This document shows, piece by piece, positions 1 to 64,000 of a DNA stretch of 64,000 nt (positions are counted from its first letter, which is position 1; the number at the start of each line of letters is the position of its first letter). The stretch is from Streptomyces soli. Its GTDB lineage: Bacteria; Actinomycetota; Actinomycetes; Streptomycetales; Streptomycetaceae. The notes under the pieces were generated by a model. That model saw only the letters and a list, made by a program, of their open reading frames with translations, had not been told where the DNA came from and did no database searches. Both the position numbers and the translations under genes were made by a program. The stretch lies in NCBI RefSeq assembly GCF_003999195.1, contig NZ_RJVR01000189.1:1-64000 (forward strand). The letters are read 5' to 3'.

Positions 1-294
1 CGGCGCGCCGCCCGCCGCCAGCACGGCCCGCGCGTCGGCGACCGCGTCACCGGACGCCGGAACCACGGGGCGGCTGCGTGCAGACTCGGCGGCGGGGGCC
101 GGTGTGGCCGCTCGATCCGGGGCCACCGAAGGCGAAGGCGCGGGCGCGGATGCTGTCGCCTTCGCCGCGGGCCGCTCGCCGCGCTCGATCGCCCGGACGG
201 CCGCCGCCAAGTCCTGCAACTTGGGCGGCAGTTGTGCCCCCGCAGCCGCCGCAGGGCGGGCGGTGTCGTCCTGGTCGGTGCGGTCCTCGGTCAC
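1..294 (-). CDS. Partial hypothetical protein, N-terminal part only
   Basis: An open frame begins at GTG (294 on the minus strand) and runs off the left edge of the window, so only the first 98 residues are present. The protein starts VTEDRTDQDD and is rich in Ala, Pro, Arg and acidic residues, with no signal peptide or membrane segment. A short LPPKLQDLAAAVRAIERGER segment looks like a helix; the rest resembles a disordered linker. It lies 30 bp downstream of the aldo/keto reductase on the same strand and may be co-transcribed with it. I do not recognise the family; the informative part is probably outside the window. Confidence 0.55.
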   Translation of the reverse strand, partial: MTEDRTDQDDTARPAAAAGAQLPPKLQDLAAAVRAIERGERPAAKATASAPAPSPSVAPDRAATPAPAAESARSRPVVPASGDAVADARAVLAAGGAP

Positions 295-324
295 GATGGC
301 CTCCGTGGTGCGGCGGACCGGCGC

Positions 325-1305
325 CTAGAGCGAGCTCCAGTCGTGGTCCGGATAGCGGTGCAGCGGCGCTGACACGTCGTCCAGCGCCTGGCAGATCTCA
401 TCCGGAAGACTAAGGGTCTCCACTGACAACGCGGCCGTGAGCTGCTGCGCGGTCCGCGGCCCGACAATCGGCGCCGCCACGCCCGGCCGGTCGCGCAGCC
501 ACGCGAGGGCGACCTGCAAGGGCGACGCCGCGAGCCCGTCGGCCGCTATGGCGAGGGCGTCCACGATGCGCCGGGCGGCCTCGTCCAGGTAGGGCGCGAC
601 GAACGGTGCCATGTCCTGGGAACCGCCGCGCGAGTCCGGCGGGGTGCTGTGCCGGTACTTGCCGGTGAGCACGCCCCGCCCGAGCGGCGAGGACGGCAGC
701 AGCCCGACACCGAGGTCGAGCGCGGCCGGCAGCACCTCGCGTTCGACGCCGCGTTGCAGCAGCGAGTACTCCATCTGCGTACTGGCCAGTGGGGTGCGCC
801 CCGGCACCGCCCGCTGCCAGGTCGCGGCCTTGGCGAGTTGCCAGCCGCAGAAGTTGGAGACCCCGACGTAACGGGCGCGCCCGGAGGTGACGGCGATGTC
901 CAGGGCCTGGAGGGTCTCGTCCAGCGGGGTCGTGGGGTCGAAGGCGTGCACCTGCCACAGGTCGACGTAGTCCGTGCCGAGCCGTTGCAGGGAGGCGTCC
1001 AGCGCGGCGAGCAGATGGCCGCGAGAGCCGTCGAAGCGCCGGTCGGGGTCGGGCACGCTCCCCGCCTTGGTGGCGATCACCAGGTCGGACCTGGGCACGA
1101 GGTCCTCGATCAGCCGCCCGAGCAGATACTCGGAGCTGCCGTCGGAGTAGACGTCGGCGGTGTCCACGAGCGTCCCGCCGGCCTCCCAGAAGGCCTTCAG
1201 CAGGTCCGCGGCGTCCCGCTCGCCGGTGTCCCGTCCCCAGGTCAGGGTGCCGAGCCCGAGCCGGGACACGCGCAGGCCGGTGCGACCGAGATGCCGTTGC
1301 TCCAT
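325..1305 (-). CDS. Aldo/keto reductase
   Basis: A 326-residue NADPH-dependent aldo/keto reductase of the usual length. The catalytic tetrad is visible: D48 in LVDTADVY, Y53, K80 in VIATK and H120 in LWQVHAFD. The later SNF motif (YVGVSNFCGWQ) and the C-terminal GPRTAQQL nucleotide-binding segment are also typical. It is expected to reduce carbonyl substrates in the cytoplasm; the specific substrate cannot be read from sequence. It is divergent from the LLM oxidoreductase across 126 bp, so the promoters must lie in 1306-1431. The start ATG at 1305 matches the family N-terminus (MEQRHLGRTGL). Confidence 0.93.
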   Translation of the reverse strand: MEQRHLGRTGLRVSRLGLGTLTWGRDTGERDAADLLKAFWEAGGTLVDTADVYSDGSSEYLLGRLIEDLVPRSDLVIATKAGSVPDPDRRFDGSRGHLLAALDASLQRLGTDYVDLWQVHAFDPTTPLDETLQALDIAVTSGRARYVGVSNFCGWQLAKAATWQRAVPGRTPLASTQMEYSLLQRGVEREVLPAALDLGVGLLPSSPLGRGVLTGKYRHSTPPDSRGGSQDMAPFVAPYLDEAARRIVDALAIAADGLAASPLQVALAWLRDRPGVAAPIVGPRTAQQLTAALSVETLSLPDEICQALDDVSAPLHRYPDHDWSSL

Positions 1306-1431
1306 GACGGCTGAGATTACTGGCCGGAGGGGGGCTATGGGGTGCAGTGACGAACCCGACAGGCGCCGGATCGCCGCGAGGGCGATAAGGTCCGGGGAAC
1401 AAGGACGTTACTGATCGGTAAGGGGAGCGGT

Positions 1432-2481
1432 ATGCGGCTCGGGATCAACCTCGGTTACTGGGGCGCCGGGATGGACTCGGACAATCTCGCCGTCGCGCAG
1501 GAGGCGGACCGGCTCGGTTACGCCGTGTGCTGGGCCGCCGAGGCCTACGGCTCCGACGCGCCGACCGTGCTGTCCTGGGTCGCGGCACAGACCGAGCGGA
1601 TCGACATCGGCTCGGCGATCTTCCAGATCCCGGCCCGTACGCCCGCGATGACCGCGATGACGGCCGCCACCCTCGACTCGCTCTCCGGCGGCCGCTTCCG
1701 CCTGGGCCTGGGTGTGTCGGGCCCGCAGGTGTCCGAGGGCTGGTACGGCGTCAAGTTCGACAAGCCGCTGGCCCGTACCCGGGAGTACGTCGAGATCGTC
1801 CGCAAGGCGATGTCCCGCGAGCGGCTGTCCCACGAGGGCGAGCACTGGACCCTGCCGCTCCCCGGTGGCCCCGGCAAGCCGCTCAAGCTCACCGTGCACC
1901 CCGTGCGCGAGCACATCCCGCTCTACATCGCCGCGATCGGCCCCAAGAACCTGGAGCAGACCGGCGAGATCGCCGACGGCGCCCTGCTGATCTTCCCCTC
2001 CGCCGAGCACCTCGAGGAGACCGCCCTCGCCCCGATCCGGGCCGGTCGCGAGAGGGTCGGCAAGACCCTCGACGGCTTCGACGTCTGCCCCACCGTCCCG
2101 ATCGCCCTCGGCGACGACGTGGACGGGCTGGCCGACCTCTTCCGCCCGTACACCGCGCTGTACGTCGGCGGCATGGGCAGCCGTCAGCAGAACTTCTACA
2201 ACAAGCTCGCCCGCCGCATGGGCTACGAGAAGGAAGCCATCGAGATCCAGGACAAGTACCTGGCCGGCGACAAGCAGGGCGCGGCGGCCGCCGTGCCGCG
2301 CGACCTGATCGACTCCACCACGCTGCTGGGTTCCGTCGAGCGGATCGCCGACCGCATGCGGGCCTACGCGGAGGCCGGGGTGACCACGCTGAGCCTCAGC
2401 CCGGCCGGCCTCACGCTGGACGAGCGCCTCGCCGCCCTGCGGGCCGGCACGGAGGCCCTGGAGCTGGCCGGACTCGCCTGA
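1432..2481 (+). CDS. LLM-class, probably F420-dependent, oxidoreductase
   Basis: This 349-residue protein has the luciferase-like TIM-barrel signature: MRLGINLGYWG at the start, an AEAYGSDAPT segment, SGGRFRLGLGVSGPQ near residue 90, and a C-terminal AYAEAGVTTLSL strand. In actinomycetes members of this type normally use reduced coenzyme F420. The substrate is unknown. A strong Shine-Dalgarno AGGGGAG stands just before the ATG. The gene is divergent from the aldo/keto reductase and convergent with the next gene, whose stop lies only 3 bp away. Confidence 0.9.
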   Translation: MRLGINLGYWGAGMDSDNLAVAQEADRLGYAVCWAAEAYGSDAPTVLSWVAAQTERIDIGSAIFQIPARTPAMTAMTAATLDSLSGGRFRLGLGVSGPQVSEGWYGVKFDKPLARTREYVEIVRKAMSRERLSHEGEHWTLPLPGGPGKPLKLTVHPVREHIPLYIAAIGPKNLEQTGEIADGALLIFPSAEHLEETALAPIRAGRERVGKTLDGFDVCPTVPIALGDDVDGLADLFRPYTALYVGGMGSRQQNFYNKLARRMGYEKEAIEIQDKYLAGDKQGAAAAVPRDLIDSTTLLGSVERIADRMRAYAEAGVTTLSLSPAGLTLDERLAALRAGTEALELAGLA

Positions 2482-2484
2482 CGC

Positions 2485-3093
2485 TCAGCCCGGGACCAGC
2501 CGGCCCAGAAGCCGCCCGAAATCGATGAGGCGCGATATCTGCCCCGCGCCTCCGTCGTCGAGGGACTTGCTGAAGCGGAAGGCCTCGGGCCGGAAGCGGG
2601 CCGCCGCGATGCCGCCGTCCGCGTCGCCGCTCTGGACGGCGCTCAGCTCGTGCGGCATGGCGGTGGCCAGGACGACGAAGACCCCCCGGTCGACGCGCCG
2701 CCCCTGCTCGTCGCTGCCGACGAGCGTCCGCATGCCGACGTGACCGATCGCGCCGAGCGGGAGCACCTGCACCGAGGAGTCGAGGACGGTGCCGCCGGGG
2801 GCGGTGTCGTCCTCGAGCTCCTCGCTGTGCCAGAGGATGAGGCGGCGGCCGTCGCAGATGGCGGCCTCCTGCCAGACCGAGGTGCCGGACTCGGAAAGGT
2901 CCACGACCCGCTCCAGGGTGAAGCCGCGGATACGGCGGCGGCCCAGCACCCCGGAGATCGCGTCCAGTGCGACGTCGGCGTGCAGGAAGTAGGCGTGCGC
3001 GGCGTCGTCGAGGCGGTCGTACGGCGACCAGTCCGAGCCCGCCGGCCCGAACCGGCTCGCCGTCGGACGGATCCTGGTGACCTTGCTGAACAT
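2485..3093 (-). CDS. Conserved-looking hypothetical protein, about 202 residues
   Basis: The ATG at 3093 opens MFSKVTRIRPTASRF and the frame ends 3 bp after the LLM gene. The sequence is a mixed alpha/beta cytoplasmic protein with no signal peptide, with segments such as LERVVDLSESGTSVWQEA, GAIGHVGMRTLVGSDEQGRR and ARFRPEAFRFSKSLDDGG. An in-frame GTG 6 bp upstream (3099) is an alternative start. The open frame extends further upstream, but that part is antisense to the ferritin-like gene and is not coding. I do not recognise the family, so no function is proposed. It is divergent from the ferritin-like gene across about 290 bp. Confidence 0.7.
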   Translation of the reverse strand: MFSKVTRIRPTASRFGPAGSDWSPYDRLDDAAHAYFLHADVALDAISGVLGRRRIRGFTLERVVDLSESGTSVWQEAAICDGRRLILWHSEELEDDTAPGGTVLDSSVQVLPLGAIGHVGMRTLVGSDEQGRRVDRGVFVVLATAMPHELSAVQSGDADGGIAAARFRPEAFRFSKSLDDGGAGQISRLIDFGRLLGRLVPG

Positions 3094-3210
3094 GTCCACC
3101 CGCTTCGCGATCCCATACCTCTGGAGAGAGGGCGCCCCTCGACCTCGTTGTTGCACCTTACCCAGGAGGTACGACAAGTTACGCCGGGTTGTGAATCGCT
3201 TCGCTTTCTG

Positions 3211-3251
3211 CGGCCGTGGTGGGGGCTCGGGGGTCTTCCCCGCCACGGCCG
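3211..3251. promoter_or_regulatory. Large GC hairpin in the divergent intergenic region 3094-3384
   Basis: A 14-bp stem, CGGCCGTGGTGGGG at 3211-3224 paired with 3238-3251, has one G-U wobble and a 13-nt loop. It lies between two divergent genes, so it is not an end-of-gene terminator for either. It could be a 5'-leader structure or attenuator for the ferritin-like gene. The rest of this 290-bp gap holds an AT-richer stretch at about 3330-3360 (TTGACT, then TATATT) that may contain the promoter, but the spacing is not canonical. Confidence 0.4.
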
Positions 3252-3384
3252 TCACCAAACACAACGCACCTGAACGCCAAGGGTTACGAATCGGTTGGGT
3301 GTCCCGTGTTGCCCGTCTCGCCGAGCTGGACTTGACTTTTCCTCTGCATATATTCGCCTTTCGGGCGATTCGCGGAGGTATGTG

Positions 3385-4170
3385 ATGCTGTCGGCCAAGA
3401 GCCTTTTCCAGGAGATTCTCGACAACGACGACTCGTTCCGGCTCTTCTGCTCGATCGCCGCCAGCGGTGAGTCGCAGGGCGGCTGGGAGAACGGACGGAT
3501 CGCCGCCCTCGTCCCCGCGACCCAGCAGGACCTGGTCCCCAAGGTGACCCGGCACGGCGCCGACGAGGACAAGCACGGCCGGATCTTCAACGCCCTGCTG
3601 CACAAGCGCGGCCTCGGGCCCGTCCCCGTACCGCCGGAGACCGACTACACGATGCTCCTGGAGCGGGCCGGCATCGGCCTCGCCCACGACCAGCTGCGCC
3701 GCGAGGAGCCGCTGACCGAGCGGGACATCGTCACGTACCTCTCGCACAGCCGGGTCACCGAGCAGCGCGCGGCCGAGCAGATGGCCCTGCTCGCCAAGCA
3801 CTTCGGGGACCACCCGGTCATCGGCAAGGCGGTGCGGATGATCTCGCACGACGAGGACAACCACCTCGCCTACTGCCACGAGGAACTGCTGCGCCTCGCC
3901 CGCGCGGGCCAGGGCCGCACCATCCAGCGCATCCTGCGCGAATGCGCGCTCACCGAGGTCCGCGTCTACCGCGACGTCAGCCTCGCCGTCACGGCCAACA
4001 TGGGCCGCATCCTCGGCTGGCACCGGTCCAGGGCCCTGGCCCTGCAGGCAGGCATCCACGCCCTGTACGCCTACGAGCGCCTCATCGGCTGGCGGCGCAT
4101 GGTCACCCTCTCGATGCCGGCCCGCCGCAACGCCATGGGCGGGGCCGCGCCCGCTCCGGAACCCGTTTAG
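3385..4170 (+). CDS. Ferritin-like di-iron domain protein
   Basis: This 261-residue all-helical protein carries two ExxH motifs typical of four-helix di-iron carboxylate proteins: E61-x-x-H64 (EDKH) and E157-x-x-H160 (EDNH). A further acidic ligand, E126, lies in RVTEQRAAEQ. A role in iron handling or as a di-iron oxidase is likely, but the reaction is unknown. The Shine-Dalgarno GCGGAGG at 3372-3378 sits six bases before ATG 3385; a GTG one codon earlier is possible. The TAG stop overlaps the left boundary of the inverted-repeat element that follows. The gene is convergent with corA. Confidence 0.83.
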   Translation: MLSAKSLFQEILDNDDSFRLFCSIAASGESQGGWENGRIAALVPATQQDLVPKVTRHGADEDKHGRIFNALLHKRGLGPVPVPPETDYTMLLERAGIGLAHDQLRREEPLTERDIVTYLSHSRVTEQRAAEQMALLAKHFGDHPVIGKAVRMISHDEDNHLAYCHEELLRLARAGQGRTIQRILRECALTEVRVYRDVSLAVTANMGRILGWHRSRALALQAGIHALYAYERLIGWRRMVTLSMPARRNAMGGAAPAPEPV

Positions 4171-4328
4171 GGCCTGTCCGGTCGATTTCCGCAGCGTCGC
4201 GTGCCTCCCCCAGCCTGGCGGCTGGGGGGGGTCCCCCCGGCCGAAGGCTGGGGGAGTGCCCCCACCACCTTGCGATCGCAGGCGCCAGACCCCGCTCCTT
4301 CTCCCACGGAGATCGGCCGGACAGGCCC
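4170..4328. mobile_element. MITE-like inverted-repeat element, copy A (159 bp)
   Basis: The element starts GGGCCTGTCCGGTCGATT and ends with the inverted copy, 21-bp terminal repeats with two mismatches. It is flanked by TA on both sides (4168-4169 and 4329-4330). The interior is made of C/G-rich stem-loops built on CTCCCCCAGCCTGGCGGC, then a shared right part containing TTGCGATCGCA. No transposase is encoded. The left TA plus the first G of the element form the TAG stop codon of the ferritin-like gene; the right flank is again TAG. Removing the element would leave two convergent genes whose stops are only 3 bp apart. Same orientation as copy C, opposite to copy B. Confidence 0.85.
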
Positions 4329-4334
4329 TAGACC

Positions 4335-5378
4335 CTAGAGCCAGCCGCGGCGCTTGAAGGTGCGGTAGAGGCCGAAGACCAGGCCGGAGATCACCGTCAG
4401 GACCGTCGGGTAGGACCAGACGTAGTGCAGCTCGGGCATGTGGTCGAAGTTCATGCCGTAGATGCCGGCGATCATGGTGGGGACGGCGGCCATGGCGGCC
4501 CAGGCCGAGATCTTGCGCATGTCGTCGTTCTGGCGGACGCTCACCTGGGTCAGGTGGGCCTGGAGGATGTCCGACATCAGCCGGTCGAGGCCCTCGACCT
4601 GCTCGTTCACGCGGGTGAGGTGATCAGCGACGTCGCGGAAGAAGGGCTTGGTCCTGGGCTCGGTGTACGGCACGTCGCCGGCCGCCAGGCGGCTCATGGG
4701 CTGTGTCAGTGGCCCGGTCGCGCGGCGGAACTCGAGGACCTGGCGCTTGAAGTTGTAGATCCGGCTCGCCGTGCTCGCGGTACTCGCGGCCCTGTGCCGG
4801 GAGCTCGGCAGCGAGGACTCGGGCTGGAAGACCTCGGCCTCCAGCTCCTCCAGGTCCGTCTGCAGCTCGTTGCCCACCTCGGTGTAGTGGTCCACGACCG
4901 TGTCGCTAATGGCGTAGAGCACTGCCGAGGGACCGTGCCGCAGCACCTCGGGGTCGGACTCCATACGGTGACGTACGTCGGCGGGGGAGACGCCGGTGCC
5001 GTGGCGGACCGTCACCACGAAGGAGTCGCCGACGAAGACCATCAGTTCGCTCGCGGTGACGGTGTCCTTGGCGTCGTCGTAGTCGACCGGCTTGAGGACC
5101 ACGAAGACCGAGTCGTGGTACACCTCCAGCTTGGGCCGCTGGTGTGCCTTCAGGGCGTCCTCCACCGCCAGCGGGTGCAGCCCGAACTCGGCGCTGACCA
5201 GCTCGAACTCCTGCTCCGTCGGCTCGTACAGGCCGATCCACACGAAGGAGTCACCCTCCGTGCGTGCTTTGTCGAGGGCGTCGGACAGGTCCGACGGCTC
5301 ATCGACGCGATGTCCGTCCTTGTAGATGGCGCAGTCCACGATCACCCTGGATATCCTTCCGCGATCGCGACGATCCAT
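4335..5378 (-). CDS. corA: CorA-type magnesium/divalent metal transporter
   Basis: A 347-residue protein with the CorA layout: a long acidic cytoplasmic domain (residues 1-280) and two C-terminal membrane segments. The first segment ends in the signature YGMN (GMN at about 308-310) and the second is TVLTVISGLVFGLY, followed by a basic tail. The GMN loop defines CorA/Mrs2 Mg2+ channels, so Mg2+ (possibly Co2+/Ni2+) transport at the inner membrane is expected. It converges on the ferritin-like gene, and its stop codon is 7 bp from the end of element copy A. The start ATG at 5378 is followed by MDRRDRGRISRV; a later start near VIVDCAIYK is possible. Confidence 0.93.
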   Translation of the reverse strand: MDRRDRGRISRVIVDCAIYKDGHRVDEPSDLSDALDKARTEGDSFVWIGLYEPTEQEFELVSAEFGLHPLAVEDALKAHQRPKLEVYHDSVFVVLKPVDYDDAKDTVTASELMVFVGDSFVVTVRHGTGVSPADVRHRMESDPEVLRHGPSAVLYAISDTVVDHYTEVGNELQTDLEELEAEVFQPESSLPSSRHRAASTASTASRIYNFKRQVLEFRRATGPLTQPMSRLAAGDVPYTEPRTKPFFRDVADHLTRVNEQVEGLDRLMSDILQAHLTQVSVRQNDDMRKISAWAAMAAVPTMIAGIYGMNFDHMPELHYVWSYPTVLTVISGLVFGLYRTFKRRGWL

Positions 5379-5443
5379 GCCCGGTCCCTGTGCGGCCGAT
5401 GCCTGGTCGGTGCCGCCCGGGCCCCGGACGTAGGCTGGCGTCC

Positions 5444-6145
5444 ATGCCCACCGTGATCCTCGTCCGGCATGGCCGGTCCACCGCCAACACCGACGGCGTG
5501 CTGGCCGGCTGGAGTCCGGGCGTCGCCCTGGACGACAGCGGCCGCGACCAGGCCGGCGCGCTGGCCGGCCGGCTCGCCGGAGTGCCGCTCGCCGCTGTCG
5601 TCACCAGCCCGCTGCAGCGCTGCCGCGAGACCGTACAGCCGCTGCTCGACATCCGTCCCGAACTGCCGATGCACACCGACGACCGGATCGGCGAATGCCA
5701 TTACGGCGACTGGACCGGCCGCAAGCTCGCCGAGTTGGCCGGGGAGCCGCTGTGGGCGACCGTTCAGCGGTATCCGTCCGGCGCGGTGTTCCCGGGGGAG
5801 GGCGGCGAGTCCATCCGGGCCATGCAGGCCCGCGCGGTCGACGCGGTGCGGGACTGGAACGACCGGATCGAGGCCGAGCACGGCCCGGACGCGGTCTATG
5901 TGCTGTGCTCGCACGGCGACATCATCAAGTCCATCGCCGCCGACGCCCTCGGCATGCACCTCGACCTCTTCCAGCGGCTCGCCGTCGACCCCTGCTCGGT
6001 CACCGCGATCAACTACACCCCCCTACGGCCCTTCCTGCTGCGCCTCGGTGACACCGGGGACCTCAGCGTCCTGGTGCCGCGCGATAAGCCGGACGCCGGA
6101 GCCCCGGGCGACGCGGTGGTCGGGGGCGGCACCGGCGCCTCGTGA
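5444..6145 (+). CDS. Histidine phosphatase family protein (phosphoglycerate-mutase-like)
   Basis: A 233-residue protein with the RHG catalytic motif at residues 8-10 (VILVRHGRST), so H9 is the phospho-accepting histidine. The second histidine lies in CSHGDIIK near residue 157, and the conserved acidic segment is ECHYGDWTG. It matches the actinobacterial branch found next to DUF3090 and SCO1664-type genes in mycothiol-gene neighbourhoods. The substrate is unknown. The start ATG at 5444 gives the family N-terminus (MPTVILVRHG). It is divergent from corA across 65 bp and 60 bp upstream of the DUF3090 gene, probably in one transcription unit with it. Confidence 0.9.
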   Translation: MPTVILVRHGRSTANTDGVLAGWSPGVALDDSGRDQAGALAGRLAGVPLAAVVTSPLQRCRETVQPLLDIRPELPMHTDDRIGECHYGDWTGRKLAELAGEPLWATVQRYPSGAVFPGEGGESIRAMQARAVDAVRDWNDRIEAEHGPDAVYVLCSHGDIIKSIAADALGMHLDLFQRLAVDPCSVTAINYTPLRPFLLRLGDTGDLSVLVPRDKPDAGAPGDAVVGGGTGAS

Positions 6146-6205
6146 TCAGCTACAGCAGTAGGGTGGTGAGCCTGTACGAGTGACCCAACCAAAACGGAGC
6201 AGGAA

Positions 6206-6802
6206 GTGCCGCGTCAGGTGTTCCTCTATGACAAGCCGGACCGGTTCGTGGCCGGGACGGTCGGCCAGCCCGGTCAGCGCACCTTCTTCCTGCAGGCCAC
6301 CGCCGCCGGCCGGACCACCAGCGTGGCGCTGGAGAAGACCCAGGTCGAGGCGCTTGCCGAGCGGATCGACGAACTGCTGGACGAGGTCGTCCGGCGCACC
6401 GGCGGTGCCGCCCCCGTCCCGGCCGTCGCCCCCGCCGAACTCGCCGACACCGCACCGCTCGACATGCCGGTCGAGGAGGAGTTCCGGGTCGGCACGATGG
6501 CGCTGGCCTGGGACGGCGCCGAGGAGCGGATGATCCTGGAGGCCCAGGCGCTCGTCGAGATCGACGCCTCCGACGAGGACGACCTGGAGGCCGCGGAGGA
6601 ACTGCTGCTCCAGGACGACGAGAACGGCCCCCCGCTGCTGCGGGTCCGCCTCACCGGAGCCCAGGCCCGGTCCTTCGCCAAGCGCGCCCTCGACGTCGTC
6701 TCCGCCGGCCGGCCGCCGTGCCCGCTGTGCAGCCTCCCCCTGGACCCGGAAGGACACGTATGCCCGCGTCAGAACGGGTACCGGCGGTCGGCGACGGCCT
6801 GA
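6206..6802 (+). CDS. DUF3090 family protein
   Basis: A 198-residue protein starting at GTG 6206 with Shine-Dalgarno GGAGCAGGAA. It begins MPRQVFLYDKPDRF and ends in a cysteine cluster, CPLC..LDPEGHVC, that looks like a small zinc site. An acidic stretch (EIDASDEDDLEAAEE) lies in the middle. This is the DUF3090 family, which in actinobacteria sits beside mshC and the SCO1664-like gene. Its biochemical role is not established. The 3' end overlaps the next gene by 43 bp, so the two are translationally coupled. Confidence 0.88.
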   Translation: MPRQVFLYDKPDRFVAGTVGQPGQRTFFLQATAAGRTTSVALEKTQVEALAERIDELLDEVVRRTGGAAPVPAVAPAELADTAPLDMPVEEEFRVGTMALAWDGAEERMILEAQALVEIDASDEDDLEAAEELLLQDDENGPPLLRVRLTGAQARSFAKRALDVVSAGRPPCPLCSLPLDPEGHVCPRQNGYRRSATA

Positions 6803-7599
6803 CCGGCCCGGCGGCCGATCTCGCGCTTCTCACGCACGGTGAGCTGACCGTACGTGGGCGCCTCCGCGACGCCTCCAACGCGGTGCTCTACTGCTCCGTC
6901 GAGTACGAGGGCCGGGAAGCCCACTGCGTGTACAAACCGGTCGCCGGCGAGCGGCCCCTGTGGGACTTCCCCGACGGCACCCTCGCGCAGCGCGAGGTGG
7001 CCGCGTACCTCGTCTCCGAGGCGACCGGCTGGGGGCTCGTGCCGCCGACGGTGCTGCGGGACGGGCCGTACGGCCAGGGCATGTGCCAGCTGTGGATCGA
7101 GACGGCGCCGGAAAGCGAGAACGACGGCCTGCTGGCCCTGGTCGACGGTGAGGAGCCCGAGCCGGGCTGGAAGGCGGTCGGCTTCGCCGAGGTCGGCCAG
7201 GGGCGTACCGCCCTGCTCGTGCACGCCGACGACCCGCGGCTGCGCCACCTCGCCGTCCTGGACGCCGTCATCAACAACGCCGACCGCAAGGGCGGCCACC
7301 TGCTGCCCACCGCCGAAGGCCAGCTGTACGCCATCGACCACGGCGTCACCTTCAACGCCGACAACAAACTCCGCACCCTCCTGTGGGGCTGGGCCGGCGA
7401 ACCCTTCGACGCCGACACCCGCGACGTCCTCGGCCGCCTCGCCGCCGACCTCTCGGACGGCCTGGGCGACCGGCTCGCCGGCCTCATCACCGCTGTGGAG
7501 CTCCAGGCCGTACGCGACCGGGTCGGCGACCTCCTCGGCACCGGTCTCCACCCGGTGCCGAGCAGCGAATGGCCGGCCATTCCGTGGCCCCCGATCTAG
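6760..7599 (+). CDS. SCO1664-family protein, phosphatidylinositol-3/4-kinase-like fold
   Basis: A 279-residue protein with kinase-like motifs: the ATP-lysine segment CVYKPVAGE, a catalytic-loop-like DAVINNADRKGGHLL and the metal-binding IDHGVTFN. These match the actinobacterial TIGR03843/SCO1664 family, related to PI3/4 kinases (recalled from family knowledge). The substrate is unknown. I chose ATG 6760 because it has GGAAGG just upstream; an in-frame ATG at 6718 would extend further into the DUF3090 gene. The gene precedes mshC by 77 bp, and this order (histidine phosphatase, DUF3090, this gene, mshC) is typical of streptomycetes. Confidence 0.85.
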   Translation: MPASERVPAVGDGLTGPAADLALLTHGELTVRGRLRDASNAVLYCSVEYEGREAHCVYKPVAGERPLWDFPDGTLAQREVAAYLVSEATGWGLVPPTVLRDGPYGQGMCQLWIETAPESENDGLLALVDGEEPEPGWKAVGFAEVGQGRTALLVHADDPRLRHLAVLDAVINNADRKGGHLLPTAEGQLYAIDHGVTFNADNKLRTLLWGWAGEPFDADTRDVLGRLAADLSDGLGDRLAGLITAVELQAVRDRVGDLLGTGLHPVPSSEWPAIPWPPI

Positions 7600-7676
7600 G
7601 GCAGAAAAGGAAGGGTCACACCAAGCGGGTGCCCTCCGGTCGTTTTGCTTATCAGGCGGGAGGTTAATCTCATGAC

Positions 7677-8906
7677 ATGCATGCCTGGCCCGCTTCCGAC
7701 GTCCCCGCCCTTCCGGGCAGTGGACGCGACCTCAGTCTTCACGACACCGCGACCGGCGGCCCGGTAACCCTGGTCCCCGGTCCGGTCGCCCGCATCTACG
7801 TATGCGGGATCACTCCATACGACGCCACCCACATGGGACACGCGGCCACCTACAACGCATTCGACCTCGTGCAGCGTGTGTGGCTCGACACGAAGCGGCA
7901 GGTCCACTACGTCCAGAACGTCACGGACGTCGATGACCCGCTCCTGGAAAGGGCGGCGCTCAACGGCGACGACTGGACGGAGCTCGCGGCGCGCGAGACC
8001 GATCTCTTCCGCGAGGACATGACCGCCCTGCGGATGCTTCCCCCCGCCCACTACATCGGCGCCGTCGAGGCCATCCCCGGGATCGTCCCGCTGGTCGAGC
8101 GACTGCGGGACGCCGGGGCGGCGTACGAGCTCGAAGGGGACGTGTACTTCTCGGTCGAGTCGGACCCGAACTTCGGCAAGGTGTCGAACCTCGACGCGAC
8201 GGCGATGCGGATCCTCTCCGCGGAGCGCGGCGGCGACCCGGACCGGCCGGGCAAGAAGAACCCCCTGGACCCGATCCTGTGGCTGGCCGCCCGCGAGGGC
8301 GAGCCGAGCTGGGACGGGGGCAGCCTGGGCCCCGGCCGTCCCGGCTGGCACATCGAGTGTGTGGCGATCGCGCTGGACCACCTGGGCATGGGCTTCGACG
8401 TCCAGGGCGGCGGCTCCGACCTGGCCTTCCCGCACCACGAGATGGGCGCGTCACACGCCCAGGTGCTCACCGGCGAGTTCCCGATGGCGAAGGCGTACGT
8501 CCACGCCGGGATGGTCGCGCTCAACGGCGAGAAGATGTCCAAGTCCAAGGGCAACCTCGTCTTCGTCTCCAAGCTGCGCCACGACGGGGTCGACCCGGCG
8601 GCCATCCGGCTCACCCTGCTCGCCCACCACTACCGCGACAACTGGGAGTGGACGGACGGCGTGCTCGCCGAGGCCGCCGAACGGCTCGGCCGGTGGCGTG
8701 CGGCGGTGTCCCGTCCGGACGGGCCGTCGGCCGACGCGGTGGTCGAGGAGATCCGCGCCGCCTTGGCCGATGACCTGGACGCCCCCGCGGCGCTGGCCGC
8801 CGTGGACCGCTGGGCGGCCCGGCAGGAACGCGAGGGCGGTGAGGACACGGGCGCGCCCGGTCTGATCTCCCGGGCGGTGGACGCGCTGCTGGGCGTGGCG
8901 CTGTAG
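7677..8906 (+). CDS. mshC: Cysteine:glucosaminyl-inositol ligase (mycothiol biosynthesis)
   Basis: A 409-residue class-I aminoacyl-tRNA-synthetase-like ligase that joins L-cysteine to GlcN-inositol in mycothiol synthesis. The HIGH-type motif is THMGH (about residues 51-55) after the zinc-site cysteine of YVCGITPYD, and the KMSKS loop is EKMSKSKGN near residue 286. It is shorter than CysS and has the MshC-specific N-terminus (HAWPASDVP). GGGAGG lies 13 bp before ATG 7677. The TAG stop is formed at the boundary of element copy B. It is convergent with parJ. The presence of mshC supports an actinomycete origin. Confidence 0.93.
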
Positions 8907-9194
8907 GGCCTGTCCGGCCGATCTCCGTGGGAGAAGGAGCGAGGTCTGGCGTCTGTGATCGCAAGGCGCCGGGATGCCCTCGATGGGGGTCCCCCCTGCT
9001 CGAGCGAAGCCGAGAGCTTGGGGGTGGGGGTACCTCCCGGCCGCCAGGCTGGGGGAGAGCTACTAGGGCATTTCGGCAACGCCGCGAGCGCTGGTGCCTG
9101 GGGGCACTCCCCCAGCCTTCGGCCGGGGGGACCCCCACCCAGCCGCCAGGCTGGGGGAGGCACGCGACGCCGCGGAGATCGGCCGGACAGGCCC
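8906..9194. mobile_element. MITE-like inverted-repeat element, copy B (289 bp)
   Basis: Its terminal inverted repeats are identical over the first 21 bp (GGGCCTGTCCGGCCGATC...) and it is flanked by TA at 8904-8905 and 9195-9196. It is inverted relative to copies A and C: its left end carries the GTGGGAGAAGGAGC and GATCGCAAGG segments found at the right ends of the others. The interior is longer, with several CCCCCAGCC/GGCTGGGGG stem-loops. No open frame resembling a transposase is present. The left TA and the first G of the element make the mshC stop codon TAG, and the right flank again reads TAG. Confidence 0.85.
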
Positions 9195-9205
9195 TAGGAC
9201 GCGAG

Positions 9206-9248
9206 AACGGCGGTGGGGCCCGGCGCTGCGCCGGGCCCCACCGCCGTT
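9206..9248. terminator. Perfect 20-bp hairpin between mshC and parJ
   Basis: AACGGCGGTGGGGCCCGGCG at 9206-9225 is exactly complementary to 9229-9248, leaving a 3-nt loop. It lies between two convergent genes and can terminate transcription from both sides. No U-tract follows, which is usual in Streptomyces. Confidence 0.85.
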
Positions 9249-9256
9249 CCGTCTGT

Positions 9257-10216
9257 TCAGTCCTCGTCAGGCTCGTCCTCGTCCGGCTTCGTCTCGCGCG
9301 GCGGCTGCGGCGGGCGGTCGCGCAGATAGGGGCCGTCCATCGGCTCGCCGCTCTGGGTGGCGTGGCCGGGGGAGCCGGGCTCGCGGCGGCGCAGATAGCG
9401 CTCGAACTCGCGGGCGATGGCCTCGCCGGAGGCCTCGGGGAGCTCGGCTGTGTCGCGGGCCTCCTCCAGGCTCTGGACGTACTCGGCGACCTCGCTGTCC
9501 TCGGCGGCGAGCTGGTCGACGCCGACCTGCCAGGCGCGGGCGTCCTCGGGCAGCTCACCCAGGGGGATGCGCAGGTCGAGGAGGTCCTCCAGGCGGTTGA
9601 GGAGGGCCAGGGTGGCCTTGGGGTTGGGCGGCTGCGACACATAGTGCGGAACGGCGGCCCAGAGGCTGACGGCGGGGATGCCGACGTGGGTGCAGGCCTC
9701 CTGGAGGATGCCGACGATGCCGGTGGGGCCCTCGTACCGCGACTCCTCCAGATTGAGCGCGGCGGCCAGGTCGGGGTCGGAGGTGACGCCGGTGACCGGG
9801 ACCGGGCGGGTGTGCGGGGTGTCGCCGAGCAGCGCGCCCATCACCACCACCATCTCGACGCCCAACTCGTGGGCGTAGCCCAGGATCTCGTTGCAGAACG
9901 ACCGCCAGCGCATGCTCGGCTCGATGCCGCGAACCAGCACCAGATCGCGCGGCTTGGGGCTTTCGATACGGACGACGGAGAGCCGCGTGGTGGGCCAGGT
10001 GACCTTCCGTACGCCGCCGTCCAGCCAGACCGTGGGCCGGTTGACCTGGAAGTCGTAGTAGTCCTCGGCGTCGAGCGCCGCGAAGACCTCGCCCTTGAAC
10101 TCCCGGTCCAGATGTCCGACCGCCGTTGAGGCGGCGTCCCCGGCGTCATTCCAGCCTTCGAACGCGGCCACCATGACCGGGTCGATCAGCTCGGGCACAC
10201 CCTCGAGCTCGATCAC
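9257..10216 (-). CDS. parJ: PAC2-family protein, ParJ-like ParA partner
   Basis: A 319-residue PAC2 (proteasome-assembly-chaperone-fold) protein starting MIELEGVPELIDPVMVAAFEGWNDAGDAAS, with VMGALLGDTPHTRPV near residue 125 and a highly acidic, Pro-rich C-terminal tail (ETKPDEDEPDED). In S. coelicolor the gene next to mshC is SCO1662/ParJ, which binds ParA and affects its polymerisation during sporulation septation. The assignment here rests on sequence type plus the mshC neighbour. Convergent with mshC. In S. coelicolor, as I recall, glycerol (gyl) genes lie on the other side; here a GH18-like gene follows, so the conserved neighbourhood appears to end at this gene. Confidence 0.85.
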   Translation of the reverse strand: MIELEGVPELIDPVMVAAFEGWNDAGDAASTAVGHLDREFKGEVFAALDAEDYYDFQVNRPTVWLDGGVRKVTWPTTRLSVVRIESPKPRDLVLVRGIEPSMRWRSFCNEILGYAHELGVEMVVVMGALLGDTPHTRPVPVTGVTSDPDLAAALNLEESRYEGPTGIVGILQEACTHVGIPAVSLWAAVPHYVSQPPNPKATLALLNRLEDLLDLRIPLGELPEDARAWQVGVDQLAAEDSEVAEYVQSLEEARDTAELPEASGEAIAREFERYLRRREPGSPGHATQSGEPMDGPYLRDRPPQPPRETKPDEDEPDED

Positions 10217-10309
10217 CCAGCGCCTCCTTCCGGCCGGAGGGGGAGTTTCGCCGCCCCCGCCGGCTGTCGTACTTTCGTCGCTTCACGTGCGGCACCAGCC
10301 TACGGCTTC

Positions 10310-10334
10310 CGGGGGCCGGTGCCGGCAGCCCCCG
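10310..10334. terminator. GC hairpin downstream of the GH18-like gene
   Basis: CGGGGGC at 10310-10316 pairs with GCCCCCG at 10328-10334, with an inner CCGG/CCGG stem in the loop. It sits in the 159-bp gap between two tandem minus-strand genes, downstream of the GH18-like gene and about 100 bp upstream of the parJ start. It probably ends the GH18-like transcript. Confidence 0.5.
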
Positions 10335-10375
10335 TAGAGGGATGATCCCCACAGTCATCGGACGTACGCGTCCGG

Positions 10376-11446
10376 TCACGCCTTGCCCCACGAAGAGCGG
10401 TATGCGGCCCAATCCTCCTCGGTCGCGGTGAAGTCGACATAGAGCGCCAGTCCGAAACTCTGGCGGCCCGCATCGTGCCGCGCCAGCCCGAGGCGCGCGC
10501 CCCGCACGGCCGCGGTGACCGTCTCGGCGTCGGCATGGTGACCCATGGTGTCCTCGCGGTAAGCGGGCAGGCCGATCAGCAGATCCGTGCCGGGCGGGGC
10601 CACTTCGAGCGCCAGCGCCGTCTGCTGGGCCACGTAGCCGCCGTACAGGCTCTCCAGCGGCATCGCCGTGTCGTATGCCATCACCGCGACCTGGTCGACG
10701 CGGCGGGCGACCTGGCCGAAGTACTTCTGGGTCCACCACTTGGGGTGGTTGAAGAGCGCCCCGGACGGGGCGTGCAGGCCGGGAAGCGGGTCGATCTGGT
10801 GCGTCGCGACGGAGAGCGGGGCGTCGCGCGCGGCCGTCATGCGGTGTGTGGCGTCGAGCAGGTCCAGGAAGCCCTGGTCGCCCGAGTACATCGGCTCCAG
10901 GTCGAAGTGGACGCCGTCGAAGCCCACGTCGAGGGCCTGTGCCGCGCTCGCCCGGATACGGGAGCGGGTCGCCGCGTCGTCCAGCCGCAGCCCCGGCGAG
11001 CCGTCGTGCGACACGATGTCCCCCAGCCACGCCTGCACCCGCACCCCGGGGAGGGCGCGGTGCACCTCGCGGACCAGCCACTGGGCGTCGGGGTAGAGCG
11101 ACGCGTCCAGGCTCCCGTCGTGCGCCAGCGGCCCGGTGTGTACGTACAGGTCGTGGATCCCGGTGCCCTGCACGCGGCGGACCAGCGCCGTCAGATCGGC
11201 CGCGTCCCGGCGGCCGTCGACCCATGCGTGGCCGAGCCACACGGCGTCCCGGCCGCGCGTCCGGCCGGCGGCGTCGGGGTCGCCCGCGTACTCCAGTCGC
11301 AGGGCGACGCCGATGGCTGTCGCCGAGAACAACACCGTCAGGGCCAGGGCGAGTGCGCCCCGGCGCGCCCAGCGGACGGCGCGGCGTCTTGCGGGCTTGC
11401 CCATGCCGTCTTGGCCTTGCGTGGTCACCGCTTCTTGGTCAGACAT
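10376..11446 (-). CDS. Membrane-anchored GH18-like (chitinase-fold) hydrolase
   Basis: A 356-residue protein with a short cytoplasmic N-terminus, one membrane segment at about residues 30-50 (GALALALTVLFSATAIGVAL) and an extracellular TIM-barrel-like domain. The sequence D177-GVHF-D-LE184 strongly resembles the DxxDxDxE catalytic motif of GH18 enzymes, missing one of the inner aspartates. Later segments VMAYDT and LIGLPAY also fit a GH18-type barrel. The substrate is unknown. Start ATG 11446 is preceded by GGAGAAGGA. It is divergent from the L-fuconate dehydratase operon, and the 111-bp gap between them carries the operator described separately. Confidence 0.75.
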   Translation of the reverse strand: MSDQEAVTTQGQDGMGKPARRRAVRWARRGALALALTVLFSATAIGVALRLEYAGDPDAAGRTRGRDAVWLGHAWVDGRRDAADLTALVRRVQGTGIHDLYVHTGPLAHDGSLDASLYPDAQWLVREVHRALPGVRVQAWLGDIVSHDGSPGLRLDDAATRSRIRASAAQALDVGFDGVHFDLEPMYSGDQGFLDLLDATHRMTAARDAPLSVATHQIDPLPGLHAPSGALFNHPKWWTQKYFGQVARRVDQVAVMAYDTAMPLESLYGGYVAQQTALALEVAPPGTDLLIGLPAYREDTMGHHADAETVTAAVRGARLGLARHDAGRQSFGLALYVDFTATEEDWAAYRSSWGKA

Positions 11447-11503
11447 CCGATCCTTCTCCCCCCATCTGCTGTCGGCCCCTGGACCTGACGATATTTGTAG
11501 CGC

Positions 11504-11538
11504 TATACATCGGATGTAAGGTGGGTCATCCGATGTAT
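11504..11538. promoter_or_regulatory. Tandem palindromic operator before the fuconate dehydratase operon
   Basis: A perfect 13-bp palindrome TACATC-G-GATGTA lies at 11506-11518. A second, half-perfect copy containing TCCGATGTATC follows at 11529-11539. Taken together, ATACATCGGAT and ATCCGATGTAT (11505-11515, 11528-11538) also form an 11-bp inverted repeat. A possible -10 box, TATACA (11504-11509), overlaps the first site. The same 11-mer TCCGATGTATC occurs in the promoter of the FCD regulator gene at 15710-15720. This makes that regulator the obvious binding protein (inference). Confidence 0.72.
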
Positions 11539-11557
11539 CAAGGCGGGTGGAGTGCGT

Positions 11558-12874
11558 ATGAGTCCGACCATTACGGGCGTCGAGGTGATCGACGTCCGAT
11601 TCCCCACCTCGGAAAAGCTCGACGGCTCGGACGCGATGAACCCCGATCCCGATTACTCCGCCGCCTATGTCGTGCTCCGCACCGACGCCCCCGGCGGACT
11701 GGAGGGGCACGGCCTGTGTTTCACGATCGGCAGGGGAAACGACGTCGTCGCCGCCACCATCCGATCACTCCGACCCTACGTGGAGGGGCGCACCGTCAGC
11801 AGCGTGACGGGTGATCTCGGCAGCCTGTACCGCGAGCTGACGCATGACTCGCAACTGCGCTGGCTGGGTCCGGAGAAGGGCGTGGTGCACATGGCGGCCG
11901 GGGCCCTGGTCAACGCGACCTGGGACCTCGCCGCCAAGGAGGCCGGAAAGCCGGTGTGGGAGCTCCTGGCGTCGATGACGCCGGAGGAGATCGCCGACCT
12001 GGTCGACTACCGCTACCTGACGGACGCGCTGACCCGCGACGAGGCCGTGGAGATCCTGCGCGCCGCCGAACCGGGCCGGGCCGAGCGCACGGCGCGGCTG
12101 CGCGAGCAGGGATATCCGGCGTACACCACGTCGCCGGGCTGGCTGGGCTACTCCGACGACAAGCTGGTCGGGCTGGCGAAGGAGGCCGTCGCGGCCGGCT
12201 TCACGCAGATCAAGCTCAAGGTCGGGGGCAGCCTCGACGACGACATCCGCCGGATGCGGCTGGCCCGCGAGGCCGTCGGCCCGGACGTCCGGATCGCCGT
12301 CGACGCCAACCAGCGCTGGGACGTGGACACCGCCATCGCCTGGATGACGGCACTGGCCCCGCACGAGCCGTACTGGATCGAGGAGCCGACCAGCCCGGAC
12401 GACATCCTCGCCCACGCCGCGATCCGCGCCGGACAGCCGGTCAAGGTGGCCACCGGCGAGCATGTCGCCAACCGCGTGGTGTTCAAGCAGCTGCTGCAGG
12501 CCGAGGCCGTGGACTTCGTACAGATCGACGCGGCCCGGGTCGCGGGGGTCAACGAGAACATCGCGATCCTGCTGCTCGCCGCCAAGTTCGGCGTGCCGGT
12601 GTGCCCGCACGCGGGCGGGGTGGGGCTGTGCGAGCTGGTGCAGCATCTGTCGATGTTCGACTACGTGGCGGTGTCGGGGAGTTGGGACGGCCGGGCGATT
12701 GAGTACGTCGACCATCTGCACGAACACTTCACCGATCCGGTCGTCGTCGAGAACGCCCGATATCGCCCACCGAGCGCGCCCGGCTTTTCGGCCGCCATAC
12801 GCCCCGAGTCCGTCGCCGCACACCGCTATCCCGAAGGGCCCGTCTGGCGGGCCCGGCTGGGGGGAGACCAATGA
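11558..12874 (+). CDS. fucD: L-fuconate dehydratase (enolase superfamily)
   Basis: A 438-residue enolase-superfamily enzyme that would dehydrate L-fuconate to 2-keto-3-deoxy-L-fuconate. The mandelate-racemase-subgroup residues are visible: K219-x-K221 in QIKLKVGG, metal ligands D249 (AVDAN), E275 (WIEEP) and E301 (TGEH), and the H351 base (CPHAGGVG). The [15 protein letters not shown] segment and overall length match L-fuconate dehydratases rather than shorter mandelate-type enzymes. ATG 11558 has GGTGGAG upstream; a GTG two codons earlier is possible. Its ATGA overlap with the SDR gene indicates translational coupling. It is likely controlled by the tandem operator just upstream. Confidence 0.85.
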
Positions 12875-13644
12875 CAACCAACACTGACTTCGCAGGCCTG
12901 AACGCCATCGTCACCGGCGGTGCGTCGGGCATCGGTGCGGCGACCGCCGCGCTGCTCCTGGCGCGCGGCGCACGGGTCGCCGTCCTGGACCGGGACCCGT
13001 CGGCCGCGCCGGCCGGGGCCCTGCGCCTCAAGGCCGACGTGACCTCGGACGAGACCGTACGGGCCGCTGTGGCCGACGCGGCCGAGGAGTTCGGCGGACT
13101 GCACATCGTCGTCAACAACGCGGGCATCGGCGCGATCGGCACCGTCGAGGACAACGCCGACGACGAATGGCAGCGCGTCCTGGACGTCAACGTCCTCGGC
13201 ATGGTGCGCACCAGCCGGGCGGCGCTGCCGCACCTGCGGCGGGCGGCGGCCGAGGGACGGACTACGTCGATCACCAACACCTGCTCCATCGCCGCCACCG
13301 CCGGTCTTCCGCAGCGCGCCCTCTACAGCGCCACCAAGGGCGCCGTGCTCTCCCTGACCCTGGCCATGGCCGCCGACCATGTGCGGGAGGGGATCCGGGT
13401 CAACTGCGTCAACCCCGGTACGGCCGACACGCCGTGGGTCGGCCGGCTGCTCGACCAGGCCGACGACCCCGACGCCGAGCGCGCCGCGCTCAACGCCCGC
13501 CAGCCCCTGGGGCGGCTGGTCGGCGCGGACGAGGTCGCCGCGGCCATCGTCTACCTGGCGAGCCCCGCCGCCGCGAGCGTCACCGGGACGGCGCTGGCCG
13601 TGGACGGCGGGATGCAGGGGCTGAGGCTGCGCCCGGCGACGTAG
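12871..13644 (+). CDS. SDR oxidoreductase, candidate 2-keto-3-deoxy-L-fuconate or L-fucose dehydrogenase
   Basis: A 257-residue classical short-chain dehydrogenase. The NAD(P) motif TGGASGIG is at residues 15-22, NNAG follows near 90, and the catalytic Y152-x-x-x-K156 lies in LYSATKGA. The PGTADTPW segment and the C-terminal [11 protein letters not shown] are typical of the sugar-acid SDR branch. Translation is coupled to the fuconate dehydratase (4-bp overlap), so a step in the oxidative L-fucose pathway is likely. Which dehydrogenase step it performs cannot be decided by eye. It ends 13 bp from the convergent patatin gene. Confidence 0.82.
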
Positions 13645-13657
13645 TACAGGAAGCACG

Positions 13658-14926
13658 TCACAGGTCCACCCACACGGGAAGGCTCGCGCCGGCCAGCACC
13701 TCCGGGTGGAACCGGGTGAGGGCCGCGCCGGTCAGCCACCAGCCGCGCTGGACCAGGCGGTGGCAGATCTCGAGCGGGAAGCGGTCGAAGGAGGTCTTGT
13801 ACTCGGCCAGCTCGATCCGCCACTCCGGGTGCTCGTCCCGGTCCGCCCACTCGGGGGCGATGTGGTCCGGCCCGAAGGTGGTCGCCAGGCCGAAGAGCAC
13901 GCCCTGGCGTCCCCAGGACGGGGGCTCCTGACCGGCGCGTACGGCCTGCTCCCAGGCCTGGAAGCGGTCGACCATGTCGCGGGCGCGCAGCGCGGTGGAC
14001 TGCCGGTAGAGCAGGGAGTTGGCGCGGGAGAGGTCCCGGAGAATGGGGATACGGCCGTAGGCGGAGCCGGTGTGGAACAGGCCGCCGGCGTTGACCCCGA
14101 TCAGCAGGGTCTGCGGCAGGTCGTCGACGGCCTCCAGTCCGGAGTTGTCGTAGGCGCCGCCGTCCAGCAGCTTGATCGCCTGGCCGTTGGCGCACGGGAA
14201 GTCGACCCCGCGCAGGGTGAAGGGCGCGAAGAAGCCGGGCACGGCGGCGGAGGCGGCCGCCGCCTGTGCCACCCGGATCCCCGTGCCGGCGGTGCTGACC
14301 TGCCCGACCACCCAGTCGCCGACCCGGTCGCGCTCGAAGCCGAAGCGGACCCCGCTGGTGAAGGACGCGGCATTGAAGACGAAGCGGCAGGACGGCGACA
14401 GGCTCTCCAACTCCCGCCGCCCCAGGAACCAGTGATCGAACTGCTCGGCCAGCAGATCGGTCCGGGAGATGTGGGGACTCGCCGTACGCCAGAGATTCCG
14501 GGCGAGCGTCCAGGTCAGGGACTTCGTGCTGATCCGCTCCACGAACGGCCGGACGACCAGCTCGTCCAGGGCCTCCGGCGCGAACTCCCGCTTCTCCAGC
14601 TCCTCGTAGTGGCAGGCGAACAGGGAGTTGGCCACCGACCCGCCTGATACGGAGGACACATACCGCACCTGCGGCAGCAGCCCGGCCTGGGCCAGGAACC
14701 GCAGTATCCCCAGGGCCGTCAGCGTCGCCCGGAAACCGCCCCCGGAGAACGCCAGCGAAAGGGCGGGCGAGCGCGGCGGATCGGGCGGAGGCGGCTGCCG
14801 GGGCAGTCGCACCGAGCAGGCCGTGATGAGGTCGTTGGCGGCGGCGCCGGTCGACCTGGAGGTGAGAGGCGACTTGGAGGTGAGGGGCGACCGGGTGGCC
14901 GCCGCATTCCGTAGCATCGTTTGCAC
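13658..14926 (-). CDS. Patatin/cPLA2-like phospholipase
   Basis: A 422-residue protein with the lipid-acyl-hydrolase signatures: the oxyanion-hole segment SLAFSGGGFRATL (near residue 60), the nucleophile segment SSVSGGSVAN (S94 likely) and the Asp-dyad segment DGGAYDNSGL. The Ser-Asp dyad arrangement resembles cytosolic PLA2 or patatin-like enzymes. No convincing signal peptide is seen; the first 55 residues are low-complexity and include an imperfect tandem repeat (SPLTSK/SPLTSR). The physiological lipid is unknown. It lies 38 bp downstream of the FCD regulator on the same strand, so it may share its transcript. Confidence 0.8.
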   Translation of the reverse strand: MQTMLRNAAATRSPLTSKSPLTSRSTGAAANDLITACSVRLPRQPPPPDPPRSPALSLAFSGGGFRATLTALGILRFLAQAGLLPQVRYVSSVSGGSVANSLFACHYEELEKREFAPEALDELVVRPFVERISTKSLTWTLARNLWRTASPHISRTDLLAEQFDHWFLGRRELESLSPSCRFVFNAASFTSGVRFGFERDRVGDWVVGQVSTAGTGIRVAQAAAASAAVPGFFAPFTLRGVDFPCANGQAIKLLDGGAYDNSGLEAVDDLPQTLLIGVNAGGLFHTGSAYGRIPILRDLSRANSLLYRQSTALRARDMVDRFQAWEQAVRAGQEPPSWGRQGVLFGLATTFGPDHIAPEWADRDEHPEWRIELAEYKTSFDRFPLEICHRLVQRGWWLTGAALTRFHPEVLAGASLPVWVDL

Positions 14927-14964
14927 AACCCCCGTGAGTGATAAGGGGGAGTCAATCTACAACG

Positions 14965-15645
14965 TCACACATTCTCCAACGTCGACCGCAGCCACTGCTC
15001 CACGCTCGCGATGTGCACCGTCGCCCACGAGCGCGCCGCCTCCGTGTCCCGGTCGCGCATCGCGGCCAGGATCGCCCGGTGCTCGTGCAAGGTGCGTCTC
15101 ACCGCGTCCTCCTGCGTGATCCCGCGCCATATCCGCGCCCGGGTGGTCGGACCCGACAGCCCGTCAAGCAGCGAGCACAGCACGGAATTGCCCGAAGCAT
15201 GGACGATCCCCCGGTGGAACTCCAGGTCGGCGGCGACCAGTTCCTCCACCGACGGCTGCTCGCCCAGCGCGTCGAGCTGCGCGTCCAGCACGTCGAGGTC
15301 GGTGCCGGGGATCCGGGCGGCGGCCAGCGCCGTCGCGGCGGGCTCGAGGATCCTGCGGACGGCGAGGAATTCCAGGACCGTGTCATCCCGGTGGAAGTCC
15401 ACGACAAAGCTCAGCGCCTCCAGGAGGAGCTGCGGGTCGAGGCTGGTGACGTACGTGCCGTCGCCCTGCCGTACGTCCAGGATCCGGATCAGGGACAGCG
15501 CCCGCACCGCCTCGCGCAGCGAGTTGCGGGACAGGCCCAGGTCGGCGGCGAGCTCACTCTCCTTGGGAAGCCGGTCGCCGGGGCGCAGCGCGCCGGAGAC
15601 GATCATGTCCTTGATCTTTTCGATCGCCTCGTCGGTGACCGCCAT
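14965..15645 (-). CDS. GntR regulator, FCD (FadR) subfamily
   Basis: A 226-residue regulator with an N-terminal winged helix (LPKESELAADLGLSRNSLRE, then the GDGTYV wing) and a C-terminal FCD ligand-binding domain containing the metal-type residues in DLEFHRGIVHASGN and HEHRAIL. GGGAGG lies six bases before ATG 15645. The 11-mer TCCGATGTATC in its own promoter is repeated before fucD. It therefore probably represses both its own gene and the fucose-acid operon, with a pathway sugar acid as effector (inference). Confidence 0.88.
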   Translation of the reverse strand: MAVTDEAIEKIKDMIVSGALRPGDRLPKESELAADLGLSRNSLREAVRALSLIRILDVRQGDGTYVTSLDPQLLLEALSFVVDFHRDDTVLEFLAVRRILEPAATALAAARIPGTDLDVLDAQLDALGEQPSVEELVAADLEFHRGIVHASGNSVLCSLLDGLSGPTTRARIWRGITQEDAVRRTLHEHRAILAAMRDRDTEAARSWATVHIASVEQWLRSTLENV

Positions 15646-15709
15646 GAGCGACCTCCCTTCCCTTCTCCGGACTCGCCGCGCCGCCTGGGCCGCACGGCCG
15701 AGCCAGACC

Positions 15710-15731
15710 TCCGATGTATCGTTTCATTATG
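15710..15731 (-). promoter_or_regulatory. Promoter and operator of the FCD regulator gene
   Basis: On the minus strand a -10-like CATAAT (15731-15726) is followed by the operator word found before fucD (forward TCCGATGTATC, 15710-15720), placing the operator at the likely transcription start. The left half of the palindrome is degenerate here. This arrangement fits autorepression. The -35 box is not clear. Confidence 0.6.
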
Positions 15732-16044
15732 CCCCGGCGAGCGTGCGGTCGATTCCGGCTCGTACGAATGTCCTCGCCAGCCACGCCCGCCGCAGCCGCC
15801 ACACCCACGACACCGGCCGCTCAGGCCCGTACCGCCGGGCCCGGATGTCGGCGATCACCTCTTGTGGCGCGCCCAGCTCGGCCAGCACGTCGAGCGCCTC
15901 GCCCTTGGTGATCAGCCGCCCGTCGCGCAGCGTCACCGCAGCCCTCGCCAGGGTCACAGGACCGAGGTCCACCCAGACGTCGCGCAGCCAGATCCCCGAG
16001 CGCGCTGAGGAAGCGGTCGAGGAGCTCGGAGGTCCGATCGTCAT
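15727..16044 (-). CDS. Small hypothetical protein, start or frame uncertain
   Basis: From residue 17 onward this 105-residue frame looks like real protein (GIWLRDVWVDLGPVTLARAA, then LITKGEALDVLAELGAP). The first 16 residues from ATG 16044 are an unnatural Ser/Pro-rich string. Ten bases upstream, ATG 16054 in another frame opens a natural-looking MADDDDRTSELLDRFLSALG. That frame then runs into implausible sequence at about 15975-15990, just where the second frame becomes sensible. A frameshift (genuine or sequencing) near there would join them into one protein of about 108 residues. Neither start has a good Shine-Dalgarno. Function unknown. Confidence 0.5.
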   Translation of the reverse strand: MTIGPPSSSTASSARSGIWLRDVWVDLGPVTLARAAVTLRDGRLITKGEALDVLAELGAPQEVIADIRARRYGPERPVSWVWRLRRAWLARTFVRAGIDRTLAGA

Positions 16045-16116
16045 CGTCAGCCATGGCGGTGACTATCGCACTGAAATCCTTGGACAGGACAGCATTACGC
16101 CTGCTTCCGTGACCCC

Positions 16117-16692
16117 ATGACATCGATGTGGACAGGGCAGCGGGTACGCCTGCGGGGGATAGAGCCGGAAGACTGGGAGAAATTCCGGGAGTTCAACGCG
16201 GACTCGGACATCCAGCGCAAGGGATTCGTCGTCTTCCCGCCGCGCTCGGACGAGGTCTACAAGGCCCGGGCAAAGGAGAGGGCGGAGACGGAGCAGGAGG
16301 CGGACGACTGCGAGTTCTGGCTGGCGATCGAGTCCCTGGACGAGGGCGTGCTGGTCGGATCGCTCGGCACCCACCACGTCGACATCCGCGCCGGCCGCTT
16401 CGAGTACGGGATCGGGCTCGGCGGTCAGTACCACCGGCGCGGCTATGCCTCGGACGCCGTACGGCTCCTGCTGGCCTTCATGTTCCGCGAGCGGCGGTTC
16501 CACAAGTGCGAGGCCGGGGCCTGGTCGTTCAACGCCGCCTCGATCGCCTTCCACCTCGGCTTCGGCTTCAAGGAGGAAGGGCGCCTGCGCGACCACGACT
16601 TCGCCGACGGGCGGTACTACGACGAGGTCCTGTTCGGAATGACCGCCGAGGAGTTCGCCAAGCTCTACCCGGCCCCCTCTATCCTGGCCTGA
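16117..16692 (+). CDS. GNAT acetyltransferase, RimJ/RimL type
   Basis: A 191-residue acetyltransferase starting MTSMWTGQRVRLRGIEPEDW, a typical RimJ/RimL N-terminus. The acetyl-CoA loop is GGQYHRRGYASDAVRL (an R/QxxGxG/A variant), and NAASIAFHLGFGFKEEGRLRD follows, as in many small-molecule or N-terminal acetyltransferases. The substrate cannot be predicted. The stop codon overlaps the ATG of the following membrane protein (TGATG), so the two are coupled. Confidence 0.85.
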   Translation: MTSMWTGQRVRLRGIEPEDWEKFREFNADSDIQRKGFVVFPPRSDEVYKARAKERAETEQEADDCEFWLAIESLDEGVLVGSLGTHHVDIRAGRFEYGIGLGGQYHRRGYASDAVRLLLAFMFRERRFHKCEAGAWSFNAASIAFHLGFGFKEEGRLRDHDFADGRYYDEVLFGMTAEEFAKLYPAPSILA

Positions 16693-17699
16693 TGCTGAGG
16701 GGGATATGGCTGTGCGGGACGGTCGTGCTGACGCTGGGCTGCTACCTGGCGAGCATCGCACTCGCCCCGGCCGGCTCGGCGCAGCCGGTGCCGGCGCTCG
16801 GCGGGCTGCTGTTCCTGGGCACGTCGGTGCACGTCGCCGCGACCGCCTGGTTCTGGAGCGTGCCCGAGGTGCGCGGCCACATGCTGGCGCGGCGCGGGCG
16901 CTACGTCCTGGCACCGGTCGCCCTGGTCGTCGGTACGGCGCTGCTCGCGGCCGCAGCGTCGCCCCGGGCCTTCGTCTGGGTCCTGCCGGTGTTTCTTGCC
17001 TGGCAGTTCTTCCACTTCCAGAAGCAGAATCTGGGCCTGGCCGCCCTCAGCGCCACCGCCTACGGCGACGGCCGCCTCGACCGCGCCGAGCGGGCCGCCG
17101 TCACCGCCGCCGGGGTGGCCGGGATCGTGGCGCTGCTCTCGCGGCCCGAACTGCTGCAGCTGACCGTGGACCTGCGGCTGCGCTTCCTGTTCCCGCCGGC
17201 GGCCATCGCCTACTCGGCCGCGGTCGGGGCGGGTTGCGTACTGCTGCTGCGCCGCCGGCGGCCCGGTGGGGCGTTCGTGGCGGTGTACGTCATGTCGCTG
17301 CTGTTCTTCCTGCCAGTGTTCGTCTTCGCCTCGCCGTACGCCGCCGTGGCCGGCCTCACCGCCGCCCACGGCTACCAGTACCTGCTGATCATGGCCCTGG
17401 TCGCAGGCGGTGGCCGGCCCGGGCTGGCGCGGCTGGTCAGCCTTGCGCTGCTGCTCAATATCGGGCTGCTGCTCGGCACCCTACTCAACCTCGCCTCGCA
17501 CTTGCACGGTTCATCCGCCGCCGGGCGCGCGCTGTACGGTGCCTACCTGGGCGCGGTCATGGCCCACTTCGTGATCGACGCCGGGCTGTGGCGGCTGCGG
17601 GACGAGTTCCCGCGCCGTTTCCTCACCCGGCGGCTCCCGTATCTCCTCGGTGCGGGACGGCCCTCAGCCGCCGCCGCAGCCGCCGACCGCGTTCACTGA
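16692..17699 (+). CDS. Polytopic membrane protein of unknown function
   Basis: A 335-residue protein with about nine hydrophobic segments. Examples are VVLTLGCYLASIALAPAG, LGGLLFLGTSVHVAATAW, APVALVVGTALLAAAA and LVSLALLLNIGLLLGTLL. Histidines near or inside the membrane (VHVAATAWFW, FFHFQKQNLG, AAHGYQYLL, MAHFVIDAGLW) may bind a metal or haem. I do not recognise the family. Translation is coupled to the upstream GNAT. The last 36 bp overlap, on the opposite strand, the end of the small membrane-protein gene of the following operon. Confidence 0.72.
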   Translation: MLRGIWLCGTVVLTLGCYLASIALAPAGSAQPVPALGGLLFLGTSVHVAATAWFWSVPEVRGHMLARRGRYVLAPVALVVGTALLAAAASPRAFVWVLPVFLAWQFFHFQKQNLGLAALSATAYGDGRLDRAERAAVTAAGVAGIVALLSRPELLQLTVDLRLRFLFPPAAIAYSAAVGAGCVLLLRRRRPGGAFVAVYVMSLLFFLPVFVFASPYAAVAGLTAAHGYQYLLIMALVAGGGRPGLARLVSLALLLNIGLLLGTLLNLASHLHGSSAAGRALYGAYLGAVMAHFVIDAGLWRLRDEFPRRFLTRRLPYLLGAGRPSAAAAAADRVH

Positions 17700-17882
17700 C
17701 GGGGCGACGAGCACGACCAGCCCGACGGCCACGACGCCGAGCGCCAGCAGCACCAACAGCCCGACCAGGAGCCTGCCGCGGTTGTGCGGAGCCTCGTCGG
17801 CCCCGGCGGCGTCATCGCTGAAGGGCCACCCGTCGTCCAGGGGCTCGGGCTCCGCCGTGCTCATCTCAGGCGCCAACGCCAT
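17664..17882 (-). CDS. Small single-span membrane protein (72 residues)
   Basis: The last gene of the minus-strand operon. It has an acidic N-terminal half (EPEPLDDGWPFSDDAAGADE), one membrane helix (LLVGLLVLLALGVVAVGLVVLV) and a short tail ending GGCGGG. I chose ATG 17882 because GGGGAG lies six bases upstream; it overlaps the flippase gene by 17 bp. A second ATG at 17864 begins one base after the flippase stop but has no Shine-Dalgarno. No family recognised; it may be an accessory subunit of the flippase-like protein. Confidence 0.65.
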   Translation of the reverse strand: MALAPEMSTAEPEPLDDGWPFSDDAAGADEAPHNRGRLLVGLLVLLALGVVAVGLVVLVAPSVNAVGGCGGG

Positions 17883-18912
17883 CCTGACTCCCCTGCTCGG
17901 ATGCTGATGCTCGATACCACTGGGACGCCATAGTGCCTGACCCGGTTCCTGAAGAGGAAGCCGGCCACCGGCACTTGTCGGCGAACGCCCTGATGCCGGG
18001 GAGCGCCAGCACAACGACCCCGGGCAGGCTGGCGACGAGGGTGAGCACTCCGTACACCACGGCGGTGGCGAGTCCCTGCGTGGCTCCCAGGCCCGCCGCA
18101 CCGAAGGCCAGCGTGGAGGCGGCCTCGCGGGGCCCCCACCCGCCGATGTTGACCGGCAGCCCCATGACCAGAAGCGCCAGGACCGTCGGGGGGACCAGTG
18201 CGGCGAGCGGCGCCGGCGAGCCCGCCACCCGGGCCGCCACGAGGAACAGGGCGACATGCCCGACGAGTCCCGCCGCCGACAGCAGGACCACCCCCGGCCA
18301 GGTGCCCCGGGCCAGCAGGCCCTTGCGTACGTCGGCCAGCCCCGCCGCAAAGGCACGGCGCCCGCGCGAGGCCCCCCGCCTGCGCAGCGCCCACGCCCCG
18401 AGGAGGACCAGGACGGCGAGAGCGCTCAGCACCACGGCCAGGACCGCGCCGCTCGGCAGGAAGTGGCCGGCCATGGAGGAGACCAGGGCGGGCCGGGTGA
18501 GCAGTACCGCCGCGCCGAGAGCCAGGACGACCACCTGCCCCCCCGCCCGTTCGAGGAACACGGCGCGCACCCCCCGGCCCACGTCACCGGTACGACGGCC
18601 GTGCCTCACGGCGCGGTCGACATCACCGAGCACACCGGCCGGGAGCACCGCGTTGAGCAGCAGAGCGCGGTAGTAGTCCGACACGGCCTTCGCCAGCGGC
18701 AGCCGCAGGCCGAGGCGGCGCGCCACGAGGCACCAACGCCAGGCGCTGAAGACAGTGGTGAGCAGGCCGATCGCCAGCGCCGCGAGGATCGATCCGCCGT
18801 CGATGACGCGCAGCCCGCCGACGAACGCGGTGGCGCCCATACGCCAGACGAGCGCGGCGAGAATGCCCGCCCCGATCAGCAGCCGCAACCACGGCCAGAT
18901 CCGTCGCGTCAC
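17866..18912 (-). CDS. Flippase-like membrane protein (lysylphosphatidylglycerol-synthase TM family, UPF0104)
   Basis: A 348-residue protein with about eight membrane segments and the family pattern: RLLIGAGILAALVWRMG at the start, YYRALLLNAVLPAGVLGDVDRAVRH, ERAGGQVVVLALGA, and GLPVNIGGWGPREAA. Members of this family are thought to translocate or present lipid-linked substrates. It starts with GTG in a GTGA overlap with the methyltransferase stop. With the GT4 and CDP-alcohol phosphotransferase nearby, export of a glycolipid or prenyl/phospholipid-linked product is plausible (inference). Confidence 0.82.
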   Translation of the reverse strand: MTRRIWPWLRLLIGAGILAALVWRMGATAFVGGLRVIDGGSILAALAIGLLTTVFSAWRWCLVARRLGLRLPLAKAVSDYYRALLLNAVLPAGVLGDVDRAVRHGRRTGDVGRGVRAVFLERAGGQVVVLALGAAVLLTRPALVSSMAGHFLPSGAVLAVVLSALAVLVLLGAWALRRRGASRGRRAFAAGLADVRKGLLARGTWPGVVLLSAAGLVGHVALFLVAARVAGSPAPLAALVPPTVLALLVMGLPVNIGGWGPREAASTLAFGAAGLGATQGLATAVVYGVLTLVASLPGVVVLALPGIRAFADKCRWPASSSGTGSGTMASQWYRASASEQGSQDGVGA

Positions 18913-19772
18913 CGTGCCCCACCTCCCGGGGTCCCCGGCAGGGCCAGGAGATCGCTGTGCCCGACCAGTACGCGCAGCTCACCGGCCGCGCTCGCGCCGA
19001 GCCGGCGGTGCAGGTACGCGTCTTTCTCGGCGGCGAGGTCCGGCCGCTGCTCGCAGGCCGCACCGACCCAGCCCCGCAGCCACTCCCGCGCCAACTCGCC
19101 CTGGTCCGCGCCGAGCCGCCAGGGGCTGGGCCGGGTCAGCAGCCGGACACCCCGGCGCTCGAACGCCTCGGCGGCGGCGGTGACCGCGTCGGGGCCGAGC
19201 AGCCGGCGGCCACCGGACTCGCGCCGCTGGTGGGTGTCGAAGGCGGCGGCGATCTCGGCATCGAGCGGGTCGGCCGGGTCGAACTCGACGCTCCCCACGA
19301 CCGAAAGGGTCAGCAGCGCCGGGCAGTTGGCCCCGACGCACGCCTCGGCGAGCGCGTCGACCTCGCCGAAGGTGAGCAGGTCGAGCAGTGCCGAGGCGGT
19401 CACCAGCGAGGTCCCGGCGAGGTCCGAGGCCCGGAGCCGGGTGAGATCGCCCTCCCGGGTCTCGACCGTGACCGGGCCGCCGTCACGGCCGGCCAGACCG
19501 GCCAGGCTCGCGGCCGCGAGGGAGAGCAGCCGGGGATCACGGTCGTGCAGGATCCAGTGCTGCGGGCCGGGCAGTTCCCGGGTGAGCCAGCGGCCCAGCG
19601 ATCCGGTGCCGCAGCCCAGGTCCCGGACGACCAGCGGCCCGGCGCCGCGCCGCGTACTCTCCAGGTGCGCCCGCAGCGGGTCGAGCAGCGCGGCCGAACG
19701 GGCGTCGGCGTCGGCGTCCTCGCGCAACGCCAGCCATTGCGGGCTGAAGGCGGCTGCCGGCGACGTACTCAA
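18909..19772 (-). CDS. SAM-dependent class I methyltransferase
   Basis: A 287-residue protein with motif I VRDLGCGTGSLGRWL (near residues 48-62), motif II HDRDPRLLSLA, and SLVTASALLDLLT as the post-II region. The start is TTG 19772: it overlaps the GT4 stop (TTGA), has GGGAGG eight bases upstream, and there is no better ATG. The C-terminus (VGHSDLLALPG) overlaps the flippase start. It probably modifies a small molecule or lipid intermediate made by the operon; target unknown. Confidence 0.85.
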   Translation of the reverse strand: MSTSPAAAFSPQWLALREDADADARSAALLDPLRAHLESTRRGAGPLVVRDLGCGTGSLGRWLTRELPGPQHWILHDRDPRLLSLAAASLAGLAGRDGGPVTVETREGDLTRLRASDLAGTSLVTASALLDLLTFGEVDALAEACVGANCPALLTLSVVGSVEFDPADPLDAEIAAAFDTHQRRESGGRRLLGPDAVTAAAEAFERRGVRLLTRPSPWRLGADQGELAREWLRGWVGAACEQRPDLAAEKDAYLHRRLGASAAGELRVLVGHSDLLALPGTPGGGAR

Positions 19773-20893
19773 GATGATCCCTCCCGCAGCAGATCCAGTA
19801 CCGCGTCCATGCGTCGCGAGGCCTCGTCCCAGCCTTGGAGCGTGTCACGCCGCTGCCGGGCCGAAGTCCTCAGGCGGCGCCTCCGCCCGCCGTCGTCCAG
19901 CCAGCGGCGCAGCGCCTCCGCGAGCGCGGCGTTCTCGTGCGGGGGTTCCTGCGGGGGTACGAGCATCCCAGGCAGGCTGCCGTCGGGCGCCTTGCCCAGG
20001 GCGTCCGGTACGCCGCCCGTGGCCGTCGCCAGCACCGGAATCCCGCGCATCAGGGCTTCGGTCACCACCATGCCGTACGTCTCGGCGCGGGACGGCAGCA
20101 CCAGGAGGTCGGCGGCCGCGTACGCCGTCTCCAGGGGTTGGCCGGTCAGGGGCCCGGCGAGCCGGACGCGTTCACCGAGACCGTGCTGGGCGATGAGCTC
20201 CCGCAGGCGCGCGACGTATTCGGGGTCGTGGCCCAGCGGTCCCACGCAGACGCAGCTCCAGGGCAGGTCCGCGAGGGTTGCCAGCGCCTCGACGAGCCGG
20301 TCCTGCCCCTTGCGTGGCGTCACGGAGGCGACGCACAGCAGCCGCGACGCGCCGTCGGTGCCGGGCGCGAGCGGCGCCGGATCGGTGCCCGGGGTGACGA
20401 CGTGCACCCGGTCTGCGGAGAGCCCGTGGTGCTCGGCCAGGCGGCGCGCCGCCCAGGGGCTGGTCGCCACCACCAGGCTCACGCCGCGCAGGGTCTCCCG
20501 CTCCAGGGCGTCCAGTTCGGCGGCGAGCGCGGGCGTCAGGCCTGTCTCGTCGCCCAGCGGCAGGTGCACCAGCACCGCAAGGCGCAGTCTGGGCGCCTGC
20601 GGGACGACGATGTCCGGGACTCCGCAGGCCACCAGCCCGTCCAGGAGGACGACGGCACCGTCGGGCAGCGCCGCGAGCGACCGGGCCAGCCGCCCGCGCG
20701 CGAAGGCGTCCGGCCGTGGCCAGGTCCCCGGTACGGCGATTTCCCGCACCGGGCGGCCGGCCGCCGCGAGGCACTCCTTCACGCGGCGGTCGAAGACGTT
20801 GCCACCGCTGGGCGCGGTCACATCGTCCACGTCGCCGGGCACGACGACGTGCACCGAGGCCACGTCCGAGGCGGCGGCGCCGCTCGCGGTCAC
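19769..20893 (-). CDS. Glycosyltransferase family 4 (GT-B)
   Basis: A 374-residue retaining GT-B enzyme. The C-terminal nucleotide-sugar domain shows [17 protein letters not shown], the E-x7-E motif in [20 protein letters not shown], and [10 protein letters not shown]. The N-terminal acceptor domain begins [19 protein letters not shown]. The GTG start overlaps the stop of the pterin-synthase-like gene (GTGA). It presumably adds a sugar to the operon's product; donor and acceptor are not predictable. Confidence 0.88.
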
Positions 20894-21288
20894 AGCGGCC
20901 GCTCGTAGCTGGCCCAGGCGACATGGGACTCGTGCAGGGTGACCGCGATCGTGGTCAGCCCGCGCGCTCCCTCACCCAGCGCGCCCGCGCTCACCCGGTC
21001 GGCGAGCCGGTCGGCGATGACCTTGGCCAGGAATTCCGTCGAGGTGTTGATACCGGCGAACGCGGGCTCGTCGTCCAGATTCCGGTAGTTGAGGTCGGCG
21101 AGTACGAGGCGGAGCTCCTGGGTGGCGAGTCCGATGTCGACGACGATGTTGTCGGCGTCGAGCGCCTCACGGCGAAAGGTCGCGTCCACCAGGAACGTCG
21201 CGCCGTGCAACCGCTGTGCGGGGCCGAAGACCTCGCCGCGGAAGCTGTGGGCGACCATGACGTGGTCGCGAACGGTGACACTGAACAC
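20890..21288 (-). CDS. 6-pyruvoyl-tetrahydropterin-synthase/QueD-like protein, altered zinc site
   Basis: A 132-residue protein of the normal T-fold length. Zinc-site histidines H14 (MVAHSF) and H28 (QRLHGATF) are present. The usual HGH motif reads HGA, so one of three zinc ligands (position 30) is missing, and the catalytic cysteine loop is not recognisable. The substrate-anchoring segments INTSTEFLA and [11 protein letters not shown] remain. GTG 21288 with GGAGGG six bases upstream gives the family N-terminus; upstream codons overlap the MDR gene. It may handle a pterin or carboxypterin-like substrate without classic chemistry, or be a T-fold binding protein. Confidence 0.78.
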
Positions 21289-21292
21289 GGGC

Positions 21293-22315
21293 CTACCCTC
21301 CAGGGCGGTGAACCGCCCCACGCTGCTGAGCGGGACGATAGGCAATACGGTGGCACAGCCCGGAAAGTTCACCGTCGGCGACGAGGCCCATCACCCGGGG
21401 CAGATCCTCGAAGTCGCTTTGGCCGGTGATCAGCGCGTCGAAGCGGGCGTCGGCGAGCAGCCGCAGCGCCAGCGACATACGGTCCGCAAAGCCACGGCGC
21501 GTACGCCGGTTCGGTGACACGGTGCCCACCTGGCTGCCGCGCACGACCAGCCGGCGGGAGTGGAAGGCCTCGCCCAGCGGCAGGCTGACCCGTCGGTCGC
21601 CGTACCAGCTCAGTTCGAGGACCGTCCCTTCGGGCTCCAGCAGTTCCAGGGACCGGGCGAGCCCCTCCTCGGTGGCGCTGGCGTGCACCACCAGGTCACA
21701 CCCCGCCTCGGCCTGCCCCGGCTGCGCGAAGCCGACGCCGAGCGCCTCGGCCACGGCGGCCCGCGCGGGGTCGACGTCGACCAACTGGACCCTGACCCCG
21801 GGGATCCCCGCAGCCACCGCGGCGACGCTGCAGCCGACCATCCCGGCGCCGACGACCGCGATCCGGTCACCGATCAGCGGGCCCGCGTCCCACAAGGCGT
21901 TCACCGCGGTCTCCACGGTCCCCGCCAGCACGGCCCTCTCCGCAGGCACGTTGTCCGGCACGGGAGTCACCGCGCCGGCCGGGACCACGTACCGGGTCTG
22001 ATGCGGATAGAGGCAGAAGACGGTGCGGCCGAGCAGGTCCGGCGGCCCGTGCTCCACCGCGCCGACGTTGAGGTAGCCGTACTTGACCGGCGCGGGGAAA
22101 TCGCCTTCCTGGAAGGGCGCCCGCATCACCTCGTGCTGGCTCTCGGGCACCCCGCCACGGAAGACCAGGTTCTCGGTCCCGCGGCTGATTCCCGAGTAGA
22201 GGGTGCGCACCACGACCTCGTCCGGGCCCGGCTCCGGGAGGATGACGGACCGGACCTCTCCCTCGCCGGGGGCCCGCAGCCAGAAAGCTCGTGCCGAACG
22301 CTCCACCGGTTTCAT
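21293..22315 (-). CDS. Zinc-type alcohol dehydrogenase-like (MDR) protein lacking the catalytic cysteine
   Basis: A 340-residue medium-chain dehydrogenase-like protein. The Rossmann motif is [17 protein letters not shown], followed by an acidic binding residue in LVDVDPAR. The usual catalytic zinc cysteine position reads [10 protein letters not shown], so the zinc site is altered, as in several quinone-reductase-like and biosynthetic MDR proteins. ATG 22315 has CAGGAG six bases upstream. It is the first gene of a six-gene coupled operon (MDR, pterin-synthase-like, GT4, methyltransferase, flippase, small membrane protein). The start is only 37 bp from the divergent phosphotransferase. Confidence 0.8.
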
Positions 22316-22352
22316 GCGTACTCCTGCGTGACGGCGACTATCAGGGGACGTG

Positions 22353-23186
22353 ATGACCGTACGATCCGAACAGCGCAATGGCTCAACGGGGCGGGATCAA
22401 GCCGTCGCGGCGGCCGCCCAACTCCTCCTGCTGGCCCTGCTGTGGAACTCCGCAGGCCTGAGCCCGGTGGGCTGGCTGGCCGGAATCGCTTACGCCGCGG
22501 GCCTGTGGGCCATCCTCGACACCGCCCTGCGCCGGTCGCGGACCCGTTCGCTGGGACCGGCCGACCGCGTCACGCTGGCCCGAGCCACGCTCGTCGGTGG
22601 CGTTACGGCCCTGGTGGCGGCCGGTGCGGGGCAGGGCGTACCGCTCACCTGTCTGGCCACGGTGGCACTGGTCCTCGACGCGGTGGACGGCCGGGTCGCC
22701 CGGCGCACCGGGACGGTCTCGTCGCTGGGTGCCCGCTTCGACATGGAGGTCGACGCCTTCCTCATCCTGGTGCTGAGCCTGCGGCTGGCCACCTCGCTCG
22801 GGGCATGGGTTCTGGCGATCGGGGCCATGCGCTACGCCTTCGTCGCGGTCGCCCGGGTGATGCCGTGGCTGCGCTCCGCGCTGCCGCCGAGCTTCGCCCG
22901 TAAGACCGTGGCGGCGGTGCAGGGGCTCATCCTGGTCGTGGCGTGCTCGGGGGTCTGCCCCGGCCCGGTCGCGGCGCTCATCACCGCGTCGGCGCTGGCG
23001 TCGCTCGTCTGGTCCTTCGGGCGCGACATCGGGTGGCTGTGGCAGAACACGGCCCCGGCCCGCCGGCCCCGTCCGGTCAGTCGTCGTGTCGCGGGAGGTA
23101 GCGCAACAGCACCACGTCGCCGATCTGCCGTGCCTCTGTCAGTGTCATACGCTGCCCCGGGCCCTGTGGGAACACAGCCGGATTGA
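22353..23186 (+). CDS. CDP-alcohol phosphatidyltransferase
   Basis: A 277-residue membrane enzyme with the family motif DG-x2-AR-x8-G-x3-D-x3-[11 protein letters not shown], then G-ARF-D-MEV-D. About five or six membrane segments surround it. It transfers a phospho-alcohol from CDP-diacylglycerol or a similar donor to make a phospholipid. ATG 22353 follows AGGGGA; GTG 22350 is too close to it. The last 110 bp, encoding a basic Pro/Arg-rich tail, overlap the convergent reductase gene. Its position divergent from the GT4/flippase operon suggests a shared lipid product (inference). Confidence 0.85.
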
Positions 23187-23760
23187 CCATTCGCGGCGCG
23201 TCGGCCTGGCCGACGAAGAACGGGGCGTACACGAGGTGCAGCTCGTCGACGACCCCGGCCGCGAGGAACATGGTGTGGACCGTGCCTCCGCCTTCGACCA
23301 TGAGGCGCTCGACTCCGCGCTCGGCGAGGTCGGCCAGCACGGCGCGTACGTCCAGCGGATCGCCCGCGCCGATGACGGCGGAGACCGATCCGAGGCGGTC
23401 CCGGACCGTGGCCAGCGCACTGGTGCTGGTGTAGACGAGCTTGTCGTTGTCCCCGGTGGTGAAGAACCTGGCGGCCGGGTCCAGCTTCCCGCTCTCGGTC
23501 AGGGTGACCTTCACCGGCGTCGGCGGCAGGCCCGCGCGTATGCGCCGTTGCCGCCGCGCCTCGGAGCACACCAGGAGCCGGGGGTCGTCGGCCCGTATGG
23601 TGTTGGCCCCCACGAGGATGGCGTCCATCCCGGCTCTGACCTCGTCGACCCGGTCGAAGTCCTCGTCGTTCGACAGCAGCAGGCGGTCCGTACTCGTGTC
23701 GTCGAGACAGCCGTCCAGCGAAGCGGCGACCGACAGCAGTACATGCGGGCGCGATCTCAT
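23077..23760 (-). CDS. RibD C-terminal/dihydrofolate-reductase-fold reductase
   Basis: A 227-residue protein starting MRSRPHVLLSVAASLDGCLDD, the standard opening of RibD-type pyrimidine reductases. Later motifs are AILVGANTIRADDPRLL, VERLMVEGGGTVH and VDELHLVYAPFFVG, which bind NADPH and substrate. It lacks the deaminase domain of bifunctional RibD. A role in flavin, deazaflavin or pterin-like metabolism is possible. The gene overlaps the end of the phosphotransferase gene by 110 bp on the opposite strand. ATG 23760 is chosen; upstream codons are not family-like. Confidence 0.82.
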   Translation of the reverse strand: MRSRPHVLLSVAASLDGCLDDTSTDRLLLSNDEDFDRVDEVRAGMDAILVGANTIRADDPRLLVCSEARRQRRIRAGLPPTPVKVTLTESGKLDPAARFFTTGDNDKLVYTSTSALATVRDRLGSVSAVIGAGDPLDVRAVLADLAERGVERLMVEGGGTVHTMFLAAGVVDELHLVYAPFFVGQADAPRMVNPAVFPQGPGQRMTLTEARQIGDVVLLRYLPRHDD

Positions 23761-23897
23761 GAGGACAATGATCCCCCTCACCGCCCGGCTTGGGTGTGGT
23801 TCCGGCGCTCCCCGCGAACTCGTGGCACCGCAATCCGCTGCAGTCACCTCGGCGCCGGTGCCACGACGGAAGGCGTCTGACGTCGGACCCGAACCGG

Positions 23898-24713
23898 TTA
23901 CGGCGCCTTGAAGAACCCCGGAAAGCGCGGTGCGAGCCAGGGCTTACGGCCCCAGGCGACGATCTTGCCGCGTGCGATGACGGAGGCCGGGCTGCACCTG
24001 CCGAGCGCGAGCAGCAAGAACGCCACCGGCTCCAACATGATCGTGCAGTCGGTGCGGCCCGTGGGTTCGGCACTGACGGTGACGACGCCCTCGTCGAAGG
24101 TGACCGCGAACCGGGAACCGCCACGCAGCCTGAGTGCGTAGCGGGCGCTGAACCCCGCGGCAGTGCGTTCGTCGACGATGCGCGGCATGCCGGTCATGAG
24201 GAACGGCAACGCCAGCTCCACCCGCTCGCGGTCGACCATGTGCGGTTGGCGGAGCGCGACGGCGATGTCGTAACCGTGCCCCATCATGTGGGTCAGCAGG
24301 TAGGCGCCCAGCGCGCCGAGGTCCATGGGCCCGAGCGGGGTCACCGTAGGCTCCGTCGCCGGCCGCCGGGCGGCCGCATCGGCGAATGCCTGCGCATGCC
24401 GGACGATCCCCTCCAACAGGACCGTCGCGTCGCGCTCGCCGAAACCGGCCAGTGACTCGGCGTTCGCCGCGGCGAGGCTTGCGGCGGTCCCGTCCCCGTA
24501 GCTCTGCTCCTGGCCCGCCGCGAGGGTGGCCATCAGCTCATTGGCCACCACCAGGTGCGCGGCGGCCTCGCCGACGGTCCACTCGGCTCCCAGGATGGGC
24601 ACGGTGGTGTCCGTACAGGACCGGAGCGTCCGGGCTATGTCGGCGGCCGTGTCGCGGATGGCCTCGAGCAGTTCCGGGCGCACGTCCGTCGGCGGATTCA
24701 AGGGGGTGGTCAC
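23898..24713 (-). CDS. Maleylpyruvate-isomerase/mycothiol-dependent (DinB-like) protein with SCP2-like tail
   Basis: A 271-residue protein. The N-terminal half resembles the MDMPI/DinB-like four-helix domain (LGAEWTVGEAAAHLVVANEL, and LLTHMMGHGYDIAVAL with metal-type histidines). The C-terminal half resembles an SCP2 sterol-carrier-like domain (GGSRFAVTFDEGVVTVSAEP, LLLALGRCSPASVIARGKI). In actinomycetes such proteins often use mycothiol as cofactor. GTG 24713 is chosen: upstream codons would read through a strong palindrome that looks regulatory; an ATG at 24842 is the alternative. The reaction is unknown. Confidence 0.72.
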   Translation of the reverse strand: MTTPLNPPTDVRPELLEAIRDTAADIARTLRSCTDTTVPILGAEWTVGEAAAHLVVANELMATLAAGQEQSYGDGTAASLAAANAESLAGFGERDATVLLEGIVRHAQAFADAAARRPATEPTVTPLGPMDLGALGAYLLTHMMGHGYDIAVALRQPHMVDRERVELALPFLMTGMPRIVDERTAAGFSARYALRLRGGSRFAVTFDEGVVTVSAEPTGRTDCTIMLEPVAFLLLALGRCSPASVIARGKIVAWGRKPWLAPRFPGFFKAP

Positions 24714-24720
24714 GAGCGTG

Positions 24721-24758
24721 AAGCCTGGACCAGCACCCGGGTGCCTGTCCAGAGGCTT
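24721..24758. promoter_or_regulatory. Long palindrome in the divergent promoter region
   Basis: CTGGACCAGCACCC at 24725-24738 faces GGGTGCCTGTCCAG at 24739-24752, a 28-bp palindrome with two mismatched positions per arm. AAGCC/GGCTT flanks extend it on both sides. It sits between the MDMPI-like gene and the first GntR/UTRA gene, so it is a good operator candidate for that pair. Confidence 0.55.
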
Positions 24759-24887
24759 CCGGCCCGAGATGTATTCGCCCGCAGTCCCGTCTCCTGGCCA
24801 GACGCCCGGCCGGAAAGCTATCCTGAGCGCGCTACTGTCCATGAGCTGCGGCGGTGGTGGGAGCACATCACTATGGGGGCCTCACGT

Positions 24888-25643
24888 ATGAGTGATATTC
24901 GCGAGGTCGCGGGCGTTGTCCTGCCGGACTATCCCGAGCCTCTGTGGATTCAGGCGGTCAACCTGATCCGCGGCGAAATCGAGAAGAGGGTCCTGAAAGC
25001 CGGCATGCGGCTCCCTCCCGAACGAGAGCTGTGCAAGCAACTGGGTATCAGCCGGGTCACCTTGAGGAAGGCTCTCGGGCGCCTGGTTGAAGAAGGGATC
25101 CTCAACGCGTCACACGGCCGGGGATGGTACGTCGCTCAGGTCGGCGCCAAGAAGGAATGGCCGAACAGCCTCGAATCGTTCAGCGAGACGGCCGCGCGAA
25201 TGGGATTGACGCCGCGCTCGGAGGTGCTGGAGGCGGAGGCGACCCCGGCCACCATTGACGAGGCCGAGTCGCTCGGCATCGCCCCCGGAGCTCTCCTTTT
25301 CCGGCTTGAGCGGGTCCGGCTGCTGGAGGGTGTTCCCATTGCCCTCGACCTGACCCGAATTCCCCTGGCTCTCGTTCCGGATATCGGCAAGGTCGACTTC
25401 GGAAGCCACTCGCTTTATTCCACGCTCTCCGAGGCCGGGGTCGAGCCGATGCGCGCCGACAGCACCATCGAAGCCACCAAGGCCGGGGACCGCGCGGCCG
25501 AGCACCTCCGTGTCGCTGCGGGCGATCCGATCCTCGTCATGCACCAGCTCGCGGTGAACGCGGACGAGGATCCGCTGTTCGCCTCCACGATCCAGTACGC
25601 GGGCGACCGCTACCGGCTCCGCACGTCGTTCGCGCGGTCGTAG
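24888..25643 (+). CDS. GntR regulator, HutC/UTRA subfamily (paralogue 1)
   Basis: A 251-residue regulator with a winged-helix domain (LPPERELCKQLGISRVTLRK, wing SHGRGWYVA) and a UTRA effector domain ending YAGDRYRLRTSFARS. It is closely similar over its whole length to the regulators at 27139 and 41516, sharing EPLWxQA, KEWPNSLESFSETA and the C-terminal motif. ATG 24888 is chosen; ATG 24873 (MGASR) with GGGAG upstream is equally possible. No downstream gene shares its transcript: a tandem repeat and terminator follow. Its target may be its own promoter, the divergent gene or one of the paralogue loci. Confidence 0.85.
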   Translation: MSDIREVAGVVLPDYPEPLWIQAVNLIRGEIEKRVLKAGMRLPPERELCKQLGISRVTLRKALGRLVEEGILNASHGRGWYVAQVGAKKEWPNSLESFSETAARMGLTPRSEVLEAEATPATIDEAESLGIAPGALLFRLERVRLLEGVPIALDLTRIPLALVPDIGKVDFGSHSLYSTLSEAGVEPMRADSTIEATKAGDRAAEHLRVAAGDPILVMHQLAVNADEDPLFASTIQYAGDRYRLRTSFARS

Positions 25644-25673
25644 GCAGCGGTCGTAGGCAGCGGTCGTAGGCAC
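25635..25673 (+). repeat. Three tandem 13-bp repeats spanning a stop codon
   Basis: CGGTCGTAGGCAG occurs three times in a row (25635, 25648, 25661; the last ends in C). The first copy contains the stop codon TAG of the regulator gene. Because 13 is not a multiple of three, the three TAGs lie in all three forward frames. It looks like a slippage expansion. Confidence 0.9.
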
Positions 25674-25685
25674 CACACGTCCGAC

Positions 25686-25724
25686 GGGCGCCGTCCGGGC
25701 TGTGCGGTGGCCCGGACGGCGCCC
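25686..25724. terminator. Perfect 15-bp hairpin between convergent genes
   Basis: GGGCGCCGTCCGGGC (25686-25700) pairs exactly with 25710-25724, leaving a 9-nt loop. It lies between the regulator gene and the convergent chitinase gene and can serve both. Confidence 0.85.
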
Positions 25725-25742
25725 CCTCTCAGAGGTCGGACG

Positions 25743-26894
25743 TCAGCAGTAGAGGTTGGCGCCGGCCGAGACGCCGAGGATCGATACGAAGCGGTTGTAG
25801 GCGTCGACCCGGCTCTGGACCTGGGCGGGGTTGCGGCCGTCGCACTCGATCGAGCCGTTGATGCTGCGGATGGTCTGGCCGAAGCCGGCGCTGTTGACCA
25901 TGGCGTTGTGGGGGGTCATCGTGCCGGGGCCGGACTGGGTCATCCAGTACCAGAGGCCGGTCTTCCACGCCACGGCGGCGTCGTTCTGCACCAGCCACGG
26001 GTTGTTGAGCAGGTCGATGCCGAGCGCGTCACCGGCCGCCTTGTAGTTGAAGTTCCAGCTGAGCTGGATCGGGCCTCGGCCGTAGTACGCGGACTGGCCG
26101 GCCGGGCAGCCGTACCACTGGCTCCAGTCGCAGTAGTTCGGGTAGTTGGCGGTGTTCTGCTCCACGATGTAGACCAGACCGCCGGTCTCGTGGTTGACGT
26201 TGGCCAGGAAGGCGGCGGCTTCCTGCTTCTTGACCGTGTCGCTTCCGGTGGTGGCGAAGGCCGGGTAGGCGCTCAGGGCAGCGGTCAGACCGCTGTACGT
26301 GTAGAAGCTGTTCCGGCTCGGGAACATCTGGTTGAACTGGGCCTCGGAGACGACGAATCCGCTCGGGGTGCCGCTGGCGGCCGGCGCCGTCCATTTCTGG
26401 TTGGCGCCGCCGGTGCAGGTCCAGATCTGCAGCCGGGTGCCGTTGGCCGAGTTGTTGCCCGTGACGTCGACACACTTGTTGGCCGAGACACTGACGATGT
26501 CCCGTGCGGCGGACACTGTCCACCGCTGGTTCGCGCCACCTGAGCAGTCCCACAGCTGGAGTACGGCCCCGTCGGCGGTCGAATTGCCGGTGACGTCCAG
26601 ACACTTGCCCAGGGCGCGGATGGTGCCGTCCGAGCCGACGGTCCACTGCTGGGCGCCGGTGCCGTTGCAGTCGTAGAGCTGCACGGCGGTGCCGTTGGCG
26701 CTGGAAGCGCCCGCGACGTCCATGCACTTGCCCGCCAGCCCGCTGATCTGGCCGGTGGCGGCGGCGGCGGGGGATGCGGGCAGCACGCTCAGCAGAGCTA
26801 CGACGAGGGAGCCGACGGCCGCGTACGCCGCCTTACGGGCCAGCGCGCCGGGACGTCGAGCGGCCGTGCGTCTCCAGTGAAGTTTCATGCCCAT
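25743..26894 (-). CDS. Secreted GH19 chitinase with N-terminal ricin-type lectin (CBM13) domain
   Basis: A 383-residue enzyme. Residues 1-46 are a Sec signal peptide with a basic start and cleavage after ASPAAAA. Residues 47-170 form a ricin-B-type domain with three repeats, each with LGKCLDVTG- and QxW-type motifs (AQQWTV, NQRWTV, NQKWTA). Residues 180-383 are the GH19 catalytic domain, with the acid in NVNHETGG and the substrate-cleft YYGRGPIQLSWNFNY. It should hydrolyse chitin outside the cell. GAAAGG precedes ATG 26894. A canonical promoter and a DasR-like site lie upstream. CBM13 is less common than CBM5/12 on Streptomyces GH19 enzymes. Confidence 0.92.
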   Translation of the reverse strand: MGMKLHWRRTAARRPGALARKAAYAAVGSLVVALLSVLPASPAAAATGQISGLAGKCMDVAGASSANGTAVQLYDCNGTGAQQWTVGSDGTIRALGKCLDVTGNSTADGAVLQLWDCSGGANQRWTVSAARDIVSVSANKCVDVTGNNSANGTRLQIWTCTGGANQKWTAPAASGTPSGFVVSEAQFNQMFPSRNSFYTYSGLTAALSAYPAFATTGSDTVKKQEAAAFLANVNHETGGLVYIVEQNTANYPNYCDWSQWYGCPAGQSAYYGRGPIQLSWNFNYKAAGDALGIDLLNNPWLVQNDAAVAWKTGLWYWMTQSGPGTMTPHNAMVNSAGFGQTIRSINGSIECDGRNPAQVQSRVDAYNRFVSILGVSAGANLYC

Positions 26895-26962
26895 GTCATA
26901 CCTTTCGCCGATGCGCGCGCATGTGGGGGAGCTACAGGGAGGGTTCAGGGGTTCACTGCTTG

Positions 26963-27008
26963 ATTTAAGGCGTGAGCGAAGTGCGCGTCAAGGGTTTGGT
27001 ATAGACCA
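26963..27008 (-). promoter_or_regulatory. Chitinase promoter with DasR-like (dre) operator
   Basis: On the minus strand TTGACG (26991-26986) and TTAAAT (26968-26963) are separated by exactly 17 bp, a good housekeeping-type promoter about 70 bp before the chitinase start. Immediately upstream is TGGTATAGACCA (26997-27008), matching the TGGTcTAGACCA core of DasR sites and the repeats known in Streptomyces chitinase promoters. Control by GlcNAc-6-P/GlcN-6-P through DasR is the likely meaning (inference). Confidence 0.75.
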
Positions 27009-27138
27009 TTTACCGAGGCGGGCGGTGGCTCCGGTGGTGTACCTTCATAAGACCAAACTAAAACCACTTGGCTATCATGAGAAGTCAGCCCGGGTCCGAA
27101 CCTGAACGGCGCCCGCGGCCGGTACAAGGGGGAAATGC

Positions 27139-27894
27139 GTGATCGACGTGGCTCCGGTGCTCGCCGCCGAGTACCCCGAGCCGCTGTGGGTGCAAGCCAA
27201 GGCCGCGCTGCGCGCGCAGATCGCCGAAGGCGAGGCGCGGCCCGGGTCCCGGCTGCCGCCCGAGCGGGAACTGTGCCGGATGCTCGCCATCTCCCGCGTG
27301 ACCCTTCGCAGGGCCCTGACCGCCCTGGTGGACGAGGGCGTGCTGCAGTCCGCGCACGGCCGCGGCTGGTATGTCGCCGGTGCCCCTGAGCGTAAGGACT
27401 GGCCCAACACCCTCGAATCCTTCACGGAGACGGCCCAGCGGATGGGCCTCGTCGCCGGCTCACGCGTGCTGCGCTGTGAACTGGGGCCGTCGACCTTCGA
27501 CGAGGCCGAGGCGTTCCAGATCGCCCCCGGGACACCGCTCTACCGCCTGGACCGGGTGCGGATGCTCGACGGGGTGCCGATCGCCGTGGACGAGTCGCTC
27601 GTTCCCGCCGACATCGCCCCAGGTCTCGACGGCGTCGACTTCACGACCCGCTCGCTGTACGACACCATCACCGGACTCGGCTCCCGTCTCGCCCAGGCGG
27701 ATTCCACGATCGAGGCGCGCCCGGCCGACGCCGCCCTCGCCGGACACCTCGCCATCGCGGTCGGCACTCCCGTGCTGGAGATGCGCCAGATCGTCCGCGA
27801 CGAGACACAGCGTCCGCTGCTGTCCTCGGTCATCCGGTACGCCGGCGATCGCTATCGGCTGCGCACGTCCTTCGTACGGAGTCCCGGCGCATGA
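27139..27894 (+). CDS. GntR regulator, HutC/UTRA subfamily (paralogue 2)
   Basis: A 251-residue regulator starting at GTG 27139 with AAGGGGGAAA upstream. The winged helix reads LPPERELCRMLAISRVTLRR with wing SAHGRGWYVAG, and the UTRA domain ends YAGDRYRLRTSFVRS. It is a close paralogue of the genes at 24888 and 41516. The copper amine oxidase begins 56 bp downstream on the same strand, so it probably controls that gene. The upstream region holds an AT-rich stretch with GACCAAACTA and CCACTTGG, and a -10-like TATCAT, as candidate operator and promoter elements. Confidence 0.87.
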   Translation: MIDVAPVLAAEYPEPLWVQAKAALRAQIAEGEARPGSRLPPERELCRMLAISRVTLRRALTALVDEGVLQSAHGRGWYVAGAPERKDWPNTLESFTETAQRMGLVAGSRVLRCELGPSTFDEAEAFQIAPGTPLYRLDRVRMLDGVPIAVDESLVPADIAPGLDGVDFTTRSLYDTITGLGSRLAQADSTIEARPADAALAGHLAIAVGTPVLEMRQIVRDETQRPLLSSVIRYAGDRYRLRTSFVRSPGA

Positions 27895-27950
27895 GCCGGC
27901 TCCGCGGCCGGACCCGACCCGCCCCGACCCCTGCACACAGCGGAGCTCTC

Positions 27951-29879
27951 ATGACGACAACGACGCAAGACACCTCTCACATAGTCCGTGCCCTCGCCTC
28001 GCTCCGTCCGGACGAGATCGCCGCGAGCAAGGCCATCCTGCAGCGGGAGGGGCTCTTCGGTCCCGACACCCACGTCTCCTACTTCGGCCTGGCCGAGCAG
28101 GACAAGCGCGAACTCCTCGCTGGCTCGGTCGCACCGCGCCGCTTCCACGTGATGCTCATCGACATGCGCTCGGGTGTCTCGCACGACGTCGTCGTATGCC
28201 CGCAGGAGGACCGGGTCGTCTCGAGCCGGGAACTCGACGTCGCGGTCGACGGACATGTCCCGGTCGTGGTGGCCGAGTTCTCCATCGTCGAGGAGATCGT
28301 GCACCAGGACGAGCGCTGGCTCGCGGCCATGCGCAAACGGGGGCTGACCGACCTGTCGCAACTGCGCGTCAACCCGCTGTCCGCCGGTGTGCCCTCCGAC
28401 GCCGAGTCCGGCCGACGCCTCCAGCGCTGCTTCACCTTCGTCCAGAAGACCCCCGACGACCTCGGCTGGGCTCACCCCGTGGACGGCGTCACCGTCATCG
28501 TCGACGTGGTGACCCGAGAGGTCCTCGATGTGATCGACTACGTCGACCTGCCCGTGCCCGACGAGGACGGCAACTTCCACGACCCCGCGTGGGTGGACCA
28601 ACCGCCGCGGGCGGGCATGAAGCCGATCGAGATCACCCAGCCGGAGGGACCGAGCTTCACCATCGACGAGGACGGCGTCCTGCACTGGCTCGGCTGGTCC
28701 ATGCAGGTGGGATTCGACCAGCGCGAGGGCCTGGTGCTCCACAACGTCACCATCGACGACGCCGGAACGCCGCGCCCTGTCCTCTACCGCGCCTCGCTCG
28801 CCGAGATGATGGTGCCTTACGGCGACCCGAGCCCGCAGCGCTGGTTCCAGAACTTCTTCGACTGCGGCGAGTACCTGCTCGGCGGCTTCGTGAACTCCCT
28901 CGAACTCGGCTGTGACTGCGTCGGCGAGATCACCTACCTGGACGCCGTCCTCGCCGACAGCGCGGGCGAGGCCCGCGTCGTGCCGCAGGCGATCTGTATC
29001 CACGAGGAGGACTCGGGGATCCTGTGGAAGCACTTCGACAACTGGAACGGCTCGACCGCCTCCCGCCGTAACCGGCGCCTGGTCGTCTCCTTCTTCGTCA
29101 CCGTCGGGAACTACGACTACGGCTTCTACTGGTACTTCTCCCTCGACGGTTCGATCGAACTCGAGGTCAAGGCGACCGGCGTCGTCTTCACCTCCGCCTA
29201 TCCCGGCCCCGGCTACGAGTTCGCCTCCGAAATCGCCCCGGGCCTCGGCGCCCCGTACCACCAGCATCTCTTCAGCGCCCGGCTCGACATGATGGTCGAC
29301 GGCACGGACAACGCCGTTGACGAGGTGGAGTCGGCGCCCGTGCCCCGGGGTCCGCGCAATCCGACCGGCACCGGGTTCACACAGACCGTCACCCGGCTGC
29401 GCACCGAAGCCGGGGCGCAGCGGCTGGCCGACAACGCGCACAACCGGTCCTGGCTGGTCACCAATCCCTCGGTGACCAACCGGCTCGGGCAGCCGGTGGG
29501 CTACATGCTGTATCCCGAGGGCAAGCCCGTTCTGCTGGCTGACGAGGAGTCAGACATCCACCAGCGGGCGACGTACGCCGCGAAGCACCTGTGGGTGACC
29601 CCCTACGCGCCGGACGAGAACTACCCGGCCGGCGACCTGGTGAACATGCACTCCGGTGGCAGCGGACTGCCCGCCTGGACCGCGGCGGACCGTGACGTCG
29701 ACAACACGGACATCGTGTTGTGGCACACCTTCGGGCTCACGCACTTCCCCCGGCCCGAGGACTGGCCCGTGATGCCGGTGGACACCACCGGTTTCGTCCT
29801 GAAGCCGTACGGCTTCTTCGCACGCAACCCGACGCTGGACATCCCGGCACCGGGTGGCAGCCACTGCCATGGCGGGTGA
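27951..29879 (+). CDS. Copper-containing primary amine oxidase
   Basis: A 642-residue amine oxidase of the usual size. The tyrosine that is converted to topaquinone is Y388 in TVGNYDYGF. The catalytic-base region is ITYLDAVLADS, and copper histidines are in YHQHLFSARLDM (two) and GLTHFPRPEDWPVMP. It oxidises primary amines to aldehydes with release of NH3 and H2O2. No signal peptide is seen, so it is probably cytoplasmic. ATG 27951 has GGAG five bases upstream. Co-transcription with the UTRA regulator suggests an amine or amino-sugar-derived amine as inducer (inference). Confidence 0.93.
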   Translation: MTTTTQDTSHIVRALASLRPDEIAASKAILQREGLFGPDTHVSYFGLAEQDKRELLAGSVAPRRFHVMLIDMRSGVSHDVVVCPQEDRVVSSRELDVAVDGHVPVVVAEFSIVEEIVHQDERWLAAMRKRGLTDLSQLRVNPLSAGVPSDAESGRRLQRCFTFVQKTPDDLGWAHPVDGVTVIVDVVTREVLDVIDYVDLPVPDEDGNFHDPAWVDQPPRAGMKPIEITQPEGPSFTIDEDGVLHWLGWSMQVGFDQREGLVLHNVTIDDAGTPRPVLYRASLAEMMVPYGDPSPQRWFQNFFDCGEYLLGGFVNSLELGCDCVGEITYLDAVLADSAGEARVVPQAICIHEEDSGILWKHFDNWNGSTASRRNRRLVVSFFVTVGNYDYGFYWYFSLDGSIELEVKATGVVFTSAYPGPGYEFASEIAPGLGAPYHQHLFSARLDMMVDGTDNAVDEVESAPVPRGPRNPTGTGFTQTVTRLRTEAGAQRLADNAHNRSWLVTNPSVTNRLGQPVGYMLYPEGKPVLLADEESDIHQRATYAAKHLWVTPYAPDENYPAGDLVNMHSGGSGLPAWTAADRDVDNTDIVLWHTFGLTHFPRPEDWPVMPVDTTGFVLKPYGFFARNPTLDIPAPGGSHCHGG

Positions 29880-29972
29880 CCGGAGTTCCAGGCCTGACAC
29901 AGATAGAGGTATGGGAGCCCCCCAGGTCCGGCACAGGTAGATGTGCGAGCATGCGGTCGGCCTGAGGACGGA

Positions 29973-30000
29973 GGGTGGCGCCCCCCTGCGGGCGCCTCCC
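29973..30000 (+). terminator. Hairpin between amine oxidase and beta-propeller genes
   Basis: GGGTGGCGCCC at 29973-29983 pairs with 29990-30000 (one T-T mismatch), with a 6-nt loop. It lies about 95 bp after the amine oxidase stop and 30 bp before the next start, so it may be a terminator or a 5'-leader structure. The rest of this 151-bp gap contains a GGTAGATGTG-type stretch with no recognised element. Confidence 0.5.
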
Positions 30001-30030
30001 GGTCCTTTCGATTCATCTCTGGAGAGTCAC

Positions 30031-30975
30031 ATGTATCGCCACCGTCGCACGACGCTGCTGGGCGCCATCGCGGTCGCCGGAGTCGCGGCCACGCTAACGA
30101 TGGCCCCTGCCTTCGGGGCCACCGCCCCGCTGTCCCAGGCGCGGGAGGTCGCTCACTTCGACATCACCACCCAGCAGCAGCCGGAGAACATCACTCTGGA
30201 GCCCGACGGGGCTGCCGATGTCACCTTCAACCGGGCGAGGCAGATAGCCCGGGTCACCCCCGACGGGAAGACGACGATCCTGGCGACGCTGCCCGCCCCC
30301 GCCTCGGGCAGCGCGACAGCGTCGGGCATCGTGCGCGCCGCCGACGGCACGCTCTACGTCAACTACAACGCCGGCAGCCTGTCCGGCGTCTGGCGCATCC
30401 GCCCGGGCGGCACTCCCGAGCAGGTCGCCGCCCTCACCGGGGTGAAGGTCGTCAACGGCCTCGCGCTCGACGAGCGCACCGACACCCTCTACGTCACCGA
30501 CTCCACCTCCGGCACCGTGTGGAAGGTGTCGCCGCGGACCGGCGAGACGTCCCTGTGGGCCAGCGGCGAGGCCCTTCAGCCGGCCACGGCGAATTCCTCC
30601 GGGTTCGGGGCGAACGGCATCAAGGTGCACAACGATGCGGTCTGGGTGAGCAACACCGACAAGGGCACCCTGCTGCGCATCCCGATCGGCGCGCACGGCA
30701 CCGCGGGCACCGTCACGACGAAGGCCGAGGGTGTGGCGAGCTTCGACGACTTCACCTTCGTCGGGCAGGACGACACGGTCCTGGCGGCGCAGAACTTCGC
30801 GAACTCCGTCGCCCTGATCAACCCCGACGGCACGCACCAGACGGTGCTCACGGCGGATGACGGGCTGTCCAACCCGACCTCTCTCGCGGTGTGCGGAAGC
30901 ACCGTGTACGTGGCGAGCGGGGCGTATTTCACCCACACCGACCCGAACCTGCTCCTCGCCCACATCGATCACTGA
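30031..30975 (+). CDS. Secreted beta-propeller protein (SMP-30/gluconolactonase-like)
   Basis: A 314-residue protein with a signal peptide (MYRHRRTTLLGAIAVAGVAA, cleavage after AFGA). Its repeated blades are of the SMP-30/strictosidine-synthase-like type: PENITLEPDGAADVTF, NGLALDERTDTLYVTDSTSG, NGIKVHNDAVWVSNTDKGTL and NPTSLAVCGSTVYVASG. Such propellers act as lactonases or ligand-binding proteins. The N-terminal basic motif is not a clear Tat signal. GGAGAG precedes ATG 30031. Its relation to the amine oxidase is only positional. Confidence 0.8.
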   Translation: MYRHRRTTLLGAIAVAGVAATLTMAPAFGATAPLSQAREVAHFDITTQQQPENITLEPDGAADVTFNRARQIARVTPDGKTTILATLPAPASGSATASGIVRAADGTLYVNYNAGSLSGVWRIRPGGTPEQVAALTGVKVVNGLALDERTDTLYVTDSTSGTVWKVSPRTGETSLWASGEALQPATANSSGFGANGIKVHNDAVWVSNTDKGTLLRIPIGAHGTAGTVTTKAEGVASFDDFTFVGQDDTVLAAQNFANSVALINPDGTHQTVLTADDGLSNPTSLAVCGSTVYVASGAYFTHTDPNLLLAHIDH

Positions 30976-30999
30976 TCTCCGTACGGGCGGCTCGGGGGG

Positions 31000-31638
31000 T
31001 TACTGGGTCAGGTCCATGACCATGACCGCCCCCCAGTCGTCGCGGGACGTCTCCGTGAAGCCGACTGCCAGGTAGAAGGCGTGCGCTCGGGGGTTTCCGC
31101 TGCCGACCCCCAGGTGGACACCGGACACCCCGCGGCCCCGGAGGGCCGTCAGCAGCGTTGTCATCAGGCGGCGCCCCAGGCCGGTTCGCTGGCCGCGCGG
31201 CAGGATGTCGATGTGCAGATGCGCGGGGAAGCGCTCGTAGAGCGGCTCGTCGACGGGCCGGGCCTGGTGGATGTGGGCCACCCGCTGCCAGTCGAGGGTG
31301 CCGTCGCCCGGGTCCGTGGCCAGAGCCTCGGGGTAGCGCCCGCGCAGCGGCGGCCACCAGTGCTCGGCGAGCCACTCCTCGAAGGCGTAGGTGTCGGCCG
31401 TACCAACGACGTAGCCCAGCAGACCCTCCTCGTCGTGGGCGACGAAGGTCAGACCGGGATCGGCGGCGGGGTACGGTGCCGCGTAGATGTGCGCCAGCAG
31501 ATCCGGATCGCGGTAGAGGGCGGTCGCATCCCGTCCCGAGTCGCCGGTCCGCAGGCACACCCGGTACACGCCGGGCAGGTCGACGAGCGTGAACGGGCGT
31601 ACGGCGGTGGGCGGCGACGGTGGCCCGGCGGCCGTCAC
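31000..31638 (-). CDS. GNAT acetyltransferase resembling the C-terminal domain of O-GlcNAcase
   Basis: A 212-residue GNAT. The acetyl-CoA loop region is LPRGQRTGLGRRLM, then SGVHLGVGSGNPRAHAFYLAVGF. The N-terminal VRPFTLVDLPGVYRVCLRTGDSG and the RFPAHLHIDILP strand resemble the acetyltransferase-like domain of eukaryotic O-GlcNAcases; a Streptomyces sviceus GNAT with that similarity has a published structure (from memory). GTG 31638 overlaps the GH9 stop (GTGA), so the two are coupled. Third gene of the GH20-GH9-GNAT operon; N-acetylation of an amino sugar is a plausible role. Confidence 0.8.
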   Translation of the reverse strand: MTAAGPPSPPTAVRPFTLVDLPGVYRVCLRTGDSGRDATALYRDPDLLAHIYAAPYPAADPGLTFVAHDEEGLLGYVVGTADTYAFEEWLAEHWWPPLRGRYPEALATDPGDGTLDWQRVAHIHQARPVDEPLYERFPAHLHIDILPRGQRTGLGRRLMTTLLTALRGRGVSGVHLGVGSGNPRAHAFYLAVGFTETSRDDWGAVMVMDLTQ

Positions 31639-33332
31639 CGGGCCGCCGACATGGCGAGCAGGAACCACGCCGAGTGCGGGATCCACTGCTCGGCCCACCG
31701 CCAGCCGTCCGTATCACGGTGTTCGTCGGGCATGAAGGCGATGTCCCGCTCGTCCTCGAAGCCGGCCGTGATGCCGTTGAGAATGCCGCCCGGGACGTTG
31801 GGATAGTCCGGGTGGTACTCGACGTTGTTGCGGCCGGCTCCCTTGATCATCGAGGAGTCGAAGGGGTTGAGTCCGACGATCCACTGCAACTGGTCGTCCG
31901 CGAGGCGGAGCAGCCGTTCACGCAATTCCGGGTCGCACTCGGGAAGTCCGGCGGTCAGCTCGGCTGCGTACGCGACTGAGCAGATGTTGGCGTTCTCGCC
32001 CTGCCACCAGTAGCCGGTCTCGTTCGCGTGCGGATAGAAGAAGCCGGTACGGGGTGCGGCGTCGGCGGGCTGCGCGTACTGGCGCGCGTAGCCGAACGGG
32101 TTGGCCACCTCGTCGGTGAGGGCCGCGGTGTCCCGCAGCAGCGCCACGGCGGTCGTACGCGCTCGGTCCGCGAGCGCTGACGACGGGCAGACGCGGGCGA
32201 AGCGCATCAGCGCCACCGCCGGGAGACCGGATTCCGCGGCATGGAAGAAGGGCCGGCCTTCGACGTCCCCGAGCAGATAGCCGAAGCCGAGGCCGGTGCC
32301 GTCGGTGTAGCGGTCGACGAGCTGGGCCGCCCGGCGTTCGGCAGCCGCCTCGAAGGCGGGTTCGCCCGGTGCGGCACTGACGAGTTCGGAGGCGGCCAGC
32401 AGGGCGCAGTAGTCGTCGATGACCGACTCCTCGCCGTCGTACAGATACTCCCGGTTGTGCTGCTCGAGGTGCTCGAACCCGCGACGGGCGGCGGCGAGAT
32501 ACTCCTTGGACGTGAAGTCGCCGTGGTCGTCGAGCGTCGAGGCGCGGGCGAGCGCGGCGATCGCCAGGCCGCCGCCCTGCCGGTAGGCGGCCTGCCAGCG
32601 GGTGGTGCGGACCGAGTCCTGCAGCGGGGCGTTGATGACCCGTTCGTCGAGATCCTTGGTGAGGGCGTCGAAGATCGCCGTGTAGAAATAGCCCTCCGGC
32701 GACTGGAAACGCACCAGGAAGTCCGCGCCGAAAAGCGCCTCGTCCCGCATCCGCCCGCCGAGCGTCGTGTGCAGGCGCGGCTGACGCTCGGCGAGTGCGC
32801 CGGCCGCCTCCATGAACGCCCAGGCGCACAGGGGTAGTTGCTGGGGGTTCATCATGCGGGTGTAGTTGAGGTGGCTGAGGAACTTGCTGAAGTCGCCCGA
32901 GGCGTCCAGCCAGCCGCCGCGTGCGTCCACGGTGCGGTCCGAGTCGTCCGCGAAGAAGCGGGCGTTGCGGTCCTTGCGGTCGATGGCGCCGCTGGAGCGT
33001 ACGCACCGGAAGTAGTAGAGCACGTCGGAGAGCGTGCTGTACTGGAGCACGCGCTGCCCGATGGTGAATGGCTCGGACTCCACGTCTCCGTACGCGATGC
33101 GGAAGACGCCCTCCGTCCGGACGTCGGAGAAGTCGATGTGCCGGAAGGTTCCGAGCGACCAGCGGTCGACCCGTTGCTCGGGGCCGATAGGCAGCTCGAT
33201 GCGGGTGCCGTCGTCGCCGACGAGGTACGCGGTGGGTGCGGCCGCCGGCTCGTGGGCGTCTTTCAGCAGCACCACGGCTTTCTTCGAACCGGCGCTGTTG
33301 TACCCGAGATGGCTGGTGAGGATCTTCGTCAC
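31635..33332 (-). CDS. Intracellular GH9-family glycoside hydrolase, candidate exo-glucosaminidase
   Basis: A 565-residue enzyme: an N-terminal immunoglobulin-like CelD_N domain (MTKILTSHLGYNSAGSKKAV to about residue 85) and a GH9 (alpha/alpha)6 barrel. Catalytic-region motifs are GGWLDASGDFSKF (Asp pair), GLNPFDSSMIKGAG and GWRWAEQWIPHSAWFL (acid Glu). It has no signal peptide, unlike secreted cellulases. Its operon partners are GH20 hexosaminidase and a GNAT. Some GH9 enzymes of marine bacteria are exo-beta-glucosaminidases acting on chitosan oligosaccharides; that activity fits better here than cellulase. The GTG start at 33332 has AGGGAG eight bases upstream. Confidence 0.82.
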   Translation of the reverse strand: MTKILTSHLGYNSAGSKKAVVLLKDAHEPAAAPTAYLVGDDGTRIELPIGPEQRVDRWSLGTFRHIDFSDVRTEGVFRIAYGDVESEPFTIGQRVLQYSTLSDVLYYFRCVRSSGAIDRKDRNARFFADDSDRTVDARGGWLDASGDFSKFLSHLNYTRMMNPQQLPLCAWAFMEAAGALAERQPRLHTTLGGRMRDEALFGADFLVRFQSPEGYFYTAIFDALTKDLDERVINAPLQDSVRTTRWQAAYRQGGGLAIAALARASTLDDHGDFTSKEYLAAARRGFEHLEQHNREYLYDGEESVIDDYCALLAASELVSAAPGEPAFEAAAERRAAQLVDRYTDGTGLGFGYLLGDVEGRPFFHAAESGLPAVALMRFARVCPSSALADRARTTAVALLRDTAALTDEVANPFGYARQYAQPADAAPRTGFFYPHANETGYWWQGENANICSVAYAAELTAGLPECDPELRERLLRLADDQLQWIVGLNPFDSSMIKGAGRNNVEYHPDYPNVPGGILNGITAGFEDERDIAFMPDEHRDTDGWRWAEQWIPHSAWFLLAMSAAR

Positions 33333-33349
33333 TGCGGGTGCTCCCTGGA

Positions 33350-35065
33350 TCACGGCCGTCCGGATATCGATTCGAGCCACGCGCGGGTCTCCTTGATGCG
33401 GCCGGGCGAGCTGCGCCGCCACACTCCCGTGCCGCCACTCTGCCAGGGAAGGGGCCCGTCCAGCGGCCGGTAATCCACGCCCATCGCGTCCAGCCTCCGC
33501 AGGTGCCGGCCCAGGCGGGCGCGGAATTCCGCCATGTCGTCGACTGCGCCCGACCACAGCACCTCCGCGAGGGCGCAGGCACGCGGAAACGCCAGATAGT
33601 CCAGGTGCCGTTCGGAGGGCACCCACTCCGTCCAGATCTGGAACTGGCCGCCGATGACCCGGTCGCGCTGCTCCGGTGACCAGGAGTCCGGAGCCGGGGT
33701 GAAGGCGGCCACGTCCTCGAGGGTGATCGGTCCGCCCTCGGAGCGCCGTTCCTCCTCCAGGTCGGACTGGTCGAAGTTGAAGTAGGTCGGGAAGAGCGGG
33801 GAGCGTACGAGGTCATGGGTGGCCGCCGCACGCGCGGAGGCCTCCTCGCCGCGCCACGCCATCACGATGCTGTCGTCCAGGACGCCACCGGTGAGATGTC
33901 CTTCGTCCCAGACGATCATGCGTACGCCGCGCTCGGCCAGGAAACGCCCGAGCGAGCGCAGGAAGTGGCCGTGCATCTGCTGCGGCTCGGTGCAGCCCGC
34001 CGCCGCCATCGCCGCGGCCACCTCGGGATCCTCCGACCACCAGTCCATGGAGCACTCGTCGCCGCCGAGGTGGACGTAGGGCGCGCCGGTCGCCTCGATG
34101 ATCTCTTCGAGGACGTCGTGCAGGTAGTCCTCCGTCGCGGCGGTCGGGGCGATCGAGGTGCCGCCGGCCCACACGGTGTCGAGGACGGCCTGCGGCTCGC
34201 CGGGCCGGCCGAGGCCGGGGGCGGCGGCCCGCAGAGCCGAGGTATGGCCCGGCACATTGATCTCCGGGACGACGGTGATACCGCGCAGCCGGGCGTACGA
34301 GGCGATCTCGGCGAGGTCGTCGAGGGTGTAGTAACCGCCGTACGGCGTCCCGTCGTCGGGCCCGTCGGGGCCGAGCCGGGTGGAAGGCCGCCAGGAGCCC
34401 GTCGTGTGCAGCTCGGGATGGCGAAGGCTCTGCACCCGCCATCCCTGATCATCCGTCAGGTGGAGATGCAGCCGGTTGAAACGGTGCGCGGCGAGCAGGT
34501 CGACGTACCGCAGAACGGTCCGCTTGGGGAAGAAGTGCCGGACGACGTCGAGCATGGCGCCCCGCCAGCCGTACGCGGGCCGGTCCTCGACCACGCCGCA
34601 CGGCGCACGCCAGCCCTCCGCCGGGGGCGCGGCGGCGCGGCGCCAGATGCTGTCGGGCAGCAGCTGTCGCACGGTGGTGAGGGCGCCGGCCACGCCCTCG
34701 GAGTCACCCGCGCGGATCTCCAGCCGCTCGGGTGTGACGCGCAGGGTGTAGGTGCCCGGGTCTCCCTCGCTGTCGGTGATGACGACTTCAGTGGACCCAG
34801 TGGTATTGACTGGTATGGCGTTGTCGTACGGCCGCAGCAGCTCGGCAAGGAAACTTCCCACCATGGCGTGCGTCGTCCCCGATCCGCTGAGGGTGACCGG
34901 GATATCGGGCGTCAGCTGGAAGAAACCCGAGGTGGGACGGGCTTTGACGGGCCGAGGCAACAGGGCGGCGTAGGCGTCCAAGACAGGTCCCAACTGTGGT
35001 CCAACGGGGGAGGGTTGTCGTCTCGCGTTGGACGAGAGGTTAACCGTTGTATTCACTTGGTTCAA
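33350..35065 (-). CDS. GH20 beta-N-acetylhexosaminidase, probably cytoplasmic
   Basis: A 571-residue GH20 enzyme. It has an N-terminal GH20b-type domain (residues 1-150) and a catalytic barrel starting GWRGAMLDVVRHFFPK. HLHLTDDQGWR, VVPEINVPGHTSAL and the catalytic Asp-Glu pair in HLGGDECSMDWW follow. It removes terminal GlcNAc/GalNAc by substrate-assisted catalysis. No signal peptide is visible. I propose TTG 35065 as start because GAGGAA lies eight bases upstream; GTG codons at 35083 and 35056 have no usable Shine-Dalgarno. First gene of the GH20-GH9-GNAT operon, divergent from the LplABC-type importer. Confidence 0.88.
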   Translation of the reverse strand: MNQVNTTVNLSSNARRQPSPVGPQLGPVLDAYAALLPRPVKARPTSGFFQLTPDIPVTLSGSGTTHAMVGSFLAELLRPYDNAIPVNTTGSTEVVITDSEGDPGTYTLRVTPERLEIRAGDSEGVAGALTTVRQLLPDSIWRRAAAPPAEGWRAPCGVVEDRPAYGWRGAMLDVVRHFFPKRTVLRYVDLLAAHRFNRLHLHLTDDQGWRVQSLRHPELHTTGSWRPSTRLGPDGPDDGTPYGGYYTLDDLAEIASYARLRGITVVPEINVPGHTSALRAAAPGLGRPGEPQAVLDTVWAGGTSIAPTAATEDYLHDVLEEIIEATGAPYVHLGGDECSMDWWSEDPEVAAAMAAAGCTEPQQMHGHFLRSLGRFLAERGVRMIVWDEGHLTGGVLDDSIVMAWRGEEASARAAATHDLVRSPLFPTYFNFDQSDLEEERRSEGGPITLEDVAAFTPAPDSWSPEQRDRVIGGQFQIWTEWVPSERHLDYLAFPRACALAEVLWSGAVDDMAEFRARLGRHLRRLDAMGVDYRPLDGPLPWQSGGTGVWRRSSPGRIKETRAWLESISGRP

Positions 35066-35075
35066 GTGGTACGTT
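35047..35075 (+). promoter_or_regulatory. Importer promoter with palindrome in its spacer
   Basis: TTGTAT (35047-35052) and TACGTT (35070-35075) stand 17 bp apart on the plus strand. The spacer holds the perfect inverted repeat CACTTG-GTT-CAAGTG (35054-35068). A protein bound there would block RNA polymerase. The palindrome also covers the proposed start codon of the divergent GH20 gene, so one site could control both directions. Confidence 0.62.
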
Positions 35076-35124
35076 CCTCGCACTTCTTTGCTATCTGCGC
35101 AGTTCCGAGCGAGGAGAGGTGCGC

Positions 35125-36144
35125 ATGGCAGTCAACCAAGCACTGCCCCGGGTGCTGAGAACCTTCAGGGGGAGACCTCCGGACTCACCGGACTCGCCGG
35201 AAGTGCCCGGGAAACAACCAAGGCCCGCCGCGCGGGCGAAGTCATTCGTCATGCGGATGAGGCAGGACTCGCCGCTCCTGCTGATGACAGCGCCGGCCGT
35301 GCTCGTCCTGTTGCTCTTCACGTACATACCGCTGCTGGGCAGCGTGGTCGCGTTCATGGACTACGTGCCGTTCCTCGGCTTCACCAACTCACAGTGGGTG
35401 GGCTGGAACAACTTCACCGCCCTCTTCCAGGACAACCTCTTCTGGGGAGCCCTGGCCAACACCTTCGAGATCACCTTCCTGCAACTGCTGCTCTTCTTCC
35501 CTGTGCCCATCATGCTCGCGGTGCTGTTCAACTCCGTGGCCATGCCGATGGTGAAGAAGTTCGTGCAGTCGGTCATCTACCTTCCGCACTTCCTGTCCTG
35601 GGTCATCATCGTGGCCCTGTTCCAGCAGATCCTGGGTGGCGGTGGCGTCATCAACCGCATCCTCGCCACCCACGGCATGAGCGGGTTCGACATCATGTCG
35701 GACCCCAACACCTTCCAGTTGCTGCTCACCTCGCAGGCCGTCTGGAAGGACGCGGGCTGGGGAACGATCATCTTCCTCGCCGCGATCGCTGCCATCGACC
35801 CGCAGTTGTTCGAATCGGCGGCCATGGACGGAGCCGGTGCCTGGCGCAGGTTCTGGCACATCACCCTGCCCGGCATGCGGCCCATCATCATCCTGCTCCT
35901 CATCCTGCGGCTGGGCGACGCGCTCACGGTCGGCTTCGAGCAGATCCTGCTCCAGCGTGACGCGGTGGGCCCCAATGCCGCCGAAGTCCTCGACACCTAC
36001 GTGTACTTCAACGGCGTCGTGGACGGGAACTGGGGCGTGGCCACGGCGGCGGGGTTGCTCAAGGGAGTGGTCAGCCTGCTGCTGGTCCTCGCCGCGAACA
36101 AGCTCGCCCACCGGTTCGGCGAGGAAGGGATCTACCGACGATGA
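35125..36144 (+). CDS. ABC sugar transporter permease, LplB/MalF type
   Basis: A 339-residue inner-membrane permease with six membrane segments. The first, LLLMTAPAVLVLLLFTYIPLLGSV, opens the LplB-family pattern, and the EAA loop is ESAAMDGAGAWRRFWHITLPG. The cytoplasmic N-terminus is unusually long (about 55 residues, Pro/Arg-rich). GAGGAGAGG precedes ATG 35125. It ends with an ATGA overlap with the second permease. No ATPase gene is in the locus; in Streptomyces such importers share the multi-system ATPase MsiK. Confidence 0.9.
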   Translation: MAVNQALPRVLRTFRGRPPDSPDSPEVPGKQPRPAARAKSFVMRMRQDSPLLLMTAPAVLVLLLFTYIPLLGSVVAFMDYVPFLGFTNSQWVGWNNFTALFQDNLFWGALANTFEITFLQLLLFFPVPIMLAVLFNSVAMPMVKKFVQSVIYLPHFLSWVIIVALFQQILGGGGVINRILATHGMSGFDIMSDPNTFQLLLTSQAVWKDAGWGTIIFLAAIAAIDPQLFESAAMDGAGAWRRFWHITLPGMRPIIILLLILRLGDALTVGFEQILLQRDAVGPNAAEVLDTYVYFNGVVDGNWGVATAAGLLKGVVSLLLVLAANKLAHRFGEEGIYRR

Positions 36145-37028
36145 GTGACCGTCCGGTGTGGCAGGGCAAGCCCAGGCCGATCGCGCTCGCCCTCAAGGGA
36201 CTCGCGCTGTTCCTGATCTGCGCTGTCGTGATCTTCCCCTTTCTCTCGGTCGTCTCCACCAGCCTGGCGACCAAGCAGCAGATCGACGCCAACGGCGGCT
36301 ACGTCCTGTGGCCGACCAGCATCTCCTTCGATGCGTATCGGCAGATCTTCGACGGCACGGGCGTAGGCCGCTCCATTGTGATCAGCCTCGGGGTGACCGT
36401 CGTCGGTACCGCCTTCAGCCTCTTCTGCACGGTGCTGGCGGCCTACGGCCTGAGCCGCCGCAACATGCTCTTCCAGCGCGGGCTGCTGTCCTTCGTCCTG
36501 ATCACCCTGCTGTTCGCGCCGGGCATGATCCCGGTCTATCTGATGGTCAAACAGATGCAGATGCTCGACACCTACTGGGCACTGATCATCCCGTCGGCCG
36601 TGAGCGCGTTCAACATCGTGATCGTCCGCGGGTTCATCCAGGCGATCCCGCATGAGCTGTTCGACTCGGCCCGGATGGACGGCGCCGGCGAATGGCGGAT
36701 CTTCTGGTCCCTCGTGCTGCCGCTGTCCAGGGCGGTGATCGCGGTCGTCGGCCTCTTCATCGCCGTCGGCTACTGGAACAACTACTTCGGACCCCTTCTC
36801 TACCTCAACGACCAGACCAAGTGGCCGCTTCAGCTCGTCATGCGGTCCTTCGTCCTCCAGAACCACGTCACATCGAACTCCTCCGCACAACCGGGCCTGG
36901 CCGCGCCGCCTGCCCAGTCCGTCCAGATGGCGCTCGTCGTCATCGCCACGCTACCCATCCTGTGCGCCTACCCCTTCCTGACCAAGCACATGTCCAAGGG
37001 GATGCTCACCGGGGCCATCAAGGGCTAG
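36141..37028 (+). CDS. ABC sugar transporter permease, LplC/MalG type
   Basis: A 295-residue partner permease with six membrane segments and the EAA loop DSARMDGAGEWRIFWSLVLPL. It matches the YtcP/LplC branch used for oligo- and polysaccharide importers with 500-residue binding proteins. Translation is coupled to the first permease. The stop codon TAG is shared with the left boundary of element copy C, which separates it from the binding-protein gene. Confidence 0.9.
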   Translation: MSDRPVWQGKPRPIALALKGLALFLICAVVIFPFLSVVSTSLATKQQIDANGGYVLWPTSISFDAYRQIFDGTGVGRSIVISLGVTVVGTAFSLFCTVLAAYGLSRRNMLFQRGLLSFVLITLLFAPGMIPVYLMVKQMQMLDTYWALIIPSAVSAFNIVIVRGFIQAIPHELFDSARMDGAGEWRIFWSLVLPLSRAVIAVVGLFIAVGYWNNYFGPLLYLNDQTKWPLQLVMRSFVLQNHVTSNSSAQPGLAAPPAQSVQMALVVIATLPILCAYPFLTKHMSKGMLTGAIKG

Positions 37029-37302
37029 GGCCTGTCGTGTGGACCTCCGCGGCGTCGCGTGCCTCCCCCAGCCTGGCGGCTGGGAGGTGCCCCCACCGGC
37101 CGAAAGCTGGTGGGGGTGCCCCCGGACGGAGTCTGGGGGAGAGTGCCCCCAGGCACGCACGCTCGCCGCGTTGTCGTCAGTCAACGACGCTCCGCGTCGC
37201 TTCCATCTCCCCCAGCTAGACGCTGGGAGGTGCCCCCACCGCCTTGCGATCGCACGCACCAGACCCCGCTCCTTGCCCCACGGAGACCCACAAGACAGGC
37301 CC
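37028..37302. mobile_element. MITE-like inverted-repeat element, copy C (275 bp), inside the transporter operon
   Basis: Terminal repeats begin GGGCCTGTCGTGTGGACC on the left and GGGCCTGTCTTGTGGGTC on the right (read inward). They diverge from copies A and B after position 9, so this is a sub-variant. It is flanked by TA at 37026-37027 and 37303-37304. The interior carries the same CCCCCAGCCTGGCGGC stem-loops and the TTGCGATCGCA right-hand segment. The left TA plus G gives the permease TAG stop; the right flank TAGGAGAG contains the Shine-Dalgarno of the binding-protein gene. The insertion thus falls exactly between a stop codon and the next ribosome site. Confidence 0.85.
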
Positions 37303-37313
37303 TAGGAGAGAAC

Positions 37314-38957
37314 ATGTCGACCCCCAATCTCAGCCGCAGAACCCTCTTCAAGGGCGCCGCTCTGACCGCCCTCAGCGGTACGGCGCTCAACTCACTCACC
37401 GCGTGTTCCCCGGGCACCGGGGGCAGCACAGCCGCGGCCGGCAAGGCCGTCCCGGTGCCCACCTACGTCGAACCGGTGAAGCCCAAGCCGCAGTACGCGG
37501 GCAACGCGCAGGGCGTGATGGACGTGTACGCCGCGTTCCCCACCAACGGTCCGACCACCGTGACCGGCGGCCCCGTCGGCGACGGCAGCGACTTCAACGT
37601 GCTGGTGATGACATACGGCCAGCCGGCCCCGCCGCTGGAGAAGAACGCGTACTGGCAGCTCCTCAACAAGGAGCTGAACATCAACGTCAAGCCGCAGCTT
37701 GTGCCCGCCGCCGACTTCCAGACGAAGTTCCCGGCCCTGGTCGCGGGTAACGACCTGCCCGAGGTCGTCTCCATACCCGTCTACATGAACGTCGCGCGGC
37801 TGCCGCAGCTCGCCGAGGCCCAGTTCACCGACCTCAGCGAATACCTCTCCGGCGACGCCGTGAAGAAGTACCCGAACCTGGCGGGCATCCAGGAGGCGAA
37901 CTGGCTCAACGGCTATCTGAACGGCCGGATCTACGGCGTGCCCAAGTCCGACCCCGTCTTCACCTCGACGCTGTACACCAAGACGGACGTCATCAAGCGG
38001 GCCGGCGGCAATCCCCAGCCCACCACTCTCGCGGAGTTCAAGGACCTCGCGAAGGCGGTCAACAACCCCAAGGCCGGTATCTACGCGTTCTGCGGTGGCG
38101 TCGACGACATCACCTTCGCGGAGTCGCTGATGATGTCGTTCGGTGTGCCCAACAAGTGGACGCAGAAGAGCGACGGCACCTTCGTCTCCTCCTACGAGCA
38201 CGAGCAGTTCATCCCCGCTGTCGCGGCCGTGGCCGACCTGCACGCGAGCGGCTACTTCCACCCGGACACGGCGACCATGAGCAAGGTGCAGCGCGACGCG
38301 CTGTTCCGGTCCGGGAAGCTGGCGGTTGTCGCCGACGGCAACCGCGCCATGGGCATCATCGCCGATGACCACGCCCTGGAGTTCGGGATGATCGCCCCGT
38401 TCGCGCAGGACGGCGGCAAGGCCGCGTACTGGCAGGGCGGCGGCGCGTACGCGATCACCATGCTCAAGAAGACCAGCGACAAGAAGAGAGTCGACCGCTT
38501 TCTGAGGGTCCTCGACTACATCGCCGCCCCGTTCGGCTCCCACGAGTCGTTCGTCATGAGCTACGGCGCCGAGGGCAGCGACTACACCGTCCAGAACGGC
38601 GTACCGGTCCTCACCACCCGTGGCCAGCGCGAGCAGGACCTCGGCCTGGCCTACATCGTGGGCGGCCCCCAGGTGCTGTGCGATCCGCAGGGTGCCCCCG
38701 GTGTCGACAAGCAGTACTACGACTGGCAGCAGAAGGCCGTGCCGCTGCTGGTGCCCAACCCGGCCGCCCACCTGTACTCGCAGACGTACAACACCAAGGG
38801 CTCCTCCCTGGACCAGAAGATGCGGGATGCCATCATCTCGGTCTTCCTCGGCCGCTCCACGGCGTCCTCCCTGAAGGACGCCGTGGCGACGTGGAAGCAG
38901 AGCGGCGGCGACCAGATGGCCCGCGAGTACGCGGACTCCCTGAAAAAGTCCAGCTGA
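37314..38957 (+). CDS. Tat-exported lipoprotein, LplA-type oligosaccharide-binding protein
   Basis: A 547-residue extracytoplasmic solute-binding protein. The signal carries a twin-arginine motif (SRRTLFKGAAL) and a lipobox LTAC, so it is probably a Tat-exported lipoprotein. The length and motifs (FNVLVMTYGQPAPPLEKNAYW, GRIYGVPKSDPVF, LEFGMIAPF) fit the LplA/AlgQ group, which binds larger oligosaccharides, rather than the 420-residue mono/disaccharide binders. ATG 37314 has GGAGAG, which lies directly at the element copy C boundary. It works with the two upstream permeases. Confidence 0.9.
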   Translation: MSTPNLSRRTLFKGAALTALSGTALNSLTACSPGTGGSTAAAGKAVPVPTYVEPVKPKPQYAGNAQGVMDVYAAFPTNGPTTVTGGPVGDGSDFNVLVMTYGQPAPPLEKNAYWQLLNKELNINVKPQLVPAADFQTKFPALVAGNDLPEVVSIPVYMNVARLPQLAEAQFTDLSEYLSGDAVKKYPNLAGIQEANWLNGYLNGRIYGVPKSDPVFTSTLYTKTDVIKRAGGNPQPTTLAEFKDLAKAVNNPKAGIYAFCGGVDDITFAESLMMSFGVPNKWTQKSDGTFVSSYEHEQFIPAVAAVADLHASGYFHPDTATMSKVQRDALFRSGKLAVVADGNRAMGIIADDHALEFGMIAPFAQDGGKAAYWQGGGAYAITMLKKTSDKKRVDRFLRVLDYIAAPFGSHESFVMSYGAEGSDYTVQNGVPVLTTRGQREQDLGLAYIVGGPQVLCDPQGAPGVDKQYYDWQQKAVPLLVPNPAAHLYSQTYNTKGSSLDQKMRDAIISVFLGRSTASSLKDAVATWKQSGGDQMAREYADSLKKSS

Positions 38958-38980
38958 ACGGCACTGCCGGAAGGACCCTG

Positions 38981-39715
38981 ATGAAACTGCGAGGCTCTGC
39001 CTCGGCCATGGTCGTGGTGGAGGGCACCGACCTCCACCACGACCTGATCGGCGCTGCCCTGGCGCTCCAGGAGATCGTCACGGAGGCGGGCCTGCCCACC
39101 GCACGCGCCGTCGGCCTCGACCGGTTCGTCGACCCGCTCGAGGCCACGGCCGAGGCCGACGTGTACGTCCTCTACCGCTCGTCCACCGTCTTCGACCCGC
39201 GCCAGCAGCAGGCCCTGGCCGACCTGGTGGCGGGCGGCAAGGGGCTGGTCGCCCTGCACGCCAGCAACCTGTTCGGGTTCGGGGACGGGGGCCTCGACGC
39301 CGACCGGACGGCGTACGAACTGATCGGATCCCGGTATGTCTCGCACGGCGACGCCGGCTCCGAGGGCCGCTTCGACGTGCGGGTGCGCGAGGAGCACCCG
39401 GTCACCCGCCATCTGGAGGACTTCGCGATCGACGACGAGTACTACGTCCTCGGCTACGCCGACGATGTGCGGGTCCTCGCCGACCGCGAGACCCCCACCG
39501 GTACCGAACCCCTGGTCTACGTACGCGAACACGGCGCGGGCCGGGTCTGCTACAGCGCGCTCGGACACGACTCGCGCGCCTGGGGCAACCCTGGCTTCCG
39601 GCAGCTCGTGCGGCAGGCCGCGCTCTGGGCGGCCGGAATGGACGACGACAGCATCGGGACGTGGTCCACCCGCTGGCCGCTGGGCAACGCGCGCACGATC
39701 GGAGACCGCCGATGA
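38981..39715 (+). CDS. ThuA-like (trehalose-utilisation) domain protein
   Basis: A 244-residue protein of the ThuA class-I glutamine-amidotransferase-like fold. Visible are VYVLYRSSTVFDPRQQQALA, GGKGLVALHASNLFG, YVSHGDAGSEGRFDVRV and EHPVTRHLEDFAIDDEYYV. The family occurs in sugar-catabolic clusters, where it acts on 3-keto-glycosides or as a companion of sugar oxidoreductases; its precise reaction is poorly defined. GGAAGGA precedes ATG 38981. The stop overlaps the next start (ATGA). Confidence 0.82.
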   Translation: MKLRGSASAMVVVEGTDLHHDLIGAALALQEIVTEAGLPTARAVGLDRFVDPLEATAEADVYVLYRSSTVFDPRQQQALADLVAGGKGLVALHASNLFGFGDGGLDADRTAYELIGSRYVSHGDAGSEGRFDVRVREEHPVTRHLEDFAIDDEYYVLGYADDVRVLADRETPTGTEPLVYVREHGAGRVCYSALGHDSRAWGNPGFRQLVRQAALWAAGMDDDSIGTWSTRWPLGNARTIGDRR

Positions 39716-40512
39716 CCTCTGACCTTCCCCCCGCCGCCCCACCCCCGATCGCCGCCCAGCTGTGGTCGCTGCACGAGGAGGCGTCCCGGGACCTGCTCGG
39801 CGTCCTGGAACGGGTCGCCGAACTCGGCTACCCGGCCGTCGAGACCATCAGCCTCTACGGCCATCGCCCGGCTGCCGTCCGCGCCCGGCTGGACGCACTC
39901 GACCTCACGCTGTGCAGCGCCCACGCTCCCTTCCCGGCCGGTGAGGCGGCGACCGCCATCTTGGACGAGTACGAGGAAGTGGGCGCCGACACCCTCGTAT
40001 GGAGCCTGGAACCCGAGGAGTTCAGCAGCGCCGATGCGATCATGCGCGGCGCAGAACGCATCAACGAGGCCGCCGACAACGCCGCGGCACGCGGCATGCG
40101 AATCGCCTACCACAACCACTTCGCCGAGTTCCGCACCCGCTTCGCGGGCCTGACCGGTCACGAAGTCCTGACCGGCTACGACCTGCTGCTCGGGGCGCTC
40201 GACCCGGCCGTCGTGCTCGAACTCGACACCTACTGGGCCCACACCGGGGGCGCCGACCCCGCGGCCGTCGCCGCGTCGCTGGGCGCGCGCCTGGAGTCCG
40301 TGCACCTCAAGGACGGACCCGCGCAGGGGATGGACGACCACATGGTGCCCTTCGGCGAAGGCGTCGTCGACGTCGAAGCCGCGGCCCGCGCCAACCCGCG
40401 GGTGCGCTGGAACATCGTCGAGATGGACCGTTCCCACCACGACATGTACGAGCTGCTCGGCCGCTGCCACGACTACCTCGTGGGGCGCGGCCTGGCGCGC
40501 GGGAGGCGGTGA
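39712..40512 (+). CDS. Xylose-isomerase-like TIM-barrel sugar epimerase/isomerase
   Basis: A 266-residue TIM-barrel protein of the sugar phosphate isomerase/epimerase type (IolE/FrlC/3-keto-glycoside-lyase-like). Motifs include AAQLWSLHEEASRDLLG, LGYPAVETISLYGH, MRIAYHNHFAEF (metal-binding His), ELDTYWAHTGG and ESVHLKDGP (metal-binding Asp/His). It probably isomerises or cleaves an oxidised sugar. It is coupled by 4-bp overlaps to the ThuA-like gene before and nearly so to the epimerase after. Confidence 0.85.
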   Translation: MTSDLPPAAPPPIAAQLWSLHEEASRDLLGVLERVAELGYPAVETISLYGHRPAAVRARLDALDLTLCSAHAPFPAGEAATAILDEYEEVGADTLVWSLEPEEFSSADAIMRGAERINEAADNAAARGMRIAYHNHFAEFRTRFAGLTGHEVLTGYDLLLGALDPAVVLELDTYWAHTGGADPAAVAASLGARLESVHLKDGPAQGMDDHMVPFGEGVVDVEAAARANPRVRWNIVEMDRSHHDMYELLGRCHDYLVGRGLARGRR

Positions 40513-40517
40513 CCGCC

Positions 40518-41519
40518 ATGACCGGGATGCGAGTCCTCCTTCTGGGCGGCACCGGAGTTCTCAGCTCCGCCACCGCGCACGAACTCGTCTCACAAGGAGC
40601 CGAGTTGACGGTCATCACGCGGGGCCGCGACATCAGGCGCCCGCTGCCGGACGGCGTCCGCGCGCTGTGCGCCGACGTACGGGACGACGCGCAGCTGCGT
40701 GGGGTGCCGGCTGCCGACGAGACCTTCGACGTCGTGGTCAACTTCATCGGCTACCACCCCGACGACATCGCCGAGGACGTAGCCCGTTTCGAAGGGCGCA
40801 CCGGCCAGTACGTGTTCATCTCCACCGGCTCCGTCTACGCCCGCCCCGCGCCCCGGCTGCCGGTCGACGAGTCCTCGGCCCGCCGGGCGGGGGCCTTCGA
40901 CTACCCCCGGCTGAAACTGGAGTGCGAGGACGCTCTCGAACAGGCCTACCGGCGGCGCGGATTCCCCGCCACCATCGTCCGGGCCGCGCATGTGTACGAC
41001 GAGCAGGTGCTTCCGGTGCTCGCCGGCTGGACTGTGATCGACCGCTGGCGGCGCGGCCTCCCCGTCGTCGTGCACGGCGACGGCACCTCGCTGTGGAACC
41101 TCATGCACGCCCGCGACTTCGCCCGCGCGCTCGCCGGACTGCTCGGCGACGAGCGGATCACCGGGGAGTCCGTCCACATCACGTCCGACGAGATCCTCAC
41201 CTGGGACGGCATCCACCGAGAACTCGCCCGCGCCGCGGGCGTCGAACCACTGATCGTGCACCGTTCCAGCGAGGACATCGGCCGGGAGATCGCCTGGATG
41301 GGGCCCGTACTCACCGAGGACTTCCGTCATTCGCTGCTCTACGACAACAGCAAGCTGCACCGGCTGCTCCCGCAGTTCACCCCGGGGACGCCCTTTCGGC
41401 GCGGCGCCGCCGAGATCGCCGACTTCTTCGACGCTAACCCGGACCCGGACAGACGGCGTATCGACAAGGATGTCGACGCGGGCTTCGACCGGCTCACGCA
41501 AGGACGGGGGGAACGGTGA
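40518..41519 (+). CDS. NAD-dependent epimerase/dehydratase (extended SDR)
   Basis: A 333-residue extended SDR. The dinucleotide motif is LLLGGTGVLSSATAHEL, acidic and Rossmann features follow, and YVFISTGSVYARPAP carries the Ser. The usual YxxxK position reads YPRLK (FDYPRLKLECE). It resembles nucleotide-sugar or free-sugar epimerases/dehydrogenases. Start choice: ATG 40518; GTG 40509 overlaps the upstream stop (GTGA) but lies only 2 bp after GGGAGG, and ATG 40527 is also possible. Its stop overlaps the GTG of the regulator gene. Confidence 0.82.
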   Translation: MTGMRVLLLGGTGVLSSATAHELVSQGAELTVITRGRDIRRPLPDGVRALCADVRDDAQLRGVPAADETFDVVVNFIGYHPDDIAEDVARFEGRTGQYVFISTGSVYARPAPRLPVDESSARRAGAFDYPRLKLECEDALEQAYRRRGFPATIVRAAHVYDEQVLPVLAGWTVIDRWRRGLPVVVHGDGTSLWNLMHARDFARALAGLLGDERITGESVHITSDEILTWDGIHRELARAAGVEPLIVHRSSEDIGREIAWMGPVLTEDFRHSLLYDNSKLHRLLPQFTPGTPFRRGAAEIADFFDANPDPDRRRIDKDVDAGFDRLTQGRGER

Positions 41520-42280
41520 ACACGACGTCTGAGAACACGGCGGCGGCCATCGCCGCGGACCACCATGAACCTCTGTGGGTCCAAGCGGCCCAGGTCATCG
41601 AGCGGCGCGTCACCGACGGCTCCCTCCCGGCGGGACGCCGGCTGCCCGCCGAACGCGAACTCAGCGACGAGTTCGGCATCAGCCGGGTCACGCTGCGCAA
41701 GGCGCTCCACCACCTGGTCGAGCGGGGCGTGCTGCACTCCTCACACGGACGCGGCTGGTACGCCGCCGAGCGCACCGACCGTGAGTGGCCCAACTCCCTG
41801 GAGTCCTTCACCGAGACCGCCCGCCGCAAGGGACTCGTGCCGTCCGCGACCGTCCTGCGCGCCGAGGTCAGCCCCGCCACGCTCGACGAGGCCGACGAGT
41901 TCGTGGTGGCCGGCGGCACGGAGCTGTTCCGCCTCGACCGGGTGCGGATGCTCGACGGCCTGCCGATCGGCGTCGACGCCTCGCGGGTGGTCCTCCACCT
42001 CGCACCCGGGCTGGTGGAGACCGACTTCTCCAAGTCCTCCCTGCTGGCGGAGCTGACGGTGGCGGGCAGCGAACCCGTCGACGCCGAATCCGTCATCGAA
42101 TCCCGGGGCTGTCCACCGGAACTCGCTCCCCACCTGGGCCTCGCGCCCGGCGACCCGGTGCTCGTCATGCAGCAGTCGCTGACGGACGCCAGGGGCCGCG
42201 TCGTACTCGCCACCACGATCACCTACCGGGGTGACCGGTACCGGCTGCGGACCTCGTTCGTCCGCGGCGGAGCCGCCTGA
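41516..42280 (+). CDS. GntR regulator, HutC/UTRA subfamily (paralogue 3)
   Basis: A 254-residue regulator with winged helix LPAERELSDEFGISRVTLRK, wing SSHGRGWYAAE, and a UTRA domain ending YRGDRYRLRTSFVRG. It is closely related to the genes at 24888 and 27139. The GTG start overlaps the epimerase stop, and GGGGGGAAC lies upstream. Being embedded in the catabolic operon, it most likely controls the operon through the palindrome at 35054-35068, with a pathway sugar phosphate as effector (inference). Confidence 0.87.
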   Translation: MNTTSENTAAAIAADHHEPLWVQAAQVIERRVTDGSLPAGRRLPAERELSDEFGISRVTLRKALHHLVERGVLHSSHGRGWYAAERTDREWPNSLESFTETARRKGLVPSATVLRAEVSPATLDEADEFVVAGGTELFRLDRVRMLDGLPIGVDASRVVLHLAPGLVETDFSKSSLLAELTVAGSEPVDAESVIESRGCPPELAPHLGLAPGDPVLVMQQSLTDARGRVVLATTITYRGDRYRLRTSFVRGGAA

Positions 42281-42394
42281 CCCTCCCGCCTCACCGACAC
42301 CCACCCGAGGTACCCACCCGGCCCGCCGCGCCGTCGCCCAGACAGGAGCGCGTGGTAGGCCCGGGCTCCGTGCGCCCGTGAAAGGAACCATCCA

Positions 42395-43429
42395 GTGTCC
42401 GCAGTGCCCGAAGGGACCATTCCCTATCTCGCAGGACGCGCGGCCCAGCCCGCCGCCCTGGAACGCGTCGCCGCGCGGGTCAGCGAGCAGCTCGCCTCGT
42501 CCGCACTGCCCTCGGACATCCGGCGGCCGGTGTTCGTCGGGATCGGCGCGAGCCACGCCGCACTCACCCTGCCGGTGCGCCTCCTCGGTGAGGACGGCAT
42601 CGCAACGCGCCGCGAACTCGCCGGTGACCTCGGCCCGGGACCCGTACTCGCCGACGCCGACCTCGTCATCGGTGTCTCCCAGTCCGGCCGAAGCACCGAG
42701 ACCCTGGAAGCCCTCGGCCAGGTCGCCAGGCATCGACGGGCCGCCCTCGTCAACACCGCGCCGTCACCGCTCTCCGAGGTGGCGGCACACCGTGTCGACC
42801 TGGGCGGCGAACCCGACAGCTACGCCTCGACCGTCGGCTATACCGGCACCCTCGTCGCACTCACCATGGTGGCCCGGGCGCTGACCGGCCGGCCCCTGGA
42901 GCAGATCACGGCCGAGTGGGCGGGCATCGGTGCACGGTTCGAAGCCCATGAGCAGGCGGTGAGCGCCGTCGTCGACGAGGTCGCCGGGCTGGCTGCCGGG
43001 ACTGTCGCGGCCGACGTCATCGCCTCCGGCGCCGCACGCTCGGCCTCCGAGGCCGGAGCCCTCTTGCTGCGCGAGGTCTGCCGGGTCCCGGCGACCGCCC
43101 TGGTCACCCGGAACTATCTGCACGGCGCCATGGAGTCCGCCGGGCGGACCCTGCACGTGGTGATCGGCGACGGGCGCGAACTCGAACTGGCCCGCACCCT
43201 CGCCGAAGCGGGCCATCTGACCCTCGCCGTCACCTCGGCCGCACTCAGCGGCGGCAAGCGGCTGTACGTCGCCAGAGTGCCGCAGGACGTGCCCCTGCCC
43301 GTACGCACCGTGCTGGAGACCGTCGTCCTCCAGCGCCTCGCCGGCGCGCTCGCCGGCACGCGGGACGTGGAGATCGAGGACTTCGTCTTCCACAACGCCG
43401 ACACCAAGACCGAGGAGCCGGTCGCATGA
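42395..43429 (+). CDS. SIS-domain sugar isomerase/deaminase (NagB-II/GlmS-isomerase-like)
   Basis: A 344-residue protein with two SIS (sugar isomerase) domains. The first shows VFVGIGASHAALTLPVRLL and VIGVSQSGRSTETLEAL; the second has RSASEAGALLLREVCR and ALVTRNYLHGAMES. The order matches the isomerase half of GlmS and the NagB-II type glucosamine-6-phosphate deaminases. It starts at GTG 42395 with GAAAGGA upstream. A 114-bp gap separates it from the regulator gene, so an extra promoter is possible. Overlap with the kinase gene (ATGA) suggests kinase and SIS act in succession. Confidence 0.85.
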   Translation: MSAVPEGTIPYLAGRAAQPAALERVAARVSEQLASSALPSDIRRPVFVGIGASHAALTLPVRLLGEDGIATRRELAGDLGPGPVLADADLVIGVSQSGRSTETLEALGQVARHRRAALVNTAPSPLSEVAAHRVDLGGEPDSYASTVGYTGTLVALTMVARALTGRPLEQITAEWAGIGARFEAHEQAVSAVVDEVAGLAAGTVAADVIASGAARSASEAGALLLREVCRVPATALVTRNYLHGAMESAGRTLHVVIGDGRELELARTLAEAGHLTLAVTSAALSGGKRLYVARVPQDVPLPVRTVLETVVLQRLAGALAGTRDVEIEDFVFHNADTKTEEPVA

Positions 43430-44325
43430 CGGGCACCGTGGCCGGCGTGGACATCGGCGGCACCAAGACCCGCATCCTCCTCGCGGACGCCCGCGACGGC
43501 ACCCAGACCGGCGACCGTACGGTGGACAGCACCGGCTGGCAGACCCGCTCCATCCCGGACGCGGCCGCCTGGCTCACCCGGCAGCTGCGCACGGTCACCG
43601 GCGCCACCGTCCCCGAACGGATCGCGGTGGGCGCCCACGGCTGCGAAACCCCCGCGCAGTGCGCCCTCCTCGCGGCCGAACTGCGCGCCCTGACCGGCAT
43701 ACCGGCCGACGTGGTCAACGACGCCGAACTGCTCGTCCCCGCCGCCGGGTTCGGGCACGGCATCGGCGTGGTGGCGGGCACCGGCTCCATTGCGGTCGGG
43801 CGACACCGCGACACCGGGGCGTATCTGTCCGCAGGCGGCTGGGGCTGGGTGCTGGGCGACGAGGGCTCCGGTTCCGCGCTCGTGCGGGAAGCCGCGCGCG
43901 CCCTGCTCAGCGGCGCCGACGCGGGCGCCCCGCCCGACCCGTTGCAGGACGAACTGTTCGCCGCCTTCGGCGTACGCGACCTGCCCGCCCTCGCGGCGGC
44001 GATGAGCTGGGACGGCGGGGTGGAGACGTGGGGCGGCCACGCCCCGGCCGTCTTCGCCGCCGCGGACGCCGGTTCACGGTCGGCCGCCACCGTCATCGAG
44101 GAGGGCGGCAAGGCCCTCGCCGCCCTCGTCACCCACCTCGCGGCACGCGGCGCCCGCACCGACGTCGTCGTCTTCGCGGGCGGCGTCATCACCGGCCGGC
44201 AGCGGCTGCGTGACGGCTTCACCCGTGCTCTGGCCGACTCGCTGCCGGGCACCGAAGCAGTGATGCTTCAGGCGCCCCCGGCCCGGGGCGCGCTCGCGCT
44301 GGCCCTGCGGCAGGGCGGGCGCTGA
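43426..44325 (+). CDS. BadF/GlcNAc-kinase-type sugar kinase
   Basis: A 299-residue ASKHA-fold kinase. The phosphate-1 motif is AGVDIGGTKTRILLAD, phosphate-2 is VVAGTGSIAVGRH, GGWGWVLGDEGSG follows, and the adenosine motif is VVFAGGVITG. It resembles eukaryotic-type N-acetylglucosamine kinase (BadF/BadG/BcrA/BcrD family) more than ROK kinases, since the ROK zinc motif is absent. It likely phosphorylates the imported amino sugar, and its gene overlaps the SIS gene. Confidence 0.86.
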   Translation: MTGTVAGVDIGGTKTRILLADARDGTQTGDRTVDSTGWQTRSIPDAAAWLTRQLRTVTGATVPERIAVGAHGCETPAQCALLAAELRALTGIPADVVNDAELLVPAAGFGHGIGVVAGTGSIAVGRHRDTGAYLSAGGWGWVLGDEGSGSALVREAARALLSGADAGAPPDPLQDELFAAFGVRDLPALAAAMSWDGGVETWGGHAPAVFAAADAGSRSAATVIEEGGKALAALVTHLAARGARTDVVVFAGGVITGRQRLRDGFTRALADSLPGTEAVMLQAPPARGALALALRQGGR

Positions 44326-44326
44326 C

Positions 44327-45244
44327 ATGCGCTATTCCCAGGTGGTGTCCGCCCGCACCAGCGAGACCGTCCAGGTACCGGACACCCGGCCGGCCCCCGG
44401 ACACATCGCCGTCCGCACCCTGGTGTCCGGCATCTGCGCCTCCGAACTGCCCGCCTGGACGGGCCACGACGCAGCCGCACCCCCGCTGCGCCTCGGTCAC
44501 GAACTCACCGGTGAGATCGTGGCCCTCGGGCCGGGCGTGTACGGCTGGACAGTCGGCGAGCGGGTCACCGGATTCGCCTCGGGTGCCTACGCCGAGGTCG
44601 TGCACGTGCCGGCCACCGCCCTGCTGCCGCTGCCGGCGAACGTGTCCGCCGCCACCTTCCTCGGCGAACCGGTCGCCTGCGTCGTCGAGGCCCTCTCCCG
44701 CTGCGGCCTGCGCCCCGGCCTGCGGGTCGCCGTCGTCGGCCTCGGTTTCATGGGACTGATCGCCGTCCAGGCCGCGGCCGCGTACGCGCCGTCCCTCCTT
44801 CTCGGGGTCGACCCCCTGGAGCACGCCCGCGAGCTCGCCGGGCACTTGGGCGCCCACGCGGTGTGTCAACCCGACGACACCGAACCCGCGGCCTTCGACG
44901 TCGTGATCGAGTTCACCGGTACCTCCGCCGGGCTGCGAACGGCGGGCCGGCTCGTCGCCGAGCACGGCACCTTGTGCGTGGGCGGATACCACCACAGTGG
45001 CGAACGCACCTGGGACGTCGAGCTCTGGTACCGCGGCGTCACGGTCGTACACGGCTTCACACCGCAACGTCACCGGCACCTGGCGGCGCTCCGCGAAGGA
45101 CTCCGCCTGGCGTCCGAGCGGGTGCTGACCCTTGAGCCGCTGCTCACCCACGACGTCACGCTGGACGAGGTGGACACCGGCTTCGGCCTCCTGGTCGACC
45201 GGCCGGGCGGCTTTGTGAAATGTGTGATCCGGGCCGCCCTGTGA
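44327..45244 (+). CDS. Zinc-type MDR dehydrogenase, short form
   Basis: A 305-residue medium-chain dehydrogenase. Catalytic zinc residues C37 (SGICASELP) and H58-E59 (LGHELTGE) are present, and the Rossmann motif is VVGLGFMGLIAVQAAA. The four-cysteine structural zinc loop is missing, making it about 40 residues shorter than polyol dehydrogenases. It probably oxidises a sugar or sugar alcohol in the pathway encoded upstream. ATG 44327 lies one base after the kinase stop. Confidence 0.84.
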   Translation: MRYSQVVSARTSETVQVPDTRPAPGHIAVRTLVSGICASELPAWTGHDAAAPPLRLGHELTGEIVALGPGVYGWTVGERVTGFASGAYAEVVHVPATALLPLPANVSAATFLGEPVACVVEALSRCGLRPGLRVAVVGLGFMGLIAVQAAAAYAPSLLLGVDPLEHARELAGHLGAHAVCQPDDTEPAAFDVVIEFTGTSAGLRTAGRLVAEHGTLCVGGYHHSGERTWDVELWYRGVTVVHGFTPQRHRHLAALREGLRLASERVLTLEPLLTHDVTLDEVDTGFGLLVDRPGGFVKCVIRAAL

Positions 45245-45288
45245 TCGACGCCACTGGTGCCGGCCCGCGCTCAACGTACGATCAGCCA

Positions 45289-45825
45289 ATGGCTGACATG
45301 ACCGAAACCACGCCTGGCTGGCTGGCTCCCGATGACCTCGAACAGACGCGTGCACGGATGCCGATCCTGTACGTCGACGCCGTGCCGGTGCGGGTCGACG
45401 AATGCGGGGAAGTCACACACGTCGGACTCCTGCTGCGCATCGGGCCGGACGGGACGGTCAGCCGTGCCCTCGTGTCCGGCCGGGTGCTGCACCACGAGCG
45501 GGTCCGCGACGCGCTGCTGCGCCATCTGGAGAAGGATCTCGGCCCGGTTGCGCTGCCCCGGGTCCCGGCCTCTCCCCAGCCCTTCACCATCGCCGAGTAC
45601 TTCCCGACCCACGGCATCACGCCCTACCACGACCCCCGCCAGCACGCGGTCTCCCTCGCCTACATCATCCCCGTCGCCGGCGACTGCCGCCCCCGCCAGG
45701 ACGCCCTCGACCTGGTCTGGTTCAGCCCCCAGGAGGCATCGTCCCCGCTGGTCCAGCAGGAGATGCCCGGCGGCCAGGGAATCCTCCTCAAGCAGGCCCT
45801 CGCGCACGTCGGTTGCCTGTCCTGA
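45289..45825 (+). CDS. NUDIX-type hydrolase (DUF4916-like)
   Basis: A 178-residue protein starting MADMTETTPGWLAPDDLEQTRARMP, like the actinobacterial DUF4916/NUDIX proteins. The segment SGRVLHHERVRDALLRHLEK occupies the Nudix-box position, but the canonical REUxEE is not intact, so catalysis is uncertain. A C-terminal VSLAYIIPVAGDC and LVWFSPQEA are typical NUDIX strands. No link to the sugar operon is evident. It converges on the PhzF gene. Confidence 0.75.
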   Translation: MADMTETTPGWLAPDDLEQTRARMPILYVDAVPVRVDECGEVTHVGLLLRIGPDGTVSRALVSGRVLHHERVRDALLRHLEKDLGPVALPRVPASPQPFTIAEYFPTHGITPYHDPRQHAVSLAYIIPVAGDCRPRQDALDLVWFSPQEASSPLVQQEMPGGQGILLKQALAHVGCLS

Positions 45826-45852
45826 TCTCAGAGCGTCCCGCAGGGCCCTGGC

Positions 45853-46620
45853 TCACCAGGGAATCTTCCGGGAAGCCAGGCGTACGGTTCCCGCCCAGTC
45901 CATGGGTATGCGTGCACGCACCGGCGTGGGCGTGGGCGGGGCCGGCTGAGTGAGGCGGACCCGGCCACCGATCTCGATCTCGCCGTCGCGGCCGGGCGCA
46001 GTGAGAATCTGGGAGCCTTGGCCTTGGATGATGTTCAGTGCCCGGTCCAGCTGATGGGTGAGGAGCAGGGCCGCTGCGCCCGTCGCCTCGTCCTCGACGC
46101 TGTTGTCACCCCGTCGGCAGAATGCGCGGGCCCTGACCCGGCTCGCCGCCTCGTCCTCCCAGGCCCAGGCGTACAGCCCGTCCTCGCCGTGCGGTGGCGC
46201 CGGCAGTGCGTCCACTTCCTCGGGGGAGGCGTACTGCCGGAGTGTACGAGGGGGCACCCACTCGGCGCGCGCTGTGATCCAGGTGAACTCCCCGTCGTGG
46301 CGCCCGTACACCTCGCCCACCGGCGTGACCAGTACGTCGAGGTCGAGCAGCCACGCCGTACCGATCAGCGGATGCGCGGCGAAGGGGAGCGGGCAGCTAG
46401 GGGTGAAGATGTCGACGATTCCGCGTTCGGGATCGTCGATGAACACGGTCTCGCTGTAGCCCAGCCGCGCGGCCAGCGCCTGCCGGTCGCCGACTGCCCG
46501 TACGGCCGCGCCGTCGCGCACCACGCCCAGTTTGTTCCCGTAACGGTCGCCGGGCCCGCAGAACACATGGAGGACGTCGAGCACGACGGATCGCGCGAGG
46601 ACGTCAGGTAGTTCGGTCAC
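45853..46620 (-). CDS. PhzF-family isomerase/epimerase-like protein
   Basis: A 255-residue PhzF fold (diaminopimelate-epimerase-like). It has the opening LDVLHVFCGPGDRYGNKLGVV, the catalytic glutamate in YSETVFIDD, LPFAAHPLIGTAWLL, and the second-domain EDEATGAAALLL. PhzF proteins usually have no known substrate outside phenazine synthesis. The start is GTG 46620. It is divergent from the GntR/UTRA regulator across 136 bp. Confidence 0.85.
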   Translation of the reverse strand: MTELPDVLARSVVLDVLHVFCGPGDRYGNKLGVVRDGAAVRAVGDRQALAARLGYSETVFIDDPERGIVDIFTPSCPLPFAAHPLIGTAWLLDLDVLVTPVGEVYGRHDGEFTWITARAEWVPPRTLRQYASPEEVDALPAPPHGEDGLYAWAWEDEAASRVRARAFCRRGDNSVEDEATGAAALLLTHQLDRALNIIQGQGSQILTAPGRDGEIEIGGRVRLTQPAPPTPTPVRARIPMDWAGTVRLASRKIPW

Positions 46621-46659
46621 GCCGTATTGAAGGGTCGGTTGGCCCGCGCCACAGATTTT

Positions 46660-46677
46660 CCGCGGGCCGGCCCGCGG
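46660..46677. repeat. 18-bp perfect palindrome in the PhzF/GntR divergent region
   Basis: CCGCGGGCCGGCCCGCGG reads the same on both strands. It lies 40 bp before the PhzF start and 80 bp before the regulator start, in a zone that otherwise holds only promoters, so it may be a protein-binding site. Confidence 0.6.
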
Positions 46678-46741
46678 CGGCCCGGCAAGCTACGGCCCTC
46701 GTGCGAGGACACGTACTCCTTGCCTTCGAGAAATAGGTTGG

Positions 46742-46757
46742 AAACTTATAACTTTTA
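46742..46757 (+). promoter_or_regulatory. AT-rich promoter/operator directly before the fructosamine-type regulator gene
   Basis: The stretch AAACTTATAACTTTT (46742-46756) contains a -10-like TATAAC and a direct repeat AACTT-AT-AACTT. It is immediately followed by ATG 46757 with no Shine-Dalgarno. A transcript starting 6-7 bp after the -10 would begin at the start codon (leaderless). A clear -35 is not seen. Confidence 0.45.
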
Positions 46758-47632
46758 TGGTCTCGTGCATGGCTGCACCCACCTCTTCACCACTCCTCGG
46801 CTCGGCGTACGACCCGCTGCCGTTCGCGATCGATCGCAGCTCCGCCGTGCCGTACCACGACCAGATCTACCGGCTGCTGCTCGACGAGATCGTGTCCGGG
46901 CGGCTGACCCCGGGCGAGAAGCTGTTGCAGGAGAAGCAGTACGCGGTCCGCCTCGGGGTGTCCCTCGCCCCGGTCCGGCAGGCGTTCCTGGCCCTGGCCA
47001 AGAACGGCTACCTCAACCGCACCCGGGGCCGCGGCACGTTCGTGAGCGAGCCCAAGGTGGCGAGCAAGATCCATCTGCTCACCAGCTTTACCGCGACCCT
47101 CGGTGAGACCGGACTGCCGGTGAGCATGCGCGTACTGGAGTCCGGGACGGGGGTCGCCGACGACGTCGCGGCCGCGGCCCTGGACGTGCCCACCGGGGCC
47201 GAGGTCTTCCGCCTACGACGGGTGGCGTTCCTGGGCGCGGAGCCGGTGGCGCTGCTCACAGCCGTTCTGCCGGCAACCCGGTTCCCGGAACTGGCCGAAG
47301 AGGACTTGGGCACCTCCCTGTACGGGGTGCTGGAACGCCGGTACGGCGCGGTGATGACGTCGGCCCGCAACATCATCGAGGTGGTCCGGGCGCTGCCCGA
47401 CCACGCCAGTCATCTGCAAGTGCCGGTGGGAGAGGCGCTGTTGCAGGTGGAGGCCGTCACCCGCGACCAGCACGACAAGCCGGTGGAACTCTCCGAGGTG
47501 CTGTACCGGGCGGACCGCTTCCGCTTCGAGATCGAGAGCCACCGCGGGGACGGCGGAGTCCGCCACTCGACCGCACGGCCCGCCCAGGACCCCGCGTCCG
47601 CACCCTCCCCAAACCCCGGATCCGCCCCCTAG
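46757..47632 (+). CDS. GntR regulator, HutC/UTRA subfamily, FrlR-like by context
   Basis: A 291-residue regulator: winged helix (LLQEKQYAVRLGVSLAPVRQ, wing TRGRGTFVSE) and UTRA domain (LGTSLYGVLERRYG ... LLQVEAVTRDQHDKPVELSE). It is clearly different from the three EPLWxQA-type paralogues further left. It is 13 bp upstream of the APC permease gene, followed by the PfkB-SIS fusion gene, the same gene types as the fructoselysine (frl) operon, where FrlR is a UTRA regulator. The long Pro/Ala C-tail is unusual. ATG 46769 is an alternative start. Confidence 0.83.
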   Translation: MVSCMAAPTSSPLLGSAYDPLPFAIDRSSAVPYHDQIYRLLLDEIVSGRLTPGEKLLQEKQYAVRLGVSLAPVRQAFLALAKNGYLNRTRGRGTFVSEPKVASKIHLLTSFTATLGETGLPVSMRVLESGTGVADDVAAAALDVPTGAEVFRLRRVAFLGAEPVALLTAVLPATRFPELAEEDLGTSLYGVLERRYGAVMTSARNIIEVVRALPDHASHLQVPVGEALLQVEAVTRDQHDKPVELSEVLYRADRFRFEIESHRGDGGVRHSTARPAQDPASAPSPNPGSAP

Positions 47633-47645
47633 AGAGGGGTCTGAC

Positions 47646-49325
47646 ATGTCGGCACCGAGTCAGCTGCCCACCACACCGGCCGAGGAACAGGCCGGCGTCT
47701 TCATTCGCAACTCCACCGGCCTCATCCGGGAGGTGTCGCTCGTCGACGCCTTCATCATGAACAGCTTCGGCATGAACGTGGCCGTCGGCGGGGTGTTCCT
47801 CTATCTCCAGGCCCAAACCGCCTTCCCCGGTGGGAACATCCTGCTGGCGGTGGTGGTCGGCACCCTGCTCATGGCGTTCACCCTGCTCCGGGTGTACTCC
47901 GAGTTCGCGGCGGCGATGCCCCGGTCCGGCGGTGACTACGTCTTCGTAAGCCGCACTCTGCACCCCATCGTCGGCTTCCTGCTCTCCTGGAGCCAGGGCC
48001 TGTGGCTGATCTTCTTCTGGATCGGCTTCAACGCGTACTTCGCCCTGACCTTCGCGGTGCCGGCGGCGCTGGCCACGCTCAGCTCGGTCACCGGCAACAA
48101 GGTGTGGCTGAACATGAGCAACTCACTGCTGGCCAAGCACGACCTGCTCGGCGTCCACACCCAATGGTGGGTCCTCGGGCTTGGCACCCTCATCACGGTA
48201 AGCTTCGGAGTGCTCATCGTCCTGGGCGGCCAGCGGTACTGGCGATGGCAGAAGTTCCTGTTCGCCTTCGCCGGTCTCAGCCTGCTGCTGTCGATCGTCC
48301 TGCTGCTCTTCCGCGGCGGCCACATCACCGGCGGCTGGAACCAGTTCGCCGGGCACAACGGCGGCCTGACGTACGACCAGATCATCCCGGCCGCGGACAA
48401 GGCGGGGTACACCGGCAACAGCGCGGGCTTCAGTTGGGTGGACACCTTCCTGATGCTGCCCTGGGTGTTTTTCGTGGTGGGCTACGCGCAGGGCTCGGCG
48501 CAGATCGGTGGCGAGATCAAGCGGGCGTCGAAGAACCAGTACCGGGCGATGGTCGGCGGCGTGCTGGTCAACGGCCTGGTGCTGGGCCTGCTCACCATCG
48601 TGGTCACCAGCCGGGTCAGCACCAAGTGGCTGGGCAGTCTGGGCTATCTGGCCAGCGCCCGCCCGGACAAGCTGGGGCTGCCCGCGGGTCTGCCGCCCGG
48701 CTTCAACTTCCTTGCGGCGCTGCTGACTCACAACGTCCTCCTGCTGCTGGTGCTCGGGATCGGCTTCGTCGTCTGGGCGGTGATGGGCACGCCCCTCTCC
48801 ACCATGCAGGCCACCCGCTACATGCTGGCCTGGTCGCTGGACCGTACGGTGCCGCAGCGGCTCGGTGACGTCAGCGAACGGTTCCACACCCCGGTAAAGG
48901 CCATCGCGGTGTGCACCGTCACCGGCGAGATCGCCCTGTTCGCCCTGGTGAACTGGTCCTCGGCGAGCCTGCTCGGGGCTTTGCTGGCCCAGATCGCGGC
49001 CTTCATCGTGGTGGCCGTGGCGGGTGCGGTGTTCCCGTACCGCCTGCCCGCCGTGTGGCAGTCGGCCGGCGGCCGGCGGCTGTTCGGCATACCCGTGGTC
49101 ACCCTCTCCGGGGTGGGCGGCGCGGTGGTGCTGGCCGCGCTGCTGGCCACCTTCATCTTCAACGACACCGTCAACTCGACGTTCGCGGTGACCCGCACGC
49201 TGTCGCTGTGGTTCATGTTCGGCGTGATCGCCAGCGGCGTCCTGTGGTACGCCGCAGTCCGGCTGCTCAACCACCGCCGCGGAGTGGACCTGGGGCTGGT
49301 CTACCGCGAGATCCCTCCCGAGTGA
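47646..49325 (+). CDS. APC-family permease (FrlA-like by context)
   Basis: A 559-residue amino acid/polyamine/organocation transporter with about 12-14 membrane segments. The first contains AFIMNSFGMNVAVGGVFLYL; EFAAAMPRSGGDYVFVSR is the family-typical loop after helix 2. The fructoselysine/psicoselysine transporter FrlA also belongs to this superfamily. Given the kinase-SIS fusion next to it, uptake of a glycated amine or amino acid is proposed (inference). GAGAGGGG precedes ATG 47646. A longer extracytoplasmic loop (about residues 225-260) follows helix 7. Confidence 0.87.
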   Translation: MSAPSQLPTTPAEEQAGVFIRNSTGLIREVSLVDAFIMNSFGMNVAVGGVFLYLQAQTAFPGGNILLAVVVGTLLMAFTLLRVYSEFAAAMPRSGGDYVFVSRTLHPIVGFLLSWSQGLWLIFFWIGFNAYFALTFAVPAALATLSSVTGNKVWLNMSNSLLAKHDLLGVHTQWWVLGLGTLITVSFGVLIVLGGQRYWRWQKFLFAFAGLSLLLSIVLLLFRGGHITGGWNQFAGHNGGLTYDQIIPAADKAGYTGNSAGFSWVDTFLMLPWVFFVVGYAQGSAQIGGEIKRASKNQYRAMVGGVLVNGLVLGLLTIVVTSRVSTKWLGSLGYLASARPDKLGLPAGLPPGFNFLAALLTHNVLLLLVLGIGFVVWAVMGTPLSTMQATRYMLAWSLDRTVPQRLGDVSERFHTPVKAIAVCTVTGEIALFALVNWSSASLLGALLAQIAAFIVVAVAGAVFPYRLPAVWQSAGGRRLFGIPVVTLSGVGGAVVLAALLATFIFNDTVNSTFAVTRTLSLWFMFGVIASGVLWYAAVRLLNHRRGVDLGLVYREIPPE

Positions 49326-49423
49326 CCACGCCGGTGGGGAGGGGACGCTCCTTGCCGGCCGCCCCACCCGCGCCACGCGCCCGCATCGAGACGGTCCGTC
49401 CGGGACCACGAGGAGCTGCTTCG

Positions 49424-51559
49424 ATGGATCGCACCGCTACCGCTACCGCTACCACCGCGGACCGTCGGCTGATCGTGATCGGCAACCTGACGATCGACGA
49501 CGTCGTACGCGGCGACGGCGCGGTCAGCATGGGCCGTCCGGGCGGCAACGCCGTCTACGCCGCCGTCGCCGCCCGGCTGTGGCATCCCGCTGTCGCGGTC
49601 GTCGCCCGACGCGGCGAGGACCTGCCGCCCGAGATCCCCGCCACACTGCGCCGCCTCGGGGTGGACACCGCCGGCCTGCGCCCCGTCGCCGGCCCGACGG
49701 TCCGCAACTGGGTCATCTACGAAGAGGACGGCCGGCGCCGCTGGCTGTACCGGACGCCGTTGGAACGCTCCCGCGAGGTGGCGGTACGCCCGGCCGACAT
49801 CCCCGTGGAATGGCTGAACGGCGGGGAGCCGCCGGTGGTGCATATCGCCGCCATGCCGCTGGCGGCCGCGTCGGCGCTGGTCGCCCACGTACGGGAACAC
49901 GTACCGGGCGCCCTCCTCACGCTGGACACCCACGAGGACTGGGACACCGACCCGGACGCCGTCCTCGCGCTCGCCCGGCGGGTCGACGTCTTCGTGCCCA
50001 GCAGGGAGGAGTTGGCGGCGCTCGCCGGATACGACGAGCCGGAGAAGGCGTCGGCCATGCTGCGCAAGCAGGGCGTGCCCGCGGTCGTCGTCAAGCTCGG
50101 CGCGGACGGCGCCCTGGTCGACGCCGGCCGGGTACCCGTACTTCGGATACCGGCGTGGCCGAGCGACGTCACCGACACCACGGGGGCGGGGGACACCTTC
50201 TGCGGCGCGCTGGCCGCGGCGCTCGCAGCCGGCCTGTCCCTCGCCGACGCGGTGTCCCGGGCCGTGGCCACCGCCGCCTGGGCGGTGCAGGAGTTCGGTT
50301 CGACGGCACTCGCCCGGCTGGAACCGGCCACGGCGAGGGAGCGGTTCGCACGGTTCACGGCGTTGGGGGAACCGGTGGCCGTCGACCGCCCCGGGGACCT
50401 GAAAGAGCCGCCTTCCGACGCGGCGCCCGGGGACCGTATGGCGGCGGCCCCCACCGGTGCCTCCTCGCACGACATCGACGTCATGCGCCGGGAGATCGAG
50501 ATGATCCCCGACGTCATCGCCGCCCGGCTGGCCGATCCGGACGGACACGTGCGACGCGTTGCCGAGGAACTGGCCGCACGCGGGGTGGAGAACCTGTTCC
50601 TGGTCGGCTGCGGCGACTCGTACTTCGCGGGCCGCGCGGCCGAACTCGCGTTCCGCCGGCACACCGGCATCCGCGCGCAGGCCGTCCACGCCCTGGAGTT
50701 CGCCCGCTACCAGGTGCGGTACCTGCCCGAGCGCAGCGCGGTGGTGTGCGTGTCGTTCTCCGGCAAGGTGGGCCGCACCACGGAGGCGGCGGTGCAGGCG
50801 GACCGGTTCGGCGCCCTCACCATCGCCCTCACCAACAACGCCGACGGAGAACTGGCCAGGGCCGCCCAGCTGGTCCTGCCGGTGGATGTGCCCACGCTGG
50901 GCTTCTCTCCCGGGACGAGCAGCTACCTGGGCCTGGTGGCCACCCTCGACGACCTGGCGCTGCGCTGGGCCCAGGCCGCCGCACGCGACACCGGGACCGC
51001 GCGGGCCGCCCTTGACGCCCTCCCGGCGCTGGCGGCCCGGACCCTGCGGGCGAGCGCCGCGCCTGCCCGAGAGGCGGCCGGGTTGCTGGCGGCTCACCCC
51101 TGGATCACCTTCCTCGGCGGCGGCCCCAACGAGGCCTCGGCCCAATTCGGTGCGGCCAAGCTCTTCGAGGGCCCGCAACTGCTCGGTGTGAGCACCAACA
51201 TCGAGGAGTGGGCGCACGAGGAGTACTTCATCAGCTCGCAGGGCACTCCCGTGGTGCTGGTCGCGCCCTCGGGCGCGAGCGCAGACCGGGCCGCCGAGAT
51301 CCTGTCCGAACTGTGCTTCATCGGCGCTCGGGCGTTCGTGGTCAGCGACCTGGCCCCCGAGCTGCCCGCACTGCACCTGCCTCTGACGCCGGGCGCACCC
51401 GAGGAGTTCTCGCCGCTGCTGGCCGCCCTGCCCCTGAGCCTGATCGGTTTCCACCTGGCGGAGGCCCTGGGCAAGGAGAGCTACAACTTCCCCAGCGAGG
51501 CGGCCAGGAAAGAGCACTACGACACCATCCACCGCGTCGTGATCGGAGAGCCCGCATGA
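49424..51559 (+). CDS. PfkB sugar kinase fused to a double SIS domain (FrlD-FrlB-like fusion)
   Basis: One continuous 711-residue frame. Residues 10-310 are a PfkB/ribokinase-fold kinase: RLIVIGNLTIDDVVRG, GRPGGNAVYAAVAARL, and the anion-hole/catalytic motif DTTGAGDTFCGAL near 250-260. Residues 345-711 are two SIS domains: FLVGCGDSYFAGRAAELAF (about 390) and CVSFSGKVGRTTEA, then FLGGGPNEASAQFGAAKLFE. In enteric bacteria the same pair is split: FrlD phosphorylates fructoselysine and FrlB (SIS) cleaves it to glucose-6-P and the amine. A linker (about 310-345) is Pro/Asp-rich. AGGAG precedes ATG 49424. A CTACCG-type repeat encodes the TATATATT stretch at the start. Confidence 0.88.
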   Translation: MDRTATATATTADRRLIVIGNLTIDDVVRGDGAVSMGRPGGNAVYAAVAARLWHPAVAVVARRGEDLPPEIPATLRRLGVDTAGLRPVAGPTVRNWVIYEEDGRRRWLYRTPLERSREVAVRPADIPVEWLNGGEPPVVHIAAMPLAAASALVAHVREHVPGALLTLDTHEDWDTDPDAVLALARRVDVFVPSREELAALAGYDEPEKASAMLRKQGVPAVVVKLGADGALVDAGRVPVLRIPAWPSDVTDTTGAGDTFCGALAAALAAGLSLADAVSRAVATAAWAVQEFGSTALARLEPATARERFARFTALGEPVAVDRPGDLKEPPSDAAPGDRMAAAPTGASSHDIDVMRREIEMIPDVIAARLADPDGHVRRVAEELAARGVENLFLVGCGDSYFAGRAAELAFRRHTGIRAQAVHALEFARYQVRYLPERSAVVCVSFSGKVGRTTEAAVQADRFGALTIALTNNADGELARAAQLVLPVDVPTLGFSPGTSSYLGLVATLDDLALRWAQAAARDTGTARAALDALPALAARTLRASAAPAREAAGLLAAHPWITFLGGGPNEASAQFGAAKLFEGPQLLGVSTNIEEWAHEEYFISSQGTPVVLVAPSGASADRAAEILSELCFIGARAFVVSDLAPELPALHLPLTPGAPEEFSPLLAALPLSLIGFHLAEALGKESYNFPSEAARKEHYDTIHRVVIGEPA

Positions 51560-52344
51560 CGACAACCTTCCCCCTCGCCGACATCGAACACGAGGCGAGC
51601 AGGCTCACCGGGGCCTTCGCCGAACACGGACTGGACGTACGCCTCATCGGCGGCCTCGCCGTCGCCGGCCACCGGCACCGCGAGATACCCGCGGCGCTGC
51701 ACAGGACGTACGGGGATATCGACCTGGTGATCCGTCCGCAGCAGAGCAAGGCTTTTCGCGCCGCCTTGCAGGAGCTGGGCTACACACCCAACGTCCGCTT
51801 CAACAACATGCGCGGTGACCGCCGGCTGCTCTTCGACGACGAGCCCAACGACCGCAGGCTCGACGTGTTCGTCGGCGGTTTCCAGATGTGCCACGCCATG
51901 GACCTCACCGACCGGCTGGACCTCCATCCCCTGACCCTGGCCCCGGCCGACCTGCTGCTCACCAAGCTCCAGGTGGTGCAGATCAACCACAAGGACCTCA
52001 CCGACGCGGTGACTCTCCTGCTGACGCACCCGGTCGACGCGCCGGACGCGCCCGGCACCGACGACGACCACATCAGCACCGACCGGTTGGCCCGGATCAC
52101 CGGCGCCGACTGGGGCTGGCACACCACCGTCACCGACAACCTGGCTCGCGTCGCAGCGGTCGCCGACGAGTTGCTGGCGCCCCCCGACGCCGCGGCGGTC
52201 ACCACCCGCGTCGCCCGGATCGGCGATGCCCTGACCGCAGCGCCCAAGTCCCTGAGGTGGCGCGCCCGCGCCAAGGTCGGCAGGCGCGTGCCCTGGTACG
52301 ACCTCCCTGACGAGATCGGAGGTCCGATCGATGCGCGGAACTGA
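51556..52344 (+). CDS. Nucleotidyltransferase-fold protein
   Basis: A 262-residue protein with a minimal nucleotidyltransferase pattern: VRLIGGLAVAGHRHRE, then TYGDIDLVIR (DxD-like metal site) and RRLDVFVGGFQM. A helical second half (LLLTKLQVVQINHKDLTDAV) resembles aminoglycoside-type or MNT-like nucleotidyltransferases. The target could be a small molecule or protein; not predictable. ATG 51556 overlaps the fusion gene stop, and the 3' end overlaps the phosphoesterase by 14 bp. Confidence 0.78.
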   Translation: MTTTFPLADIEHEASRLTGAFAEHGLDVRLIGGLAVAGHRHREIPAALHRTYGDIDLVIRPQQSKAFRAALQELGYTPNVRFNNMRGDRRLLFDDEPNDRRLDVFVGGFQMCHAMDLTDRLDLHPLTLAPADLLLTKLQVVQINHKDLTDAVTLLLTHPVDAPDAPGTDDDHISTDRLARITGADWGWHTTVTDNLARVAAVADELLAPPDAAAVTTRVARIGDALTAAPKSLRWRARAKVGRRVPWYDLPDEIGGPIDARN

Positions 52345-53290
52345 CCTGAAGATCTTCTTCGCGACCGACATCCACGGCTCGGACCGGTGTTTCCGTAAGT
52401 TCGTCAACGCCGGGAAGTTCTACAGCGCCGACGTCCTGCTGATGGGCGGCGACATCACCGGCAAGATGCTGGTCCCCGTCATCGAGGGCCCCGGCGGCCG
52501 GTACAGCTCCCATCTGTTCGGCCGGGAGCGCACCGTCGACGCCGACGGGCTGCCGGCCCTGCGCAAGGAGATCGCCGACGCCGGCTTCTACGCGTACGAC
52601 ACCACCCCCGACCAGATCGCCGAGTTCCGCGAGCGCCCGGAGTTGGTGGAGGAGACCTTCCGCAAGCACATGCACCGCACGCTGGCGGACTGGATGTCCC
52701 TGGCCGAGGAACGGCTGAGGGGCACCGGCATCATGTGCCTGCTGGCGCCGGGCAACGACGATCCGCTGTTCGTGGACGAGCTGCTCGGCTCATCGGACAT
52801 GCTGGTCAACCCCGAGGGGCGGCTGGTGGAGCTGCCCGGGGGCTTCACGATGATCTCGGTCGGCTACTCCAACCCCACCCCGTGGGACTCGCCGCGTGAG
52901 CTTCCGGAGGATCAACTCGCAGCCCGCATCGACGCGTTGGCTGCGCAGGTGCCCGACATGTCCAGGGCCGTCTTCAACCTCCACGTGCCGCCCAAGGACA
53001 CTCCGATCGACCAGGCCATGGCGCTGGACGCCGAGTTCCGGCCGGTGATGCGGTCCGGGGCCCCGGTGATCACCGGCGTGGGCTCGCGGGCCGTCCGCGA
53101 CGCCATCACCACCTACCAGCCGATGCTGGGCCTGCACGGCCACATCCACGAGTCCCGCGGCGAGGCCCGGATCGGCCGGTCCCGGTCCATCAACCCGGGC
53201 AGCGAGTACTCCGAAGGTGTGCTGCTCGGCGCCCTGGTCTCGCTCTCCTCGAAGAAGGGGGTGCGCGGCTATCAACTCGTCGCGGGATGA
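52331..53290 (+). CDS. Calcineurin-like metallophosphoesterase
   Basis: A 319-residue protein with all metallophosphoesterase motifs: D-x-H in FFATDIHGS (about residues 13-15), GGDIT, APGNDD, NLHVPP and GLHGHIHES. A metal-dependent hydrolysis of a phosphomono- or diester in the cytoplasm is expected. Its overlap with the nucleotidyltransferase gene suggests opposing or sequential action on the same substrate (inference). The LOG gene follows after 37 bp. Confidence 0.86.
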   Translation: MRGTDLKIFFATDIHGSDRCFRKFVNAGKFYSADVLLMGGDITGKMLVPVIEGPGGRYSSHLFGRERTVDADGLPALRKEIADAGFYAYDTTPDQIAEFRERPELVEETFRKHMHRTLADWMSLAEERLRGTGIMCLLAPGNDDPLFVDELLGSSDMLVNPEGRLVELPGGFTMISVGYSNPTPWDSPRELPEDQLAARIDALAAQVPDMSRAVFNLHVPPKDTPIDQAMALDAEFRPVMRSGAPVITGVGSRAVRDAITTYQPMLGLHGHIHESRGEARIGRSRSINPGSEYSEGVLLGALVSLSSKKGVRGYQLVAG

Positions 53291-53327
53291 GGCGCGGGAC
53301 CGCCTGCCGGGCAGTGCGAGCGCAGCC

Positions 53328-53897
53328 ATGGCCGGCGGACTCCCGTGGACGATCGCCGTGGTGGGCTCGGCGCGGCTCGAAGCGCCCGATCCCCGCTGGC
53401 GGCAGGCGCGGGAACTGGGCGCGGCCCTGGGCGGCAGGGGCTGGCGGGTGATGACCGGCGGCTACGGCGGGCTGATGGGCGCCGCGGCGCGCGGGGCACG
53501 CGATGCCGGGGCTACCGTCATCGGGCTGCCGATGCGCGGCTGGTCCGGACTGACCCCGAGCCGGTGGTGCGACGAACTGCGCTGGGCCGACGACTACCCC
53601 GACCGGCTGCGGCACCTGCTGTCCTGCGACGCGGTCGTCGCCCTGGACGGCGGCATCGGCACACTCGCCGAGACCGCCGCGGTGTGGGCGGCCCTGCAGA
53701 CCGAACCCGGCGCCGCGCGGCTGGTCCTGCTCGGCGCGGGATGGCCCGGGCTGCTGGCCGCGTTCGGCGGCGCGCTGGTGGCGGACGCCGCCGATCTGAC
53801 GCTCGCCGCAGCTGCAGCGACAACCGGTCAGGCGATGGAGTTGCTGGACGCGATGGTGTCCGGCGCCCCCGTGGCCGCGCCCGGCCCGAGGGGCTGA
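53328..53897 (+). CDS. LOG-family (lysine-decarboxylase-like) putative phosphoribohydrolase
   Basis: A 189-residue Rossmann-fold protein of the LOG/TIGR00725 type. Visible are IAVVGSAR, GWRVMTGGYGGLMGAAARGA and LDGGIGTLAETAAVW, a variant of PGGxGTxxE in which PGG is DGG. LOG enzymes cleave nucleoside 5'-monophosphates to base and ribose-5-phosphate. With the changed motif the activity is uncertain. ATG 53328 has only a weak ribosome site; one base separates its stop from the allantoinase start. Confidence 0.8.
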   Translation: MAGGLPWTIAVVGSARLEAPDPRWRQARELGAALGGRGWRVMTGGYGGLMGAAARGARDAGATVIGLPMRGWSGLTPSRWCDELRWADDYPDRLRHLLSCDAVVALDGGIGTLAETAAVWAALQTEPGAARLVLLGAGWPGLLAAFGGALVADAADLTLAAAAATTGQAMELLDAMVSGAPVAAPGPRG

Positions 53898-53898
53898 G

Positions 53899-55272
53899 AT
53901 GGAGCTGCTGGTACGCGCCCGCCGGACGGTCACGGATCGCGGTGAGGGGCCCGCCTCCGTCGCCGTCGAGGGCGGCCGGATCGTACGGGTCGGCGGGTTC
54001 GACGACCCGGTTGCCGCCGACGAGGTGGTGGAGCTGGGGGAGGAGGTGGTCCTACTGCCGGGCCTGGTGGACTCGCACGTCCATGTCAACGAGCCCGGGC
54101 ACGACACCTGGGAGGGGTTCGCCAGCGCCACGCGGGCCGCGGCGGCCGGGGGCATCACGACCCTGGTGGACATGCCGCTCGACAGCGTGCCGGTCACGGT
54201 GGATCCGGCCGCCCTGGCCGCCAAACGGACCGCGGCGACGGGGCAGTGCTTCGTGGACGTCGGCTTCTGGGGTGGTGTGGTGCCCGGCGGTACGGCGCAC
54301 CTGCCGGCGCTGCGCGAGGCGGGGGTGCTCGGCTTCAAGTGCTTCCTGTCCGACTCGGGGTCGCCCGACTTCCCGCCGCTGAGCCGACGTCAACTGCTGG
54401 AGACCCTAGGAGTGCTGCGGGAGCTGGACGCCGTGCTCCTGGTGCACGCCGAAAGCGAGCGGGAGCTCTCGGCCGCGCCACCCGCGCGTGGCAGGCGGTA
54501 CGCGGACTTTCTGGCCTCCCGCCCGCCCCAGGCCGAGCTGGCGGCGGTCGCCGCCGTGCTCGGCGCGGCCCGCGCCACCGGCGCCCGGGTGCACATCGTG
54601 CACCTCTCCACCGCGCGAGCGCTGCCGCTGATCGCCGCCGCCCGGCGGGAGGGCGTCGCGGTGACGGCCGAGACCTGCCCGCACTACCTGACGCTGGCGG
54701 CCGAGTTGGTGCCGGACGGCGCCACCGAGTACGCCTGCTGCCCGCCCGTCCGGGAGGCCGCCAACCAGGACGGGCTGTGGGCGGGGCTGGCCGATGGCAC
54801 GCTCGACCTGGTGGTCTCCGACCACTCTCCGTGCGCCGCCGAGCTGAAGCACCTTGACACCGGGGACTTCGGCGCGGCCTGGGGCGGCATCTCCTCGCTC
54901 CAGCTTGCGTTGCCGCTGGTGTGGACGCAGGCGCGCCGGCGCGGCTTCCGCCTGCCCGATGTGGCGACGTGGATGGCCTCGCGGCCGGCCCGGCTGGCCG
55001 GGCTGCCGGCGAAGGGACGGATCGCGCCCGGATACGACGCGGACCTGTGCGCCTTCGCACCGGACGACACCTTCACCGTACGACCGGAAACCCTGCACCA
55101 CCGTCAGCCGGTCACCCCGTACACCGGGCGGACCCTGCACGGCGTGGTGCGCCGCACCTGGCTGCGCGGACGCGAGGTGGACTTCCGGTGCCCGGCAGGC
55201 CGGTTGCTGACCGCCGAGGCGACCGCGGAGCGGCATGAGAGAGACAACCAGAACCCGGGAGGGAACCGATGA
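53899..55272 (+). CDS. Allantoinase/dihydropyrimidinase-type cyclic amidohydrolase
   Basis: A 457-residue metal-dependent amidohydrolase. H60 and H62 lie in GLVDSHVHVNEPGHDTWEG, the carbamylated lysine K147 in GFKCFLSDSG, further ligands are in VHAE and HIVHLST, and the catalytic Asp is in VSDHSPC. The CCPPVRE and WGGISSLQ motifs are those of allantoinase (AllB). It hydrolyses allantoin or a related hydantoin ring. Its neighbours are not the usual purine genes (no alc, ure or all-regulator), so another hydantoin or ureide may be the substrate. The ATGA overlap couples it to the racemase. Confidence 0.86.
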   Translation: MELLVRARRTVTDRGEGPASVAVEGGRIVRVGGFDDPVAADEVVELGEEVVLLPGLVDSHVHVNEPGHDTWEGFASATRAAAAGGITTLVDMPLDSVPVTVDPAALAAKRTAATGQCFVDVGFWGGVVPGGTAHLPALREAGVLGFKCFLSDSGSPDFPPLSRRQLLETLGVLRELDAVLLVHAESERELSAAPPARGRRYADFLASRPPQAELAAVAAVLGAARATGARVHIVHLSTARALPLIAAARREGVAVTAETCPHYLTLAAELVPDGATEYACCPPVREAANQDGLWAGLADGTLDLVVSDHSPCAAELKHLDTGDFGAAWGGISSLQLALPLVWTQARRRGFRLPDVATWMASRPARLAGLPAKGRIAPGYDADLCAFAPDDTFTVRPETLHHRQPVTPYTGRTLHGVVRRTWLRGREVDFRCPAGRLLTAEATAERHERDNQNPGGNR

Positions 55273-56012
55273 AGATCCTGGTGGTCAACCCCAACACCTC
55301 CGTGTCGATGACGGAGTCCATCGCCCGGTCCGCCCGTCGCGCCGCCTCGCCCGGGACGGAGATCCTGGCGGTGCAGCCGTTCTTCGGGCCGGAGGCGATC
55401 GACTGCAGTCTGGAGAGCTACCTGTCGGCGGTCGCGGTGATGGACCGGATCCTGGCGGTGGGGGAGCCGTACGACGCGGTCGTACTGGCCGGGTTCGGCG
55501 AACACGGCAGGGAGGGTGTGCAGGAGATCACCGATGTTCCGGTGCTGGACATCGCGGAGAGTTCGGCGCACGTCGCCCAGATGATCGGCCGCAGCTATTC
55601 GGTGGTGACCACCCTGGCGCGCTCGGTCGGGGCGATCGAGGACCGGCTCCGGCTGGCCGGGCTCGCGGACCGCTGCGCGTCGGTGCGTTCCTGCGGTCTG
55701 TCCACCGCGGAGGTGGACGCCGACCCGCCGGCGGCTGTCGCGGCGATCCTCGCCGAGGCCGAGCGGGCGGTGCGGGAGGACCGGGCGGAGGTGATCTGCC
55801 TGGGGTGCGGGGGGATGGCCGGGCTTGAGGAGGCGATCACCGGCCGGCTGGGGGTGCCGGTGGTGGACGGCGTGGCCGCGGGGGTCCGGCTGGCCGAAGC
55901 GGTGGCCGGAATGGGATTGCGGACGAGCAAGGTGTGCACGTACGCGGCGCCGCCCGCCCGGCCGGTCCCCGGCTGGCCGCTGTCCCGGAGCGGGGCGGAA
56001 CGCGCTGCGTGA
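55269..56012 (+). CDS. Asp/Glu/hydantoin racemase-family protein lacking the first catalytic cysteine
   Basis: A 247-residue protein with the VVNPNTS opening (residues 7-11) and the second cysteine C180 in LGCGGMAG. At the first catalytic position, normally ACF, it reads AGFGEHG, so the cysteine is replaced by Gly75. Two-base racemisation needs both cysteines. The protein may act in one direction only, as a decarboxylase/isomerase-like enzyme, or as a non-catalytic partner. It is coupled to the allantoinase gene, whose family partners often include allantoin racemase. Confidence 0.82.
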   Translation: MKILVVNPNTSVSMTESIARSARRAASPGTEILAVQPFFGPEAIDCSLESYLSAVAVMDRILAVGEPYDAVVLAGFGEHGREGVQEITDVPVLDIAESSAHVAQMIGRSYSVVTTLARSVGAIEDRLRLAGLADRCASVRSCGLSTAEVDADPPAAVAAILAEAERAVREDRAEVICLGCGGMAGLEEAITGRLGVPVVDGVAAGVRLAEAVAGMGLRTSKVCTYAAPPARPVPGWPLSRSGAERAA

Positions 56013-56510
56013 ACGCCCTACTCGATTTCTTTCGTGACGGAGCCAACCTGGCGGTGAGGCGGATTCCCTGACCGGTGGCCCCGACGGATTGACGAGCCGG
56101 TAATCCGGCGTGAAAGGAGGGATGGAAGGGCGCGCTAAGGGGGTATTGCGAAGAATTCAGCCACAACGGTTCAGTGATAGCCGAAGTAATCTTTGTCATG
56201 CACTCGACATTCTGTCGCGCGTGTTTAGTTTTTGTTTCAAATACCTCAGTAGGGCCAGGTAAGGGGTCTGTTGATCACCTTCGAATGGCCGATTGGCCCG
56301 GATTCGTACGGCATTGGCAGCAACTCAGAATTCATCCCACCGGAATGCTGTGGAAATATCGGCGTGAGCCTCTGCGGACCCGTTAAGAAATTCTCTCGGC
56401 GGGCTTCCCCCGATATTCGCCAGGTCCTACAGTCTCCTCTCGGCGTCGCCATTCCCCCCACGTTCACGCCTTTCCATTCGCCATGCACGAACGAGGACAG
56501 GAATCTGCAG
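56013..56510. other. 498-bp gene-free, AT-richer interval
   Basis: This interval is clearly lower in GC than its surroundings, especially 56140-56260 (runs such as TTTAGTTTTTGTTTCAAATA). I see no tRNA, no convincing stem-loop and no canonical promoter. GAAAGGAGGGATGG at about 56111-56124 looks like a ribosome site plus ATG, but the frame that follows is short. The amidase promoter is presumably here. The composition suggests either a long regulatory leader or a remnant of inserted DNA. Confidence 0.5.
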
Positions 56511-58433
56511 ATGCCCGCAGAACGCGTCACCTCAACGAGCCCGGACACCGCCGTGCCGGCGGTGTCCGGGCCCCCTCGGAGACTGAGCCGCCGGACGGTG
56601 CTGGGCGGGGCCGCCGCCATGACGGGAGCGGTCGCCGTGTCGGCCGCCACCGTGGTGCCGGCAGCCGCGGCCCCGGCACCGACGGCCGCGAGCGCGTACG
56701 AGCGCGCCCTTCCCGCCGTCTCCGGGATCAAGAAGCGGTCCCGGCTGGTCGACTACGAGGTGTTCGAGCTGGCCGCCTTGATGCGGGCCGGTGTCGTCAC
56801 TTCGGTGCAGGTCACCCAGGCGTACTTGGACCGTATCGACCGCTTCAACGGCCCCTTCGAGACCTACGGCGACAACGGCCTGTACAACGCGTTCGTCCGG
56901 ATCGACCGGGACGGCGCGCTGGCCCAGGCGGCCGCCGCTGACGCGCAGTTCAAAAAGGCCAGGCACTCGGGCGAGGACCTGCCCCCGCTGCTCGGCATCC
57001 CGTTCGGCATCAAGGACTCGGTGGCCGTCAAGGGCTTCGAGGCCAAGGACGGCAGCCACGCCTTCGACGGCAACGCCGCGCTGCGGGACGCCACGGTCGT
57101 CCACCGGCTGCGCACGGCCGGCGCGGTGATCCTGGGTCACACGGTGTGCTCCGCCTTCTCCGGCTCGATCACCGGCACCTTCGCCGGCAACGCCTGGAAC
57201 ATGGCCTATGTACCCGGCGGATCCAGCCAGGGCTCCGGTGTCGCTCCGATCGCTCGGCTGGCGGCCGCCGCCATCGGCGAGGAGACCGGCGGGTCCATCA
57301 TGATGCCGTCGGCGGCCAACGGCGCCAGCGGCATCAAGCCGTCGCTCGGCACCAGTTCGGTGGCCGGGCTGATGCCGCTGTCGCCGGGATACGACGTGCT
57401 GGGCCCGATCGCCCGGTCGGTGCGCGACGCGTCCCTGATCCTCTCGGTGATCCTCGGCCCCGACCCCGCCAACGACCCCCTGACCCTTGCGGCCCCCGAC
57501 CCCTTCCCGGCCATGCCGCTCACCGCCCGCAAGGGTTCCCGGCCGCTTTCCGGCATCACCATCGGGATCCCGCAGACCGACTGGATGCGTACCAGCAAGG
57601 GCATCCAGGTCGGCACCCCGCCGCAGGACCTCTACGACGCCGACCACAGCGCCGCCTTCGAACGGCTCAAGCAGCAACTCACCTCGCTGGGCGCGACGGT
57701 GAAGGAATTCCCCGGCCTGGACGTCACCGTGCCGCAGAACGACCCGTACTTCGCCAGCACCGACGTCCTGGCCACCGTCGACGGTTCCCCCGTCTCACCC
57801 TCCTCCGCGGTGCTGAGCCCCAACCGGTACGAGATCGGCTACTGGAAGGCGGTCGGAGACTTCGCCGCCACCCGCCCGGCCGACCAGGCAGCCGCGCTGC
57901 TGGCCCAGTACGGGCGCAAGGGCCCCAACGACACGACGGCCTCCTTCGACTCGGCGACCCGGTTCGCCGGCGCGGTGCCCGCCTCCGTCCGGGTCGAGGG
58001 CGAGAAGCGGCGCCGCACCCTGCAGGCCAACTACCAGGCCGCACTGGACGCGGCGGGCGTGGACTTCATGCTCGTACTGTCCATCGGCGCGCAGATCGGT
58101 TTGCGCGCCGGCGGTGGCTTCCCGGTCTACCGGGCCTACTACCAACTGCCCAACGCCCTGACGTGGCCCATGGTCTCGTTCCCGATCGGCTACGACAGCA
58201 CGGTCGGCCTGCCGATAGCGGCTCAGTTCTGGGGGCCGAGGTTCAGCGAGCCGGAGATCGTCCAGGCCGCCATCGACTACCAGGCCCACTTCCCCGAGTA
58301 CCACAACGCGGCCCCGCCGGACCCGGTCACCACGGGGACGCCGAAGGTCGCGCCGCGCCGCCTGACTGTGGCGCCCGCGGCACCGCCCGAGCTGTCCAAC
58401 GACCCGCTAGTAGCCGAGGAGGCCCTGCGATGA
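56511..58433 (+). CDS. Tat-exported amidase-signature-family hydrolase
   Basis: A 640-residue secreted amidase. The signal region has the twin-arginine motif RRLSRRTVLGG (residues 23-33) and a cleavage region after VVPAAAAPAP. Amidase-signature triad: K168 (GIPFGIKDSVA), cis-Ser around S238/S239 (PGGSSQGSG) and the nucleophile S262 (EETGGSI). It hydrolyses an amide outside the cell; the substrate is unknown. AGGACAGGAA precedes ATG 56511. Its stop overlaps the start of the 57-residue peptide gene (ATGA). The amidase is longer than typical cytoplasmic family members (450-500) because of the leader and a C-terminal extension. Confidence 0.87.
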   Translation: MPAERVTSTSPDTAVPAVSGPPRRLSRRTVLGGAAAMTGAVAVSAATVVPAAAAPAPTAASAYERALPAVSGIKKRSRLVDYEVFELAALMRAGVVTSVQVTQAYLDRIDRFNGPFETYGDNGLYNAFVRIDRDGALAQAAAADAQFKKARHSGEDLPPLLGIPFGIKDSVAVKGFEAKDGSHAFDGNAALRDATVVHRLRTAGAVILGHTVCSAFSGSITGTFAGNAWNMAYVPGGSSQGSGVAPIARLAAAAIGEETGGSIMMPSAANGASGIKPSLGTSSVAGLMPLSPGYDVLGPIARSVRDASLILSVILGPDPANDPLTLAAPDPFPAMPLTARKGSRPLSGITIGIPQTDWMRTSKGIQVGTPPQDLYDADHSAAFERLKQQLTSLGATVKEFPGLDVTVPQNDPYFASTDVLATVDGSPVSPSSAVLSPNRYEIGYWKAVGDFAATRPADQAAALLAQYGRKGPNDTTASFDSATRFAGAVPASVRVEGEKRRRTLQANYQAALDAAGVDFMLVLSIGAQIGLRAGGGFPVYRAYYQLPNALTWPMVSFPIGYDSTVGLPIAAQFWGPRFSEPEIVQAAIDYQAHFPEYHNAAPPDPVTTGTPKVAPRRLTVAPAAPPELSNDPLVAEEALR

Positions 58434-58603
58434 GCTTCCTCACCGTCGGCTGGGGCCCGGTCGTCAACGCCGGCCTCCCACCGCAGCACCCCGGGGACGG
58501 CGATGCGCCGGTCGCCACCGTCGGCTGGCTGCCCAAGCTCGGCACCGCCTTTTACCCCTACCCCGACGACGACCCCGACGCGGCCCCGGCCGTCTCCCGA
58601 TGA
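58430..58603 (+). CDS. 57-residue peptide coupled to the amidase gene
   Basis: The ATG overlaps the amidase stop (ATGA) and the frame ends 34 bp before the next gene. The product has two related units, TVGWGPVVNAGLP and TVGWLPKLGTAFY, an acidic tail (DDDPDAAP), no cysteine, and no signal or membrane segment. The start overlap and natural composition suggest a real gene. It could be an amidase partner or a peptide substrate; I recognise no family. Confidence 0.5.
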   Translation: MSFLTVGWGPVVNAGLPPQHPGDGDAPVATVGWLPKLGTAFYPYPDDDPDAAPAVSR

Positions 58604-58637
58604 CCGCCGCTCGCGCGCGGCTTGAGAAAGGCATCTG

Positions 58638-61598
58638 GTGCATCAAGTGCATGACGTGAAAAGAAAGAGATCTGTGCGGGCGCTGCGGCGTCCGCTCACC
58701 GTGGCGGCTGCGGGACTTGTCCTGCTCGGGGCGACGGCGGCCGCGTCCCTTCCGGCCGCCGCTTCGACCCCGGGGCCCGGCACGGCCGTGGTCGATTCAG
58801 GAAACGGCTGGACGGTGACCCGGGCGGCCGGCGGCTATCTGGTGTCGCTCAAGCTGCACACCGCACTGCCCGTGAAGGACGACGTACCCGAACTGCTCGC
58901 CGGGGGACAGAACTTGGGCCCCGCCGCGGAGTCGGCGGACGGGCGTACGCTCACCGTGACGACGGCCGACCCGTCGGTGGCCACCGCCAAGGCGGTCACC
59001 TGGCAGTGGTCCAGCGGTGGCAACAGCACAGCCGTAGGCCCGACCGCTCTGCCCTCCGCGGGCGCCCAGCTCAGGTCCCAGCAGAAAGCCCTGCCGACGA
59101 CCCCTGGCACGTCGGGGACGACGAGCGGCGATCCGACGACCATCGGTAAGGGCAACTACACGATCGCCGACTACAACTTCGGCGCCCAGTCCATCCCCCT
59201 CGCCGACATCGGCGGCATCCGCGGGGAACTCGAAGGACGCATCTACCTGCCGACCGCCGGCGGGGCGCACCCCCTGGTGATCTTCCTGCACGGCCGGCAC
59301 AGCTCGTGCTACAACACCACGACCCTGAAGGGCGCGGGCGGAGTCTGGCCGTGCGCGGCCGGGACGGCCCCCATCCTGAGCTACGCCGGTTACGACGGCG
59401 CCGGTGAGGCGCTCGCGGCGGACGGCTACACCGTGGTGTCGATCTCCGCGAACGCGATCAACGCCAACGACAACCAGCTCTCCCCGGACGACGGCGCGGT
59501 CACCCGCGGCCAACTCGTACTCGACACCCTCACCATGCTCAAGGCGGCGAACGACGCGCGGCCGGTCAGCTACCACGATGCCGCGGCCGGCCAGGACGTG
59601 ACCCTGAACCAGGCGCTGGCCGCCGGACAGTCCACATACCCGACCGGCACGCTGACGGCGAATCAGCTCGTGAACACGATGGACTTCAGCCAAATCGGGC
59701 TGATGGGCCACTCGCGCGGCGGCGAAGGCGTCGTCACCGCGGGCACCCTCAACGAGGCCCTGCCGCATCCGTGGAACATCAAGTCGGTCTTCGCCCTCGC
59801 GCCGATCGACTTCACCCGCGCCACTCTGCCGGACGTGGTGACCACGACGCTGCTGCCCTACTGCGACGGCGATGTGTCGGACCAGCAGGGCCAGCACTTC
59901 TACGCCGACTCGCGCGACAACACCTTCCAGGACAACGTGCAGCGCTCGGACATCTGGGTCATGGGCACCGACCACGACTTCTACAACACCTCCTGGACCC
60001 CGCCGTATCCGGGTGCCGCGGACGACTGGACGAACGTCAACGACCCGGTGTGCGGCACCAGTGACACCGCGTTGGCTTCCGGCAAGAACACCCGGCTCAC
60101 CGCGGCGCAGGAGTACCAGGTGGGCTCGGCGTACATCTCCGGGTTCTTCGAGGCGACCCTCGGCGGACAGACGCGCTTCCAGGGCATGTTCGATGGTTCC
60201 GGGCAGCTGCCGTCATCCGTGGCGTCCTACGCGGACGTAAGGACGGTGGCCCAGCAGCCCACCGCCACGCGTGAGGACATCACCACGTTCAAGGACACGT
60301 CCCCGCTCGTCAGCACAACGGGAGCGGTCACGGCCACGGTCTGCGCCAGCAAGTACGGGCGCACGGTTCCCGAGGTGCTCCCGTACTGCACCAACCCGGG
60401 CAGCACGCTGACCAACCAGCAGGTGCCGTACTGGACACCCGCCGCATTCGCCCCCAACGTCCCGCTCAACCCCATGACACACCTGACATGGACCGGCACG
60501 GACGGCGGCCTCAGCGTGGCGGTCCCGTCCTCCCAGCGCAATGTCTCGCACTACGACGAGATGACCGTGGACATGTCGCCCGACGAGAGCGTCGCCACAG
60601 GGACGGACATGAAGCTGAGCGTCACCGACAGCGCCGGCCACACCTGGAGCGACCTGGTGTCCCACCTCAACACCTGGGGGGTGAGCCGGATGCCGGGCAG
60701 CACATCCACGCTGCTGCAAAAGATCGTTCTCCAGCAGGTTCACGTGCCGACCTCGGCACTGAAGCAGGCGGGCCTGGACCTGAACCGCGTCTCCAAGGTC
60801 ACCTTCACCCCGGCCGTCGGTGCCGACGGCACGGCGACCGGTGGAGCGTACCTGTCCGACCTCGGCTTCGACAGCAAGGACCTGGGCACGGCCCGGGTCC
60901 AAGTACGGCCGACGGTCAATGTGGCGTCCACCACGGTGGAAGAGGGCTCCGGACCCGGCACGGACCACGTCGCCGTCTACCTCTCGCAGCCGAGCGCGTC
61001 CGACGTCACGGCGTACCTGACGGTCATCGGCTCGGCGACGGGCAAGGTGGGGCTCGCCATGCAGAAGATCACCTTCCGCCCGGGTGCGACCTGCCAGGCG
61101 GTCGCGATCCCGGTGACCGGCGACACCCTCGCCGGGACGGCCCCGACCACCTCCTACAAGATCGCGGTGTCGAATCCGACCGACGCGGTGCTGGGCAGCA
61201 ATGACTATGGCACCGTCACCGTCCGGGAAGACGACGGCCTCACCGGCACGGCGGTCCCCGCAGCACCGGTAGGCGTGCAGGGCGACGTCTGCGCCGAGCA
61301 CAGCGCGCTCTCCCACCCGGGCAAGCTGACCGTCAGCGACACCACGCCGGTTCCCGGTGAGACGGTCTCCGTACGCGGGTCGGGCTACCGCGCCGGCGAG
61401 AGTGTTGCGTTGGCCCTCGGCTCCTCGGCGCTCGACAGCGCCATCGCGGGCAGCGACGGCACGGTGGAGTTTCGCGCCGTGATACCCGCGGACCAGCCCT
61501 CCGGCACCGCGGTGCTCACCGCGATCGGGGCGGGCTCCGCCCGCACGAGGACGGCGGACATCCGTGTCGGCCGTGTGCTGAACGGGGGAACCCGGTAA
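58638..61598 (+). CDS. Large secreted alpha/beta-hydrolase with C-terminal Calx-beta and Ig-like domains
   Basis: A 986-residue protein. Residues 1-42 are a signal peptide (VKRKRSVRALRRPLTVAAAG, cleavage after PAAAS). An alpha/beta-hydrolase core follows at about 190-500: VIFLHGRHSSCYN as oxyanion segment, GHSRGGEG with nucleophile S359, and FALAPIDFTRA. A Calx-beta-type domain spans about 757-870 (VNVASTTVEEGSGPG, YGTVTVREDDG). An Ig-like domain is at the end (VSVRGSGYRAGESVAL). It resembles secreted esterases/lipases of streptomycetes. GTG 58638 has AAAGG upstream; a GTG at 58656 is also possible. Confidence 0.8.
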   Translation: MHQVHDVKRKRSVRALRRPLTVAAAGLVLLGATAAASLPAAASTPGPGTAVVDSGNGWTVTRAAGGYLVSLKLHTALPVKDDVPELLAGGQNLGPAAESADGRTLTVTTADPSVATAKAVTWQWSSGGNSTAVGPTALPSAGAQLRSQQKALPTTPGTSGTTSGDPTTIGKGNYTIADYNFGAQSIPLADIGGIRGELEGRIYLPTAGGAHPLVIFLHGRHSSCYNTTTLKGAGGVWPCAAGTAPILSYAGYDGAGEALAADGYTVVSISANAINANDNQLSPDDGAVTRGQLVLDTLTMLKAANDARPVSYHDAAAGQDVTLNQALAAGQSTYPTGTLTANQLVNTMDFSQIGLMGHSRGGEGVVTAGTLNEALPHPWNIKSVFALAPIDFTRATLPDVVTTTLLPYCDGDVSDQQGQHFYADSRDNTFQDNVQRSDIWVMGTDHDFYNTSWTPPYPGAADDWTNVNDPVCGTSDTALASGKNTRLTAAQEYQVGSAYISGFFEATLGGQTRFQGMFDGSGQLPSSVASYADVRTVAQQPTATREDITTFKDTSPLVSTTGAVTATVCASKYGRTVPEVLPYCTNPGSTLTNQQVPYWTPAAFAPNVPLNPMTHLTWTGTDGGLSVAVPSSQRNVSHYDEMTVDMSPDESVATGTDMKLSVTDSAGHTWSDLVSHLNTWGVSRMPGSTSTLLQKIVLQQVHVPTSALKQAGLDLNRVSKVTFTPAVGADGTATGGAYLSDLGFDSKDLGTARVQVRPTVNVASTTVEEGSGPGTDHVAVYLSQPSASDVTAYLTVIGSATGKVGLAMQKITFRPGATCQAVAIPVTGDTLAGTAPTTSYKIAVSNPTDAVLGSNDYGTVTVREDDGLTGTAVPAAPVGVQGDVCAEHSALSHPGKLTVSDTTPVPGETVSVRGSGYRAGESVALALGSSALDSAIAGSDGTVEFRAVIPADQPSGTAVLTAIGAGSARTRTADIRVGRVLNGGTR

Positions 61599-61618
61599 TT
61601 CCGGCGCAACCGGACTGA

Positions 61619-61668
61619 ACCGGTTCGCGGCGGGTGACGGCTATGCCTGCCACCCGCCGCGAACCGGT
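61619..61668. terminator. Perfect 18-bp hairpin between the secreted hydrolase and tRNA-Pro
   Basis: ACCGGTTCGCGGCGGGTG (61619-61636) is exactly complementary to 61651-61668 with a 14-nt loop. It ends the plus-strand hydrolase transcript and, on the other strand, the tRNA transcript. Confidence 0.85.
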
Positions 61669-61694
61669 CTTGACCGTGACCTGCGATAACACCG

Positions 61695-61768
<74 letters not shown>

Positions 61769-61802
61769 GTGGAACGTGCTCAGAATACCCTGTTTCCGCT
61801 GA

Positions 61803-62543
61803 TCAGCCGAATCGCTCGATACGGATCCGGTCCACCGGCTGCCCGCCGGCGACCAGCAGCCGAGAGGCGTGCTCGGCAAAGCCGTTGCTGCCGCAGATGT
61901 ACGCCTCCCAGCCGCCGGAGGGCTGGTGCTCGCCCAGGTACGGCTCGAGGTGGGCGGCGGTGAGGCGGCCGTCGGTGCGGGTGTGGATGACGGTGGTCTC
62001 GGGGCCGTACTCGGAGGCGTAGATGAGGTCGGCGGGTGTGCGGGCCGAGACCAGGAGGCGCAGGGGGAGGTCCAGGCCGCGGAGGCGGTGGTGGCGGATC
62101 ATGGACATGAGGGGGACGACGCCGGAGCCGGCGCCGAGGAGGAGGGCGGGGCGGTCGCCGGGCCAGGCGAAGAAGCCGCTGAGGGGGCCGCGGACCTCGA
62201 CGGTGTCGCCGGGGCGGGCGGTGGTGTGGAGGTGGCCGGAGACCTCGCCGCCGTCGACGTGGTCGAGGGTGAGCTCGATGTGCCCCGAGTCGTCCGGCGC
62301 CGAGGCGATGGAGTAGTGCCGCTGGGCGGTGTAGCCGTCTTGGGCGGTGAGGCGCAGCATGAGGTGCTGGCCCGGGAGGTGGCCCTGCCACTGCGGGACG
62401 GCCAGGCGGAAGGTGGCGGCGCGCGGGGTCTCGCGGCGGATGTGGGTGATGACGGCACGCTGCCAGGTGGCGGCGGCGCGGTTGCTCACCGCGATCCGGC
62501 CGGCAACGGCGAAAGCCGTGGTCGGAACGAAGGTGTCAGTCAC
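61803..62543 (-). CDS. Ferredoxin-NADP-reductase-like flavin reductase
   Basis: A 246-residue FNR-type reductase. The FAD-binding motif is RHYSIASAP, the flavin loop is GPLSGFFAW, the NAD(P) motif is LLGAGSGVVPLMSM, and YICGSNGFAE closes the fold. It lacks an iron-sulfur domain. It overlaps the molybdopterin oxidoreductase gene by 8 bp (GTG start), so it probably supplies electrons to, or takes them from, that enzyme. Confidence 0.87.
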   Translation of the reverse strand: MTDTFVPTTAFAVAGRIAVSNRAAATWQRAVITHIRRETPRAATFRLAVPQWQGHLPGQHLMLRLTAQDGYTAQRHYSIASAPDDSGHIELTLDHVDGGEVSGHLHTTARPGDTVEVRGPLSGFFAWPGDRPALLLGAGSGVVPLMSMIRHHRLRGLDLPLRLLVSARTPADLIYASEYGPETTVIHTRTDGRLTAAHLEPYLGEHQPSGGWEAYICGSNGFAEHASRLLVAGGQPVDRIRIERFG

Positions 62544-63159
62544 CGGAGTAGCGCTCCTCCCGCCACGGGTCGCCCCGGTGGTGGTAGCCGTTGGCCTCCC
62601 AGAAGCCGGGCAGGTCGTGGTCGAGGATCCGGAGCCCGGCGATCCACTTTGCGCTCTTCCAGAAGTAGAGGTGGGGGACGATCAGCCGGGCCGGGCCGCC
62701 GTGTTCGGGGGCGAGCGGCTCGCCGTCGTACTCCCAGGCGATCCAGGCGCGGCCGCCGGTCACGTCGGCCAGCGGGAGATTGGTGGTGTAGCCGGTGTGG
62801 GAGTAGGCGACGACGTGCGTGGCCCCGGGGGCCGGGCGGGCCTCGGCGAGGAAGACGTCGAGGCTGACACCGGCGAAACGTACGCCGAACTTCGACCAGG
62901 TCGTCACGCAGTGGATGTCGCCCCGGTACTCGGAACGGGGGAGGGCGTGCGCCTCCTCCCAGCCCCAGGTGCGGGGGGCGCCGACGAGGCCGTCGATACG
63001 GAACGTCCAGTCGGCCTCGGCCAGTTGGGGCGTGACCTCGGCGGACAGCACGGGCCAGGTGTCGCGGGCGTCGTACTGGCCGGGAGGCAGCCGGGGGTCG
63101 CGGTCGGCGGCGGTGGCCCGCCCGGTGAAGCCCCGGGTGGGCAGGGGCCGGGTCGTCAT
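62536..63159 (-). CDS. Sulfite-oxidase-fold molybdopterin oxidoreductase
   Basis: A 207-residue molybdopterin-binding protein of the MsrP/YedY-like type. The molybdenum-ligating cysteine is in IHCVTTWSKFG, preceded by the RGDIH segment, and HGGPARLIVPHLYFWKSAKW is the cofactor-binding signature. There is no signal peptide, so it is likely cytoplasmic. ATG 63159 overlaps the amidohydrolase stop (ATGA). The substrate is unknown. Confidence 0.88.
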   Translation of the reverse strand: MTTRPLPTRGFTGRATAADRDPRLPPGQYDARDTWPVLSAEVTPQLAEADWTFRIDGLVGAPRTWGWEEAHALPRSEYRGDIHCVTTWSKFGVRFAGVSLDVFLAEARPAPGATHVVAYSHTGYTTNLPLADVTGGRAWIAWEYDGEPLAPEHGGPARLIVPHLYFWKSAKWIAGLRILDHDLPGFWEANGYHHRGDPWREERYSGD

Positions 63160-64000
63160 GCGATGGCCGCCAGGGAGTTCAGGGCGGCTGCCTCGTCCAG
63201 GGTGAGCAGTTCGCGGTCGCGCATCAGGATCCGGCCGTCCACGACGGTGTCGCGTACGTCGGCGGCGGCAGCGGCGTACGCGACCATCGACCACGGGTCG
63301 TGACGCGGCGTCAGGTGCGGTCGGCCCAGGTCCAGGACCAGCAGGTCGGCGCGCTTGCCGGCCTCCAGCGAGCCCAGCCGGTCGGCGAGGCCGAGGGCGC
63401 GGGCGGACTCGATGGTGGCCATCCGCACCGCCTGCTCGGCGGTGATGGCCGTCGGGTCGCCGGCCGCCTTGTGCACGAGTGCGGCGACCCGGATCGCGCC
63501 CACCAGGTCCAGGGTGTTGGAGCTGACCGCGCCGTCCGTGCCGAGGCCGACGGTGACGCCTGCCTCGAGAAGGTCGGTGACCCGGGCGACGCCGCAGCCC
63601 AGCTTGAGGTTGGACACCGGGCAGTGCGCGACGCCCGTCCCGGTGCGGGCCAGCGCCGCGATCTCGGCGTCGGTGAGGTCGACGGCGTGCGCGAGCAGCA
63701 CGTCGGGGCCGAGCAGGCCGAGGGAGTCGAGCAGCTCGACCGGGCGCTTGCCGTGCCGCTCGACGACCATGGCGACCTCGGCCGCGTTCTCGGCGGCGTG
63801 GATGTGCAGCAGCGCGCCGTGCTCGCGGGCCAGCGCCGCGATGTCGGTGAGCTGGGCCGGGGAGAGGGTGTACGTGCTGTGCGCGAAGAGCACCGGCCGC
63901 GTACCGGGCGCGGGCGTCCGGGCCGCCAGGTCCTTACGGGCCCAGGCCAGCCGGTCCTCGTACGGCCGTCCGTCCGGCGGGCCCGGCACGTCCATGAAGG
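63156..64000 (-). CDS. Amidohydrolase (cytosine/adenosine-deaminase-like), N-terminus outside the window
   Basis: Only the C-terminal 281 residues are present; the frame is open through the right edge, and the N-terminal HxH metal motif is missing from the window. Motifs seen are LFAHSTYTLSPAQL, LLHIHAAENAAEV (metal His), LLAHAVDLTD, GTGVAHCPVSNLKLGCG and GLGTDGAVSSNTLDL (catalytic Asp). These match the SAH/MTA- or 8-oxoguanine-deaminase branch. It is coupled to the molybdopterin oxidoreductase gene. Confidence 0.85.
   Translation of the reverse strand, partial: FMDVPGPPDGRPYEDRLAWARKDLAARTPAPGTRPVLFAHSTYTLSPAQLTDIAALAREHGALLHIHAAENAAEVAMVVERHGKRPVELLDSLGLLGPDVLLAHAVDLTDAEIAALARTGTGVAHCPVSNLKLGCGVARVTDLLEAGVTVGLGTDGAVSSNTLDLVGAIRVAALVHKAAGDPTAITAEQAVRMATIESARALGLADRLGSLEAGKRADLLVLDLGRPHLTPRHDPWSMVAYAAAAADVRDTVVDGRILMRDRELLTLDEAAALNSLAAIA

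Follow-up and report, generated by a model that had tools for sequence, protein, structure and literature searches.

Which metabolic step, or steps, could be served by a single polypeptide that carries a sugar kinase at one end and an SIS enzyme at the other? This question is raised by a locus in Streptomyces soli, located in the first 64,000 nucleotides of contig NZ_RJVR01000189.1 (forward strand; hereafter the window). An earlier, sequence-only reading of the locus had interpreted the encoded protein as a fusion of FrlD and FrlB, the kinase and the deglycase of fructosamine degradation. We find that the fusion is real and conserved, but that its relationships point away from the Frl enzymes and possibly towards the catabolism of nucleoside-like compounds.

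A conserved fusion of a kinase and a double-SIS protein

The fused frame is embedded in the following genes and parts of genes:

46757..47632, plus strand: GntR/UTRA transcriptional regulator, 291 aa (Pfam GntR and UTRA over cut-off)
47646..49325, plus strand: APC-family permease, 559 aa (Pfam AA_permease_2)
49424..51559, plus strand: kinase-SIS fusion protein, 711 aa (single frame, ATG at 49424, stop at 51559)
49424..50395, plus strand: PfkB kinase half, residues 1-324 (catalytic motif DTTGAGD at 251-257)
50396..50464, plus strand: linker, residues 325-347 (disorder predicted)
50468..51538, plus strand: double-SIS half, residues 349-705 (GCGDS from 395, Glu582, His598)
51556..52344, plus strand: NTP_transf_5-type putative nucleotidyltransferase (Pfam PF14907), start overlapping the fusion stop codon (ATGA)
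52331..53290, plus strand: metallophosphoesterase-like protein (by eye: motifs DIHGS, GGDIT, GND and GHIH)
53307..53897, plus strand: SLOG/LOG-like protein, start codon uncertain (Pfam LDcluster4 over cut-off; GGIGTLAE by eye)
53899..55272, plus strand: second allantoinase, an AllB paralogue (TIGR03178, 544 bits, cut-off 358)
55269..56012, plus strand: Asp/Glu/hydantoin racemase (Pfam PF01177, 182 bits)
56271..58433, plus strand: amidase, operon membership uncertain (Pfam Amidase)

A longer open reading frame of 882 aa, starting at 48911, overlaps the permease gene, and the matches of fused relatives to the fusion protein start at its residues 8-15. The N-terminal half belongs to the PfkB/ribokinase superfamily, as seen from Pfam PF00294 (residues 38-295, 115 bits, cut-off 25.8), the GAGD motif and the fold, and the C-terminal half to the SIS superfamily. 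There, Pfam PF01380 scores one SIS stretch (residues 389-488, 68 bits, cut-off 25), whereas the modelled structure of residues 346-705 can be superimposed on the isomerase domain of GFAT/GlmS, which has two SIS folds, with a Z-score of about 41. In its description of the architecture, the sequence-only reading is thus borne out: the frame is uninterrupted, the DTTGAGD motif, placed near residue 250, is found at 251, GCGDSYFAG, placed near 390, at 395, there are two SIS domains, and upstream lie a UTRA regulator and a permease of the APC family.

A stop or frameshift exposing the fusion as a sequence artefact had been named by that reading as a possible refutation. The search it proposed, for PfkB-SIS proteins and their co-occurrence with APC permeases, yielded 11 further fused orthologues, and the permease is found in all 12 fused loci. 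These orthologues rule out an artefact of a single genome, and a frameshift or assembly error is very unlikely, because all 11 continue across the junction with no stop and with linkers of differing length, and because nine of 200 Nonomuraea-family genomes carry open frames of 687-1246 aa that match the SIS profile at 489-555 bits; several of these nine coincide with contigs already counted as loci. In six further loci, the kinase and SIS parts are encoded by adjacent separate genes. At E 1e-60, the SIS profile matched one of 396 genomes in the phylum of the window, namely its own, one of 344 in the phylum of G536 and five of 398 in that of G534. A plasmid search gave no match at E 1e-20 and 76 records at E 1e-5, none of them with a single place spanning 80% of the query.

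A nucleoside-kinase-like half and a GlmS-like half

The AF2 model of the kinase half (residues 1-316, pLDDT 88.8) is closest to the nucleoside kinase 3kd6 from Chlorobium tepidum (Z 36.6, 2.0 A over 290 residues, 27% identity), whose solved chain is a 300-residue kinase without an SIS part, followed by ribokinase (Z 32.5). By this fold comparison, the half is a candidate nucleoside kinase. FrlD is absent among the fold matches listed for the model, which proves nothing.

In the SIS half, whose closest fold is the GlmS/GFAT isomerase domain, the columns of GlmS Lys485, Glu488 and His504 are kept; Glu582 and His598 align with GlmS E489 and H505 (Met counted) and with E. coli FrlB E233 and H249. 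We take these residues of GlmS and FrlB to be catalytic. The Glu, Lys and His columns, together with an EE pair, are retained in every one of the 24 members that make up the first set of the family; the residue checks omit L026, which is truncated, and L096. Still, the protein is not a GlmS. The GlmS model TIGR01135, the top SIS-type profile among the matches listed, reaches 79.7 bits against a cut-off of 418, and over the isomerase part only. The fusion has a kinase where GlmS has its glutaminase domain, an Asp at the Thr302 column and EE[WF]xH in place of GELKHGP.

Gene neighborhoods and a proposed pathway

The genes around the fusion are largely shared among the fused loci. Homologs of the UTRA regulator occur in 11 of 12, the contig of the twelfth beginning inside the permease gene, and the nucleotidyltransferase (one cut by a contig end), the metallophosphoesterase-like protein and the LOG-like protein in 11 each. 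AllB and the racemase are present in 9 of 12; of the three loci in which AllB is missing, two break off before a judgement is possible. The slot after the racemase, occupied by the amidase in the window, holds an allantoicase homolog in eight. Furthermore, the allantoinase of the cluster is a second copy in the window's own genome, where the other copy scores 620 bits, as well as in G529 and G532. The metallophosphoesterase-like protein matched nothing in Pfam, NCBIfam or the PDB sequences at the thresholds applied, and PDB sequence searches with it, the nucleotidyltransferase-like protein and BtpA gave nothing useful.

Split pairs in other lineages lie beside racemase, hydantoinase-family, uridine-phosphorylase-like, deoxyribose-phosphate aldolase or oxamate-carbamoyltransferase genes. 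In L030/L031, these are a racemase, an amidohydrolase and a PuuE-like protein, the latter two under their cut-offs. Among the Bacillota, L025 has a D-hydantoinase (499 bits, cut-off 393) and, under their cut-offs, xanthine-dehydrogenase-like and cytosine-deaminase-like genes, while L116 has DeoC (274, cut-off 117), FdrA (529, cut-off 433), AllG, AllH and a hydantoinase-family gene under its cut-off; the racemase query matches in neither. The spirochaete locus L028/L108 features a uridine-phosphorylase-like gene (272, cut-off 280), a racemase and two hydantoinases, one over (404, cut-off 393) and one under the cut-off. In Rhizobium L037, a uridine-phosphorylase-like gene follows the SIS gene, and this is the only one of these queries that matches. 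Transporters of the PnrA/BMP-type ABC or, by eye, the ECF kind occur in relatives. Such ureide, hydantoin and nucleoside genes are few per genome, so that density alone predicts 0.005-0.05 copies per genome within 10 kb, an estimate made after the neighbors were known.

Given a PfkB kinase joined to an SIS enzyme with the catalytic Glu and His columns, it is reasonable to assume that phosphorylation comes first and is followed by phosphosugar chemistry. We propose, with a probability of roughly 0.4, that the fusion catalyses two steps of a so far undescribed route by which nucleoside-like N-glycosides of ureides or hydantoins are degraded. We infer this substrate class from the nucleoside-kinase-like fold and from the recurrence of the neighbors across separate lineages. 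The N-glycoside would be imported by the APC permease, or by the ABC or ECF transporters in the relatives, and the kinase half would phosphorylate the terminal hydroxyl of the sugar. In the GlmS-like half, His598 would then open the phosphosugar ring and Glu582 shift the C1/C2 proton, such that the SIS half itself would release the nitrogenous aglycone and a sugar phosphate. Finally, the aglycone could be racemized and ring-opened by the adjacent hydantoin racemase and allantoinase and, in the eight loci that encode it, be acted on by allantoicase as well. It is possible, albeit doubtful, that the kinase-SIS pair forms the core of an unrecognized salvage of nucleosides with ureide or hydantoin bases, such as oxidized guanosine or urate-type nucleosides, by phosphorylation, SIS-type deglycation and transfer of the aglycone to allantoin/hydantoin ring-opening enzymes, with BtpA or the LOG-like protein assisting the pair elsewhere. 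We know of no description of sugar phosphorylation followed by SIS-type deglycation for nucleosides.

Several observations speak against the proposed ureide/hydantoin route. The racemase, allantoinase, hydantoinase and phosphorylase queries have no match in five loci (L020, L023, L024, L027/L119 and L117; 11-18 kb), the cleavage of an amide-type N-glycosidic bond by a Glu/His isomerase is chemically unproven, and DeoC, if read literally, would mean a 2-deoxy sugar, in which the C2 hydroxyl needed for aldose-ketose chemistry is missing. In addition, the LOG-like protein could be the real N-glycosidase, which would leave the SIS half as a plain isomerase. In this rather unlikely alternative, the kinase still acts first, the N-glycosidic bond is cut by another protein (the LOG-like one, or BtpA where the pair is split), and the SIS half does no more than isomerize the sugar phosphate, in keeping with its proximity to the GlmS isomerase domain. 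Among the PDB matches to the LOG-like protein are several phosphoribohydrolases that act on nucleoside 5'-monophosphates, namely those of cytokinin ribosides; the NCBIfam LOG-type models stay under cut-off. The LOG-like gene is also found in L023 and L024, and in split clusters BtpA lies next to the SIS gene or close by. However, neither partner is universal, as BtpA occurs in two of the 12 genomes searched (eight of the other ten have a fused copy) and L030/L031 match neither query. Moreover, if ribose 5-phosphate were released, no special isomerase would be required.

Comparison with known systems

The interpretation as fused FrlD and FrlB, degrading fructosamines through the 6-phosphate, is improbable, even though part of it stands: the fusion does join a PfkB kinase to an SIS enzyme of the GlmS/FrlB type with the catalytic Glu and His. 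It shares these columns, the two superfamilies and a UTRA/GntR regulator with FrlD and FrlB, or FraD and FraB. Yet FrlD/FrlB membership is rejected on scores, trees and signature columns. The FrlD fructoselysine 6-kinase model NF007321 gives 41 bits (cut-off 247) and the FrlB model NF008481 40.2 bits (cut-off 430); as none of 14 control genomes, E. coli included, passed the latter either, the genome search with it has no positive control. The SIS half carries a signature missing from E. coli FrlB, GlmS and AgaS, and forms its own clade apart from them (support 92/99 in the first tree; 95/84 and 99/97 in the second), both trees including a single FrlB reference on a long branch, and the kinase half, too, makes up a separate clade; clustering of the SIS domains outside FrlB had been foreseen in the sequence-only reading as evidence against itself. 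The SIS paralogues L002 and L007 of the own genome are in no tree, L008 and the second SIS of the window are omitted from some alignments, and the second tree also omits the near-duplicates L013, L018, L029 and L031. A search of PMC9609667 for active-site residues gave no hit, and the comparison carries no FraB residue numbers.

The neighbors differ likewise, with allantoin and hydantoin genes in place. The regulator does resemble FrlR (30% identity, 114 bits), but the alignment of the permease with FrlA covers just 52 aa (E 2e-4). APC transport is in any case not a defining trait of frl systems, as Bacillus subtilis uses the ABC importer FrlONM (PMC12632257). Finally, the kinase and the deglycase are encoded by two separate genes in E. 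coli frl, as they are in fraBDAE (PMC4941530).

A fusion of an amino-sugar kinase with a NagB-II-type amino-sugar-phosphate deaminase is very improbable. NagB-II is a close fold (Z 35.6), and the outgroup locus L118 has as neighbors a BadF-like gene and one judged NagA-like by eye, but the NagB-II model scores 45 bits against a cut-off of 430, L118 does not have the family Asp and no amino-sugar genes were recognized among the conserved neighbors of the fused loci. Least probable is a kinase for ribose 1-phosphate (or free pentoses) joined to an isomerase of pentose bisphosphates, for sugars freed by a nucleoside phosphorylase: it would suit the uridine-phosphorylase-like genes in L028 and L037 and the weak scores of the ribokinase and ribose-1-phosphate kinase models, but both models are far under cut-off, no nucleoside phosphorylase was recognized in the fused operon of the window, and the phosphorylase query has no match in fused L019, L020 and L100, the three searched.

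The PsuK-PsuG pair offers a parallel for the proposed N-glycoside route, as there, too, a PfkB nucleoside kinase is followed by an enzyme that cleaves the phospho-nucleoside, and psuK adjoins psuG in E. coli. PsuG, however, is not an SIS protein, and PsuK and the fusion kinase half are not sisters in the tree.

Among the open-access papers listed by text searches, no description of this kinase-SIS fusion or pair was found, in agreement with the sequence-only reading, which knew of no such fusion. With ureide, hydantoin or nucleoside genes recurring next to its relatives in Actinomycetota, Bacillota, Spirochaetota and on rhizobial plasmids, this conserved single-chain enzyme suggests that a step is still missing from the catabolism of nucleosides or ureides. 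If its single chain serves to pass on a reactive phosphosugar, it would be a clean system for channeling studies, because natural split versions exist. It also gives a testable function for the BtpA/SgcQ-linked SIS genes, which occur without an adjacent kinase gene as well.

The fused gene and its predicted structure

The kinase-SIS protein is encoded in a single open frame of 711 residues, from the ATG at window position 49424 to the stop codon at 51559, and Pfam places two domains in it:

residues 38-295, PfkB domain
residues 389-488, SIS domain

The uninterrupted frame of the sequence-only reading is borne out by 11 other fused loci (L012-L022), which are open across the junction with linkers of varying length. 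The AlphaFold2 model of the full fusion has a mean pLDDT of 87.1 and a pTM of 0.55, with low confidence in linker residues 325-347, so that the relative placing of the two halves is uncertain. Overlaying the model of the SIS half (346-705) on the isomerase domain of GFAT/GlmS, which also has two SIS folds, gives a Z score of about 41, compared with 35.6 for NagB-II and 31.8 for FrlB (8glr). Modelled separately (pLDDT 88.8, pTM 0.89), the kinase half is closest in fold to the nucleoside kinase 3kd6 (Z 36.6), followed by ribokinase (Z 32.5).

Family membership

The two halves had been read as the fructosamine kinase FrlD and the deglycase FrlB, an assignment that is not supported: against the curated NCBIfam models, the kinase half scores 41 bits for FrlD (cut-off 247) and the SIS half 40 bits for FrlB (cut-off 430). 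In trees, the SIS halves form their own clade, separate from E. coli FrlB, GlmS and AgaS, and since these references sit on long branches, the trees do not rank them by closeness to the family. The kinases of the same loci likewise form one clade (support 84/92), separate from FrlD, PsuK, RbsK, YegV and others. Scores also fall short of the cut-off for GlmS (80 bits, cut-off 418), NagB-II (45, cut-off 430) and ribokinase (81, cut-off 300).

In the first SIS alignment, with column positions verified against the E. coli sequence, the column of GlmS Thr302 is Asp in all 24 family members, and all 24 retain the columns of Lys485, Glu488 and His504, which are catalytic in GlmS, together with an EE pair preceding the His. 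Neither the Asp nor the EE pair is shared by FrlB, GlmS and AgaS, and FrlB deviates from the family at Lys485 as well. When more sequences were compared, L116, L117 and L092-L095 matched the signature, and one family protein (L091:9242-10330) has Gln in the catalytic-His column kept by other members. The outgroup protein of L118 (5082-10025; 207 bits to the SIS-half profile) has Thr at the family's Asp column and adjoins NagA-like (by eye) and BadF-like genes, neighbours that hint at an amino-sugar ancestry of the SIS family.

Spread of the fusion

The fusion is rare. A full-length match was found in the source genome only, among 150 genomes searched (itself included), and so was an SIS-profile match at E 1e-60 among 396 genomes of its phylum. 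Across a sample of 200 Nonomuraea-family genomes, the SIS profile matched nine places at 489-555 bits, each in an open frame of at least 687 residues, and seven more at 277-425 bits; after a gap, the next matches (171 bits or less) lie in open frames mostly longer than 600 residues, which suggests GlmS. The scan of genome contigs gave 18 related loci:

Fused: L012-L022 (n=11)
Split into neighbouring kinase and SIS genes: L023, L024, L025, L027, L028, L029 (n=6)
Truncated: L026 (n=1)

The split pairs of L023 and L024 are closest to the fused forms and stand beside the fused L020 in trees, so both fusion and secondary splitting are possible.

Gene neighbourhoods

Downstream of the fusion lie genes for the following:

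NTP_transf_5 protein, its start overlapping the fusion's stop codon
phosphoesterase-like protein (by eye)
LOG-like SLOG protein
allantoinase (544 bits, cut-off 358)
hydantoin racemase

Across the 12 fused loci, the APC permease occurs in 12, the GntR regulator and the NTP_transf_5, phosphoesterase-like and SLOG proteins in 11 each, allantoinase and racemase in nine each, and allantoicase in eight (in L021 at 342 bits, cut-off 278). Allantoinase is missing from L013 and L019, which end too early to tell, and from L020 across its 18 kb. Elsewhere in the genome a better-scoring allantoinase lies beside an allantoicase homologue, which makes the one in the cluster a second copy; genomes G529 and G532 also hold two allantoinases each over the cut-off.

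Neighbours of kinase and SIS genes in split relatives (bits vs cut-off)
L030, L031 (same-genus genomes G007, G022): SIS, kinase, racemase, amidohydrolase (top models 5'-deoxyadenosine deaminase and TRZ/ATZ hydrolase, lower 8-oxoguanine deaminase, all under cut-off), weakly PuuE-like protein (107 vs 425; no Pfam match)
L025: xanthine-dehydrogenase-like (530 vs 780), cytosine-deaminase-like (427 vs 438), GntR, kinase, SIS, BtpA, PnrA/BMP-type ABC transporter, D-hydantoinase (499 vs 393); racemase query without match
L028, L108: kinase, SIS, BtpA, BMP transporter, uridine-phosphorylase-like (272 vs 280), racemase, HAD-like, two hydantoinases (one over cut-off, one under)
L033 (Mesorhizobium plasmid): UTRA, kinase, SIS, BtpA, BMP transporter; annotated hydA about 8.6 kb further
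L037 (Rhizobium plasmid): kinase and SIS flanking sugar-ABC-like genes (by eye) at a distance of 3 kb, followed by uridine-phosphorylase-like gene
L116: PucR, ECF-like transporter genes (by eye), kinase, SIS, BtpA, deoxyribose-phosphate aldolase (274 vs 117), FdrA (529 vs 433), AllG, AllH, hydantoinase-family gene (287 vs 393); racemase query without match

Racemase, allantoinase, hydantoinase and phosphorylase queries all gave no match in L020, L023, L024, L027/L119 and L117. The genomes counted hold 2-5 racemase genes (seven genomes) and 0-7 hydantoinase-family genes, and random placement would put 0.005-0.05 per genome at most 10 kb from the kinase-SIS genes, an estimate that is post hoc, as the neighbours had already been seen, and that ignores the general clustering of catabolic genes. 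That one or more such genes stand beside kinase-SIS genes in several separate lineages by chance is unlikely, with five loci holding none.

Proposed reaction

PfkB enzymes phosphorylate sugar hydroxyls, and SIS domains of the GlmS type catalyse ring opening of phosphosugars and a proton shift between C1 and C2. The substrate would be a ureide or hydantoin joined to a sugar by a nucleoside-like N-glycosidic bond, from which the SIS half would release the aglycone. Alternatively, the true cleaving enzyme may be the LOG-like protein, encoded in most fused loci, or BtpA, encoded in several split ones. The fusion would act as a pair of kinase and phosphosugar enzyme in the manner of the frl and fra systems, although by the family tests it belongs to neither FrlD nor FrlB. 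FraD of the fra system makes 6-phosphofructose-aspartate, which FraB cleaves (PMC4941530). In text searches of the open-access literature, no description of a PfkB-SIS fusion or kinase-SIS pair was found.

Further observations

Window 52331-53290 encodes a conserved 319-residue protein with metallophosphoesterase-like motifs by eye and no match in Pfam, NCBIfam or PDB sequence searches; its identity is 82-88% in eight of the ten other fused loci holding it, and 48% and 65% in L019 and L020. In L091-L096, L034 and L035, relatives of the SIS half lie directly 3' of a BtpA gene, and no kinase was recognised next to them. In L093 the two are preceded by an LLM oxidoreductase of the F420 type, a protein of the TauD family and a weakly GntC-like aminotransferase (75 bits, cut-off 415), and in L035 genes for FolE, QueE, 6-carboxytetrahydropterin synthase and phosphoribosyltransferase are nearby.

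Genome G672, which holds a fused copy (L100), also has a cluster (L107:6511-15771) of NTP_transf_5-like, APC, BtpA, phosphoesterase-like, FGGY-like kinase (by eye), second BtpA, another FGGY-like kinase and xylose-isomerase-like TIM barrel genes; the NTP/APC/phosphoesterase set is thus found again with other sugar kinases. Finally, 1.5 kb upstream of the studied regulator gene, window 41516-45244 carries a further gene of the GntR/UTRA type and, after it, genes for an additional SIS protein, scoring far under the SIS model cut-offs, a kinase resembling BadF/NagK and an alcohol dehydrogenase.
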